In this document: in pieces, positions 1 through 64,000 of the stretch
Numbering within the stretch: position 1 is the first letter of the stretch
How the letters are laid out: each line of letters opens with the position of its first letter
Source: Nilaparvata lugens
Lineage: Eukaryota > Arthropoda > Insecta > Hemiptera > Delphacidae
Assembly (NCBI RefSeq): GCF_014356525.2
Contig: NC_052505.1
Coordinates: 13,247,098 to 13,311,097, forward strand
Direction: 5' to 3'
DNA length: 64,000 bases
Made by a program: the position numbers and the translations under genes
The notes under the pieces: model-generated
Database searches by the model: none
What the model was told of the DNA's origin: nothing
The model's input: only the letters and a program-made list of their open reading frames with translations

Positions 1-610
1 TTTGTTTGCATACAAAAATGATTGGAAACCTCTATTCAATTTATTGTTTATCAAGATTCAACAAATTGCTGCGTGAAGCAGTTCTCCCATCAGATTGATA
101 CGCCATGGATTAGAGCTTGTTGAGTTTTGAGTCAATAACAGTACAGACGAATAATACGTTTCATCCAATCAGCGACAGTTAATATTAAATCAATTTATTC
201 ACAAACATGAATGTATTTGCCATCTACACAAAAGTAATCATTGTTCATTGTATTAACCAAGCTCTAGTTAATCAAATGAATGAGTTAGAATATACTGCAA
301 CAAATCTCTATATTGACCAGGAGTGTAGTGTATTCTATATTAGCGAAATATGTTCCCATATCATCAAAAATTAAAGACTGTCTATGGGTCAATGTTCTCA
401 CTTCTAAATTAGTACAGTATGTGAAGTAACGTAAAGGGTTATGTTTGGTTGGCTGCTACAATATTGAATCGAATAATTCGGAGTTGAATAGTTTAATAAA
501 TGAAATAATCCCTACATACAGTTCAATAATATTATTATCAATGGCTTTATGTGCTGTTGTAAAGCTAACGTTGTGGTAGATAGCTATACCAAATGGAAAA
601 GACTTGATGT
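1..610. other. No gene seen
   Basis: AT-rich DNA without long frames, repeats or recognisable motifs. Confidence 0.6.
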
Positions 611-735
611 TGTGGAAACCACTGGTTTATTAAAACAATTTGAGATACTAGTTTCGGTTTTTACACCATTTTACATCTCTATTAAACTAAGAAATCGAAC
701 ATTGAGATGCAGAATATGTTTATAGTGTGGCTGAA
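611..735 (-). mobile_element. Diverged single arm of the foldback family
   Basis: Aligns by eye with the left arm at 21810-21925: AAACCAC, GATACTAGTTTCGGTTTT, TACACCATTTTACATCTCT, ATTAAACTAA, ATGCAGAAT. The minus strand carries GGTGTAAAAACCGAAACTAG. The opposite arm was not recognised downstream; 735-850 holds a GC-richer spacer-like stretch. Confidence 0.55.
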
Positions 736-2029
736 GCCCTACGATTGGCCATTACCCTTCGACCAGTAGCGGCTGAGCTCTACTGACTGGCCGAGACAAG
801 GCCCGCCCAGGTTTTCCACATATGGTCTTGAAAACCGGTTGATAATGAACCAATGAATAGAAACTAAGTAAATAACAAAACCAAATGGATAGCTTTAGAA
901 AGGATGGGAAACTATACTGTTTGAAAATTAGAAAACACAAAAATGAAGAGACTACATTAAATACGAAGGTGGAAACATTTATATAAGGAAGTAGCTCAAG
1001 ATCACAATCGAAATCAAAATAACAAGGAGTCAGAAACTGAACTTCTTCTTTTAGATAAGACTAAATTAGTGATGTTGTACTGCCAAGAATGAGTTTAAAT
1101 TAAGACTGGACATGAAATCGTTTTTGATTATCCCATTGTTTCCATTGCTTCGAAAAATGTCAACCATCTGCTTTTGGCATTGACACGCAGAAATTCTACA
1201 CTCTCTTCAGTCTTGACCAAATAAATATTTACTATTGTATGCTCAACAAGGAAATTCAAATTTTGTCGAGAAATTGAATGCTTTGGAGAAATGAGCTATC
1301 CTCAAGAAACTACACAGTTTTATCTACACCATTCTCCAGGTACTGCCCATGAAAAATGTTCTACCTATTGTTCCATACCTACCTGTACCTATAAGTCCTA
1401 CCTTCTCAAGATGGATCACTTATTTTTCAATAGTCTATGAGAGAAATATATATTTCCTCTATTAATTGTATTATACAGAGTGTTTCAGAAGTGGAGTTGA
1501 ACATTTCAGGGTATTGTTCCTGGATGATAGGAGATTTAAGATAAGCCACATTTCGTGGTTATGGAAATAAAATTCAATTGAGTCGACTTTTTTCTATGTT
1601 GCCCACATGAGCTGTTAGCTTCTGCATGGGTAATGGAATTTATGTCTTTGTTTAATCTTTGTTCCGTCAAAGCTTTGTATGGCATTCACTTGAGCCTACA
1701 GACTCAACAATTATTGATGAATTCTCTAGTTAATTACCCAGTGGCAATATCCTATTCTGGAGGAATGTCATAACACCTGTCATGAAGGATACATGGTGTG
1801 GAGGGATTCGAGAGTTCATCATACCGGGTATAGGTGGCAAGCTAAGATGATATGAAGACAAGATCTCGTGCCGCAATTATTTACAAGCAATGTTATTAAA
1901 CTATCAGTGGCCTTGCCTCCCACCGTTCATTTTCTATTAAGGCATATTCCTTGGTCGTCGTCGTCGTCGTGAGGGTGTTGTAAATCTTAGGAAGCTTATT
2001 TCCCCGCAGACGACTGATTAATGTGAATT
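736..2029. other. No gene seen
   Basis: 735-850 is GC-richer and may be the spacer of the foldback arm at 611-735. The rest is AT-rich, with a GTC-trinucleotide run at 1952-1968. Confidence 0.5.
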
Positions 2030-2310
2030 TATCATAGGACGACGCCGGGCTGGAAACATTGCTTCACTTCCGCGTAGGGAAGAAGCGAGTAGCCGCATAA
2101 CGAAAGGGTAAGGGTGAGACGGCAGACGGCGGAAAGGTGTAGGGTTAAGGTTTGAAGCCTGCAAAAGCCGAAGTTTAATAATAATTTTGAACAACGAGAT
2201 GCGACGAGGTGAACGTAATTGTGTTAGCGAGCCACCAAGTAGCATGTACACTCCTACCTTATCCTCTCTCAAGGCTTGGCGCATTGCAACCAACACCTCT
2301 ACGTAACACA
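2030..2310. other. GC-richer island with 97-codon minus frame
   Basis: The stretch is clearly richer in G and C than its surroundings and contains an open minus-strand frame (2018-2311, starting MCYVEVLVAMRQALRED) with no recognised domain. A GTCGTCGTCGTCGTCGT run precedes it at 1952. It could be an exon-like remnant or part of a transposon; I cannot decide from the sequence. Confidence 0.3.
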
Positions 2311-4635
2311 CAACTATAGTACTTCTTCTTACTTTCTTGTATTATTAGCTTCTGAGAGGGTGTGATGACAAGATATAACTTGCTTTGATAAGGTATATTA
2401 CTGCTTCTTGGGGAGTTGTTCAGATTCTGAGGATGTGCTCAGTAGAGCAATAAGATATTCCTCTTTCTCACATACGATTCCATTTTATTCTAATCAACTT
2501 TACCATATTATTAGTAATAATAATTATCATAGTATCACCGAGTTTCATAGAGCTTCCTCGTATTATTTAATATATTTAGTAAGTTAGGTTGGATAAAATT
2601 TGCTCATTAGTCTAAAGAATAGATTGCATCAGTTATAAATAAAAAATGTTTTATTTACTGAACTTTACATCATCCAATATTCATCATATTATAATTATCA
2701 AATTATAATATTATATTCTTATCAAGATTTCTGCATATAATCATGATTTCACTCAAAATATACTCAACTAAAAATATCAATTGACTGTTTGATTAGTTTT
2801 TCAATACTCTGTAGTTTCTGCAATAGGCTATCATCAATTATTTCTATTATTTTTGTTTCTATTATTATTATGTATGATAGATATAAGATGATGAAATTAT
2901 GTATAATGATTAATTCAATTTGTAAAATTTATCATCCATGTAATGTGAGAAAAAATTATCAGATTTACTTTATACATCTTCACTCTCCTAAATTATTCTT
3001 CCGGAATAATAGGCCTTCAGACTGGATTCAGATGAATGGAATTTCGCATTAAGAAATTGGTGCTGAATGTCTTATATGTATCCAAACAACATATTTGAAA
3101 AATCAGAACTTCAAAACATTTCGCAAGCACCAATGTATATAGTGACTGGATTATCTATGCCATATGAAATGTTGCACACAAGACCAAGTAGTTCGTAATT
3201 TCAGGATCAATGAATATATTCATTCAAAGAGTAGATTACACTACAATTTGGTGTCATTTTTCAAACCTCATTGAATTTAAAAATACAAACTTTTAGAATT
3301 TGAAAGATGTTTTGGACTTCTACTCTCGATAACTGATCCTGCTTCTAGAATTCATGTAATATAGAATACATATCTGCGTTTTTCAATCGAGAAAAACGAC
3401 TATGGGGATGAACATGTTACGTCTTGTAATTTATTACAGCAGTAAGAAGTTTCAGTGTCATATGATTTATTGAGAACCTCAGGTGGAAGAAATGTCTTGG
3501 GATCTCCATGATGAAAGAGTCTATCGGAGGAAACTGCCGGGGAAATCCAATTACAGGTTTATTTCCTCTCCTACTTGCAACGTTTTCTCGATACGATCGG
3601 TGAAGTTATTTTTTTATCAAGATGGAGGAAACAAAAAATACGCAATTGAGAAATATGAACAGTTCATTGAACTGAGCCAATTTGTAGATGTGATCTGGCA
3701 GAAAAGTTGGTATCGATAGCAAGCCTTGGCTATGACATCGATGATCCTCCCTTCCTCACATAAACTACTTTATTGCATATCCCTCGGGGAACGCATTTAA
3801 TAAAACTGCCCTTCCAATACGATTCTCGGCCTTTTTTGTTCCTGCAGATCCTTCTTATAAGGTTTTTTGTATTTATCTTCTCCGTCATTTTCGTCCCATT
3901 CGTTAGACCCAACCGACACCTTCTATTCTCTTGCTTCTATTCCTTCCGGCTATATGTTTGGCCGCTCCTCAATATCACGCAATATCTTATTTTCATCAAA
4001 GATCTTCACACGACAGAACAGCTCCCTATTGCTTCCCATTATTGGCTTCCATGACATGAATCAACAAAGATCATGAACTCGGCAATTCCAATTAAGAAGT
4101 ATGAATATATGAGAATGTGTGAGAAAACAATCGACGACAGCAAGATGTGGATTGGATATATAAAATTAACATAATATAAATCAAATTCCATGGTCTGCTT
4201 TCTACAATAGTATCAATTTCAATTTTTATCTCAACAGATTACTGTTTGAAAAAAAATGGGCAAAAAGAGTTCACAAAAATCACTTTTTGGTTGAAGGTCA
4301 GTCACCGTGTCACTATTTTGTGTTTCGAGAGTAATTATTGAATCGAAACGTGAACCTCTCAAGTTACATTCGCCCACGTTTTGTGATTAAAAGTGGAGTA
4401 GATGTAGAATATCAATACTTCACTTCTATGATTGATGTATTATAAATCTATAACTGATTCAGTTATCGCATACAGGACAACGCATTGAAAATGAATCAAC
4501 TCATGGTTCAAGACACAGCCTAATCAATTGATAGAACGAAACTATCAAATAATAATGCAAGAAAAGACACTGAAGACTCTTGCTCCAGCTGTTGTGAATA
4601 ATTCACATGAGCAAATATCTTCATATATATTTTTC
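2311..4635. other. No gene supported
   Basis: Only short overlapping frames of 60-93 codons (2789-3052, 3483-4076) without domains. AT-rich; ATT/ATA-rich 2500-2900. Confidence 0.5.
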
Positions 4636-5543
4636 CTAGAGTTACCTTGAAAAGTGGCCATTCCTGCACTTATTAAAGAACGCAAAGAATCACTTTTCCG
4701 CTCTAGTGCGGGAAAATTTTTTTCTGCACTCCAGATTTGCAACATGGCAACACAAAATAGTTGGTGGGTTATATGGAGAATTAGTGCACGAAAACAAAAA
4801 TTAAGTTGGTAACAATGACTGTGGTTAGATTTGGATAAGATTCATTTCAATGGCTACCCTACATTTATGATAAAATCCCAATATAGAAATCCAAAACAAG
4901 AATAATGTTCATCTAAATCATAATTAAATAATCATCGTTCACGAATTCTCATCATTTAATAATAAATAATAGTTCTTTTCTATTGATAATTATTATTTCA
5001 ACTGCAAGCAATGAGAAAAGTAGCAAATATACATTATAAAATTCGAATTTTGAGGTTAAATGATTACCGTTCGATATCCATATAAATAAAAAAACATAAG
5101 AATACTGCAATAAATATTCTCTGTTGTCTATGTTATTTTTATAAATTTCTTTCAGTTTACTTCGAGCATTTTTCTCGGTAATTTGAGCAAAAGTCTAAAT
5201 TTCTGAATCCTGTTTCTGTAGTTTTTAGCTGGATGAAACAAACTTAGGTACCCCGCTAGGTCGCGCGCTTGTCGGTTCAGCCATCTTGCAGCTATCCCAA
5301 TCAGCTGTTGGCGTGTATTTTGAATGTGAATTTTTTGTTCTATCTGTATTTTTTCTGATTCTTGAATGAATAAAAATGAGAACTTTGGCTGAGAATTTTC
5401 AACTTCAATTGGATTATTAATTTTTAAATGAATTAAGGTTGTTATTAATAACAGCATCACACACACAAACATTTGATGAATTTCAGCCATCATTGTACCC
5501 ATAATTACCCACTTTTCATATTCAATGGTAACTGTAGGAAAAG
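4636..5543 (-). mobile_element. Small-ORF repeat with inverted TTTTCCTACAGTTACC ends, 0.9 kb
   Basis: Bounded by TTTTTCCTAGAGTTACC (from 4636) and GGTAACTGTAGGAAAA (to about 5543), which are inverted copies of each other. Its minus strand is related to 30888-31338 and 33247-33704, but those are only ~450 bp, so this copy is longer in the middle. Shared blocks encode ALERKSDSLRSLISAGM near 4700-4640 (minus) and the N-terminus of the frame at 5152-5502. Likely a non-autonomous DNA element or a dispersed gene fragment. Homology continues outside the right end (5544-5710), so the true boundary is uncertain. Confidence 0.6.
5152..5502 (-). CDS. 116-codon frame with hydrophobic N-terminus in the small-ORF repeat
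   Basis: Starts MGTMMAEIHQMFVCVMLLLI, giving a signal-peptide-like or membrane segment, followed by a polar, basic C-terminal part (NTRQQLIGIAARWLNRQARD). The related copy at 30928 reads MGKMMTEIHRMFVCIILLLM in the same frame, with mostly conservative changes, and NTRQQ...LIGMAAR reappears near 31173. That is weak evidence that the N-terminal peptide was once under coding constraint. The other copies are truncated soon after (stop near residue 50). No domain was recognised. Confidence 0.35.
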   Translation of the reverse strand: MGTMMAEIHQMFVCVMLLLITTLIHLKINNPIEVENSQPKFSFLFIQESEKIQIEQKIHIQNTRQQLIGIAARWLNRQARDLAGYLSLFHPAKNYRNRIQKFRLLLKLPRKMLEVN

Positions 5544-5710
5544 TTTAATGTGAAATACGTGAGCAAAGTTCCTCTGCTGCCTCGCCTACGGCTCGGGCGT
5601 AAACGTTTCATTCGGTGCAGCAAACTGTCACTCTGCGCACTAGTTGCACTAATAACTATTATTGCATTATCATCTAAGATTTTTGTTCTATTAACTGTTA
5701 TGATTTCACA
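5544..5710 (-). repeat. Outer block of the small-ORF repeat family
   Basis: The minus strand matches 30741-30887 and 33110-33246: GTGCAACTAGTGCGC, GACAGTTTGCTGCACCGAA, then GGCGAGG and CAGCAGAGGAACTT. Antisense translation gives RFIRCSKLSLCALVALITI here (+ strand) and RCSKLSLSALVAQITI at 30812-30740 (minus), which is similar but probably reflects nucleotide relatedness. Confidence 0.6.
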
Positions 5711-6037
5711 GCAAGAGAATGGTTGCCGTATCCTTCTCATTCCTACAATCCGATTATCTTTGAATGTGATGAGAGTACTTAAATTAGAATTGAGGCTGGA
5801 ATTAACGAGTTTCGAAATCATTAGAACTTCTCTTAACGGAAAAACAAAATAAATCAATATTGATACTTTGAAGTCCATTTAGAACAGTTTTTCCTTGTAC
5901 TTTGATTCCTCTTGATGGAACAAGAGTAAAAATTCAAGATGTATTTAGCTTTCCTCATCGAGAACTGTATTGTTCTTGGCAAAAGTTTCTGGGAAGAATT
6001 AATCAGCCGTTCAGCCCTGATGAGAAACGGAATGTTT

Positions 6038-6215
6038 CCACTCCTCTCCCTCGAACGCTCACTCTCTCTTTCTCGGAGTGTCTCTACTCCTCTCCCTCAA
6101 ACGCTCTCTGTCTTTCTCGGAGTGTCACTACTCCTCTCCCTCACACGATCTCTCTCTTTCTCGGAATGTCTCCACTCCATTCCCTCACACGATCTCTCTC
6201 TTTCTCGGAGAGTCT
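6038..6215. repeat. Minisatellite, four copies of a ~45-bp unit
   Basis: Units begin CCACTCCTCTCCCTC or CTACTCCTCTCCCTC and contain CTCTCTTTCTCGGAGTGTCT. All frames are open across it because the unit is pyrimidine-rich, producing several overlapping frames (5902-6331) that I do not regard as genes. A partial fifth unit (CGGAATGTTT) precedes the first. Confidence 0.9.
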
Positions 6216-7801
6216 CTTCCACAATCGGCCTCCTGGATAAGGGTTTGTTGGGGGGTTTGAGCCGGAGCTACAGTAGCTCATTGATTGCAATCTCGACAAT
6301 CCGGAAAGGGGATAGCGACTCGGTTAGTTAAACGTTGCAAACACACGAAACATGTCACAAAGACTTACTGCCAGCTAAGCATACATGCTCAAAACAACAA
6401 ACGATTTGCCACCAGCCAACAGTACAACACACCATAGCACGCTCCTGCTAACAAACTGCAGTATAAATATCCCTACAAGCTCCACAGTCGCCCCTACACA
6501 GTTCGATATGCGAAATCCATTTATACTACTAATTTGCCAGTATTAGTATGCAAAACAGTCACTCCTCCGTGTCTCATACGAAGCCCTGTTATTTGATATA
6601 GCTCACCACTAATGCACTACTACAATAGCGTCCAATGGAAGTTAACGATCGCAGTTGCCTTAATTCGTGCTGGCCTGTCACTTTGACTGTGATTGCAATC
6701 ATTCACCGACTGTCTGTCTGAAACAGAGCACAATTTATCGGCGTGCTCTCCAAACTGTGCGATTTATGAAGTTGGCTGAATGATATATTATAAAGACTTG
6801 GAACATGCTCTCATATTGAATATGCCATCAATCACGATAACTATTGAATTATTCGTAAGAATCACTCCTATATATGGTATTTATTGATGTTATAGTAGAT
6901 CTATGTGTTATTTCACAAAATTTATCAGATGAACATTTTGATAATATTGTGACCATTAATTTTTGCTTGGTTCCAGAATATTATTAAAATATGAGAAGAA
7001 TTGTGATATTCTTTTCATCAAGTATTATGGATCACTTTTCAGCAGTTTTTGCCAGAACAGTTCTGCAATCGTGTTATAAAGAAATAATGAATTCCTGAGA
7101 AATCTAAAAAAGCATAGTTCATGGAATTTCACAGAATGTTCTTTCAATTATAAATAACAACACTGAAAACTTCAGTATCTAATATAGTAGGTAATTTGTC
7201 AGTTAAACTATCAATAGTCTTGAGTTTCTGTTGAATAGGAATAATAATTAATAAATTGAATAGTTAGTCCCGACACGACTGGATTATAACATTCGTGAGG
7301 TGCATTTGACGGCTTAAATTATATATTCAACCTGGGTGGGACTTCACTATTAAAATAGTTCTGCTACTCAAGTTGTAAGGGTAACTACTTGGAGAACCAG
7401 CTACTCTGAATATCATTTATGAGTTCCCGGTGTTATGGGAAACATTAACCATCAAATTATAAAACTAAGCTGTTAACCATTATATCTCATCATCATTTCG
7501 TCTCATTACTCACGCACAAGCCAGGTGCTCACGTGAGCATCACTCTCAGCAAAAGCTGACGATCGAATGATATTCGATCATGATACAGAACCACACCACA
7601 CATCCAGCCAAAGCATTGAATAATATCCTCCTGGTCGAGCCGACGGCTGAATATTGGGTATTTTTCCGAAGAAGAAATAAATCATATCACCTGACAACTG
7701 TGACAATGAGGGATGAGCCAGCTTTGGAATCAATTAATAACGGACGGCCCAATTTCAGTGACCGCTTCTTGTGCCGCGATCTGTCTCTTTCCGGTTTGTA
7801 A
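6216..7801. other. No gene seen
   Basis: GC-moderate to 6750, then AT-rich. A 73-codon frame at 7580-7801 is unsupported. Confidence 0.5.
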
Positions 7802-8308
7802 ATGATTCGCACTCAACGAATTTCTGGCGAACCTCTCTTATTGTTTCTGGCGAACCTCTCTTATTGTTTTTCGGCCGACCATCTATTTCGCCATTATCAC
7901 CTATCACGTTCAGATGACAGTTTCATATTTATATTGAATGCTGTCATTATCACCTTAATACCCAATATCTTACCGCAAGAGTTCAATTTTTTAATGATAA
8001 TTTTACTCATATATTTGATGAATTTATTAAATCACACACTTTCAGGATTTAGGAATATTAAAAACGAATATGCTCTTGATATTACAGTATTTATTATTGC
8101 TAAAACGCACAACACAACGCATCGAACCGCAAATCACCAAAACTCACATAACCTTAAAAACAAGATAAAATATCTCCTGGTGACAGGAAAAAAGCAACAT
8201 TTCAGAGAAGAAAGAGATTTAAGAATATGGATACCAGTGAGCCTCCGGGCTAGAGAACTCGCTCATGCTTATTGTACTAATTTTCAAATTTGCAACTTGT
8301 TTATGTGA
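7802..8308 (+). other. 168-codon open frame, unrecognised
   Basis: Starts MIRTQRISGEPLLLF; has a hydrophobic middle (NAVIITLIPNILPQEF, then FLMIILLIYLMNLLNH) and a basic tail. It includes the recent 23-bp duplication near its start. AT-rich DNA gives I/L/N-rich frames by chance, and no splice sites or domain support it. Most probably fortuitous. Confidence 0.15.
7821..7866. repeat. 23-bp direct tandem duplication
   Basis: TTTCTGGCGAACCTCTCTTA occurs twice back to back, the unit being 23 bp. The duplication adds a frame offset inside the open frame at 7802-8308. Confidence 0.9.
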
Positions 8309-8814
8309 ATCAATAGAAATTTATGTACCACATACTCTGTATGAATGATGGGTTAGTTCTTGAGGAATGATTTTCAAGAACACCCTTACCATCAACACTC
8401 TACTTGAAGTGAGGGAGGGAGAGAGAGAGTGTATGTGAATGATAGAGAATGTCAAAATCTAGGCGTAAGAATAACGGACCAATGGCAGCAAGTAGGTGGC
8501 ACCAGTTACTGGTTTGTTCCTGTGCACCACATAACAATTTTTACTTATGTGCTTCCAATTTTATCTTGTTACATCATCAAAGGGAAGAAGAAGTGAGTCA
8601 ATTTTCAAGTCATGTAAGTTTTTTTTTTCAAATTCATTTTAAGAAAAAGGACTCATGAGAATTGCTTCAAAGCTAAAACTAAAACTAGTAATGTTCATAA
8701 TATAAGTGTTAATATGAAAAAGTTAAAAAAAGAGCACCAAGTAATTATTTCCATATTGATTGAACTGATTCTCAATTTTTGAAATGAATTCAAATTCATG
8801 AAGTACTCATTTAT

Positions 8815-8890
8815 ATTCCATAAATGCACAACATATTTCGACTCATTAGAGCCATTTTCAAGAGTACCTACTTGATGATTTAAATTTAAT
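8815..8890 (-). mobile_element. Diverged single copy of the hairpin-element arm
   Basis: GCACAACATATTTCGACTC, then GAGCCATTTTCAAG, corresponds to the left arm at 62651-62685. On the minus strand a 5-bp stem GGCTC/GAGTC precedes GAAATATG; the equivalent stem in the 62.7-kb element is GGCAT/ATGTC, so the pairing is kept while the bases differ. Confidence 0.5.
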
Positions 8891-9880
8891 TTCATTTATT
8901 GTAGTAGCTCTATGGAGAAGTATATACTGAAAATTCTTCCAAGGTCATTTGTTAGTGGTTCAGGACACTACATATCTTCATTATGATTGTACTAATCAAC
9001 TGATTTTCAGTGCTGTTCTACCATATATTGAACTAATGCGTGAAAATTGAGTTCCAGGAGTTTCAATGGAGTTTGCATTCAAGATACAACGTTTCAATAG
9101 ATCAAACATGTAGAAAAATTTCAATTGATTTGAATAAGAGAGTATGGAATGAGCCTGATTTGAATGAACTTTTTGCATGTAATACATTTTCTGTTGTGGT
9201 TACTATTAATCTATTATTCGTACTCTGCTTAATTCGCTTTTGCCAAATGTTCCATAAAAAACTACTAATTTAGCTACAAAGATTTGAGAAAGCAGAACAG
9301 TAGAGTGAAAGAAAAAGCAAACAGTAGTTTGTATGCATACTAATTCAGAAATTTAGAATACCACACATTGCGAGGGTATCCGTCATCATGTTTCACTAGC
9401 TCCGTTAATCAAGATACTATTATTTCGCAGCAGTTGATTATCATTGCTTCTGATCGCATGATGGGATGATGGCTGAAATGAATGGATGAGACTCGCTGAG
9501 TCAACACACAGTTATTGCCTGAGTTCAAATAATGACCGTCACCAGACTCTAATCTCCTGAGAATCCTATGCAAAGCAAAGCAAAGTGGATATCAATCCTC
9601 TGTCATCAAGGGATTCCACAATCACAAATTCAATGGGCAATCCACCAACTTCCACCTCTACTCATATTATCGCATTCCGCTCATGGCAAGTTAGATTGGC
9701 TAAATTTAGATTATAATTGTTTAGCATGTATTGAAACAGCGGAACCGTGGGACAGCATTATAGAGATGGAGTAATCAGTCCCTATTTGTGAAGCCTTATA
9801 CAAATAGAATTTTTCGCTTTCTGTAAACTTTATTCAATTACACTCGACTATAATGTTATTGTGAAATTAATAGTAATTAT
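8891..9880. other. No gene seen
   Basis: AT-rich; short frames of about 65-77 codons only. Confidence 0.5.
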
Positions 9881-10951
9881 GTTATTCATTTAATATCGAA
9901 AACTAATTGAATAAGTCACTTGTGAATACCCTTTGATCTTTTGTTTATTCTCTCAGTCAATTATTTGATTTATCCATTGAATAAGTCACTTGTGATCATA
10001 ATATAATATGATCACATAATTATTATAAAATGATTCGGAATGAAAGAAAAGGCTCAGCCCTCACTATTTTATTCCCTTGCTTTTTATTCCCAATGATTAT
10101 CATCCTTAGTCAATTTCATCTTAGCATTCATATATAGATCGATATCATGCAAGGACCTCATACTATAATTTCTTGTTATTCTATCAGAAAAGCTGGAAAA
10201 ATGATCACATTGCGTGAATTGAATAAAAGAATGGTGGACCAGAAATATTGAGATTCATTCAACTTGAAAACCAGAAACCACTAACTAGTACAGTCACAGT
10301 TGATGGTGGTCGGAAATTGTTATCAGAAAGTCCATAAAAATAATTTTATTGCTCGCAAGAGTAATAAAGCGCAGGTATTAATCTAACGCCAAAAACGGGC
10401 CTCGTGCGAGCATGAAATTGTGCAAAGGGAACAGTTTCACTGGGCAGACATTAGTTCTGAAGTCGAGGTGTTGGTGGCATAGGGTGTGGAATAAAATTCG
10501 TCAATGGGAGAGAGTGAGAGGGGACCATTAGGCAACGCACCAACAGTGAAAGGGTCAGTGCGCCCCTGGGTATATTAGAAGAGATTGGAAACGTATAAAT
10601 CACAGGCCAGTAACACTGTGTGCCAGTATTGGTGCACTCATATGAACTCCAACACTAAACGAAAATGAGTTCTTTGAGAGGTGACAAAATCATTGTTATC
10701 CCTTTCAACCGTTGATTATCTTTAAGCCATGTCCCCAATCGGACTTATGTTCTGCTTAGCATTGACAAATTTGTTGAATCAGATTACCTACTCTCAGTTG
10801 TAAATGGGATTTGATTCGATAAGTTTCATAATATTATAATGAATGAAGTAGTGAACTATTCCATCGCTCAGATTCAAAATGAGTGACTATCGTTTTAGTG
10901 TTACCGCTATCAATAACAGATTGAAAATCACTTCCTGGCGATTTAGTATCA
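9881..10951. repeat. 1.07-kb direct duplication, left copy (flanks LINE)
   Basis: Near-identical to 14341-15407. Both start at GTTATTCATTTAATATCG and end at GATTTAGTATCA. The left copy ends where the insert begins (10952). Differences are a few substitutions and small indels. One is an 18-bp insertion at 9978-9995 that repeats 9908-9925 and is absent from the right copy. Nothing coding was recognised inside; a GGCTCAGCC..ACTATTTT stretch near 10052 resembles the LINE/SINE 3' region at about 20130. Confidence 0.93.
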
Positions 10952-11330
10952 AATCAAATCAAATCAAATCAAAATTTATTTCCATAAAAACACTTTACAA
11001 ACAAAAATTAACTGATAATTTACGGAAAATAGCACCCGCAAAGAAAAATCTGAGCGCGGAGTGCGAGTTGTGCTTATTTTTTACAATGATGAAAAATACA
11101 ATACCGTAAATTTTTTGAGTATTTTAATTATAAAAACAGAACCAGAAGTAACAATGGCATATCACAATGATAATCCTCTTGTAGCATAAACCTGAGTCAC
11201 AATGATATAACTTCTACATTAAAAACAACATATATATATATAACAATAGTGAAGCTGTAGACATTACATAACAATAATCGACCTTGTAGGGGGAATTTAT
11301 TGTAAAAATGTAGGGATATACTCTCCCTTT
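10952..11330 (-). mobile_element. Probable 3' end of a second non-LTR element or SINE, reverse orientation
   Basis: Read on the minus strand, this segment ends in AAATAAATTTTGATTTGATT, that is, an AATAAA-like signal followed by a GATTT repeat tail; on the + strand it shows as AAATC repeats at 10951-10975. Repeat tails of this kind mark the 3' ends of many insect LINEs and SINEs. It abuts the left host duplication exactly. It may be a separate nested insertion or an inverted 5' segment; its sequence does not match the 3' tail at 14240-14340. Confidence 0.45.
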
Positions 11331-11499
11331 ATTATTTTCCCTCATTTATTTTATTTTTATTTCTGATGGTGATCTGCAGAAACCCTAAAACTCTATTTGT
11401 TTTTGTATACTGTATTCATTTTCTATCATGAAATAATATTTCCTGTTTTCATAAAATTTTCTAGATTGAAGCAAATGTAAATGCTTTGATTGATAAAGG

Positions 11500-12321
11500 T
11501 ATAATTACAGATCTTTTGATTATGGAATAGACGGTTACTCGGTTATTGATAAGCCAGGCCAGCTGAACAAAAGTAACGGTCTGTGTTTGTTTGTGAGGGA
11601 TGGCATAAAGTTTGACTGTGTCAATTGTGAGAGCTCGGAGGCTGATATCGTCTCGATTAGATTACAAGCATTCGACTGCTTCTTATCGTTGATTGCCGTG
11701 TACAGATCACCCTCTGCTAATATTGAAGTTTTCTTTAACGAGTTAGATATTATTCTGAGAAATATTGATAAGAATGAGAATGCGGTTTTAATAGGAGATA
11801 TAAACATTGATATCTTACGTAACAGTAGTTTGGCAAATGAATATAGCGGTCTAATGCAAATGTATGGCCTGAGATCTCTTATTAATATACCTACTAGAGT
11901 AACACACAATACAGGTACATGCATAGACCACATTTTTTACAAAAATGCTAATTTTAAATATGAAAACATAATAAGCTCTGTTCAAAGGACCTGTATTACT
12001 GACCACTTCTGTACTACACTACACATAGGAAATTCAAACCCAGTCTATATTGATGTAAAGGAGAATATTATTAAACGGATAAACTATAAGAACCTTACGG
12101 ACAAGTTGAGACAGGAAAGTTGGAAGAATGAAACTACTTTTAATGAGGCTAATCTTGATTTGGATGACAAAATAAATGCTTTCTTTAATAAACTGATGGA
12201 CCACATAGATTCTGCGACCGAACAAATTAAAATGACAAATAAAAATAGACCATTAAAAAAATGGATAACTTCAGGGCTAATAAAATCCATAAGAGAGAGG
12301 GACAAACTACATAAAAACTAA
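11500..12321 (+). pseudogene. LINE endonuclease domain (partial, 5'-truncated)
   Basis: The frame is open from about 11500, well before the first start-like codon at 11587. It encodes the C-terminal two thirds of an AP-endonuclease-like (EEP) domain: GYSVIDKPG with LFVRDGIKF, then AVYRSPS, LIGDINIDIL (the GDFN-type motif, here GDIN), TCIDHIFY (the SxIDHI-type motif) and TDHF (the terminal SDH motif, here TDH). It would nick target DNA in an active element. The N-terminal catalytic segment is absent, so this copy is dead. A TAA at 12319 ends the frame; downstream reading resumes after a frameshift. Confidence 0.88.
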
Positions 12322-12361
12322 AATCCAACCATTTAATGCTACACTGAAAGCTAGATACAAA

Positions 12362-13658
12362 ACTATAGAAATCTACTTAACACATTAATTAAGAAAGCTA
12401 AACTAGACTACTTTAAAACTAAAATGTCAACTTGTAAAGGGAACAACAAAAAGACGTGGCTCTGTATAGAGGAAATTTTAGATATAAAACGAAATAGAAA
12501 AGCTCCTGACATCGACCCTATAATATTAAATAATTATTTCTCGCAAGTAGGTAGAAGTTATGCAGAAAATCTGAATAATAGTTTGAACTCAAGTCACCCA
12601 GTACCAACTTTAGTTCCACATACTCAACATTTTCGAGATTCGTTTTTCATTTTCCCTACAAATTCCGATGAAGTTGCTGCCATGATAAATACATTAAAAA
12701 CTAATTCATCTCCTGGTATTGATAATATAAGCAATGTTTGTTTGAAAAATATATCAGAATACATATCTCAGCCTTTATCAATTTTGTTTAACAAATGTTT
12801 CGAAACAGGTCATTTTCCTTCACACTTTAAGGTTGCAAATATAATTCCACTATTTAAATCAGGTGAGAGACAAGCTCCTGAAAATTATCGCCCTATTAGT
12901 TTAATAAGTAACCTGTCTAAGATTTTTGAAAAATTGATGAAGGTACGTATGATGAAATATCTTCAAAGGCATAATTTAATAGCAGAAAATCATTTGGTTT
13001 TCAAGAGGGAAAATGCACTGAGGATGCAATATCAGAGCTGGTGAGGATTGTGACAAATAATTTTCAGATGAACAGAAGGACCTTGGCTGTCTATTTGGAC
13101 TTAGCCAAGGCCTTTGATACTATTCCTCACATCTTTCTCTTGAGAAAGTTGGAGGGTATAGGTTTTCGTGGCACAGTTTTGAAATTTTTTGAGAATTATT
13201 TGAAAGACAGATCACAAATTCTGACTATAGATGGAAAAACCAGTAAACTAAATTTAACTGAGTTCGGCCTTCCACAGGGAACGGTTCTGTCACCAATTCT
13301 ATTTCTCCTCTATATTAATGACCTATTGAGACTTGATATAGCTGGTTGTCATTCGATCTCTTTTGCTGATGACACGGCATTGGTCTTTACTGGTTCAAGC
13401 TGGGATGAAGCTAAGCGCTTGGCAGAGTCTGGTCTCACGCGTGTTAAATCATGGCTTGACCAACACATTCTTACACTGAATGCCAATAAGAGTGTATATA
13501 TGGTATTCTCACCAGCAGTGAGCTCTCTCCCCAGAGATATTCTGAATACTGGTATCAGAATACACTCTTCAATCTGTCTTGAACGGGAAAGATTGCGGAC
13601 TGGTGATGGAGATTGTGATTGTCACTCATTAAAAAACGTGAAAGAACTAAATATCTAG
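12362..13658 (+). pseudogene. LINE reverse transcriptase core (frameshifted)
   Basis: Two overlapping frames (about 12362-13044 and 13041-13658) together carry the RT core. The first gives a basic linker, then SSPGIDNISN, NIIPLFKSGE with ENYRPISLISNLSKIFEK. The second gives VYLDLAKAFDTIPH (motif A, catalytic Asp), GLPQGTVLSPILFLLYINDL (motif B), SFADDTALVF (motif C, FADD) and LTLNANKS (motif D). The junction is a small indel near 13000-13010: the expected FQEGKCTEDAI continuation is in the other frame. All catalytic residues are still present, so damage is limited to frameshifts. Confidence 0.92.
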
Positions 13659-14239
13659 GAGTCTTTGTAGACTCTCATCTTAAATGGAATGCACATATAA
13701 ATAACATGTGTAAGAAAATGAAACACATAATTCACAAATTCCATAGATTGAATGAGCTCAATGACCCAACTATAATAAAGATGGCTTATTCAGCATATGC
13801 CCAGTCCATATTGCAATATGGTATTAGGGTATGGGGTGGAGCATTGGACATCCATTTTAATAAAATCTCCGTAATTCAAAGATATATTTTGAAAGCTGCA
13901 CTTGGAAGACCAAGACGATATCCCAGCCATAGCCTTTTTGCAGAGTTCCCAGTTTTAACAGTGAGACAACTTTACGTGAAAAACTTAATTCTAGCCGTTC
14001 ATAAGTATAAAAATCTCTTTGAAACTAACATTCCGTCGTATAATTTCCGTTCATTATCTCATTACCGCATTCCTAGAACAAATTTAACAGTATGCCGCAG
14101 GCAGTTCATATACATGAGTAATAGATTGATGAATATTTTGCCAGACCAATTAATCTCAGATAGATTTAATAAATCAGCCATTAAAAATATAGAGAGATGG
14201 ATCAGAAGTAACAATGTTTTTCACCTCATGTACAGTTAG
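13619..14239 (+). pseudogene. LINE ORF C-terminal region after RT
   Basis: Following a third frameshift near 13640, the frame reads KYLGVFVDSHLKWNAHI (the RT-9/thumb-type motif typical of CR1/Jockey LINEs), then a helical stretch with YAQSILQYGIRVWGGA and RPRRYPSHSLF, and ends at 14239 with a stop. No RNase H signature is visible. The length of about 200 residues after motif D is normal for these LINEs. The following ~100 bp are 3' UTR and the ATT-rich tail. Confidence 0.88.
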
Positions 14240-14340
14240 AATCTACTTTATTAAAAAAAAAACTTTTTTCTTTGATATTATTTTCACTAAGTTCTATTTT
14301 TTTCAGATATTATATTACCACAATTATTATTATTATTTAA

Positions 14341-15407
14341 GTTATTCATTTAATATCGAAAACTAATTGAATAAGTCACTTGTGAATACCCTTTGATCTT
14401 TTGTTTATTCTCTCAGTCAATTATTTGATTTATCCATTCATCATATAATATGATCACATAATTATAAAATAATGATATGAAATGAAGGAAAAGGCTCAGC
14501 CCTCACTATTTTATTCCCTTGCTCTTTATTCCTAATGATTATCATCCTTAGTCAATTTCATCTTAGCATTCATATATAGATCGATATCATGCAAGGACCT
14601 CATACTATAATTTCTTGTTATTCTATCAGAAAAGCTGGAAAAATGATCACATTGCGTGAATTGAATAAAAGAATGGTGGACCAGAAATATTGAGATTCAT
14701 TCAACTTGAAAACCAGAAACCACTAACTAGTACAGTCACAGTTGATGGTGGTCGGAAATTGTTATCAGAAAGTCCATAAAAATAATTTTATTGCTCGCAA
14801 GAGTAATAAAGCGCAGGTATTAATCTAACGCCAAAAACGGGCCTCGTGCGAGCATGAAATTGTGCAAAGGGAACAGTTTCACTGGGCAGACATTAGTTCT
14901 GAAGTCGAGGTGTTGGTGGCATAGGGTGTGGAATAAAATTCGTCAATGGGAGAGAGTGAGAGGGGACCATTAGGCAACGCACCAACAGTGAAAGGGTCAG
15001 TGCGCCCCTGGGTATATTAGAAGAGATTGGAAACGTATAAATCACAGGCCAGTAACACTGTGTGGCAGTATTGGTGCGCTCATATGAACTCCAACACCAA
15101 ACGAAAATGAGTCTTTGAGAGGTGACAAAATCATTGTTATCCCTTTCAACCGTTGATTATCTTTAAGCCATGTCCCCAATCGGACTTATGTTCTGCTTAG
15201 CATTGAAAAATTTATTGAGATCTATTGAGAAGAATCAGATTATCTACTCTCAGTAGTTGTAAATGGGATTTGATTCGATAAGTTTCATAATATTATAATG
15301 AATGAAGTGAACTATTCCATCGCTCAGATTCAAAATGAGTGACTATCGTTTTAGTGTTACCGCTATCAATAACTGATTGAAAATCACTTCCTGCCGATTT
15401 AGTATCA
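14341..15407. repeat. 1.07-kb direct duplication, right copy (flanks LINE)
   Basis: Right partner of 9881-10951. It starts directly after the ATT-rich tail of the LINE and runs to GATTTAGTATCA, after which the sequence is unique. The arrangement (host copy, element, host copy, each junction abutting) has the layout of a target-site duplication, but of about 1.07 kb instead of the usual 5-20 bp. Confidence 0.93.
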
Positions 15408-16911
15408 TGAAAATGTAGACCATCTTCCTAATCAACATAATCTTTTTCATCAACGTTCAGAGACTATATTGTGGACGTCATACTCATTAATTTCCTTCAT
15501 AGAAATAGGTATCTCCAGCGAAAATATTCCAGTTCGGGAAAGGATCCCACATGTAGAGCTTGATCAGAGTATTCAACTCTGACAGAATAAAGTTGAGAAT
15601 TGGAGTCTAAAGAAGAAAGTAGAAGGTATAAGTACAGTTTTCTGTGTGTAAGTACAGTTCTAAAGTAAGGTACAGTTTTCGAACTCATACACATTTTTAT
15701 TGAGAGCTTCGAACGCGAGTAATATTTGATTTTGCTTGTTTCATTCGACACTTTTCCCAATACATCTCGTCTGTATGAAGGAAACTATTTCCTGTTTTAT
15801 GATTCGACTACCATGTCACTCTACTCAAATAAGTCTTATAATGCAGACTTCCTTTCAAAATAATAGAGTTTACCATGAGAATTTACTGTCTTCCTCAACT
15901 GTCTCATTCTATAAGAGTGAAGAGAGTTACCACAGAATGTAGGGAAACCTACACGCTACATAATAAGATGCGACTGGAAATAGAACCAGTTAACTTGAAC
16001 TAGTTAATTTCTTTTCAAATTGGAATTACTTATAATATTCTAAGGGTTATTTTCTTTCTGAAACCATTGAGAGAAAAACATAATTTATGACAACAAACTG
16101 GAACAATACACAATTCTGATTTCGGTAGAAGATCAGTCATAGAGACATCTCACATTTTTATTGATATTGTTACAATAATCCAATCAGATTGAGGCTTTTA
16201 TGGAAGATGCAAATTTACTGAGCTGTCCACATGGAAAATTAATCAAATTCAAATCGAATTGGTTTTTATTATCCATGATAACAGGGTACAAAAATTCAAA
16301 TCATACAACAACGCTACATCTTCTGCAACCAAATAATCATTAATAAAACTTACAGTTGAACTTAGATAATTAATCATAATAACTAGATCTAACTGTTAAA
16401 TATCGTAGTTACAGAAAATACATCAACATTATTTTCCCATAAACTTCATGAAAACTCTCCACAAAGCAAAGCCTTTAATGAGCAATCATCTTGACGATGA
16501 TTGGCTAACGTTGGATTGTTCCAGTACCTGCATCTATCAGATTATTGGGTATCAGATATTAATATTGGAGAAGATTGGAAGTTTTAAGGATTTAAAGTAT
16601 AAAAGATGTATAAATTTAGAGTTAAACTTGGATCTTCATTACACGATAATCAGGTATTTTGTTGATTTTTAATAGAAATGGAGACAGAGAAAAGAATCAG
16701 TCTGTGAAGTTTAACCAAATACACTCGGCTATTGTTTGAAGTTTTCGCCCAAGTTTCATTCTGGTTCTTAGTTCTTAGTATATTCTAAAGACACAGAAAT
16801 TTAGAAGAGGAAAACATTGGTCTGCTAGGCAATATTTCAACAAGTTTTAACAAGTTTCCCAGCAGATTATTAAGAGTGGGAGAAAGTTGTCTGATGGCGG
16901 GGAAGGTAATA

Positions 16912-16934
16912 AGAGAGAGAGAGAGAGACAGAGA
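16912..16934. repeat. GA microsatellite
   Basis: A run of GAGAGA repeats ending in GACAGAGAAAG; a shorter GA run is at 8418-8430. Confidence 0.85.
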
Positions 16935-17019
16935 AAGTGGTTACTCTATTCTATCTTGCTCTGTCCGTTCGGCGCCGGGTAATTGAGTTAACCAAGGACC
17001 GCACCTTTCTCCTTCTTCT

Positions 17020-17360
17020 TCTTGTTCTTTATCCGCCACGCCCCGGTTCTTTTGCCATTAGCAGCCTATCTGCCTCCGTGTCGAGTCATAGTTCTTCTTA
17101 TGGTTCATGAAATGTCCTAATGCTCCCAACTTCTTTCCCTGAATATACACATTCCGTCGCTTAGCTATTAACTCCGCGCCCTCCCTATAGCTCACACCGC
17201 CTGCTTTCCGCTGAACTGCAACCCGCAAAACAAGCCCGACCACCATGCTGCAAGTTTTTCTTGCTCTGTCAGGATTCGTCTCCCCCCTCTCTATTATAAC
17301 TCCCACCCCTGCCCCACTCATCCAACGACGGTTAGCGCCTCTCATTACCGTTTAATACGG
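17020..17360. other. GC-richer island with 95-codon minus frame
   Basis: A sudden rise in GC (CGCCACGCCCCGG, CTCCGCGCCCTCCC) with an open minus-strand frame (17058-17345, starting MRGANRRWMSGAGVGVI). No domain recognised, no clear splice sites. It is not similar by eye to the island at 2.0 kb. Could be an exon, promoter-type CpG-containing DNA, or an insertion. Confidence 0.3.
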
Positions 17361-19085
17361 TGGAGAGCTTCGCGACTAATTTCTGCCTCATACTTTATGG
17401 AGGCGAAGCACCGTTGAATATGAATAATCAGCTTTCCTACCCGACTCACTAATTGAACCGCCGAAATTGTGCACAGTAATATTCTCGCACCATCAATAGA
17501 ATGATACCACAACATACTAGTATATATAGCACACTTGAAATTCTATGTGTCGGCTTCAAATTGGAGGTGTATAGAAAATTACTGCTAAGCTTCCCACTAG
17601 TACCAGTTGGAGTTTCCTTTTCTACATGCAAACTTCCTCTGGTTGTCACTCTGGCAACGGCCAATTATTTAATCATTTTCTTCTTGCAGCTTATATTCTC
17701 GAAAGAGCTGTCATGAATAAGGAAACTCAATATAAAAAAAATCTTCAAACTCTTAGCATTCACATTGATTTACATTGACTTTTATTTTTTTGCAGCCTCG
17801 ACATAAAATTATAGAATAAGGGAGAATAGAACAACTTGTACCCATGTTAGAATGTTGTTCTCATTCAATGAGAGCAATGATAAGACAATTAATAGTTCCA
17901 TTATGATTCCAATTGATTGCTGAGAAAATTATCTCTAATTAAAGATTTCCAATCAGATATTCAAATAGAGATTGGAATATTCTAATGTTAAATGTGTAAT
18001 GTTGAAAGAAAATCCAATCACAGTAATACGAATAAAGTCAGTGGAAGAAATTCAGAGGCTAGAGATAACTTCAAGTCAAAGATGATAGCTCGAGTCAAAT
18101 CTTATTTACTATACATTTCAAAAATGTCATTTTTCTGTTTGTTCATAATTAATTCCGTCCTGCTGATTGAAATTTCAACTCGGCTGAAATACTGATTGGA
18201 GCCTGAATACAAAATATCAACAATCAATCATAAAGTTCTACGATCAGTCAATGAAAACTTGACGATTCGAGACGTGAGTATGCAATAATAATGGTGATGT
18301 GGTATTGTAAATCCCCTCTCATTGATGCGAAATCACGTTGAATTAAGATGGATGTATGACTGAAGCCAGGTAAGTGTGGGTGAAATGGCAGGCAGGAGGA
18401 ATAAGCCTACGCTGAAACACCAATCGTACCCGGCGGAGCTGAGTGAGTTATTGAGTTAACAGGCTCTTCTACTCCGATGAATAAATCAGTTGGACAGCCC
18501 TGATACTTCAAGCACTGGGTCAACCAGGACCAGGTCTCCGTACATGCGCGTACGTGTGCTGGTCTGGCTCATACATGTTTTACCCTTTTTCTGGTCAGTT
18601 GGCTCTTCCAAAGAAAGCAATTCAGCTGAAAACAGGCTTCATCTTTCTGTTGACTAGCTCTATTGAATTCCTTCATATTCTTAGGCAGCAGTTGAATGGA
18701 GCAAAAAGTCTTGTTTAACGTACAATACTTTCATGAAGACAGTCTCATTCTCCCACAATCTCAGCTCATTCAATTACAAACAAGGAATCGAGGGACTTCT
18801 CAGTCTATTAACACACATCGCAAGAGTCAAAGTTTGTTCAGAACATTATTTTGTGATGTGATACTTTAAGGAAGATATGAATTTATTTCAGAATGAAATA
18901 GAGAATTTCTTCTCTGAAAACTTCCCATATTATTTTTTGTAAAATCAAATCCTTAACCATCAGTCTGAATGCATTAGTAAGGTCAGCCATTGTCATGATA
19001 GATGTCAATTCATTCAGTGCAACAATTGTATCAAGAATTTTTTTTGGCCTGGTTGCAAAAGCTTGTTGAATTTTAATCATGATGG

Positions 19086-19138
19086 AATGCCACGAGAATC
19101 AATCAGAGAAGGCTTTTTCGATTGGTTCTCATGGCATT
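19086..19138. mobile_element. 53-bp hairpin, core of a MITE
   Basis: AATGCCACGAGAATCAATC (19086-19104) pairs with 19120-19138 over 19 positions with a single mismatch and one G-T pair, around a 15-nt loop. Its left arm plus loop matches the CACGAGAATCAATCAGA blocks at 30460 and 32830. The full-length relative has GGCCCGGTTGCACA-type ends in hemipteran genomes (recalled, not checked here). Confidence 0.6.
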
Positions 19139-20056
19139 TAATCACAGGTAAAATTCGATAGGCTCTTGTGGAACTTGGACTTAGTGTTTCAGATGTTAAT
19201 TATTCATTGATTCAATATGTGTAGTTCAATAAACTTTGTCACTGTGATTGAAGCATAATAATTTGATAGATCTTTGTATTCATAAGTGTACCATTTCAGT
19301 AACTATCTCTGAATTCTATTAATTTTCTATTTAAGAGATGAATCATTGTTCACTAGCTTTAAATTTTACACATAGTTCACATTTTCAAATTTGAAATGTT
19401 GTTAAAGCAGAGTTTTATCAACAACAATTCACCTCGTAATTTGAGATCTCAGTCCATAGTAGAAGCGGTCAGCAATAACAGCGATGACGAAAATATCATG
19501 TTATTCATCTCTCGATTAGCTATGAGTATGTTGTGAGAGCCCGTGAACCATAACAATGATAATGTTAATCAACCTATAATTGATAATTAATCCTCTCAAT
19601 CGCTGCCTAATCCTGCGAAATTGGTTGGGACCACCAATCAAAATTATATTTCCACGTTGCAGTGTCGTGGGAACAACTTGAACATTCATCCCCACATCCA
19701 TACATTCATAACTCCACCATTGAATAAAACCTGTCAACGATTAATTTTCAATTTTATACCATTCAACTTGATAAAAAATATGTGGATGGATTTTGAAATC
19801 TGGGAGAGATGTACAAATAATGCTGAAAATGGCTATTTCATTTATTCAATCATACAATCAAGCACATAATCGAATCAATGATTGGGAGAAAATCAATAGC
19901 CGAAATCTAAAACTGCTTTTCTCAAAAATGCTGATGGTAGTCCACAGTTCAAATGAGGCTATGTTATCAGTTACTATCTTACTAGATTATCGATTCTCTT
20001 TTTCCCCCTGCAACACTATGGTCCCTGCAGGCAATAATAGTATTGTCAACTATATA

Positions 20057-20165
20057 GTACTATTCATTCATTCATTCATTCATTTATTGTATAAAACACT
20101 ATAATCATAATACTATAAGGACATTGGAGGAGAATCTAGGCTGAGCCTGTACTATTTCTCTCCAA
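20057..20165 (-). mobile_element. Probable LINE/SINE 3' end with GAAT-repeat tail
   Basis: ATTC repeated five times (20064-20083) precedes ATTTATTGTATAAAACACT. On the minus strand this is an AATAAAT signal followed by a GAAT repeat tail. The nearby AGGCTGAGCC..ACTATTT resembles the block near 10052 and 14493. Confidence 0.45.
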
Positions 20166-20783
20166 AAATTTTGATAAAATGTTAATGTTGTCCAAAAGTT
20201 AAGGTTATTTGTAATCAAACACTGCTTCGTCACTTGATTTTCGGTCCAGGAATATTTATTTGAAAATTTTGAAGGTTGATGTTATACTCTAAATGAATCA
20301 CAAAATGTATCACAATAAATTAAAAACGTTATAAATATTGCACTTATTTGAAAAATTTGAATACAAAATCAAAAACCTACTCACAAAAAACTACTATGAT
20401 GTGAATACATTAAAAATCAATGAATGGAGGTAGTGAACCACAAGAAATTCATGAAATGGGACTGCTTCAGTCATTTAACATTCTATTGTAAAAATTCACC
20501 CAAACCTCTTCTATCATGTTCACAATCATTCTCTAGAAGAATAAGCTAAAAAGACACTTAATAGGACTGAAGACCCATTTAAGGTTCGTTTATGTACTAA
20601 AACTATAAACTCAACTATACAATATTCAAACAATATCTCAAATTACAAATTAAAATTATGGTGATTTTTTGACAATATCTCAAGTCTCTGAAATTTTACA
20701 ATTTAACTTGAACTGCACTATACAGTATTACGTTAACATTTTAAAAATTAATTCTAACAATACATTATTTATTTTTTCCAGAT

Positions 20784-21168
20784 GCGAAACTTGAAAGGAT
20801 GAGACCGGAGATGGACAATCAGAAGATGACTGGATCATATCCAATAAAAAATTCACTTCTTTTGCTTCGTAATATGAAAGAACAGTTCTGTGATTATTCT
20901 AATTACTAAATACCATAACCATTTCCATCAGTAATAATAAAGACTTTCAAGCTAGAAATAGGTTACATAAATCTCAATATGGAAGTGAGATTAAAATGCT
21001 CTCAGAGGTGGCACTTTCCTAGTAACTTTCATCCAAACATTGTGCCAACTTTATTTGGAAGTATGCTTCCATTAATAGTTATATTCCTCATTGCCAATTC
21101 CGATAACATCGATTCAGTAGCAGCATCAGCACAAGTATCATGGACGCCTATCCACTTGGACAGTAGCA
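20784..21168 (+). CDS. Candidate first coding exon (5' UTR plus signal/anchor peptide)
   Basis: The coding part starts at the ATG at 20979 and reads 63 codons plus one base to 21168, where a consensus donor GTAAGT follows. Residues about 24-40 form a hydrophobic segment (LFGSMLPLIVIFLIANS) after a 23-residue polar start, fitting a signal anchor or long signal peptide; the rest is polar. A polypyrimidine tract and CAG at about 20776-20783 could be the acceptor of a 5' leader exon beginning at 20784, which would carry a short upstream frame opening at 20784 and stopping after six codons. The donor phase (one base of a codon) matches the acceptor of the Cys-rich exon at 56563, so the two may belong to one gene. 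I do not recognise the protein. Seen: frame, hydrophobic run, splice-like sites. Inferred: that it is transcribed and joined to 56563. Confidence 0.4.
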
Positions 21169-21791
21169 GTAAGTAGTTTTCATTGTATCTCACAAATATT
21201 AGCTTAATAAATAAATTATTAGAATATTCCATTTCATTTCTCAGCCGTATGATGCTCAAATATTTGATCAATATGTAACAGAATATGGAGCACCATCAAT
21301 TGAATCAGAAAATTATAACGATGGAGAGAGAATCTCTCCTCAGAATCCATTATTCCTTTTCCAAGATAGACGAAGCTACAGTATTCAAGAAGAACTTTCT
21401 ACAATAATAATTACAGTATCATCAACTACTATTACTATTGTTATGACTTGTGAACAAACTCATCCTGGATGGTTGGATTATATAGCGGAATGCCAGACAA
21501 AAAGGAAACTATTGCTTCAAAGTTCGCGATAGGTACTTCTTAAAGGGATTTCTGCTCTTGTGAAGCTTTGCAGTCAATTTCTCATATTGAGACAAGTATA
21601 CCTTTCAGTATAAGGAATAATTGAGTATTCTATTAAACACGAGTGAAGTTGATTAGAATAAGACAAGTTGAGAGAGTTGATTGATGCCACACTTCTCACT
21701 GGGTTAGTACTACCCTTAGTGCAACATAAGGTAGTACTATCATCATTTTTTTTGTGTAGTTGAGAAGTTGATATTGTGGTAGTTATTCATA

Positions 21792-22163
21792 TTGAATGAA
21801 AAAGACTAAGAAATTGTCAAAAACCACAGATTCATTGATACTTAGAAAGACCGGTTTTGGTTATTACACCATTGTCAATTTCTGCTAAACTAAAACTGAA
21901 TACAAGAGCAGCAGAATTTATACTAGTAGGCGAGTACTGCTATTGGTCAAGGGCATGAACGCCTGCCATTGGCCCAGCTGGACAGTCTCCTCCCACTCAA
22001 TGGTGTGACAAAATGGCGGCTTCGCCTACTAGTATAAATTCTGCTGCTCTTGTATTTAGTTTTAGTTTAGCAGAGATTGACAATGGTGTAATAACCGAAA
22101 CCGGTCTTTCTAAGTATCAATAAATCTGTGGTTTTTGACAATTTCTTAGTTTTTTTCATTCAA
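21792..22163. mobile_element. Foldback MITE, 142-bp arms, 88-bp spacer
   Basis: Arms 21792-21933 and 22022-22163 are inverted copies of each other with only a few mismatches, starting TTGAATGAAAAAGACTAAG on one side and ending CTTAGTTTTTTTCATTCAA on the other. Each arm carries CAATGGTGTAATAACCGAAACCGG or its complement. No ORF is present, so it needs an external transposase or arises by another mechanism. Related halves are at 611-735 and 38411-38545. No clear target duplication was identified. Confidence 0.88.
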
Positions 22164-22254
22164 CACTATTATCCTATTGAACGAACGATTTCTAGAATTC
22201 GATAACTTTAATAAGACGTCAGATATCCAATAAGCTTATGTAAAGAATATGGAA

Positions 22255-23250
22255 TAGTATATTTCGCACCTAGGGCCGAAAATGAGACTTTTCTGGCTCG
22301 AAATCGGTTTTCAAGTCCGAGGCCGTAGGCCGAGGACTAGAAAAGATTGAGAGCCGGAAAAACATTTTTGCCCATGGTGAGAACGTTATTTTTCGCCACA
22401 CAGAAAAATAAACAATATATATATGAAAATAATTTATTGTCTATTATAAGCACTTCCGAAAGCAAAAGTGGAAGGTCATAGCTCTAGCAAATCTGAGGTA
22501 ATCTGAATATCAGGAAATTGTCCAAGTATTTTTATTTTTTATTCTGATTTGTCTAAATAACCTAAAAGATTATGTTCAATTATGTAAGAGGTTGAGTTTA
22601 AACTTTTTATTCTTCCAAATGACAATAAGATGATATTATTATAAATGTTTCAATTATTGAATGATAAACACAAATAATGAAAAGTTTTTGATCAGCTGTT
22701 TTAGCGCACTTGAAATTTGGCCAATCTGAATGTCAATGGAAGTTTAGGTTAGAAGTTCTATCCTACTCTGAAAATCAAATTATTTTAATAGTTTATAATA
22801 ATATATATCTTATCTGTATTTTATTCATCCAAATAGAATGATAGTATATTATTGCAGAATACTTTATTGAATTCTAGAAGCATAAAATGATTCCGTTTAT
22901 CCACTATGTTCCGTGATAAACACAGTACTAGGAGGTTTGAGGTTAGATTCTATTATACTCTGAAAATTGAATTTGAATAGTTTATAATATCTCATTTGTA
23001 TTTCATTCATCCAAATAAAATGATAGTATCTTATTGCAAAATACTTTATTCAATTCTAGAAGCAATAACTTATTCCGTTTCATAAACTATTTTGTAAACA
23101 CGTTCACATCAAATCAGAATCAGCTGACTTCAAGGTTATTTTACAGCCCTAGGGCCGTAAAAATTTTACCGGCCTGGCCAGAAAACAATCACTTTCGGCC
23201 TCCATATGACGCACGTAAACCAGCTCATTACATCCAAGTGGGGCGAAAAA
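22255..23250. mobile_element. Interspersed repeat with CTAGGGCCGNAAA ends and internal duplication
   Basis: Starts near ATTTCGCACCTAGGGCCGAAAATG and ends near ACAGCCCTAGGGCCGTAAAAA and the GC-rich tail to about 23250. Inside, 22744-22920 and 22937-23110 are two diverged copies of one ~175-bp unit (both contain TTCATCCAAATA, ATGATAGTAT, ATTGCA and TTCTAGAAGCA). No coding sequence. The composition change at both ends against AT-rich flanks suggests an insertion. Confidence 0.5.
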
Positions 23251-23559
23251 GTTTTTAAATGTTTTACATTGGAAATATCAGTTTAGAATTTGAATAAGTA
23301 ATTGTGACTTAAGGATATAAAATACTTTCTGTATGAAATAATTAATAGAATGGGATAAAGTGCGGTAATGAGATCTCTGTAGATAATATAATGAGCAATA
23401 TTCAACGAGATAAGGCAAGAAATGTTAAACTTATACATAAGATTTATGATTGACATTGAAAGTCTTCAAAGATGGAAGTTGTAACTCGTCTTCTGAGGAT
23501 TTTTCTCTACTATTCCTGCAGAATTAAACCGTTAATCCCCAATATACTACTAGTAGTTC

Positions 23560-23980
23560 TGTGAATAGTAGACCTCACGCAGTATTCTCATCCACAAGTA
23601 CCTGATTGAAACTATAGACCTTATGGAAATTCAGCAATAGACTGGCTTCTCCACACATCTGTGTAATCACTTGTCAGCTGATTTATGATGAATAATTCTA
23701 TAGTCTGATTTTTACTCTAATATTGGCGTATGAAGGAGGCTCCTTTTTCCTTTTATATTATCCTTGAATGCAAAATTTATAAAAAAAACCTTGTATATAC
23801 GTCGACGCGCAATTAAAAAAGGAACATACCTGTCAAATTTCATGAAAATCTATTACCGCGTTTCGCCGTAAATGCGCAACTTATAAACATTTAAACATTC
23901 AAACATTTGAACATTCAAACATTTGAACATTCAAACATTTGAACATTCAAACATTTGAACATTCAAACATTTAAACATTA
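23560..23980. repeat. Interspersed repeat ending in a 16-bp minisatellite
   Basis: A moderately complex stretch passes into a run of the 16-bp unit TTCAAACATTTGAACA from about 23890 to 23975 (about five copies). The unit contains the palindrome TTCAAAcaTTTGAA, so the array can form many alternative hairpins. Minisatellite tails of this kind often mark the end of a non-autonomous element. Confidence 0.55.
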
Positions 23981-24785
23981 AGAGAAATTCCAAACGGTTG
24001 ACTTGAATCTTATACCTCACTTCGCACGGTCAATGATTGAATAACAAGATTTGATGCTCACATTTGCATATGACAGGAATAATGTCCATTTTCTGTGTCA
24101 AGCAGAAAAGAGGCCGGTGAAATATTCTACACGAAAACCACCTACTGACATGGTCCCTCTATTAAGCCCTCCGAAAACCCTACTGAATGCTAATTGGCCT
24201 CTGTTCTTGCTAACAAAGGCCTAACTTCCATATTACAGGCATATACTGCTTTTGGGCATTTACTAGTTAGCTTACGCTCCTCTATGCAATTTGAAGTGTC
24301 CATCAGCTTACAATAAAATTAACCAGTTTTTTGCTGACAAATAATACGCTTTATTCACAACCACTCTGCTATGATATTAAGTGAATGAAACATAACTTAC
24401 TTTTTAGACTTTTAGGCATATGGATCGAAATTCGGGGAAGGAACAGTCTTGGCCTGATGGTTCTTCCCCAATCATTTTAATGATTTGTGTTTTGTGTATC
24501 TTCATTGAATAAATTAATAGATAAATTCCTCATAAATATGAAAAAGTATCTAGTATAATGACTGAGGAAACTCGTTGAGTACGTTTCCATGTATTTAAGA
24601 TATATATTTTTTTGTGAAACCCCATTTTGTTACTATTAGAGTTTTTGTTAGGAATTATGCAACGTATGTCATCATTATACATCCATTAATATGTATTTGA
24701 GTGGAGCTTACCTTCAATAATAGAAGATCAGTATAAGATTGATGCACAGAATTTCAAACAGTAACAATGTGGTGGAAATTTCGAG

Positions 24786-25738
24786 TAGCCTAACCTCCTA
24801 GTCGTGACCCTATTTTTTTCTGACGTTAGTCGTGACACTGGGTCCCAGGGTCGCACTCCTTTCATATTGAATATTTCAATATATTTTAAGATATAATGTT
24901 ATTCTATGATTCTTATATGTCAAAGGGTTATTGATGAACGCATTGAGCACTTATGTGAAGCAGAAATCGATCTTAATTATAATTATAAAAATAAATTTGT
25001 GAAACCTTGAATTTTTAGGGTAGTGAAAAGTAACGTTTGGTTATTATTTTATATAAAGTGAACAAAAAATTATTGTGATGAATACTATGATGACATGCAA
25101 CACTACTGGAAAGATGGGAAAAAATTGGAAGGTCATAGTTCTCAGGGTAGTTTTTACCCTACCCTCAATTCCATGTTGCACAATCTTTGCAAAACTTATG
25201 AAATTATAGTGATGAATACTATTAAAAATCCTAAAACCTACATGAAACACTACTAGAAGAATTAAAAATATATAAGGTCTCATAAAGTTCAATTTTAGGG
25301 GAGGTTCAGTATTCCTGGGATCACCTGAAGTTCATTGGTTTCACTATCATCCCACTCAAGGTCAGTATTCTTATCTTGAACTATGAATCTGTATTTAGCA
25401 TCACTAATGTCATTGAAATAGAGATCTAGAAGTCAATTTGTACATTCTTCGGAATCTCTGTTCAAAATAAACATATTGACTGCTTGGTTCCAATCACTAT
25501 TGCATAAAAATGTGCATTTAAAAAAAGTTACGTTAGTCGTGACCCTTGAGTCCCTGGGACCCAGAAACGTCATTTTACGAACAAGTGACAGAGCACTAAC
25601 ACTCTACATCGAGTTTAAGTGTCTACTGGCATGAATTAAAATAGGTCACGATAGACAATAAAGCAAACGGAAGCAAAATTATAACTAAAACAAAAATTGC
25701 CCGGGTCCCTGGGACCCAGGGTCACGACTAGAAGGCTA
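24786..25738. mobile_element. 0.95-kb TIR element, non-autonomous DNA transposon
   Basis: The ends are inverted: TAGCC...CCTAGTCGTGACCC at 24786 and GGGTCACGACTAGAAGGCTA ending 25738, with TA possibly the target duplication. Subterminal copies of GTTAGTCGTGACNCT and GGGTCCCAGGGTC occur at about 24825-24855 and 25527-25570, and GTCCCTGGGACCC at about 25706. No transposase was recognised; an 82-codon minus-strand frame (25044-25292) is hydrophobic and probably fortuitous. Superfamily not assigned. Confidence 0.7.
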
Positions 25739-28410
25739 AATATCTAATTAGAAAAATACTGAGTTGATGATTCTAGCTATATTTTTGTTGGGCCAATTTA
25801 CCAGCTGAATCCATTCATTTCATGCATGAGAAAAAGAAAACAGTTCCCATTAATCGTTCGTGAAAGAACATTTTGAAAGCATGGATTTTTGCCGTAAAGT
25901 CATAGTGTTCTGAAACTGATTTTGAGAGAGAAAAATCAAAAAGTCTTGTCGTCATTCCAAGTTGATGATCAAAGAGAATACTTTCTTTCGTGCCAACGTT
26001 CCAAATATTATATTGCCTTCCCACGCCTTGAAAATGTCCTTTTTCCGAGAACACACTGGAAATACTTCACGACTACAACTTTGAGACCAACTAAGTTTCA
26101 TTTTGCTGAATTTCATGTATTATCAATTCACGCTAGAGAGTGTGAATCCTTGGAAATTCAACGTCGCAAATTATCATGGAACAGAGAAATCATGATACTC
26201 CTTTTTTGTTTACTCAACTCCAGCATGCTGAAGTTTATTTGTGAATAATTTACACTCATACAGAAAGTATAGCGGAGGGTCTTGTGTTTTCTGTATTCTC
26301 GGTTCAGGCGGATTGTTCAAAAAGCTTAGATTCCGAGAAGCTTCTCCACAGAAAGTTGACCGCTCGTCCAGATTTCCCCAGAACAGTCCCACTCTGTAGT
26401 GTCCTGGAATTTGTTTGGGAAAGTATGGCTATCCGACAACTGTGGTTGAATGAAACGCATACTGTGTGCGTGTTCGTGTATTTGCGTGTATGTGTATGTA
26501 TTTGCGCACTGTGTTCGTATGTTTGAGTATCTTGTCTTGGTCGATGAAAAACTCTCATCTCGATAGGTTAGCAAAGTACTGACCATATGGCTCGATTCGA
26601 AGTTCCTGGAGTTGCCGCAGACTAGTGGTTTTTAGGTGGTTGACAAGATTCGCAAGTGTGGATCATTGGAGATTCAACGACCCTCAAAACTCCTATCATT
26701 AACATGACAACAAATTCCAAACAGAGGAATCAAGCTACCTCTTTTAAGAGGTTTTACAAACCATTGGAGAATTGATTCCAATGATGGAAGAAATTCTGTG
26801 CCGAGTTGGTAGTATCTACACTATCAACCACTATCAAAGTTGTGATTCAACTTGTCTTTTATCAGTGGGGGATTTCTGACTAATTCAAGTGAGATTAGCT
26901 TATCGCACTATGAATAGTGTGTTGAAGCTTATAGGTGAAAAGGTTAGAGGCTTGAAAAGAATATAAATCGAGCAGAAGAAGCCCTCTCTCTCTCTTTCTC
27001 ATAACTTTGACTGGCAAATCTTGAATATGAACTCAACTATGCATTTCAAAGTACATGATTAGTAATACAGTAATAGAATTTTTAGAATTTGAAATGGTTT
27101 AAAATCATTGCCAATCCCTCAATCATCCAGTATTCAAGTGATTGAGCTCTTCTTGTACATATTTTGTTAAGGATGATATCCTTACAGTTGAACCTATTTG
27201 GGGTATATTGTCAAGTGAATGAATGACCTTATTGGATGTCTAAAAATGCAAAAAATAGTAGATGAATTCATATTGCTAAATAATCTGAATCAACTAGCTT
27301 CTAACTAAAACAGAAGATTTATGACTTTGGAAATCATTCGTCAAAAGAAGTGACTGTTGCCAAATCATAATTGAATTTTTCAATTATTTTGCACTTTTAA
27401 CGATGGAGTATTTATCCAATTTGAACTTGGAATTGTTGAAATTATTTGTTTGAGACTGAGATTTCTCTGAATTTCTATAGACAGAACTATATACTGTAGG
27501 CGGAAACCTAGTAAAGTAATGAAACACTATGAATAAGCGATAGAAAGTGACAGATGTCTCGTTCGTTCTTCATTTCGACCCAATTAACATACTTTGAAAA
27601 GAAAAAATGTGAACCTTTTGTTTTGGCGAAACAGAATGTTAATTGGACTGGAAATCTTTTTTGTAAAATGGAAACTCTCATATGGGTTGAGGATTTGAAT
27701 CATAAATGTAGAGGCTAGAGCTATTTCACAGCTTCAATTTTTCTGCAAAGACAGCAAAATTCAGTCCTAAGCCATTGATTAGCACGATGTGCAGTGGATG
27801 ATAAATTTTCGATAGAACATGGAGAATTTTGTAAGAGAAATAGTTGCTTTACCTGCCTCACAAGTTATCCCGAGGGAATGAAACCACGTAGCGTAATTCA
27901 TAACTTGTTCCAGCCCACAGGCTCTTTCTCGAAAGTGGATGTTCAAGCGTGCTGAAGCATGACGAAGCAAGAGAAAACGAGAGATACGAGAGTGTGATCA
28001 TAAAGAGGTGAAGAAAAAGAGGAATAACAGAAAGTGATTGGGTGCGAAATAAAAAGAGAGGTCGACTGTCATGAATGATTTTTGCAATCTGTTTTATGCT
28101 ATGTAAAGGTTGAAGGCAAGAGAAAGACGTCGTGGTGGTGGTGTTGCATTGTGAGGGTGAGAAGGAGTGATTGGTAGGATTCAGGAGCATGAAGGATGGA
28201 GCTAGGCAGACATTGCACTTTGTTACGTTTTCAAAAGTGGTTACGTGACTGCGAGGTTTACAAAACCTGAAAAAACCGATCCTTTTGTATTGTGAAGAGA
28301 CGAAAAAGGAATATCATCACGTAGACAGCAGCCCTGAAATATAACAAATTGTAACGATGAGAAATACTCGTAGTAGACGGATAATTTTCTTGACAAACGA
28401 AATAGGATCC
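25739..28410. other. No gene supported
   Basis: Frames up to 110 codons (27858-28190, 25922-26248) show no domain. A GT-rich stretch lies at 26455-26525 (TGTGTGCGTGTTCGTGTATT). Confidence 0.5.
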
Positions 28411-28573
28411 TTTGTACATTTCACAAGTGATGCCACGTGTATTGTTATAATTTCATTCAAAAGTAAAAAAGAATTCTAAAAACTCTGTACATTTTACAAG
28501 TGATGTACTTTGTCGAATGATGCCACGTGTATTGTTATCATTTCATTCAAAAGTGAAATGGGATTCTAAAAAA
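28411..28573. repeat. Tandem duplication with a 17-bp insertion in one unit
   Basis: GTACATTTCACAAGTGATG and GTACATTTTACAAGTGATG head two units (28411-28483, 28484-28573). Both continue TGCCACGTGTATTGTTAT and TTTCATTCAAAAGT. The second contains an extra segment including TTTGTCGAATGAT, which also occurs at 29142 and 31495. Confidence 0.85.
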
Positions 28574-29820
28574 TGTATGGATTACACTGGTTAAAAGTCA
28601 TAGAGCTAGTTGACAAGTACAAAGTTGACAAAGACCTTTAGTTGGTAAAAATATTCACTAACCTAAAAACAGAGCTTGACAGTGGAAGAAGGAATATTCA
28701 CCTACTACATATGTGAAAAAGGTAGAAAGGAATATCTGACACTTGCGAAAGCATTTGTTCAATTTAGCATACAGCATGAATAGCGCATGAATACAGAAGC
28801 TATAGAGCCTACCTGCGTTACATTTGCCGCATTTGATCCCTGGTAAACACTATGGTGATGTCCACGTTATAATGGTAAAGAAAGATAGTACAACGTTGCC
28901 GATTCTCTGCCTTGTCACAGCCTTCCATAGAGGATAGCTGATACCGGTCTGATGTGATAATAACGGTTCTTGTTTAAAATAATCAATTATATCTTATTCA
29001 TTAAAAAATATTTCTTAATGATCAGAAAATAGATTTTCACCATAATTGAGATTGAATATTCCTTCATCAATTATATTCATACATTGTTGAAAAATTTCTG
29101 GCAAAGTTGCCGAGCTGGGAAAGGATAGCGCCATCTGCTTTGTCGAATGATAAATAAGGACAGCAACACCAATGATAATCAAATACTGCCTTCATAACGT
29201 GCATCTCACTAATGATATTCCACTATAATTCCTTAGTTAAATTCGCAATTCGTTGAAAAGTTTTAAATACAAAATTGAATGATGGATACTCCGGAGAATG
29301 TAAAGCTTTGTTTTTGAAGAATTATTTTACTTGACAAAAAAAATTAAAATTAATTTTCTGACAGTATGATCTGATACAGTTATAGTAGTTGCGATTCGAT
29401 TTTACTCTGTTCATGAGTTTGAAATAATATTGATAAATTGTTGCATCCCTAGCAGCCTAACTTTTACATTTTACCAATACTGTCTTATTCCATTGAGAGT
29501 ATGGAAATTGAACTAGCTACATCCTTGGGAGTAATGAAAGAAGCCAACAAGATATAGGCGTGAGCCGGGTTTATGTAATTTGTTACTGAAGTGTGAAAAG
29601 TAGGCTTGGTGCCAAAACTTGCTTCAGCTCTCTGATAAATATAGTGTGATCGCTTACAGCTAAGTATATGAAGCTATGCTTCTATTTATCCTCTCGATGC
29701 AAACCTCAGGCAGGAACTGGAAGCTGGTCTTGCACTAGAGACCAGCGCTATGTGACAGCACAATTTTTGCGAGCCGCACTATTTTATGACCGAACATATT
29801 AGAGAATTGCCGAGGTGGCC

Positions 29821-30078
29821 TCAGATACGTGATAGTCGTCCCCCCATTTTGCAGCCTAACTCCCGTCCCTGAATAGCAGCGCTGGAAACAGTTTTGGCTC
29901 TTTGCCTACAATAAATTTCACCTTTCGTCCAGAGACTTTTCTGCTCTTGGGCCGCCGCCCCTTGGCTCCTCGCTCCAAATGGACCCATCATCGCACTACT
30001 TTTCTGCCATATGTAGAGCTGGAGCTCGATTCTTTGTTCCCTTGTCAACAACGAATTCTGCAGCAAGGTGTTCTCCAT
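29821..30078 (-). other. 85-codon open frame, copy 1
   Basis: Begins MENTLLQNSLLTREQRIELQ, ends GCKMGGRLSRI, and lies in the most GC-rich part of the duplicated unit. No domain was recognised. Compared with the copy at 32178-32432 the visible differences are one in-frame 3-bp deletion (MGG versus VG) and one synonymous CAG/CAA change at residue 7. Two frame-friendly differences are suggestive but too few to prove coding. Confidence 0.25.
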
Positions 30079-30426
30079 TTACTTATTCTTACTTCCTTTC
30101 TTGCCTGCTATTCATGCGATCCAGCCAGTTGATATGGATTGGAAATCTTTATTTCAGTTTATACTGATATAACAGTACTCATTTCAAAAGAATTTGAATT
30201 TGAATATAACGAGAACATAAGTACTCTTCAGTGTGATCAGGGAAACGATGAAAATAAATGAACAAAAAATGTGGTTCTAGTAGGTGGAACCAGAGACAAA
30301 CGTATTTCCTTTCATATCCGAATATCCTAAAAGTATTCTTTTATTTATGGTTGAACAATCAGTTTGAAAGACTTGAGGTTGATTCACAAGGAGTAGATCA
30401 AATATACATGTTATCTGAAACATTAA

Positions 30427-30500
30427 GAGCATGTTGAATTCGGAAAATTATCAAATACCACGAGAATCAATCAGAAAAGGCTTTTTTGAAAAGAGGGCTT
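30427..30500 (+). mobile_element. MITE fragment lacking its terminal repeat
   Basis: GAGCATGTTGAATTCGG, then TACCACGAGAATCAATCAGA and GGCTTTTTTG. Identical in layout to 32780-32865, but without the TGGCCCGGTTGCACA end, which was deleted here. Confidence 0.5.
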
Positions 30501-30689
30501 AGGTTAGTAAGGATACGGAAAGAAATAGTACAACTACGATTAACGTAGCTGAAATAGGAAATAATTCTACTGCATTTTTTGCAAGTGATCATTGGATAGT
30601 ATACAGCTGCGAAGACTAAGCTATAACCGATTTTTATCAACCAATCTCATTGTTATAAAGTGGAAATATAAGTAATCACAGGATGAGGG

Positions 30690-31338
30690 CCACATGTTGC
30701 TGTATGAGATTGCAAAGGTTGCACACTTTAAACTATCATCTTCTGAAATAGTTATTTGTGCAACTAGTGCGCTAAGTGACAGTTTGCTGCACCGAAAGAA
30801 ACATTTACGCACGAGGTTTAGGCGAGGGCGGGATGGTTTCTTGAGTGCAGCAGAGGAACTTCGCGCACGTTTTTCACATTAAAATTTTCCTACAGCTACC
30901 ATTGAATATGAGAAGTGGTTGATTATGGGTAAAATGATGACTGAAATCCATCGAATGTTTGTCTGTATAATTTTGTTATTAATGACGACTTTAATAATTT
31001 TGAGTAAATCTCAATTTCTACATAATTTTTCAACCAATCAATTTATGAATGAAAAAAATATTCTTAGAAATAATGAATAATTAATCATATTAAAATGTAT
31101 AATTTAATGAGTGCTCATTTTTGTTTATTTGAAAATCAGAAAAAAATAGATAGAACAAATTCACATTCAAAATACACGCCAACAATGTCAACAGCTGATT
31201 GGGATGGCTGCAAGAAAACACGCAAAGTATTAATAAGAGTACGCAAAGTAATACTTTGCGCACTAGAGCAGAAAAGTGATTCTTTGCGTTCTGTAATCAG
31301 TGCAGGAATGGTCACTTTTCAAGGTAACTGTAGGAAAA
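30690..31338 (+). repeat. Small-ORF repeat family, copy in first tandem unit
   Basis: Holds the outer block (30741-30887), an inverted-repeat end TTTTCCTACAGCTACC (about 30889), a 40-50 codon remnant beginning MGKMMTEIHRMFVC at 30928, the KSDSLRSVISAGMVTFQGN block (31270-31326) and the other end GGTAACTGTAGGAAAAA (31323-31339). Near 31240 the perfect palindrome CGCAAAGTAATACTTTGCG (arms CGCAAAGTA/TACTTTGCG sharing the centre) stands out. Confidence 0.65.
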
Positions 31339-32177
31339 AACTATTACTCAGGAAAAGATATTTCTTAATGATCAGAAAATAGATTTTCACCATAATTGAG
31401 ATTGAATATTCCTTCATCAATAAATTATATTCATACATTGTTGAAAAATTTCTGGCAAAGTTGCCGAGCTGGGAAAGGATAGCGCCATCTGCTTTGTCGA
31501 ATGATAAATAAGGACAGCAACACCAATGATAATCAAATACTGCCTTCATAACGTGCATCTCACTAATGATATTCCACTATAATTCCTTAGTTAAATTCGC
31601 AATTCGTTGAAAAGTTTTAAATACAAAATTGAATGATGGATACTCCGGAGAATGTAAAGCTTTGTTTTTGAAGAATTATTTTACTTGACAAAAAAAAATT
31701 AAAATTAATTTTCTGACAGTTTGATCTGATACAGTGTTATAGCAGTTGCGATTCGATTTTACTCTGTTCATGAGTTTGAAATAATATTGATAAATTGTTG
31801 CATCCCTAGCAGCCTAACTTTTACACATTGCCAATACTGTCTTATTCTATCGAGAGTATGGAAATTGAACCAGCTACATCCTTGGGAGTAATGAAAGAAG
31901 CCAACAAGATATAGGCGTGAGCCGGGTTTATGTAATTTGTTACTGAAGTGTGAAAAGTAGGCTTGGTGCCAAAACTTGCTTCAGCTCTCTAATAAATATA
32001 GTGTGATCGCTTACAGCTAAGTATATGAAGCTATGCTTCTATTTATCCTCTCGATGCAAACCTCAGGCAGGAACTGGAAGCTGGTCTTGCACTAGAGACC
32101 AGCGCTATGTGACAGCACAATTTTTGCGAGCCGCACTATTTTATGACCGAACATATTAGAGAATTGCCGAGGTGGCC

Positions 32178-32432
32178 TCAGATACGTGATAGTCGTCCCA
32201 CTTTGCAGCCTAACTCCCGTCCCTGAATAGCAGCGCTGGAAACAGTTTTGGCTCTTTGCCTACAATAAATTTCACCTTTCGTCCAGAGACTTTTCTGCTC
32301 TTGGGCCGCCGCCCCTTGGCTCCTCGCTCCAAATGGACCCATCATCGCACTACTTTTCTGCCATATGTAGAGCTGGAGCTCGATTCTTTGTTCCCTTGTC
32401 AACAACGAATTTTGCAGCAAGGTGTTCTCCAT
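32178..32432 (-). other. 84-codon open frame, copy 2
   Basis: Counterpart of 29821-30078, one codon shorter through an in-frame 3-bp difference near 32199. Same start and same end. No splice sites or domain are evident. Confidence 0.25.
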
Positions 32433-32779
32433 TTACTCATTCTTACTTCCTTTCTTGCCTACTATTCATGCGATCCAGCCAGTTGATATGGATTGGAAAT
32501 CTTTATTTCAGTTTATACTGATATAACAGTACTCATTTCAAAAGAATTTGAATTTGAATATAACGAGAACATAAGTACTCTTCAGTGTGATCAGGGAAAC
32601 GATGAAAATAAATGAACAAAAAATGTTTTTCTAGTAGGTGGAACCAGAGACAAACGTATTTCCTTTCATATCCGAATATCCTAAAAGTATTCTTTTATTT
32701 ATGATTGAACAATCAGTTTGAAAGACTTGAGGTTGATTCACAAGGAGTAGATCAAATATACATGTTATCTGAAACATTA

Positions 32780-32865
32780 TGGCCCGGTTGCACAAGAGCA
32801 TGTTGAATTAGGAAAATTATCAAATACCACGAGAATCAATCAGAAAAGGCTTTTTTGAAAAGAGG
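32780..32865 (+). mobile_element. MITE half with terminal TGGCCCGGTTGCACA
   Basis: Keeps the terminal motif at 32780-32794 and the central CACGAGAATCAATCAGA block. The right half is absent. The duplicate at 30427 has lost the end, so the terminal motif was present before the tandem duplication. Confidence 0.55.
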
Positions 32866-33057
32866 GCTTAGGTTAGTAAGGATACGGAAAGAAATAGTAC
32901 AACTACGATTAACGTAGCTGAAATAGGAAATAATTCTACTGCATTTTTTGCAAGTGATCATTGGATAGTATACAGCTGCGAAGACTAAGCTATAACCGAT
33001 TTTTATCAACCAATCTCATTGTTATAAAGTGGAAATATAAGTAATCACAGGATGAGG

Positions 33058-33704
33058 GCCACATGTTGCTGTATGAGATTGCAAAGGTTGCACACTTTAA
33101 ACTATCATCTTCTGAAATAGTTATTTGTGCAACTAGTGCGCTAAGTGACAGTTTGCTGCACCGAAAGAAACGTTTACGTACGAGGTTTAGGCGAGGGCGG
33201 GATGGTTTCTTGAGTGCAGCAGAGGAACTTTGCGCACGTTTTTCACATTAAAATTTTCCTACAGCTACCATTGAATATGAGAAGTGGTTGATTATGGGTA
33301 AAATGATGACTGAAATCCATCGAATGTTTGTCTGTATAATTTTGTTATTAATGACGACTTTAAAAATTTTGAGTAAATCTCAATTTCTACATAATTTTTC
33401 AACCAATCAATTTATGAATGAAAAAAATATTCTTAGAAATAATGAATAATTAATCATATTGAAATGTATAATTTAATGAGTGCTCATTTTTGTTTATTTG
33501 AAAATCAGAAAAAATAGATAGAACACACATTCAAAATACACGCCAACAATGTCAACAGCTGATTGGGATGGCTGCAAGAAAACACGCAAAGTATTAAGAG
33601 TACGCAAAGTAATACTTTGCGCACTAGAGCAGAAAAGTGATTCTTTGCGTTCTGTAATCAGTGCAGGAATGGTCACTTTTCAAGGTAACTGTAGGAAAAA
33701 ACTT
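33058..33704 (+). repeat. Small-ORF repeat family, copy in second tandem unit
   Basis: Duplicate of 30690-31338 with minor indels, including the same terminal inverted repeats and the CGCAAAGTA/TACTTTGCG palindrome near 33604. Present because the whole 2.35-kb unit was duplicated, not through a new insertion. Confidence 0.65.
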
Positions 33705-33757
33705 TTTTCAACAAGAGATAATGAAATTGATAAGACTATTACTCAGGAAAAGATAAC

Positions 33758-35793
33758 GAAATTGATAGAAAGAGAGAATAAAGAGTAGATTTTATAGAGT
33801 TATTCAAGAGATTTCAAGAGTTGTTTTCAAGAGTTCACTCTCATACATGATATATTGAGCCGGGCTCCAGCAAAGGAAAATTCATGAGTCTCGATAAAGA
33901 CTTATGATAGTAACCCGATACATTGGAAATACATGAAAAATAACAGAGAATAACTTTAGAAGAGAATCTCAAAGTAAAGAAACTTTGGATAATCTTCTTG
34001 CACAATAAGCTTGAGAATAAGCTTGTAACGTTCAAAATCCGAATGGATAAATAAAAATTCCTATTTGAAGAAATTTATAGGTCTAAGTGAAATAATAGGC
34101 TAATATCGCCAAAGATGATAATGTTAAAGATTAGATAATATCAGGCATCATGGCTAAATTGTACAACAGCCGAATAGAAATGAAAATAATTTTTGCTACC
34201 TTATAATATTATATAGAATATTGAAAATTTGAGGTTAGGCGTAAAACATCTACTGATCGGCGACCTAATGATCGACCGAGTCGCATAACGTAGAATCTGA
34301 CCAAACACCTTGGCAGAAACTTATTGTAACAAAACAGTATACAACTTGAGGAACTAAACGTTCCATGTGGCTAATTATTTTAATATAAGAAACAACCTAT
34401 AATCTGTAAAAAATTACTTTGCATGTAAAAAACATATTAAAAAACCCAAACAAAAATAATTAAATGTATTAAGGAAGTAGGAGGTTCCTAGGCGCATGAA
34501 TACTATAATAATTTGCATGCACCAATCAAATGGTAGCGATTGATAGGTGGCAATAATGAGCCGATTCAAATATATTTGTATATATTTCTACAAATGATAA
34601 GAATTTATGAGTTATTGTTGTACAGTTTATGTTCTGGATACGGCCCGAAGGCAAATAAATTATTAAAGATGTAACATAAGTAATAATTTAATAGTTTGGT
34701 ACGTTCTATTTGAGCCATGAATGGCGGAGGAACAGATTATTTAAATTTTATGTAAATTTGGAAATCGGAAATGAAAATTGTGAATTAGAAAAGAGAACTT
34801 CGACACTTGCCTGCCAACGACCACCATGAGATGTCACCAAAAATTATAGAGCGCAATATCTTACTATAACTTTAATAACTTAAAGTTAAATCGAATTTAT
34901 AAATTTTTCTCATAAGACTTTGTGATGCTAATGTAAAGCAAAAGTCATTTTAAATAATTTTTAACCCCTTGGAAGAGACGACTTCGGCTACAAATAATCC
35001 AGGACCACCAGGAGTTTGGATCACCATCAGCAGCTCATCGAAAATTCCAGCACGTGAGTGAATAATACTTGAAATAGTGATAGGGCGCCCTCAGTGCTTC
35101 GAAATGAAATAAGAATCAAAGCTAGCTCGTCGAAAGGGTTTTATAAATTAAGAATTTGGTAAAAATACTTGCGCAAGTTTAAAGATAGTATAAAAGGTAT
35201 TTTATTAGATAGTAACGAGTCAATTCATATGCCCAAGGATACATCAATCAAAGAATACTAAGTTCTAGGCTGTTAATACAATATTTATATGATCATTAAT
35301 TTCTACAATATAATTTGCGATAATATAATGTAGCTCTGATTCACTAGATGAATTGATCTATCTATTCCGTCAGGTGCCGAATCTCGCATCCTGAGATAAA
35401 AAATATTTATTATAAAGAAATCCATTGGAAACCATAGAATTTAATATAATATATTTGGATTATTAGTTTGTCAATTTATCATGCTGATTTAAGAAATTTA
35501 TATTCGAAATAGAATCATCCAAGTCGACAAGTATCAGCAAGTTGATATCGAAGCTACATGCAAATAAATGCATATGATCATGAAATGAAAGCACATGGTA
35601 GCGTTTCGTGCTATAGAACTTAAAAAATAATATTAACCTGTGATATTTTATTGATTTCGTTTCTTGTTATATTATATATTTCTGTCGCTCTACATATTTT
35701 TGTTTTGACTTATTTTTGAGATATTTGTTAATATATGTATCAAATTTTTTATGGTGTACGATTCATTCTATTCCTCAATACTATAGGATATAA

Positions 35794-35829
<36 letters not shown>

Positions 35830-35935
35830 ATAAATTATCAGTATTATTGTGAAAGCTCATGTCTGGGCCTATGAAGATTTTTAGTAAGATTATATCCTAG
35901 TAAAACCACTATCAGATTTTATAATTATTGAAATA
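33758..35935. other. No gene seen
   Basis: AT-rich, with a slightly GC-richer patch at 34960-35110 that contains no long frame. Ends with the AT microsatellite. Confidence 0.5.
35799..35826. repeat. (AT)14 microsatellite
   Basis: Uninterrupted AT dinucleotides within an AT-rich stretch. Confidence 0.95.
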
Positions 35936-37499
35936 ACTAGCTGTACCCTGCCACGCTTCGCAGTGGCACATTGTGATTGAATGTTTATTTTTTTTTTCTG
36001 TGGCCCCCACTATATATAAAATATGTGTTGGGAAACCTTTTTGAGATTTATAGGCCTACCAAAAAATTAATACCACCAAAAAATATATTATATTTTTATC
36101 GAATAAAATAAATTTTATATATTTATACTCAATTTAATGAAAAATCTCACTATATCAGAAATAAAGACAATTAAATTCCCTACAAAACGGGTGGTCAACG
36201 AAAATTTTCCGACCAGTGGTTCCGGAGATAGAGCTTTTTAAAGACAAAAACAGTTTTTGATAAGCGCTCTCACTCGGTAACTTTCCAAGTGGTACCGACG
36301 CGAGGATCTTTGATGCTGAGCCTCTGATGCAACGGGAATGAAACTGACCGGCTGAGCATTAAACGCTGGTCACGTTGAGTGATCATCTCGCATTGCGTAT
36401 TGAAACTACTGTACATAAATCCTTTCCAACAATCAACTTATATCAATTATTTAATAGACTAATATATTATTATAATCTATCCCTTCATTTTGTTTATATG
36501 ATCAAATAACCAGCTGACTACTAAAATATTAGCCTACTTTGTATTTTAGCATGCAACACAGCCCAGATCGTATTATCAACAACACCGTTGTCAAATGCCG
36601 GTATGTTAGTAGAAAAGAGATAAGAATTTTTTTTTTATTTCTCGTTGTTTTATGATAGAAGGAAACATAGCATGAATATGAAATAGAAATAAGATAGACT
36701 ATTGAAACTATAAGATAAGCCGATCAGCTTATGAACTAAGGTTTGGAGGATTATGAAACATTGACAATTGAGAAATTATGAATACACAAATGCAAGAATA
36801 AAAGCCTCAATAATTATTATTCATTACAAGATTGATTTACATCGATAAGATTATACTCACACTATCGACTGAATCGCCAATTGATTGTAGCACGGTACCG
36901 GTATCGATCCATTCACTGATTGAAATTACTACAATATTAACACAAGTAACACGATTATTTGCACTGAAACACGAATTTATTATCGAAAAAAAGCATCGGT
37001 ATGCTTTCTTTGTTCTGAATTGCGAAAGTAATTGAAATCCAATAATTGTACCAGAAAACATACGGTAATCAAGAGTGTAGTTTACCGGTACTCTATATCT
37101 CACGAACCTGTTGAAGCTGTGTTTTGAAACATGCGCGCTATCTAGCGGTCAGATTTTGCACTTTGATTGCAGCAGCGCTCAGCTCAAATCTGGCCAAAAA
37201 TGGCCAAAGTTTCACCCCCTCCCCCCGGGCCACCCTGCGAGCCCGGTCAATTTTTTTTTTTAATCGACTTATTTTCGCGAGCTGACCCCGAATGTGAAGT
37301 CAAAAATCGGAAAAATCCATAAACAAAAAAGTTAAAAATTTTCGGGCGAGCGTAGCGCCCCTGAAAATTGTAAAAAGTAGATAAAAACCATCCTTGATGC
37401 GGATTTTATATCATTTTAAAATTTCAACTCAATCGGTCCAGTACTTTTGGAGTTTTTGCATTACACACAAACCAACATAACATTTTTATATATATAGAT
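35936..37499. mobile_element. Interspersed repeat, TAGCTGTACCCTGCCACGC start and ATATATAGATT end
   Basis: Starts AACTAGCTGTACCCTGCCAC with the short hairpin GCCACGCTTCGCAGTGGC, and ends with TGCATTACACACAAACCAAC and ATATATATAGATT. This pairing of ends is a layout I associate with a common insect repeat family. Internal GC-rich runs (ACCCCCTCCCCCCGGGCC near 37213) and TTTCGGGCGAGCGTAGCGCC near 37340 separate it from its surroundings. 36400-37130 may be a nested insertion. No coding sequence recognised. Confidence 0.5.
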
Positions 37500-38410
37500 T
37501 CTCATGCTCTACCGATTGATGCCAAGCAGGAGGCTAATCGTTATTTAACTATAAAAAGTAACGTGACAAGCTATAATTAGGTTACTCTCATTTAAAACCC
37601 TCAACAATCTATGGACATGGAGATGCATATCATGAATAAACTATCAAGAACCAATAGAATGATTGTTTTCGAAAAGATCGTAGAAGCTTTCACCTTAACC
37701 AGAGCGATTAGAGCAGAAGTGATCATTTGTCTCTTGTAAGGGGAAAACAGAGCAATTGCTAGTCTGCGTGGAGGCGGTGATATGTCTTCATTAGTTTTGG
37801 CTTCAGTTCAGCTTGGAGGAAAAGAATGGAGTGGGCTACAATGAACAGTAATGGACAGGGTCAGAATTTCTCAGTAGTTTACGATCGATTGCGATCTTAT
37901 AAATCTAAAACTTACTACTTCACTGAAGTATCGATCACTTCTTACAAATTTCCCACCGCCTAGAACTTGATCACCTAGAAGCACGGTCGAATCGAAATGA
38001 TACCCTGAGACTTACAACACCAATCATTATGGTTCTGGTGTATAACTGAGTAAGTACTTATGGTGAAATTGGTGTAAGCGTCAGAGATAAAGTGAACACA
38101 GTCATGTTTAAACGATCAGAATCATTTCAACATAAGCAATTTACCGTCATCATGGATTTTTTAGCCATTAGTTACAGTATTTTCTTATCCCATTGTTTTT
38201 CCATGTTGAGAACATTTTTCTATCTATTCCGTATATATTTCGTAACATGTAACTATTTAATAAACTCTTATTGCTGTTTTGGCTGTTTGAACCGCCATCT
38301 TAAAATGTTTGTATGAACTGCTAGTTGGGAAGGTGCTTGTCTAGGCCAATGGCAGACTTCGATCTTGATAGATTAGGGCATCCACTAATGACGGTGCTCG
38401 GCCGTAAAAA

Positions 38411-38545
38411 TGAATACTGCTGCTGCTCGTTTCTTTAGTTCTCGTTTATCAGAGAAAATAATGGTGCAAGAACCGAAACCGGTATCTCACTTTCCAATGA
38501 ATCTGTGGTTGAACAGTATTATAATCATAGTCTTTTTATTCAATA
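38411..38545 (+). mobile_element. Diverged right arm of the foldback family
   Basis: Resembles 22040-22163: GAATACTGCTGCTGCTCG, TTTATCAGAGAAAATAATGG, GAACCGAAACCGGTATCTC, AATGAATCTGTGGTT and TTTTTATTCAA. The left arm is missing or too diverged to see. Confidence 0.6.
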
Positions 38546-38990
38546 TTCAATTTCTTTATTCCAATATAAAACACTGTACAAAATAAAATAAAAATTCAAT
38601 ATTCAATTTCTTTATTCCAATATAGAACACTGTACAAAATAAAATAAAATAGAATAATTATGGAATAATTATTTCCCCGCATGGACTGCTGATCCGTGCG
38701 CGGGGAAAGAGTACCTAATCTATACAGGTAACATTAGTGTAAAAACTACAATCAATAACTTAAGCTTGGATAAGAAATAAAATATCATAATAAATCAAGT
38801 TCAGTCTGTAAAAAATATGTTAAATAGTCAGACTGTATCAACGACGATTTACACAGCACAAGTACCCGACTCAGAATACTTCGTCTTCTGGTGAGCTATC
38901 TGAACTAACGATTTACAACATCAAATAGAAAGTAGAATCTAAAAGCAAAAGATAAATAATAATTATTATAATAAATAAAAGAAACTCAGA
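38546..38990 (-). mobile_element. Probable LINE 3' end with duplicated tail
   Basis: TTCAATATTCAATTTCTTTATTCCAATATA occurs twice in tandem (about 38539 and 38595), followed by ACACTGTACAAAATAAAATA in both. Read on the minus strand this is a 3' UTR ending in a repeated tail, and inland sequence to about 38990 has no ORF. The palindromic CCCCGC...GCGGGG near 38673-38707 (arms CCCCGCa/gCGGGG) lies within it. Confidence 0.45.
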
Positions 38991-38999
38991 TGAGGCATG

Positions 39000-40609
39000 G
39001 AGGGCTTGAAACACAAAATCACAATCCAGTGAGGTTTGTGGTTGAATATGTGCCAATTGCTTTGTGTCACCTATATGGCGATTCCAGCAGCGCCGCGGTG
39101 GCTGCCCGTCCGATTGAGCGGAGCCAAAAACCTACTCTCTTTTTGTAGGCGGCAGCACCAAGTTCTTCTGCATCTATGATTGTTTGTGGGAGGTTTCGAT
39201 GAATAGTGGAATAGTAGTTCTGTGAACTTTCGGCTCTGAACCAATGAGCACAGTGAGGGTCTAAATTATATCATATCTTCATGTTCTACGAAACCTTCAA
39301 CAAAGAAAATTGGAAGAGTTATCAAGAGATGAGTTGGAGCAGTCTTATAATTTCAAACCCCTCGAAACAATACTTCTACATTCATGATAATAATGGTAAT
39401 GATAACAATTCTTATGAATTCAACATCATTTTCCAAGCAATCCCCATACATTCATGATGATAATGATGACATCTCTCATAAATTCAACATAATTTTCCAT
39501 CACCATCATAACATATCTTCTCATCTCATTCAAAATTACACTCATTCAGAAATGAATGTATTCACTTTGAAATGCGCTGTGATGGAACAATCACAGATTG
39601 TCATCGGGCTGTTTGATCTGGAGACAATGCAACTTGCAACACTGCCACGCTTTGGAACTGGCGCCAAATCTGTAGAGTAACAACACATCATACGGATGAT
39701 TGGTAGTTGGTAGCAGCAAGACCACACAACCACTGTGCTAACATTGGCCGTAATCGCAACCGGATACATGCATCTGTCCACACACGCACATGCATGCGTC
39801 TACACATGCACATGCATCAACTCAATGCAGTCCGCATGCTGTTTGTTGGTTTATTTGCTGTGCACTAATTCACTGATCACACGCGTCTCTCATGTCCCAC
39901 ATAGAATTCGATATTCTATTTCAATCTGAATTGAGTTTCCTCTACTGAAATACGGTTGAAAAATACTACTTCAGTTGAGGTACTGATTTCATTGTAATTA
40001 CCCTTCCAATAAGGTATGATAAAATATTTTGGCTGTTCGTTATATTCCTTCATAGCTAACAGATGATTTGGCAATGGTACGAAGCAAGAAAAGGATAAAA
40101 AGGATCTGCTTTGTCTAATGACAGGAAAGTATAGCCAACCAATGTTGATAAAATTTTGACTCAATTACTTGAATTTCACTATAGAACACCATTATTCAAT
40201 GGATAAAGCAGTTTAAACATTAAAAACATAATCAAACCCCTTTCATCCCGTTATACTATATAATGTTCGGCTATTACAGTATAATAGCTTGTTTTTTTAT
40301 ATAATATCAATGATGAATTAGGTCTTCCTCAGGAATGAGGAAATTATATGATGTAATGCAGAAGTATCTATACAGCAATAGAATCTTGAGAGAAATGTTA
40401 TTCATATAGTTTTCTGTCTTCAACTTAATCTTCCTTGTTAACTCTCTTAACCTCTTTCAATCCTCATCTTCTCCCACTCCTTTTCAAGTACTTCATTTGA
40501 AACACATAAAATTCCTACTTAATCCCATTTGATTATCCAATCCATTGTAAGAATTTATATTAGAGGTACTTAAAATGTATGGATTCAGGGCCACTTTATT
40601 TTTATTTAT
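39000..40609. other. No gene supported
   Basis: Frame 39384-39680 (98 codons, rich in I, H, S) begins in an ATGATAATGATGAT-type low-complexity stretch. A CA-rich patch (ACACACGCACATGCATG) lies at 39780-39815. Confidence 0.5.
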
Positions 40610-40790
40610 GGAATAGCATTATAGTATAAATTTTTGGAATTAATATAAAATACTAGATTTAGAACCTTCCGATGTGGAACATCGGAACTAGTAGTTCAAA
40701 TTTGTGTTTTCAATCTATTATTCTATATTAATTTCAAAAAAGGGGTACTTCAATGCTTTTTTATAAATAGAGGCACTTATGAAACCTATC
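40610..40790. repeat. Imperfect foldback around TTCCGATGTggaACATCGGAA
   Basis: The centre TTCCGATGTggaACATCGGAA (40668-40688) is a perfect 9-bp stem with a 3-nt loop. Outer arms GGAATTAATATAAAAT and ATTCTATATTAATTTC extend it with mismatches and an asymmetric loop. Possibly an old foldback element; no coding content. Confidence 0.55.
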
Positions 40791-40945
40791 TAGGTTTGAC
40801 TGGAGAATCAGGTATTTGTAAAGTGCTATTCCTGACATAGATGATCGAACAAATGAATAATTGCAATGATGAAGTAGGAAAAATACAGAAATTTGTAAGA
40901 TACTAGAAACTGGGATCAATTTGTGACAGTGTACGATTGAAGATC

Positions 40946-42101
40946 AGCCAAACTTCGAAGTGAGATAGAGTCTGTAGAAATAGATTGCAAAGTTTGAAAT
41001 TTGAGTCGGTCGATGCGTTTTCGATTGGCTGATTGTCTGTTGGGCTGACAGACTGATTTTCGGGGTCGGCTGCAGAAATGGATGCTCAGCAACAGATGTT
41101 CCGGGTCACGACAATGACTCCACCTTTTCCAACCGAGAGCTCACAACGAATGAAGAGCATGCCACCAAGGGGAAAATGTGTTTCCTAAGGAAATTGTTTT
41201 TCTTCACTGGAACGTTTCGATTCTTCTGAGAAAACAAGAAGGAAAATATATTGAGGAAGAGTTGCCATTGTTTTCTGGCTGCCCCAGCACCAACTACCGA
41301 CCGACATCGCTGCTATTTCAGATTCGTCTGTCTTTTGCGCTTCGCCGATTCTCATATTTCATGAATTTTATCGTTCTCCCTCATATGCACACTCGCTCCC
41401 CACATTCTCATATCATAGCGTGTGATTCATCTTGCAGACAAATTTCTTGCAATTCACGGAATTGGTGTCATCACATCATCATTGAAACAATAAGGGCGAA
41501 ATGTGATACACATTCATTTCCTCTCTATTTCCAGCTCCTTTCAACAGCTTTATACAGCGTTTCCCTTCCCATGGCATTCTCACATATTAGGTTAAAGGAA
41601 ACTTATGAGTGTGAAACAAGAGAAATAGGAGTGAGAGCAATTCTCATTTGTTATCATGGAATTGATAATTTTCGTGATCACGAGAGTACAGAAACTAAGA
41701 GTCAATTCGAAAAAAAATGTTTATGATACAATTTCAAATTCAATAAGGGAAAGAGAATTTTCCCATCATTTTTGTAAGCCTGACTGTGCAATTCATGTAG
41801 AGTACATGAGTTTGAAGCGTGAATCATGATCACTGGTTACTTACAGGCATTCCAAACTTGTCAATTATTTGAAATCCTTGACCATGGATTGACCTCCAGG
41901 TCACATTTGCAAATGATAGATGTTCCATGTAATGTAGTATTGTACCGAAGTGAGAAAAGCTGATTTGGAAAAGCCGATACTAAAAATGCATCTCACTAAT
42001 TTTTGGCAATATACTATCTCTATCGCTCCATCATAAATAGAATTACAATAATGGAACTGTGCAATTTGATGTTCAATTCGTTCATTTAGTACTTAACTCT
42101 A
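40946..42101. repeat. 1.16-kb direct duplication, left copy (flanks LTR element)
   Basis: Nearly identical to 49794-51346, starting at AGCCAAACTTCGAAG and ending at TACTTAACTCTA. It ends where the 3' LTR begins. It lacks a 399-bp segment that the right copy contains at 50912-51310. Only a few substitutions separate the copies (for example near 41590 versus 50438). Confidence 0.92.
41178..41726 (+). other. 182-codon open frame in duplicated flank (left)
   Basis: Opens with GTG, not ATG, and runs 182 codons with no recognisable domain; it is rich in H, S, C and I, as chance frames in this composition often are. The copy at 50026-50574 encodes the same protein. The recent duplication explains the identity, so conservation is not evidence of function. 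No splice or promoter signal was identified. Confidence 0.15.
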
Positions 42102-44745
42102 TTAGAATGACCTATTCCACCCTCTAGGTTTACTAATAATTGCGAAGTATTGCTACAACGCGGACTAGCTACAGCCGGGTATGGGTCGGGGTCGGTGACC
42201 GTATTGACTGGTGGAGATACCGGACCTACACTTCTCCCTCTATCCTGATTCTTTACCCTCTGCTTCTTTCGCGAGATTTTTACTTTCAGGGGAAGAGTGT
42301 TTACCCGTGGCGTTACTGGCCGATTCGGCCCTCGGCCTTTGGAATACAGGGTGGGTTTTAAGGGAGATTAAGATAACCCTATACAAGGAGACGGATCTGA
42401 CTATCAGATCCCTACCAATAATTCTATTTATAAAGGTAGTACGCAATCTGAACCAACTGCGAATTGACGGCGAGCAAGCTGTACCTGCAAGCCGGGATGT
42501 AGGTTTAATGGGGTTAAGGTGAGAGCTATAGAGAATAGGGTGCAGGGTATGAGGTATACGGTATAAGGTATAGGGAACAGAGAATCAATAATAAGATTAT
42601 TATTCTCTACAGCAAATAAATGTCTGCTCAATAATCCGCAATCTGAGAATTGCGCTCTAGCTCTCAGCAAGCTGGACCTGCTAGCTAAATACAGTATATC
42701 AATTTCAATTAAGTGGCAATTAAAATTTAGAGGATAAGGTTTCAGGTGTAGGATTTCTGAATCGCGAGCCTGCAGCTGCGAAAGGATTTTCAGCAATTCT
42801 GGAACTGCTAAACAGGATTTCCGCACTAGTCTGATGACTGCGCGCCGGTTATTAAGGGCCAGTCTGTAACTGCCCTTAAGGGTATGGGAATCACTCTCAA
42901 TCGTCCGAAACGCTTTTAAATTAATAGTCAGTATGTCGACTATTATGAGAGGATAGAAAAGATTTTTCACAGACACAGTCTGTAGAATAATATCGGGAAG
43001 ACAACAGTCTGTCGTTGTCAGGGTAGGAAAGGATTTTTCCAGGTTTTTCCACAAGGAAAATATCGAGTCAGAGACTCCTAATTCAGGAAAAGATTTCAAT
43101 ATACTTTTCCAAGTAATTGCCAGTCTAAGGACTACCACAAGATCGATCTCTATTTGCAACTGAGATCACGGGAAAATTCGTGAATTTTCCACAGGTAAAG
43201 CCAGCAAATAATATTTGCTATTAAAGAAGACAGGTTTCTAAGAATTTTAGAAAGGATTCGCGGGTCTGAAAACCCGCGACTAGGACGATCTCGAATCTGA
43301 AACTGAGATCAGGAAGGATTTTAACACAGGAAGAATTAAGAGAAGGAAGAGAAAGGATGCCGCAGTCTAGAAACTTCGGCGAGGAAGTCCTCAAGCTGTA
43401 CCTGAGAGCTAGAAGGATTTTAGAATAGGGAAAGTGAAGAGAAAGAAAGAGAATGGACGTCGCAGTCTAGAAACTTCGACAAGGACGAACTCAAGCTGCA
43501 CCTGAGTTCTCTAGGAAAAGGATTGGACTTTTCCTACTTGGAATTACAGCAAGTCAGAAACTGCTAAGCGAATTTAAAATACAGGGCCACTCTATAGTAT
43601 GAAAACTAAGCAAGGAAAATTTACCATAAATGATAATAATCTCTCTACAAGGATAAAAATTAATCGAGAAAACTTTTCTCAAAAGGAACAGGGATTTTCC
43701 CACAAGAATAAAAATTAATTGAGAAAAACTATTCTTAAAAAGGACAGGGATTTCCCTACAAGAATAAAAATTCAATGGAGAAAAATTACTCTTTAAACTA
43801 AAGGCCACCTTACTACAGAGAAGGAAAAATATACGGACTACCAGTCCTGACATACAATTACCTGAAATGACGTGGATACTGATACGGAGAATAGCGAACC
43901 GATTCCCACTTCCCGTATTATAATTAAAAACGTCGTGAAGCGACAGAGTCGAGACTTATAAATTAAGTACTCAAAAATAATCCGCTTTAAGAGCCTAGCT
44001 AAATTTCCCCACTCAACTATTTGTAGCACAAACTTGAGATCCCTTACAGGTTTCAAAACCAAGGATAACTCGTTCACCCCCAGTGATACGAATTTAGGAA
44101 AAATAACCAACAAGAAAGAAAATCCCCCAGGAAGTTCTATCTTCAAATACAGTCGGCAATTCGACATACAATATTCCATTCAATAAAATACAGAATAGAA
44201 TATTAACCCTCTAGTACACCACTATTAGGAGCGCCGCTCGGAACGCAGCCGTACACGAACCCGTTCACCGAACAACTGCTTCTCTCAGGTCTTCTTGGAG
44301 CTGCACCGGGTCGCTGAAAATTAGGAGGCGGGGGAAAAGAGCTTCCTGACCAATGAGAGTCTGAAAAGACGATCACGCCACTGGTCATGTGACGGGGTTT
44401 GACTCAGCTGCTCCTGATGCTAAGGGTGCAGCAAATGATGACAATACTGCTGATTCATATAGTAGATTAGGCCGGTAACAATATTTCTATTCCAGAAATT
44501 TCATGAAGAGCGATACCGACTCAACTCGGTAGCCGAGTGGTAAACAAGATCTGGAAATATCTGGTTAGATGAATCCGCTGCTGATGATTTAAAGGGTTGA
44601 CGGCGATGGTGATAATGCATACACTACTACGAATCTAACAAAATATATCAGGCAGTCGATCCTATTCCTATTCTAAATAAAATAAATTCGCTAAATTACG
44701 CTGGACGACGGCTCTCTATCCGTCACAAAAATTCACTTTGTGACA
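42102..44745 (-). repeat. 3' LTR of the Gag-only element (long, about 2.6 kb)
   Basis: The part 42102-44324 is shared with the right LTR. The remaining 44325-44745 has no counterpart on the right. In element orientation it starts TGTCACAAAG and contains an inverted repeat (GTCACAAA / TTTGTGAC, 44722-44744) at its tip; the downstream end is TCATTCTAAT, next to host sequence at 42101. It contains the hairpin array at 42393-43956 and a broken version of the long minus-strand frame seen intact in the right copy. LTRs over 2 kb are long for insects. Confidence 0.75.
42393..43956. repeat. Array of about 30 short hairpins with recurring loop motifs, left LTR
   Basis: Short perfect inverted repeats follow one another through 1.5 kb of the LTR: GGATCTGA/TCAGATCC (42393), CGCAAT/ATTGCG (42637), TTAAGGG+CAGT/ACTG+CCCTTAA (42852), GACAAC/GTTGTC (43000), GAGTC/GACTC (43065), GATCTC/GAGATC (43145 and again 43287), GGAAAATTC/GAATTTTCC (43171), AGCAAAT/ATTTGCT (43203), CGCGGGT/ACCCGCG (43259), GCCG/CGGC (43359), GTCG/CGAC (43459), GAACTCA/TGAGTTC (43487), TAGGAAAAG/CTTTTCCTA (43512), GGACT/AGTCC (43835). 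Many loops share TCTGnAAC or AGCTGnACC, while the stems differ and co-vary (same loop, GCCG/CGGC versus GTCG/CGAC). Units are often spaced by GGATTTT. The same array occurs in the right LTR. Confidence 0.8.
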
Positions 44746-45129
44746 CCCCACTCCTACTAAGGAGGGGGGGGGGTTGGCGATGAGAAGAAAATACAGCATC
44801 CGAGGTACCGGTTGACTCCTCGAAGCTGAAAAGAAGAATAATTAGTGCAGTAGGTCAGGCTTCCCAAGCCACAAGATAAGCATGACCTAACGCTGAAAAA
44901 GAAACAACCTGTTGCTCCAACTATAACAGCAATTAGCAATAGACTTCATCGCTTGTTATCTCCCGATAACCCGATAACGACAGCCCCTGGCTGAAAGCAG
45001 CTGTATAATAATCTGAAAGAAAAGGAAAAGTAAAACGGTGCAGCACCTGTGAAGAATGAAAAGAAAAAGGAGAAAAAGATGAAAGATGAAAGAGAACCAT
45101 TCACCCCTCATATGGAACATATTACAGAT
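44746..45129. other. Element 3' untranslated region with PPT and splice-acceptor-like tract
   Basis: Between the end of the Gag-protease ORF and the proposed PPT there is no recognisable pol or env sequence. On the minus strand a long pyrimidine run ending in CTTTCAG (to 45012) looks like a splice acceptor, and a run of about ten Cs lies at 44761-44772 (minus strand). No ORF of known type follows the acceptor, so an env-like gene is not supported. Confidence 0.4.
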
Positions 45130-47481
45130 CTACCTAATCAATACAGTACTGTTTCTACACTCGAGCGCCTTGAAACGCCCATTCGGCAACCCATCAGCAA
45201 TACTACCTATCTCTTTCGCTCTTCTCCGTCGGCCCCTATACCGTTGAAAACTGTAATACGATAAATTATTATCAAAGTCATTCACCCCTGATCTCTTTAC
45301 CACAGATCGGGTTTTCAACTCTTCTTTCCTACTAAATTCGCTACCGCTACGGCGATTTTCAAATGAATGAGTTACACTACAACGTGAGTCAGCTCTATTC
45401 AACACGCCCCCCTCTCTATGAGGAAAACGTGACAGTACATCCCGTACCACAACCTTACCCTGCCTATTCTCAATATTTAAAGCATTCCCCTGCTTCTCTA
45501 TATTTCTAGGACAAGTATAAAGTTCAATAGATTCAACTCTTCGATGGAGTTTTACTTTTTTCCCGCTTACAGGAGCTTGTTCAGAGATAGGTGAAAACTT
45601 TTCAAGTTTTCTTACAGGGGGTTTTTCTACCTTCTCCATCCCGGAGACAACTGATAATTTTCCCTCATCATCCCTACTCCTTAAGCGAATACCATGAGGC
45701 TGTAACTCTATTACAGCTCTCATATCACGGAGATTTTTCAACCCTAAAACCATTCGTGAACTTATATTAGGTGTGATAGATACCTTCCAATTATAATTTT
45801 TCCCACAAACGATAACCGGTAATATGGGCTCCCCCTCTACTCCAAGACGGTTAGCTACTTCAGAAGAGATAAATGTTTTATCTGTCGTCGTATCAATTGA
45901 AGCATTGAGATCCATTCCACCTACTCCCACATGGACATAAATCCCATCTCCATCACTCTCACTCTCCCGTCTCTCGCTAGCTACTGTAGCAACTTTCGAG
46001 ATACAAGACTTAGACATCCCTTCACGCTTTAAGCTACCTGTTACTCCATTATCTACTATACTAGGTTCCCACTCTACAATTCTATCACGCATTTGAATAT
46101 TCATATTATGATGCTTCATAAATGACATACCCAATGACACATCGTGGGAAAGCCCCTCTACAACTACCGGTTGAAATGAAACTAAAATATTTTCTACTTT
46201 TAAATTAGTTATAATTTTTGTGGAAAAATTATTATACTTCCCATTAGTTAATATTTCATGATGACTACAATTTTCTTTTCTAACACACCCTACTTGCTCT
46301 AACACTTTAAGAGCTTTTCCGCTAATACAGGATACCTCTACTCCCATATCTAATAGTGCAATAAATTTTTGCCCTGCAATTTCCACATCAATAAAAATGC
46401 GCTCATCCCCCAACTTTGACCTCGTACTTAAAACACGTGATGACTTCACTACAGCGATTCCTGATATCTTATTGGTTTGTGAGACACATTTACAATAATC
46501 AAAAATTTCTTTACACTTTTGACAACTAGAAATTTCGGGACAATTCGACTTCCAATGCCCTACTTTATTACAATTCCAACACTTAGGCTCTTGGATTTCT
46601 CCTACCCTATTTTCTCGCGTTTTCGACGCAGCCTTAGGTTGAAAATCACTCCGTTTTTCTCCATCATTTTTCGTGTTTTTCAGAGATAACCTCCCGTTTT
46701 TCTCTTCAGCACGAATCGCCTCATACTCTCTGGTTACATCTAACAACTCATCTACATTTTTAACCCCTACACTACGAACATATAATTTATACCTCGGTAA
46801 TAAATTTAAATACAATCTTTGAAGCATCCTATCCCCCTCATAACTACCTAACCGTCTCATTAAGGTAAGCAAGGCTTCGGCATACTCATCAGCCGGTTCG
46901 CCCTCCCTCTGCTTCCTTGCAATGATCTGACTCTCAAGGTCGTTACTATAAGAATGAGGATAATAACGGAGTTTAAATGCCTCTACAAAATCAGCCCACG
47001 TCCTCCACTGGGAGCGACGATTCCGCATCCAAAGTAGGGCTCCTCCCTCCATCAGCTCCGGCAAGGCTATAAGAGATTGCTCCCCAGAGATCCCATATGC
47101 GCCCTGGAGTTCCGCGAGCCTCTCGATGAAACTGGGAGCATCCGATACACCATCAAAATGTAAATTCCAACTTCTTACCTTGTCGCAGACTTCTCCCTGA
47201 CTATACGTGCCTGAAGAGCGGGATAGTGCCGGCTCTGTACCTGGTTGAGAGGCAGCATCGGTCCGGGATCGAAGGTGCTCGACCATCCTCCTCCTCAGCT
47301 CCTTCACAGTCCCCGCTGCCGACAGGCCGAGACTCTCTAGGTAGCCGACCGCTTCCTCCTTATTCAGCCGATACACCCACGACACTCTGGGGTCGGCTTC
47401 GCGTTCCGCGAGGTCCTCCCGGCGGACCGCCTGTACGACTTCATCATCCTGATGAGTAGTCTCTTCTCCGTGTACACTCAT
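45130..47481 (-). CDS. Gag polyprotein with zinc knuckle and two retropepsin-like domains (783 aa)
   Basis: Intact ORF starting at ATG 47481, about 85 nt inside the 5' LTR. Residues ~36-70 resemble a SAP-type helix-turn-helix (KEEAVGYLESLGLSAAGTVK). Residues ~105-255 are a retrotransposon Gag core (WNLHFDG, ALLWMRNRRSQW, FVEAFKLRYYP, KQREGEPADEYAEAL). A CCHC knuckle lies at 301-314 (CX2CX4HX4C), followed by four more cysteines at 320-332. Residues ~360-472 are retropepsin-like (FIALLDMGVEVSCIS, then VSLGMSFMKHH), but the usual D-T/S-G is DMG. A second similar unit spans ~514-600 (ASIDTTTDKTFISSEVANRL, then MVLGLKNLR) with DTT. Near 676-687, VVVRDVLSRFP resembles the connector after RNase H in gypsy Pol, hinting at an internal deletion. 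The role is particle formation; protease activity is doubtful. Confidence 0.88.
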   Translation of the reverse strand: MSVHGEETTHQDDEVVQAVRREDLAEREADPRVSWVYRLNKEEAVGYLESLGLSAAGTVKELRRRMVEHLRSRTDAASQPGTEPALSRSSGTYSQGEVCDKVRSWNLHFDGVSDAPSFIERLAELQGAYGISGEQSLIALPELMEGGALLWMRNRRSQWRTWADFVEAFKLRYYPHSYSNDLESQIIARKQREGEPADEYAEALLTLMRRLGSYEGDRMLQRLYLNLLPRYKLYVRSVGVKNVDELLDVTREYEAIRAEEKNGRLSLKNTKNDGEKRSDFQPKAASKTRENRVGEIQEPKCWNCNKVGHWKSNCPEISSCQKCKEIFDYCKCVSQTNKISGIAVVKSSRVLSTRSKLGDERIFIDVEIAGQKFIALLDMGVEVSCISGKALKVLEQVGCVRKENCSHHEILTNGKYNNFSTKIITNLKVENILVSFQPVVVEGLSHDVSLGMSFMKHHNMNIQMRDRIVEWEPSIVDNGVTGSLKREGMSKSCISKVATVASERRESESDGDGIYVHVGVGGMDLNASIDTTTDKTFISSEVANRLGVEGEPILPVIVCGKNYNWKVSITPNISSRMVLGLKNLRDMRAVIELQPHGIRLRSRDDEGKLSVVSGMEKVEKPPVRKLEKFSPISEQAPVSGKKVKLHRRVESIELYTCPRNIEKQGNALNIENRQGKVVVRDVLSRFPHREGGVLNRADSRCSVTHSFENRRSGSEFSRKEELKTRSVVKRSGVNDFDNNLSYYSFQRYRGRRRRAKEIGSIADGLPNGRFKALECRNSTVLIR

Positions 47482-47518
47482 CGCGGATTGGGATTCACCT
47501 AAACCCTCTTCGCGATTT

Positions 47519-47566
47519 TCTTGGGCGCCAGACGTCTTAGCCCCACGATGGGAGACGTCAGTTTTA
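47519..47566 (-). promoter_or_regulatory. Possible primer-binding region next to the 5' LTR
   Basis: Just inside the LTR boundary the minus strand reads CCCATCGTGGGGC (complement of 47540-47552), which partly resembles a lysine-tRNA 3'-end complement, and a little further in TGGCGCCCAAG (complement of 47520-47530), which starts with the TGG expected of a primer-binding site. Neither is a full 18-nt match as far as I can judge without tRNA sequences to compare. Position and composition fit; identity is uncertain. Confidence 0.3.
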
Positions 47567-47704
47567 TTAGAATGACCTATTCCACCCTCTAGGTTTACTA
47601 ATAATTGCGAAGTATTGCTACAACGCGGACTAGCTACAGCCGGGTATGGGTCGGGGTCGGTGACCGTATTGACTGGTGGAGATACCGGACCTACACTTCT
47701 CCCT

Positions 47705-48607
47705 CTATCCTGATTCTTTACCCTCTGCTTCTTTCGCGAGATTTTTACTTTCAGGGGAAGAGTGTTTGCCCGTGCCGTTGCTGGCCGATTCGGCCCTCGG
47801 CCTTTGGAATACAGGGTGGGTTTTAAGGGAGATTAAGATAACCCTATACAAGGAGACGGATCTGACTATCAGATCCCTACCAATAATTCTATTTATAAAG
47901 GTAGTACGCAATCTGAACCAACTGCGAATTGACGGCGAGCAAGCTGTACCTGCAAGCCCGGGATGTAGGTTTTCAATGGGGTTTAAGGTGAGAGCTATAG
48001 AGAATAGGGTGCAGGGTATGAGGTATACGGTATAAGGTATAGGGAACAGAGAATCAATAATAAGATTATTATTCTCTACAGCAAATAAATGTCTGCTCAA
48101 TAATCCGCAATCTGAGAATTGCGCTCTAGCTCTCAGCAAGCTGGACCTGCTAGCTAAATACAGTATATCAATTTCAATTAAGTGGCAATTAAAATTTAGA
48201 GGATAAGGTTTCAGGTGTAGGATTTCTGAATCGCGAGCCTGCAGCTGCGAAAGGATTTTCAGCAATTCTGGAACTGCTAAACAGGATTTCCGCACTAGTC
48301 TGATGACTGCGCGCCGGTTATTAAGGGCCAGTCTGTAACTGCCCTTAAGGGTATGGGAATCACTCTCAATCGTCCGAAACGCTTTTAAATTAATAGTCAG
48401 TATGTCGACTATTATGAGAGGATAGAAAAGATTTTTCACAGACACAGTCTGTAGAATAATATCGGGAAGACAACAGTCTGTCGTTGTCAGGGTAGGAAAG
48501 GATTTTTCCAGGTTTTTCCACAAGGAAAATATCGAGTCAGAGACTCCTAACTCAGGAAAAGATTTCAATAGACTTTTCCAAGTAATTGCCAGTCTAAGGA
48601 CTACCAC
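47705..48607 (-). other. 300-codon open frame inside the 5' LTR
   Basis: A 903-nt frame in the sense direction of the element, overlapping the hairpin array. The equivalent in the left LTR is split by small indels near 42495-42517 into 243- and 68-codon parts. It has no recognisable domain and an ordinary mixture of residues. A frame this long is unusual by chance, but the loss of the frame in the sister LTR argues against constraint. I list it as an open frame, not a gene. Confidence 0.25.
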
Positions 48608-49420
48608 AAGATCGATCTCTAATTTGCAACTGAGATCACGGGAAAATTCGTGAATTTTCCACAGGTAAAGCCAGCAAATAATATTTGCTATTAAAGAAGA
48701 CAGGTTTCTAAGAATTTTAGAAAGGATTCGCGGGTCTGAAAACCCGCGACTAGGACGATCTCGAATCTGAAACTGAGATCAGGAAGGATTTTAACACAGG
48801 AAGAATTAAGAGAAAGAAAGAGAAAGGATGCCGCAGTCTAGAAACTTCGGCGAGGAAGTCCTCAAGCTGTACCTGAGAGCTAGAAGGATTTTAGAATAGG
48901 GAAAGTGAAGAGAAAGAAAGAGAATGGACGTCGCAGTCTAGAAACTTCGACAAGGACGAACTCAAGCTGCACCTGAGTTCTCTAGGAAAAGGATTGGACT
49001 TTTCCTACTTGGAATTACAGCAAGTCAGAAACTGCTAAGCGAATTTAAAATACAGGGCCACTCTATAGTATGAAAACTAAGCAAGGAAAATTTACCATAA
49101 ATGATAATAATCTCTCTACAAGGATAAAATTAATCGAGAAAACTTTTCTCAAAAGGAACAGGGATTTTCCCACAAGAATAAAAATTAATTGAGAAAAACT
49201 ATTCTTAAAAAGGACAGGGATTTCCCTACAAGAATAAAAATTCAATGGAGAAAAATTACTCTTTAAACTAAAGGCCACCTTACTACAGAGAAGGAAAAAT
49301 ATACGGACTACCAGTCCTGACATACAATTACCTGAAATGACGTGGATACTGATACGGAGAATAGCGAACCGATTCCCACTTCCCGTATTATAATTAAAAA
49401 CGTCGTGAAGCGACAGAGTC
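47859..49420. repeat. Hairpin array, right LTR copy
   Basis: The same ordered series of inverted repeats as at 42393-43956. The few differences between the two LTRs fall mostly in loops and spacers, for example one extra A in the loop of the GATCTC/GAGATC hairpin near 48614 and a T-to-G change in the loop of the GGAAAAG/CTTTTCC hairpin near 48570. Both leave the stems intact. Confidence 0.75.
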
Positions 49421-49793
49421 GAGACTTATAAATTAAGTACTCAAAAATAATCCGCTATAAGAGCCTAGCTAAATTTCCCCACTCAACTATTTGTAGCACA
49501 AACTTGAGATCCCTTACAGGTTTCAAAACCAAGGATAACTCGTTCACCCCCAGTGATACGAATTTAGGAAAAATAACCAACAAGAAAGAAAATCCCCCAG
49601 GAAGTTCTATCTTCAAATACAGTCGGCAATTCGACATACAATATTCCATTCACTAAAATACAGAATAGAATATTAACCCTCTAGTACACCACTATTAGGA
49701 GCGCCGCTCGGAACGCAGCCGTACACGAACCCGTTCACCGAACAACTGCTTTCTCTCAGGTCTTCTTGGAGCTGCACCGGGTCGCTGAAAATT

Positions 49794-51346
49794 AGCCAAA
49801 CTTCGAAGTGAGATAGAGTCTGTAGAAATAGATTGCAAAGTTTGAAATTTGAGTCGGTCGATGCGTTTTCGATTGGCTGATTGTCTGTTGGGCTGACAGA
49901 CTGATTTTCGGGGTCGGCTGCAGAAATGGATGCTCAGCAACAGATGTTCCGGGTCACGACAATGACTCCACCTTTTCCAACCGAGAGCTCACAACGAATG
50001 AAGAGCATGCCACCAAGGGGAAAATGTGTTTCCTAAGGAAATTGTTTTTCTTCACTGGAACGTTTCGATTCTTCTGAGAAAACAAGAAGGAAAATATATT
50101 GAGGAAGAGTTGCCATTGTTTTCTGGCTGCCCCAGCACCAACTACCGACCGACATCGCTGCTATTTCAGATTCGTCTGTCTTTTGCGCTTCGCCGATTCT
50201 CATATTTCATGAATTTTATCGTTCTCCCTCATATGCACACTCGCTCCCCACATTCTCATATCATAGCGTGTGATTCATCTTGCAGACAAATTTCTTGCAA
50301 TTCACGGAATTGGTGTCATCACATCATCATTGAAACAATAAGGGCGAAATGTGATACACATTCATTTCCTCTCTATTTCCAGCTCCTTTCAACAGCTTTA
50401 TACAGCGTTTCCCTTCCCATGGCATTCTCACATATTAGATTAAAGGAAACTTATGAGTGTGAAACAAGAGAAATAGGAGTGAGAGCAATTCTCATTTGTT
50501 ATCATGGAATTGATAATTTTCGTGATCACGAGAGTACAGAAACTAAGAGTCAATTCGAAAAAAAATGTTTATGATACAATTTCAAATTCAATAAGGGAAA
50601 GAGAATTTTCCTATCATTTTTGTAAGCCTGACTGTGCAATTCATGTAGAGTACATGAGTTTGAAGCGTGAATCATGATCACTGGTTACTTACAGGCATTC
50701 CAAACTTGTCAATTATTTGAAATCCTTGACCATGGATTGACCTCCAGGTCACATTTGCAAATGATAGATGTTCCATGTAATGTAGTATTGTACCGAAGTG
50801 AGAAAAGCTGATTTGGAAAAGCCGATACTAAAAATGCATCTCACTAATTTTTGGCAATATACTATCTCTATCGCTCCATCATAAATAGAATTACAATAAT
50901 GGAACTGTGCAAATCTATTTTTAGTTCTCCGGGGCATTCACGATTCCCTCTTCAACAAATTAAGTGCTTTAAATCCCAAGAAGCTTAAAAATCACTTCCC
51001 ATGGAATCCATAAGATGAACATTTTCATTCCAGATATACACTTTTGCAGCTTTTGAAATGGTCTTATTTTTCCGATGCTTCCGGAGTATCTACGGCTTTG
51101 CTCTTGACACGGTCCAATTAAAATTTTCCTTTCTTGAAAATTGAAATTCTTGGAAATTTCAATCACTCGTTATGCTTGGGAAAAATAAGGGACTTAATTT
51201 TCATTTATCAATGGGTTTGAAGGCTTATGATTGAGGAATCTCTCACTGGATTCATTCATGAGTATCAGTTCAGTTTCATTTGAATCTTCTCGTTGAAAAT
51301 AACATTGGCTTTGATGTTCAATTCGTTCATTTAGTACTTAACTCTA
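49794..51346. repeat. Direct duplication, right copy with a 0.4-kb extra segment
   Basis: Matches 40946-42101, but contains an extra 399 bp at 50912-51310 (from AATCTATTTTTAGTTC to AACATTGGCT). The extra segment has no obvious target-site duplication or terminal repeats, so it may be ancestral sequence deleted from the left copy. The left boundary joins the truncated 5' LTR with 2 bp (AG) of microhomology. Confidence 0.9.
50026..50574 (+). other. 182-codon open frame in duplicated flank (right)
   Basis: Second copy of the frame at 41178-41726 with identical translation. The one substitution noticed within it (near 50438) is silent, since the affected arginine codon remains arginine. One silent change is too little to infer selection. 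Confidence 0.15.
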
Positions 51347-54300
51347 ACCACAAGCATGCTCTCTTACAAAGTTTGATTCAATAATTCAAAATGTAGTATG
51401 ATTGTGGTAAGAAATCAGATAAAAATTGGATGAGAGAGCTATCTGCACCCAAATGATGTATGTTGGAATGTAAAAATCCTAGCCTACTTCAAAAGAAAAT
51501 GTACAATACTGTGTATTGCTCTACTTGTTTTTACTGTATTCTCTGTCAATACTATATTTCTTATCTTGCATCAATAAGGATTGTGCTTAGAACCATAAAT
51601 ATAGGCCGAGTAAGAAATAGAACCAATGAATGAAATTATTTATCAAAAATCATACCAGAGACAAAATCTTATAACATAATTTCATCAAATTCTTTATTCA
51701 TTCAAATGTTCATTTGACACGAATAGGTATTGGATTGACCAATGCTAATACTCTGAATTGGTCAGATTTCACGTAATTGTTCCTATTAAATTTAATCAAT
51801 TGAGGAAAAAATAGCCGTACAATGAATCGCTCTGAGGGAGAACCATAAGAGTTTATAGCACTGCAGAAATAGATATCCAGGAAGGGTCGACGCAACACGT
51901 ATTAAAATTTACATTCTCCCCCAACACTAACGCTTTTCGGTTTCTCTACCCTTTTCCCCTCTATCACATCATGTCATGCAATATGCGTATGAATAGTAGG
52001 TATTGAAACTGTGGATACTGTATAGCGTTAACAAAGGACCTTGTTTACTAATAAACGCGAGACAAGTTGTGAGTGGCTAGATGCAATGCCTGAAGGTTAT
52101 GAGTGCAGCAGAAATGTTGTTACAAAACACTCCCCCCCCCGCCACCATCATTGCAGTTGCAACTGAGAGTTATGACATTACACAGAAATGCCGCATACTG
52201 CAGAGGAGCTTACTTCTGACAAAGTGCACCTTCTACCACACAACACAGATTGAACCAGCTCGCACTGATATTACGCACGTGTTACGAGATCACGTGTCGT
52301 TAGGCACGCGCACGAGATTGTACAAATTACAAAATAGAAAGTAACCGACAAAGAATATTGTTTAGTATGTTTGGTGTACAACTTTTCGTAATTTGGGCAC
52401 GGAGTGAGAGACAATATCCTTATATTGTACTCATTGTTCTTAATATACCGTAATGTTGGTTTTTCCTTATTTTGTGCTCTGAGCTTTGAGATGCTCCATA
52501 ACTATGAAAAAATAAACACGAGAAAATCACCGATGTGTCAGGAATTTGTAAACTGTGTTTCGTCTGGTCCGAATATTTTTTGAGTCCACCAACTATTTTC
52601 GTATTCAGAAAACATTCCCTGCGGATGATAGAATAGAAGTTCATAACAGTTCCATAATAATTTTTCAACTGAAATAAAATTTAATCTTGAAAAAAATTTC
52701 CACTGTTATTCACCAGTAGCTTTCCTACTGTTTATGTTCTCAGTGTAACCGATAGTTGGAGGTAAGGTTTGTTTTCAATCAATGTATTATTATTAATTCA
52801 AGCATTCGAGGCACGACTGGTAAAGTATAAAATACTCGTTTACTGATGTAGACACCGTAAATCAATATATCAATATAATATCGATGTATACATTCACTAA
52901 TATAGTAATTAATATTCCACACAGGATGTAAATTTATAAAATATTTTCCCAGTTATCCTCTGATAAAGGGATGATATGGAGATTCCAATTTCAAATGTTC
53001 ACCTACCTTGAATTGAATATCTAAATTCTGAAGACAGATATATCCACTCATTTACTCTCCACTGCGATTGATGAAACAAAGTCGAAAGTAAAGTACAGAA
53101 CTTGCCAAGCTCACAACCTATTAATCTTTTAGGCCTGAAAATCAATTTCGAATTTGATCAGATTAGATTATAGTGTCAATCAGAGTCAGTCTTTCAATTA
53201 GAGTATGAAAAAGAGGTTATTCTTTTGAGCAAGAGATCTTTTTTAATTTGATAGTATTTAACTGGTTATATTGAGTTATTTCGTAAAAATATATAAAAAC
53301 GATTTCACAGTGTGATGTATTGGAGGTTGTGGAAATAGAATACAGTTTGATTCGATGGGATCAATTCAGATAAGCTCATTCAGTGTTGGAAGCATCTACT
53401 CCTACAATCAACATTTCTTTTGACATCTAATTTTAGAGGTTATCATTGTGGTCAGAGAATAGAATGTTATGAATCCATTTCTAGGTGCTTGTTAGTTTTG
53501 GAAAATTCAATCTCAGATTTTCCCTTGACTTGATTTCATATAAGAGTTATCGATCAAGATGCTTCAACTTCCGTAAATTATAGCTCAATAATCTTGAATA
53601 TACTGTAGCTCCATAAGAGAGATACAAGTTTTCGTGCTGCATCACTCTCTGATAGGAAATGATTTCGATAGCTGTTGATGATTCCCCATGAACTTCCATC
53701 GACTGAAAAGAGCTAAGATGGAAAGGAAGAAATTGCTTCCGTTCCTTGAAATATTGCAGACAGCAGAGAAAAACATATAAAAATTAAAGTTTGATAACGG
53801 AAGCTCTCAGGCTGCTTTGAAGCAAACCGTCTTCTACTTTACGACTCAGTTATGACGTCACAGAAATACGGATGAAGGAGAATAAAAAGGCAATATGCCA
53901 TCTAAAGATTTCTTCTCTCCTGTAATCGATAGAGGAAATTGAAGTCTGGTCGGTTGGCTCAATGATTCCTGCTCAACTCATCAACAGTAGAGAAATCTCT
54001 CTCAATGATCTTCAAAATCACTGTTTTGGGTTGAACAATGATGTATTAAACCGATAAATGCTCTATGAAATGTCGAAAAAACAATAAATACAAAACTGTC
54101 ACTGATGCAGTAAACTCTTTCTTGATCGGAGATCCTAGAACATGTTTGACAGAATAATTTGTAAATGTAGCTCTGATTAAACGATTTTCCAGATGGAAAG
54201 TTTGTTCAATCAATTCAATCGAAGCGAGTTGTTCAGAGTTGAATTCAATTTATCCACTTGCTACAAACGCGTGCAGGCATTAATGTGTCCTCAATTATCG

Positions 54301-56076
54301 AGCCAGCAACCTGATTGGAAAGGTTAATAACAGGCGGGCGGAAACATTTCAAACACTGATGTCATTTTCATACATGCAGGATGGAGTTTAATTGCTTGGC
54401 TTGGAAGCCGATCGCGAATCGTCTCAAACAAACAAACCGATAGAAGAACGGGGTGTTCTAATCAACACGAAACAAAGCCTAATTCTACTGATGGTGTTGT
54501 GCTCTAGCTGAGGATTATTCTTTGTAATTGTCCACATAAAAGATCAATGGAGCATAGCCAATTAAAATCAAGCTCAGGGAACGAATTAGTATTAGTGATC
54601 ATGCGATAAATAGATAGGCTACTCTTTGATAGAATTCTCACATAGCTACATAGGATTTATCCCCTCACTGAATTGGAATGATTTTTCAGAAACGAACGTT
54701 TATATGTATGTATTATATGTATCTTATCTTATCTAATCAATGATAATTTTACTTATTGATGAGTAATTGTTAAAATAACGTGATGTGTTGATAAAAGTGC
54801 ATGATTTGATTTTTCACATTGATCTTATGAGAAATCAATTTCAATATTGCTAAAAGCTTCTGCACACTCTGGAATCTTATTGGAAAAGATATTGCGATAT
54901 TTTAATTAAGAGTCCTTAGAGATTGAATCGTTATCAACAGTGGAGTTATCGCACGAATCAATAATAACATAATAGTTGAAAAATTCCGAATTCATTCACA
55001 ATGAAACTATTCGATAGGTTTTTAAAATGGAAAATCACAAAGGAGTTCACATTTAGTGTTCATCGGAGTTCGAAGAATTAAGTTCTCTGTTAACTAGCTT
55101 AATACTTCCAACCAAGTAATTGGATTATGTGGCTGTATTATGGCTCGTTACAAGAGAGCATTCGCATTCTGAGCTGAGATATCTAATCTATAAATCACCT
55201 CTCTCATTACATTCTGAGGTCTAGAGAGAGAAATACCTTCCAAGGTAGCTTTCGTGATTTCAAAACCGTGTGGTAAAAAGCATATAAAATATTCCCATGA
55301 AAGAGAGTTTGCATTTTGGGGTTCTGCAACGCAGCCAGAAAGGATTACACCTTCTGTTTGGCTACAGGGCGGAAGCGAAATGGGAAAAGTTACATGAATG
55401 CTAACGATAGTAGCTCCTTGCAGTTGCGAAAATGTTAACCCTTTGATGCAGATAAAAGCTAGAAGGGGACCATTTCCATAATGTATTTGTGTTTTGCATA
55501 TCAACACCGTGAAACTGGTTGCTGTTATGCTTGCAATGCTATCAGCTACAACGGAAGCCGTTGATGATCACATTTGTAGCCATTGTATTTGATGGGACGC
55601 GAGTCTTCCATGCTCTCTATAATAAGAATAACGCCGTGGGAAAGCTTGCCAACTACTTTTCTCAGCTCCAAGCATAGTTTTATCCAGTTTATACTAGAGT
55701 ATGATAAGACGAATTGCATCATATTTTCAGGGACTATATGAGAATGCAAAGTAAGATATCTAGATATATGGTTCAACATCGTTGATCAAGAATGTTTGTT
55801 GTAATCAAAGTATGTCTCACATCCTGTGTTAAACAGGATAATAAATCACCAAGTGTCTCGAGTAGATAGACAACAAAATTAAAATTTCTGTTCACCTCAA
55901 TCTCATTATTCCATTGTTGACCTATGATGCATTATTATTATTCTATCAAAAGCAAACCTTGTAGATTGTTGATTCAGTACCCAAATAATAAATTGTTGAA
56001 ATTCTTGTTTTGCTAACTCACTCACAATACAAAAAACTTTTTCAAATAAGACTCATTATGTAAGATCCTTCGAGAT
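51347..56076. other. No gene supported
   Basis: 4.7 kb of AT-rich DNA with short frames only (82-119 codons; the longest, 55148-55507 minus, has no domain). A run of ten Cs occurs at 52132-52141. It would be the 3' part of the proposed long intron. Confidence 0.5.
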
Positions 56077-56236
56077 CCTTATTATGAAGGAATATTTTCA
56101 TAGGACTTAGGGAATGTTATCAACCTGCTTCAAATCAGTGTTTTGTTCTATTTTTTCCTTATTATGAAGGAATATTTTCATAGGACTTAGGAAATGTTAT
56201 CAACCTGCTTCAAATCAGTATTTTATTCTATTTCTA
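56077..56236. repeat. 80-bp tandem duplication
   Basis: Units 56077-56156 and 56157-56236, both starting CCTTATTATGAAGGAATATT and containing ATCAACCTGCTTCAAATCAG. Only a few differences. It lies about 330 bp upstream of the Cys-rich exon. Confidence 0.92.
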
Positions 56237-56562
56237 TATTTTGTTAGATTTTTCCAATTCACTCGTCTTTTTAGGGCTACTGAGATTACTGCTACACGAT
56301 GAAAGTTATCAAGTACCCTTTTATTTTATCACAACACAATTATGTTGTTTATTTATACTATTTTAATTTTGAAATGGCTCTTGAATATTTAAAAACTAGC
56401 TATGTTGTAAAAAAATGAGAGAGTACTTGATCATTGTTATTGTGGTTCAATAGATGTTTCTTATTTTACAGAATGTTTCAAATTAGATTTTCTATCAATT
56501 GAATGAATACGATCGAATGTTTCAAATTGGACTATTTATCAATCGAATCCTGTTTTTTGCAG

Positions 56563-56724
56563 GCCAAATCGATCTATGGACACAGAAAGCGTCAGGGTGT
56601 CCATGTTCATACGCCCCCGACAAGAACGACTGCGCCTGTTGTGTCCAAGATGGCGGCTGTCACTGCGGGGAGGATTCTCCGCACCGCTGCGCCCAGTGTG
56701 GCCTCACCCAATATTGCACATCCA
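56563..56724 (+). CDS. Internal exon encoding a cysteine-rich extracellular-type segment
   Basis: A 162-nt segment, markedly richer in GC than its surroundings, is bounded by a strong acceptor (TGTTTTTTGCAG, ending 56562) and a strong donor (GTGAGT at 56725). It is phase 1 to phase 1, so it is symmetric. The frame encodes about 54 residues with eleven cysteines: GCPC, then DCACC, GGCHCG, RCAQCG and QYCTS. This spacing suggests a small disulphide-rich or metal-binding module, as in secreted or receptor-type proteins; I do not recognise the family. Its phase fits the exon ending at 21168, which would add a hydrophobic leader directly upstream. The partner exon on the 3' side was not found in the rest of the window. 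GC content, splice sites and Cys spacing together make a real exon likely. The frame remains open upstream of the acceptor, which I take as chance. Confidence 0.65.
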
Positions 56725-57926
56725 GTGAGTATTATCAACACAACTACATAAAACTAGATTTAGACCCGATTCCATCGGAAAAAAAGCTTTGAGCGATAGC
56801 TGAATCTGAATCAACAAAGAAATCATACTACATAATACTGAACCAATTTAAAATCTATCTGACTCGTCCCAACTGCCGCGCAATCCTAGTTTTTGTTTTT
56901 GGGGAAATCGTGCCTAACTGTTCGAATTGAATGATAAACATTGGAATATTCCCATCTCTCACTGTATGGAATCTAGACTCCAACCTATAAACACTTATGA
57001 CTACAAGTAATCGTCATGTTAGTATTTCAAATCCATAAGATACATTTTTCAAAAATGTTTCATGGATTAGGAGTTCCCTAGTAAGAAAAGAAACAGGAAT
57101 TGGTTCAAAACTATTCTCAAGAATGTATCATGGATAAAGAGTTTCCTAATGAGAAAAGAAACGGAAATTGGTTTTGTAACTATATTGTAAAGATAGTAAA
57201 AATATTTGAAGTTGAGGAAAAATAACTGGGGCGAATGACAAATGGAATAACTATCTGATCCGACTAAGCTACTGAGACAATTGTTACTAGAAAATATCTT
57301 ATGATCTGTTTAAACAAAATCAACTGTAACAACGGAACAATGAAAAATGGATTGAAATTCTCCATGAGTTCTAGTTGCGATACCGAATGGAAAAGTTGAC
57401 AAACGTGAATTGAGAAGTTGACAAAACGTACTCTGTGTTACTGCATTTTGATGGGATACATTTTTTCTTGTTCCATGATTTGAGAATACGAATATGAAAT
57501 ACCGAATATTTATGCTACAATGAGAACAACCATTTTGTACCCTTGTCAATAAAATTTCTCTAATCAATATGCACAAATGCAAAGAGTGTTTATAATAGAT
57601 TCATCATCATAAATTTGAGGTATAGGCTAAATTCCATGTGGATTTAGGGAGAAAAGTCTTAGCTCTTCAATCTTTGTTTTGAACTGGTCTCTGAATGGGG
57701 AAATTCAGGATTATTGATGGTTTAGTGGCTAAAAGTGGCCTCAGGATCAGACGGATAAACAGTTGATTATATCAATATTGTGTGTAGGCGCAAGGTTCTT
57801 CATCCAACAATGGTGCAGATGTAGTCGAACAAGGTATTATCTTCAAATAGCGACAAGAAGAGTTAAGCCCTTTCGTGCCAGATCGCAAGCAGCCTCACGC
57901 ATGTACACTCACAAGCACACGCAAAC
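56725..57926. other. No gene seen after the Cys-rich exon
   Basis: AT-rich, starting with the GTGAGT donor. Two diverged copies of a short block (AAATGTTTCATGGATTAGGAG near 57053, AATGTATCATGGATAAAGAG near 57121) form a weak ~67-bp tandem repeat. Confidence 0.45.
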
Positions 57927-58104
57927 CTCCTCCTCCACAAAATCATCCTCCTCAACTTCCTCCTTATCATTCTTCCCCTCCTGCTCACATTCATTCTCAT
58001 CCTTCTTCCTTCTCCTCCCCTTCCTCCTTCTCCTCCTCCTCGTTCTTCTCTCCTCCTTCTTCTTCTCCTCCTCCTGCTCCACCTCCTCCTCAGCATCATC
58101 TCAA
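57927..58104. repeat. Strongly pyrimidine-rich tract, TCC-type low complexity
   Basis: About 180 bp almost without G on the + strand, built from CTCCTCC and TTCTTCC runs. Both strands are open because of composition, giving Ser/Pro-rich or Arg-rich frames. It lies 1.2 kb downstream of the Cys-rich exon. Such tracts can form triplex DNA; here nothing shows a function. Confidence 0.85.
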
Positions 58105-60178
58105 CCTCTTCGCCAGCACTCTGAGCAAGATTGATGTGTTGTTAGTTGAAAGTCTCTGTTGTATGATGCCGAACCTCTCCGCAGACGAAGAGAGGCTCCC
58201 CGATTCCGAGCAGAGCGAGTGAGAGAGAACGTCGTCATTGATGTTGGAGAAGTGTGTTAGTGTTAGAGGATCCGTCGGAAGACGTTTGGCAATTCATCGA
58301 GAGAGCAGGAGGGTTTGGGGTCTAACCGAGACAGCTAACCGTAGATATCTATCATGCTTTATCCAGCTACATATCATCGGCCTGTCTTCATTGAATCAAC
58401 CTTTTAATTTTCAACCCACCAGAATTTGCAACAACAATACCCTAACAGTATCTAGAAGACTTACACACTCGTTTCACAACATCATCTAAGTGCTTATTAT
58501 TCATAATGTATACTCAAGAGTAAGCTTGAGAAAGTGTTTCACTTTTTGCGTTTTGGTGCTGTTGATTGATTTTGTACATTACAGTTTCATTCTTCTGAAC
58601 TCAGACCACGTTTCAAATCATGTTAAGTATCGTTTCTACTTAGTACTGTAACTTTGAAGTACTGGAAAAAGAGGAAAATTTGTTTGGTAGATAGGAAAAT
58701 AAAATACTGTCTGATGGAAGAACAAGACTTGAAGCTTTCTTGGAGCTTCCACGTTTCATCAGAGATCCTTGAGTTTTGAGTGAGTGGTTTAGTCAAGTGA
58801 TAGAATCTCCATATTGCTTACAATATTGAATTTCATATTGTCTTTGAATAATTCACAATGATAAATTATTCGAATATTCTCTCAGTTCGCATCAATTATG
58901 TAGTGATACACTAGTGACATGAATGCACCTAAAATATACAGAAGTATACATGATGCAGGAATGACAGACATAAATGTCATTGTATTCCATACATAAATAA
59001 ACCTGTATCTGTAGTTCAATTTTAGAATTCATCTATCAAAGAATGCAGCACTGCAGCTGTTTTTGTAAAAATATGAACGAATACAATCATATTCGTCTAA
59101 AATGTTACTTGACGTATTATGAGATAAACCTGTCTTATTCAAATGGAACTAGTAACTGATTTGATCACTTTTGGAGCTCTGATCAAACCTGTAAAATGAA
59201 CTGTTCATTGAGTATCATTCATTGGAATATTGAGAGGATTTTCAATCCGACAGTAACGTATTCACAGGAAACTAGATTCTTCAAACATCAAACAGTTGTT
59301 AATGTCATATACGACTGATAATATTGGAATTTATGGAACAAACCTGCTGTTCCTTCCCAATCATATTTATATGATTTGTGATTGTATCTATGAATAAATG
59401 ATTAAATGATTTAGTATTTGAATTTTGTACAATTTGTGCTGATTCGAATTTCTCGCGTTATTGAAGCATCTGAAATGTAGGTGAGCATTGAATACATATA
59501 TACATGTGGGTAGGGTGGAGTAAAGTAGGCTACAACATTATGTAATCTAGGATGCTGACGTATGTCATGATCGAATAGGCAATTGCAGTAATCAGAGGGT
59601 TCTTGTTTTGAAATGAAATAATGATGGTTAGCCTATTGTGTGACACATGAGTGCTACCAAATTGATCAGGAAACTATGAGGAGGTCGTCAAAGCTGCAGT
59701 TCACAAGCATTTTGGTCATTGATCAAATTGAACAAGGGAGTTGCAATTGCGTCACTGTTGATGTGACAATTCAAACAGTCAGTGCTTATTCGACGATAAT
59801 GGGCGTCTTTGTTGCTGGACCCCACTCTATTATCATCCTATTATTCCACACAGCCATATTATCAGCGAGAATAAACTTTATTTCACGACTTGGTTGGTGA
59901 TATTGTCAATTATATTATTCTAGAGAGTCATTAGATCCGTTTGAAATCATTATTCTTGATGATTGTTTTGATAATCTCATTTGTAATACTCTATTCTCAT
60001 CAAGAGAAAACAGTAAATTCATGATTTGTTCGGAAGTGAGAATTGTTTTGTTATCATATTTGTTGTTGTCAAGAATAACGTTTCAACGAATATCAGTGAT
60101 GATGTCACTGTAAAATAAATTATAATAACTATCCTTAGTTCGTTCAGGTTTTCATAATTTTTTATCTTCAGAACAAAT
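58105..60178. other. No gene supported
   Basis: 58105-58330 is GC-richer with a short + frame (58238-58489) lacking a domain; the rest is AT-rich. A 86-codon + frame at 59640-59900 is unsupported. Confidence 0.45.
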
Positions 60179-60354
60179 GTAAAACGAATGTGATGTCCTT
60201 TTCTAGTCATTCTGATATTCATTCCCAAAATACCACAATACCAGAAGTAGATTGAACCTGAGCAATGTAAAACCAATGTGATGTCCTTTTCTAGTCATTC
60301 TGATATTCATTCCCACAATACCACAGTACCAGAAGTAGATTGAACCTGAGCAAT
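60179..60354. repeat. 88-bp tandem duplication
   Basis: Units 60179-60266 and 60267-60354 share TGTGATGTCCTTTTCTAGTC and AGAAGTAGATTGAACCTGAG. Three substitutions by eye (CGAATG/CCAATG, CAAAATA/CACAATA, CACAATA/CACAGTA). Confidence 0.93.
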
Positions 60355-62602
60355 TAATAATTTCGGTGCAAATCCAGTCATGTGAGTTTTAGGGCGAGTG
60401 CAATTAGTTAGATTTTTTAACCAATTACCATTGAACATTGAAGACTTGTCTGTGAGAGATTTTAAACTCAGAATTAAAGATTTTCTAATGAGAAACTGCT
60501 TTCACAATCTGAGTGAATATTTTAGCTTATATGAAGAATTTATAAATTGTGATGATATTTGATCCTGTGTAAATGTATGACAATGATTGTGATTTTCATG
60601 ACGTGGCCCAAACTTGTTTTACACTTGTCGTTGGCAATAAATGGATTTGATTTAATAATTCAAAGATATTCCGATAATGATTCTTCTAAAAAGTCCCAAG
60701 AAAAGAAAACTTCTCTAACAAGAGAAACTCCAAACGTGGACAGCTAAAAAATCTTAGTTGATGAGAAAATCGAGTTTGACCATGCACTATTCATTTTCAA
60801 TCCCGAAGGAGCAAGTTGAGAATTGATAGTGTGATCGGGGAAAAGAGACAGATGGTACATCAAGATGGAATAACGCTTGATCCCAAAAGATGGAGAAGGA
60901 GATCCGAAGCTCAATGTGATACAATTTACGACTAGAGTGCTGTCCAGGACAGCTCAGTTGTAAAACTGGCCATTGCTTTTGTGAAGGTATAAAATGCAGT
61001 AAATGTATCTGAAAACAACAAATATCTAAGCCGTTACTCTATGGAGTTATTGAGAGAGTAATTCGAGGAAGCTTTAAATTTTGATTCTGAAGAAGAAAAG
61101 TAGTTGGTGATAGAAGGAACATTATGAAGTGTTTTAAAATTGAAGACTTAAAATGTGACCCACATTTGGACACTCTTTGAATGCTTTAATGGAGAAGGTT
61201 TATTATCCAATGTTTATTATCAACCAAAAAGATGGGGTTCTCAAGATTTATTGATTTTATTCCTACAGTAGAGAACATTTTCATATCTCACATTCTGTTC
61301 CAAACTATTATGGAAAAATTCTGTCAAATTTTCATGTTATGAGGGCTGAATTACACGAAATAATTTGAGAACTGTTATGAATCTCAAGAATATTCACCAA
61401 CAAAGAAGTCAAACGCGATTACAAAATTCAATGTTATAGGAGAGCAAAATATAGCTTGCATTGGTGATGGTGATTTTTGTACATTCAACGATTTTTGTAC
61501 TAGTTGTAATACTAAAATACGTACTAAGGTAGGGTTGAACCCTTAGGTGAGTTCTGAACCACCGAGAAATGGTTGCCAAAGATAATTACATTGAGCGAAT
61601 CTGGCCAATGATTTATCAATGATTGAGTATATGGTATAAATAGTGTATAAATGTTGCATTAAATCATTCAGTGATAATAGCTTCGAATTTATAAATATAT
61701 TGAAGGAGAGACCTTGATAATGAAATCGATTCATTTGCAGAAATAGAACCGAAAAGTAGAAAATTTCAATTCTATTCTTATCTGTACAATTGGATAAATA
61801 ACTCTTTTTGATAAAAATACAAATGTATGCGGTTCAGTTTCGCACAGCATCGGTTCGGCTGAATTGGCCGGCTGGGATCATTTCATTCCTCATAAACAGC
61901 AATGCAAACGTCATCCTGTCAATGATTGGGACCACAAAGTGATAAGCATGACATTCTCAGCGTTTTGCGTCATTTCTTTACTCTAGTGAAATTGGTTTTT
62001 GACTGCAGAGCTCCAACGTGAATAGCGGGACAGGGTTGTGAAAGAGAGAGGGATTGGGAGAGAGTAGTGTGAGTTGACAGTTTTCTCGTTTCTCGTTTCT
62101 GTTGATCGCAGGGAGCTGGCGGTCCTTGGTTTTTGTTTTCTCCCGATTCCGTTCGTATGTGTCAGAGACCGATGGATATCCATTGTTGAGGCGATGTTTT
62201 ATGGCGCGGAAAATGCCATCCTACCCGGCTTCAACAATTAAATTCAATTTATATTTTGCAGCTGAATCTCGTGCCAGTGTTATGCGAAGCATGATTTGAT
62301 GCCTCATGAGGCGCTTGGTGAGCGGGCTCCAATATGATTTTCTCGAGTTGAGCAAATATTGTCATTTCCACAATGGACTTTATCAATAACACAGGCAATC
62401 AAACATCCTTTTTGAAAGGGATCTTTAAAAAAAAAATAATTTCTGTCTCTAATGATGATATTCAAGATACTCCCTGACTGTACTGGGTTAACAAGGTGAA
62501 ATAATAAGAATAACAATATTTCTTTATTATCTTAAAATGTATATATTCAAGGCTTCCGTACTTATTTATCTTTTTTTTGTATAGGGCTACTTGTAATAAA
62601 AA
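60355..62602. other. No gene supported
   Basis: AT-rich. 60780-60990 and 61820-62250 are somewhat GC-richer and could be old coding remnants, but stops interrupt every frame within about 70 codons. Confidence 0.4.
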
Positions 62603-62764
62603 TAGAAAGAAAAATAAAAAATCTCAGTACCCTCTTTGAATTATTTAATCACAACATGTTTCGGACATTGATGCCATTTTCAAGTCAAAAATGGCATCAA
62701 TGTCCGAAACATGTTGTGATTAAATAATTCAAAAAGGGTACTAAGATTTTTTATTTTTCTTTCT
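62603..62764. mobile_element. Near-perfect hairpin element, 78-bp arms, 6-bp loop
   Basis: Left arm 62603-62680 and right arm 62687-62764 are almost exact inverted copies around the loop CAAGTC. The arms contain CACAACATGTTTCGGACATT and its complement. A single-arm relative, diverged, lies at about 8815-8890. The near-identity of the arms implies a recent origin or ongoing gene conversion between arms. Confidence 0.88.
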
Positions 62765-64000
62765 ACCGTACTTAATTTCTTATTAAATAAGAAAATTCTA
62801 CAAATTTTGTAGAATAACATCATAGTGCCTTTTTTGAGAAGTTTTCAATATAAAATGACAAATTAAAACTAATATTCAATATTCATTTTAATGCAGAAGA
62901 AATTATGTTGACCTTTTTCAACATATTTGTGAAGCTTTGAGTGTTAGTAAAAACGGAGTTTGAAGCATTCATTTACAGAAATGCATTTTCCAATCATCTA
63001 TAAAGATCGTACAATGATGATAAGAGAATAAATGATCACATTGAATTAATGGACTTGTGACTCACAAAATTTTAAAAACTCAGAATCCCGATTGAATAGA
63101 GAATTATTTAGGATTCAAGGGGTATTTTCAAGTTCAAGTATCCACTTGCACTAGAAATAAACAGCTAGACTTCAGATATTAGAACGCTAGAGAGCCTCAT
63201 CCGAGCGGAAAATATTGAAAATGATTTTCACTCACCAATAAGCTCTGTTCAGCTCATCGATTGTTATAAATCTATTGGAAAATGCTAATGAGCGCCCAAC
63301 TTACTAATTACTAACTCAGATTTTATATAATTTGGTAAACTATTATGGAGCTGATTGAAGATGCTACAGACTCAGGAAAGGTTCCCCAGCGCTGAACATC
63401 TATTCAAGCTAATTATATGAACTTGTCTTGAAGGAATGCTTTGTTATCCGAACCAGCCTGAGTTTAAAAAATGTATAGCCGGACTTGCAGTTGACAGGAC
63501 GTCGTCTGCAAAGCCTTGAATAATTGTTTGCAAGATGACGAACAAAGCGTAATGGAAAATTTCTCTTGTCTTCTAAACCAAAAAAGCTCTTCCACTAAGC
63601 TCCAACTAGATTAGAGATTGGGATACTTGGAATACTGATTTTTTTCTGAGACGAGTTCCATAATGGGAGAAAGAATCTAGTGAGAATGGAGGACTCTATC
63701 AACTATGAACGAACCCGTTGCTGAAAATCTAAACCCTAATCAGAAAAACACTGAACTTTCAAATTTAAAATTGAATGATTACAGTTGAAAAGGACAAGGA
63801 AAACTTCAAAAATGAGTCTCACTGTCATGCTATAACGGTCGCAGTTCTCAAGCAGGATCTGAGAACATGGAACTCATATGGATTAATCAATTGGGAAAGA
63901 TTGGTTGTCTTGGATATACGTTGAAATTTTAGAGGTGGAATACTTTTTTGTGAGACGATTCTCATGATCTTGATTTTGTGAAAAATTCAGTCGAAATGAA
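62765..64000. other. No gene seen
   Basis: AT-rich to the window end, no frame above 60 codons and no recognised repeat. Confidence 0.5.

Follow-up and report, generated by a model that had tools for sequence, protein, structure and literature searches.

An array of short hairpins in the AUG-free leader of a planthopper LTR retrotransposon, with a possible role in Gag docking

The retrotransposon and its hairpins

The window analyzed here, 64,000 nucleotides of Nilaparvata lugens contig NC_052505.1, contains a Ty3/gypsy-type LTR retrotransposon that is read on the minus strand. It has two LTRs, a gag with CCHC and aspartic protease domains and a gag-pol relative; the gag frame of this copy lacks RT and integrase. 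Its main features are the following:

42100..44324, minus strand: 3' LTR, a direct repeat 99.3% identical to 47565-49795
45130..47481, minus strand: gag and protease frame, ATG at 47481 (Retrotrans_gag, zf-CCHC and gag-asp_proteas domains)
47565..49795, minus strand: 5' LTR, direct repeat partner of the 3' LTR
42393..43680, minus strand: hairpin array, 3' LTR copy (strict stems, G.U pairs, shuffle tests)
47862..49150, minus strand: hairpin array, 5' LTR copy (17 model matches between 47902 and 49040)
47482..49097, minus strand: leader without AUG, preceding gag (the ATG at 49098 is followed next by that at 47481)
42085..43627, minus strand: AUG-free stretch, 3' LTR copy (same stretch as in the leader)

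The open frame containing gag and protease spans 45130-47832, and the encoded Gag carries a CCHC knuckle and is 60% identical over 73% to that of the relative P0001, whose RT-RNase H part is missing from the window element. LTR spacing in the window family is 5.39-5.48 kb for 6 of the 8 pairs, against mostly 8.5-9.5 kb in the relative. The window family is a pol-deleted one that has kept the hairpin array and must be moved in trans.

The first-pass annotation had described a chain of about 30 hairpins in this LTR, read on the plus strand; the chain is real and the inverted repeats that it named were located, including an identical 14-nt loop on GCCG/CGGC (43359) and GTCG/CGAC (43459), but gag lies on the minus strand, which the structure also fits better. 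Our count of about 29 hairpins (18 strict ones and 11 weaker ones from folding and a covariance model) makes its number a fair one. Strict stems, defined as non-overlapping and perfect with at least 6 bp and loops of 3-20, number 19 in 42393-43956, and shuffles fall well short of this with 5.8 ± 2.2 when dinucleotides (maximum 11, n = 60) and 6.8 ± 2.3 when trinucleotides are preserved (maximum 14, n = 200). For stems of at least 7 bp, the count is 12 versus 1.5 and 2.0, respectively. Across the 64 kb, the highest counts came from the 1564-base segments starting at 42229 and 47703, i.e., the two LTRs (each with 20 stems of at least 6 bp and 12 of at least 7 bp), and the best segment away from the LTRs reached 15 and 6.

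A sense-strand core, AG-N-Y-[N..CA]-G-N-Y-U with covarying pairs, is common to 17 of the 29 hairpins and absent from the other 12. Its apical part is mostly an A-U pair followed by G-Y and by one pair that covaries freely; the closing pair is U.G, C-G or U-A, the loop mostly ends in CA, and the lower stems are variable. The individual hairpins, scored in bits with covariance model R1 where they carry the core, are listed here:

43543..43569, minus strand: core hairpin, weak (10.6 bits)
43485..43510, minus strand: core hairpin (17.5 bits)
43457..43482, minus strand: core hairpin, GTCG/CGAC stem (14.2 bits)
43385..43410, minus strand: core hairpin (21.4 bits)
43357..43382, minus strand: core hairpin, GCCG/CGGC stem, compensated partner of 43457 (15.3 bits)
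43286..43311, minus strand: core hairpin (22.1 bits)
43256..43281, minus strand: core hairpin (12.8 bits)
43169..43253, minus strand: three coreless hairpins (43171-43190, 43203-43219, 43235-43253)
43143..43168, minus strand: core hairpin, core weakened (14.3 bits)
43114..43140, minus strand: core hairpin, variant (18.0 bits)
42853..42878, minus strand: core hairpin (22.1 bits)
42820..42846, minus strand: core hairpin (19.1 bits)
42787..42813, minus strand: core hairpin (16.4 bits)
42760..42784, minus strand: core hairpin, third core pair C-G (16.4 bits)
42661..42686, minus strand: core hairpin (20.8 bits)
42632..42658, minus strand: core hairpin, A-U to G-C double change in the relative (21.3 bits)
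42468..42493, minus strand: core hairpin (17.5 bits)
42437..42465, minus strand: core hairpin, longer loop (16.6 bits)
42393..42411, minus strand: 8-bp hairpin without core, pairing kept in the relative

When the core alone was searched, all 7 matches in the array zone were in sense orientation and had 2-6 bp of pairing between their outer arms, and the outer arms of all 8 matches outside the LTRs paired over just 0-1 bp. Searches with Rfam 15 at gathering score (both strands of the window) and against tRNA, plasmid DNA and viral contigs gave no match.

Tandem Repeats Finder reported a 100-base unit (2.3 copies) and a 56-base unit (2.7 copies) in the LTR. The array had initially been set apart from ordinary tandem repeats as a case in which pairing is kept and not the bases; the pairing is indeed kept, but both bases and pairing are inherited because ordinary tandem repetition is present too. 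Growth by tandem duplication is the best reading of the array's origin.

Sense-strand pairing in the array and its relatives

Pairing in the array favors the sense strand. The hairpins contain 56 G.U pairs on the minus (sense) strand versus 29 on the plus strand, and the z score of the array zone is −7.05 for sense and −4.59 for antisense (−10.7 and −2.8 in L031). At stem borders, 29 of 84 mismatches wobble on sense versus 14 expected (P = 6e-5), compared with 13 versus 12 expected on antisense; the sense count is 12 of 43 for stems of at least 5 bp (P = 0.047; antisense 6) and 10 of 28 for stems of at least 6 bp (P = 0.012; antisense 2). Outside the element, sense and antisense wobble is equal for stems of at least 5 bp (86/85 and 116/110).

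In the relative whose Gag is 60% identical, the array is longer, with 50 model matches, plus 16 in part of another copy, and the matches in L031 and L032 (66/66) are all on the sense strand. Their covariation score is 0.462 versus 0.239 ± 0.021 in shuffles, while neither the number of pairs changed on both sides nor that of additional pair types rose above shuffles. Compensating arms in the relative (n = 26) comprise GTCG/CGAC (12), GCCG/CGGC (7), GTTG/CAAC (4) and others (3), with G.U intermediates among them.

For structure retention between window and relative, 22 of the 29 hairpins could be placed, of which 5 were identical, 2 were skipped for gaps and 15 were counted. These 15 gave −115.5 versus −71.7 ± 8.3 under an equal number of random changes, with three of them (43258, 43287 and 42468) aligned to a neighbouring paralogue and 42587 doubtful. 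The effect is smaller but still stands for the 11 surely orthologous hairpins (−81.8 versus −62.4 ± 7.2; sense P = 0.004, antisense P = 0.027). Among the 15, the relative has lost 43045-43060 and weakened 43487-43509. When all predicted helices were compared between window and L031, 8 double changes kept pairing versus 2-6 in slid controls, a weak signal from a test that mixes in spurious helices and misaligned units.

Across 30 family sequences, changes shared between sequences kept and broke pairing at 24:11, private ones at 30:42 (P = 0.013), and shared changes fell on paired and unpaired positions at 11:32 versus 72:86 for private ones (P = 0.023); these P values are modest, come from several tests and concern related rows. 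Copy L033 has a C.A mismatch in 2 and a wobble in 3 of its 19 arms. From these comparisons, sense-strand pairing looks to be under selection in lineages that moved.

The AUG-free leader

The leader contains no ATG at all versus 18.3 ± 3.3 in shuffles (minimum 8, n = 400) and 14 on antisense, and a second comparison gave 0 versus 19.9. The AUG-free run ahead of gag extends over 1.6-2.8 kb, and 29 of the 30 family sequences are AUG-free in the zone, a pattern that linear scanning of ribosomes to the gag AUG would predict. A stop-free sense frame of 357 codons (47705-48778) exceeds every one of 400 shuffles in length; we rejected a coding reading of this frame, which has no Met and no Pfam match, and the stops in all three frames of the relative's leader (39/39/31) argue against coding as well.

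We also withdrew the view that the AUG desert is special to this clade after studying control pieces from other gypsy families (L035-L040). Four of the six have AUG-free stretches (2134, 2279, 2371 and 1486 nt) in repeat leaders that lack the core, with the gag start taken as the first in-frame ATG; the stretch in L038 stops 533 nt before this assumed start with further AUGs after it, and antisense is also ATG-poor in L036 and L037 (longest gaps 1336 and 1545). Because coreless families have AUG-free repeat leaders too, the AUG purge supports scanning and not packaging. Hairpin selection finds no support in the control families, whose arrays fold better antisense in 4 of 4 measured. Whole control pieces have sense z scores of −1.3 to −1.7, similar to L031 at −1.4, and five two-sided kept changes in a 47-base unit all stem from a single pair whose commonest state is unpaired.

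Possible roles of the array and comparison with known systems

It is well supported by the sequence comparisons that the array is a feature of the element's sense transcript, and its hairpins are very probably a selected RNA structure of this strand. Selection for RNA structure, one explanation offered in the first-pass annotation, agrees with the strand-specific pairing, the G.U intermediates, the pairing-keeping changes in moved lineages and the structure kept in the diverged relative. As with retroviral-type packaging signals, the array sits in the leader that precedes gag, where we infer an R/U5 placement, and it would provide conserved hairpins in the sense transcript. The repeated core may be a protein-recognition hairpin whose likeliest partner would be the element's own Gag. 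Many loops would then offer docking sites for its CCHC knuckle, making this a packaging region of multiple hairpins through which genomic RNA could be selected, paired and condensed into particles, and ribosomes would scan linearly through the AUG-free leader to the gag AUG. An array kept in a pol-deleted, trans-moved family is as a cis-acting packaging region requires, but its retention is not specific to packaging because the leader also serves gag translation. We consider Gag docking a tentative proposal with somewhat less than an even chance, and the whole statement of selected structure, AUG-purged scanning leader and Gag-docking packaging array comes close to an even chance without reaching it.

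Rather than Gag, the hairpins might recruit an RNA-binding protein of the host, or they might modulate translation through export, RNA stability or controlled scanning, which we regard as unlikely but worth serious attention. The RNA-level evidence fits this role equally well, and freedom from AUGs up to the gag start is a constraint linked to translation. Export and decay elements, too, work through repeated loops, yet 17-50 copies of the core look like a large number for control purposes. Nothing in the present evidence separates this role from Gag docking.

Less probable is a mutational origin, in which the inverted repeats are made and repaired by template switching or by palindrome correction as the element is replicated or reverse-transcribed, and are spread by tandem duplication. 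Hairpins can arise and persist through template switching (PMC8794818), and the many perfect stems and the tandem units would suit it. But such a process should be strand-symmetric and change both sides of a stem jointly, whereas wobble excess and fold strength sit on the sense strand, and changed pair states in the 30 family sequences are one-sided in 107 cases and two-sided in none, with pairing broken in 42 of 72 single-row cases. The G.U intermediates likewise speak against it and the AUG purge is left unexplained. A loop-directed copying process, the other initial suggestion, fails on the same lack of two-sided stem changes and on the tandem nature of the units.

Improbable, too, is that the short stems shield the leader against piRNA/siRNA targeting or exonucleases; dense short hairpins in the RNA of an insect transposon, with stems too short for Dicer, would suit this function, but the shared core sequence would have no explanation. 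Slightly further down, we place a DNA-level element of tandem insulator- or heterochromatin-type binding sites like the 5' UTR repeats of gypsy, ZAM and Tirant. Position and tandem layout are similar, and tandem repeats occur in 19 of 49 5' UTRs from LTR retrotransposons of Drosophila (PMC8872304), but DNA sites need neither one-strand pairing with varying arms nor a sense-strand core. Chance is hardly credible despite the skewed sequence with its tandem units and other families' arrays that fold at least as well antisense, as di- and trinucleotide shuffles, the strand test, the core-first test and the relatives all disfavor it.

If Gag docking holds, the array would make the number of Gag-binding hairpins needed per retroelement RNA directly testable. 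Tens of near-copies whose stems changed by matching substitutions while the core stayed fixed amount to a natural RNA-recognition experiment in a single genome, from which one could learn the pairs that are free to change, the letters that are not and the course of copy-number evolution. From the length of the AUG-free leaders, as much as 2.8 kb, it seems that scanning ribosomes have to work through dozens of hairpins, a point of interest for how far scanning can reach. A more ambitious and rather doubtful reading is that of a new type of retroelement leader: a self-expanding docking-hairpin array with a new core (Y-NCA-G loop), AUG-free over up to 2.8 kb and evolving in hairpin number, that would serve as a multivalent scaffold for RNA-Gag assembly. 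It may have arisen several times because other planthopper gypsy families have unrelated AUG-free repeat leaders.

Retroviral psi comprises a handful of hairpins within a few hundred bases. The array resembles it in presenting exposed-loop hairpins ahead of gag together with a Gag that has a CCHC knuckle, but differs in having 17 to 50 core hairpins, which occupy ~1.2-2.4 kb within the LTR, and in that Gag binding is putative here. The initial statement that no LTR of this architecture had been described is uncontradicted by the literature, mainly open-access papers, in which we found no description of such a hairpin array, though tandem-repeated 5' UTRs as such are known from Drosophila (PMC8872304). 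Like those of gypsy, ZAM, Tirant, accord and Idefix, the planthopper element has tandem units ahead of gag, given the transcription start that we infer. The Drosophila repeats are called polymorphic and, unlike the array, treated as DNA sites (insulator, HP1, RpL22 motif) in the main text of that paper, where "hairpin" and "stem-loop" do not occur. Packaging signals of single-stranded RNA viruses and HBV similarly place one loop motif on many stem-loops (e.g., PMC6281560 and PMC7612645), but these are dispersed across the genomes and not arrayed in tandem in an untranslated retrotransposon leader. In fungal GalEa Copia elements, the Conserved Hairpin Site is likewise a conserved hairpin, placed right after the 5' LTR (PMC5445492), but a single one in elements without a primer binding site. 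Finally, the ribosome-shunting leaders of plant pararetroviruses are likewise long and structured (PMC5902531), but contain short upstream ORFs where the planthopper leader is free of any AUG.

The retrotransposon and its genomic relatives

The hairpin array lies within both long terminal repeats of a minus-strand LTR retrotransposon of the Ty3/gypsy type, in the RNA leader ahead of gag, and the two LTRs are 99.3% identical:

42100-44324, minus strand: 3' LTR, array at 42393-43680
45130-47832, minus strand: gag-protease open frame with Retrotrans_gag, CCHC knuckle and aspartic protease
47565-49795, minus strand: 5' LTR, array at 47862-49150

The shared LTR ends (42100, 44324, 47565 and 49795) read TATTAG...ATTAG on the plus strand, the usual TG...CA being absent. 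Host DNA on either side of the element forms a direct repeat of approximately 1.15 kb (40949-42101 and 49796-51346; 99.6% over 1127 bases), with around 400 additional bases in the copy on the right (50913-51309). A normal target-site duplication does not look like this; the pattern resembles the product of recombination between insertions separated by 1.15 kb on homologues, or an assembly that combined two haplotypes.

Among the 7996 candidates sharing most words that the protein search scored, a single match emerged, a 1573-aa Nilaparvata lugens gag-pol protein (P0001; 60% identity over 73%), whose RT-RNase H part is missing from the window copy. P0001 itself is present at 100% in the genome of the window. 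The LTR zone of the window has at least 44 matches in the N. lugens genome (40 of 1098 candidates scored), and 6 of 8 LTR pairs read off the match list are spaced 5.39-5.48 kb (the others 4.78 and 12.5 kb), which indicates that the shortened form has itself multiplied. LTR pairs of the P0001 relative, read off in the same way, are spaced 8.5-9.5 kb in 7 cases and 10.2 kb in 1, and the queried leader piece of this relative (L031) was found on both sides of gag-pol, so that its array also resides inside the LTR.

Elsewhere in the window, direct repeats of around 1.1 kb (9866-10951 and 14326-15407; 92-98% by segment) flank frames at 11497-14239 that on visual inspection resemble a non-LTR endonuclease/reverse transcriptase, and a stretch of about 2.35 kb is tandemly duplicated at 29059-33706 (segments 97-100% identical). 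Two very strong single folds on the minus strand (62641, z -15.7; 23881, z -11.3) and a 142-base inverted repeat with 96% complementarity (21792-22163) are probably foldback or MITE-type elements.

Hairpins of the sense RNA

The chain of short hairpins that the first-pass annotation had described in the LTR holds: the array contains 19 strict stems (≥6 bp, loop 3-20) compared to 5.8 ± 2.2 in dinucleotide and 6.8 ± 2.3 in trinucleotide shuffles, and no same-size window across the 64 kb exceeds the counts of the two LTRs. The array is a feature of the sense RNA. On local folding, G.U pairs numbered 56 on the minus and 29 on the plus strand, and fold z-scores against trinucleotide shuffles were -7.05 (sense) and -4.59 (antisense) for the window array and -10.7 and -2.8 for L031. 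For perfect stems chosen regardless of strand (≥4 bp, loop ≤16), we looked at the first mismatch on the loop side or the outer side. Of 84 such mismatches, 29 were sense wobbles (~14 expected; binomial P 6e-5) and 13 were antisense wobbles (~12 expected; 29:13 compared directly, P 0.03). Stricter stems kept this direction with fewer data (sense 12/43 and 10/28, antisense 6 and 2), and outside the element both kinds were equal in number. Hairpins can arise and be mended through template switching, as described in PMC8794818, but the one-strand preference of wobbles and folding argues against a DNA palindrome or copying error, neither of which would favour a strand.

On the sense strand, 17 of the 29 hairpins share a core (AG-N-Y, a loop mostly ending in CA, and G-N-Y-U), which the other 12 lack. 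A search for AG-N-T-N(1,2)-CAG-N-Y-T, which uses no stem information and thus does not choose hairpins by their stems, gave 7 matches in each LTR, all sense and all flanked by 2-6 consecutive Watson-Crick pairs (3' bulge of 0-1 permitted), compared to 0-1 pairs at the remaining 8 matches in the window (6 plus; 2 minus, of which one lies within the element). With a covariance model made from the 17 hairpins, the window gave 55 matches at E ≤ 10. They include 17 sense-strand places in each LTR, which simply follow from how the model was made; outside the LTRs, the top place scores 15.5 bits. In L031 and L032 (part of another copy of the relative), neither of which was used for building the model, it found 66 places (50 + 16) at E ≤ 0.5, every one of them sense.

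Compensating stem changes and probable selection on pairing

Arms of GCCG/CGGC and GTCG/CGAC around one loop, the clearest compensatory case noticed at first pass, proved general. L031, L032 and the window 5' LTR together hold 26 copies of the A-AGT..AGACT-G core, whose arms are GTCG/CGAC (12), GCCG/CGGC (7), GTTG/CAAC (4) and, once each, GCCG/CGGT, GTTG/CGAC and TGTG/CAAC; 100 of 104 cells are Watson-Crick (permuted mean 81.6, maximum 92), and each of the two single-step states is a G.U pair in the sense RNA. L034 agrees (20/21 arms perfect), and L033, a copy of the relative, is less clean (14/19 perfect, 3 with wobble, 2 with C.A). L033 (C12:19419400-19422660) also has mixed arm combinations (GCCG/CGAC, GTCG/CAAC, GTCG/CGGC), a pattern that recombination of units within hairpins might leave.

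In alignments fitted to structure, whose scores are inflated by related rows, 14 cells of the window array were changed on both sides (7.1 ± 2.0 in shuffles), and the 37 distinct rows of L031/L032 gave 41 such cells (18.0 ± 2.4) and a covariation of 0.462 (0.239 ± 0.021). How many pairs had changed on both sides, and how many additional pair types occurred, was no higher than in shuffles, in the window and the L031/L032 count alike. Between window and L031, 15 hairpins retained -115.5 kcal/mol compared to -71.7 ± 8.3 under an equal number of random changes, and the 11 surely orthologous ones -81.8 compared to -62.4 ± 7.2 (P 0.004; antisense P 0.027). Hairpin 43045 is absent from L031, and a cruder count across all predicted helices was weak.

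Within the window family, 30 of the 44 matches were retrieved, and we compared 30 sequences (window 3' LTR and L002-L030; L001 was dropped as identical), reading changes seen once mostly as post-insertion decay and those in several rows mostly as from moving lineages. Pairing was kept:broken by 24:11 shared and 30:42 single changes (P 0.013), with shared ratios from 11:24 to 17:19 when partners were slid by 1-3 columns. Paired:unpaired sites stood at 11:32 for changes in three or more rows and 72:86 for single changes (P 0.023). Both P values are modest and come from among several tests, and an insertion's two LTRs entered the comparison as separate rows. No two-sided change of a stem pair occurred among the 30 sequences. 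Together, these comparisons point to selection on the array's pairing, beyond inheritance.

An AUG-free leader and its possible working

The 1617 nt between 49098 and the AUG of gag (47481) contain not a single sense-strand ATG, where 18.3 ± 3.3 are expected (never fewer than 8 in 400 shuffles) and the antisense strand has 14; the next longest sense-strand gap outside the LTRs spans 388 nt. The zone is ATG-free in 29 of 30 family sequences (L024 has one). The first ATG is that of gag in 2834 nt of L031 (expected 19.9 ± 3.8), in 2639 nt of L033 and in the whole 1415 nt available for L032. Since stops are not depleted in total, the leader is not hidden coding sequence; the lack of AUGs is consistent with ribosomes scanning linearly from the cap to gag. 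The 5' LTR has 357 stop-free sense codons (47705-48778, minus strand), a frame that we rejected as coding because it has no Met, no Pfam match and is not open in the relative.

As controls, we picked six pieces upstream of other gag genes from 150 Pfam matches, all plus-strand with open frames:

Control pieces upstream of other gag genes
L035: AUG-free 667 nt; similar to L036 along the leader
L036: AUG-free 2134 nt; 149-base unit, 8.5 copies
L037: AUG-free 2279 nt; 149-base unit, 9.5 copies
L038: AUG-free 2371 nt; 47-base unit, 44 copies
L039: AUG-free 363 nt; match confined to the gag part
L040: AUG-free 1486 nt; 47-base unit, 21 copies

Leaders that are AUG-free and tandemly repeated are thus more widespread in the genome and occur in other gypsy-type lineages. 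Each control piece has 0-1 core motifs, and none matched L031 at E ≤ 1e-6 among the matches listed, where L031 would sort first. Whole pieces have sense z-scores like that of L031 with antisense close behind (L036 -1.31/-1.03, L031 -1.39/-0.26), and their tandem arrays fold better on the antisense strand; we therefore make no claim of RNA selection for these families. As far as we looked, the core array with sense-strand covariation appears specific to the clade of P0001 and the window element.

Copies may be supplied by repetition of one- and two-hairpin units (unit steps are 57 and 100 bases, and the order differs among L031, L033 and L034), while selection would hold core and pairing and stem letters would drift via G.U. 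An apical core that stays constant while the stems beneath it vary looks like what repeated protein docking would produce. The likeliest partner would be the element's own Gag, because the array is at the position of a packaging signal, Gag carries a CCHC knuckle, and the pol-deleted family retains the array while dependent on help in trans; the traces would look no different if the hairpins served a host protein or the control of translation.

In the literature searched, we found no LTR described as carrying an AUG-free tandem array of hairpins. Related features are described in the sources consulted: tandem repeats in 19 of 49 Drosophila LTR-retrotransposon 5' UTRs, some being insulators (PMC8872304), conserved stem-loops in long R regions of retroviral LTRs (PMC3601003), one conserved hairpin in fungal Copia elements (PMC5445492), and packaging signals with a repeated loop motif in ssRNA viruses and HBV.
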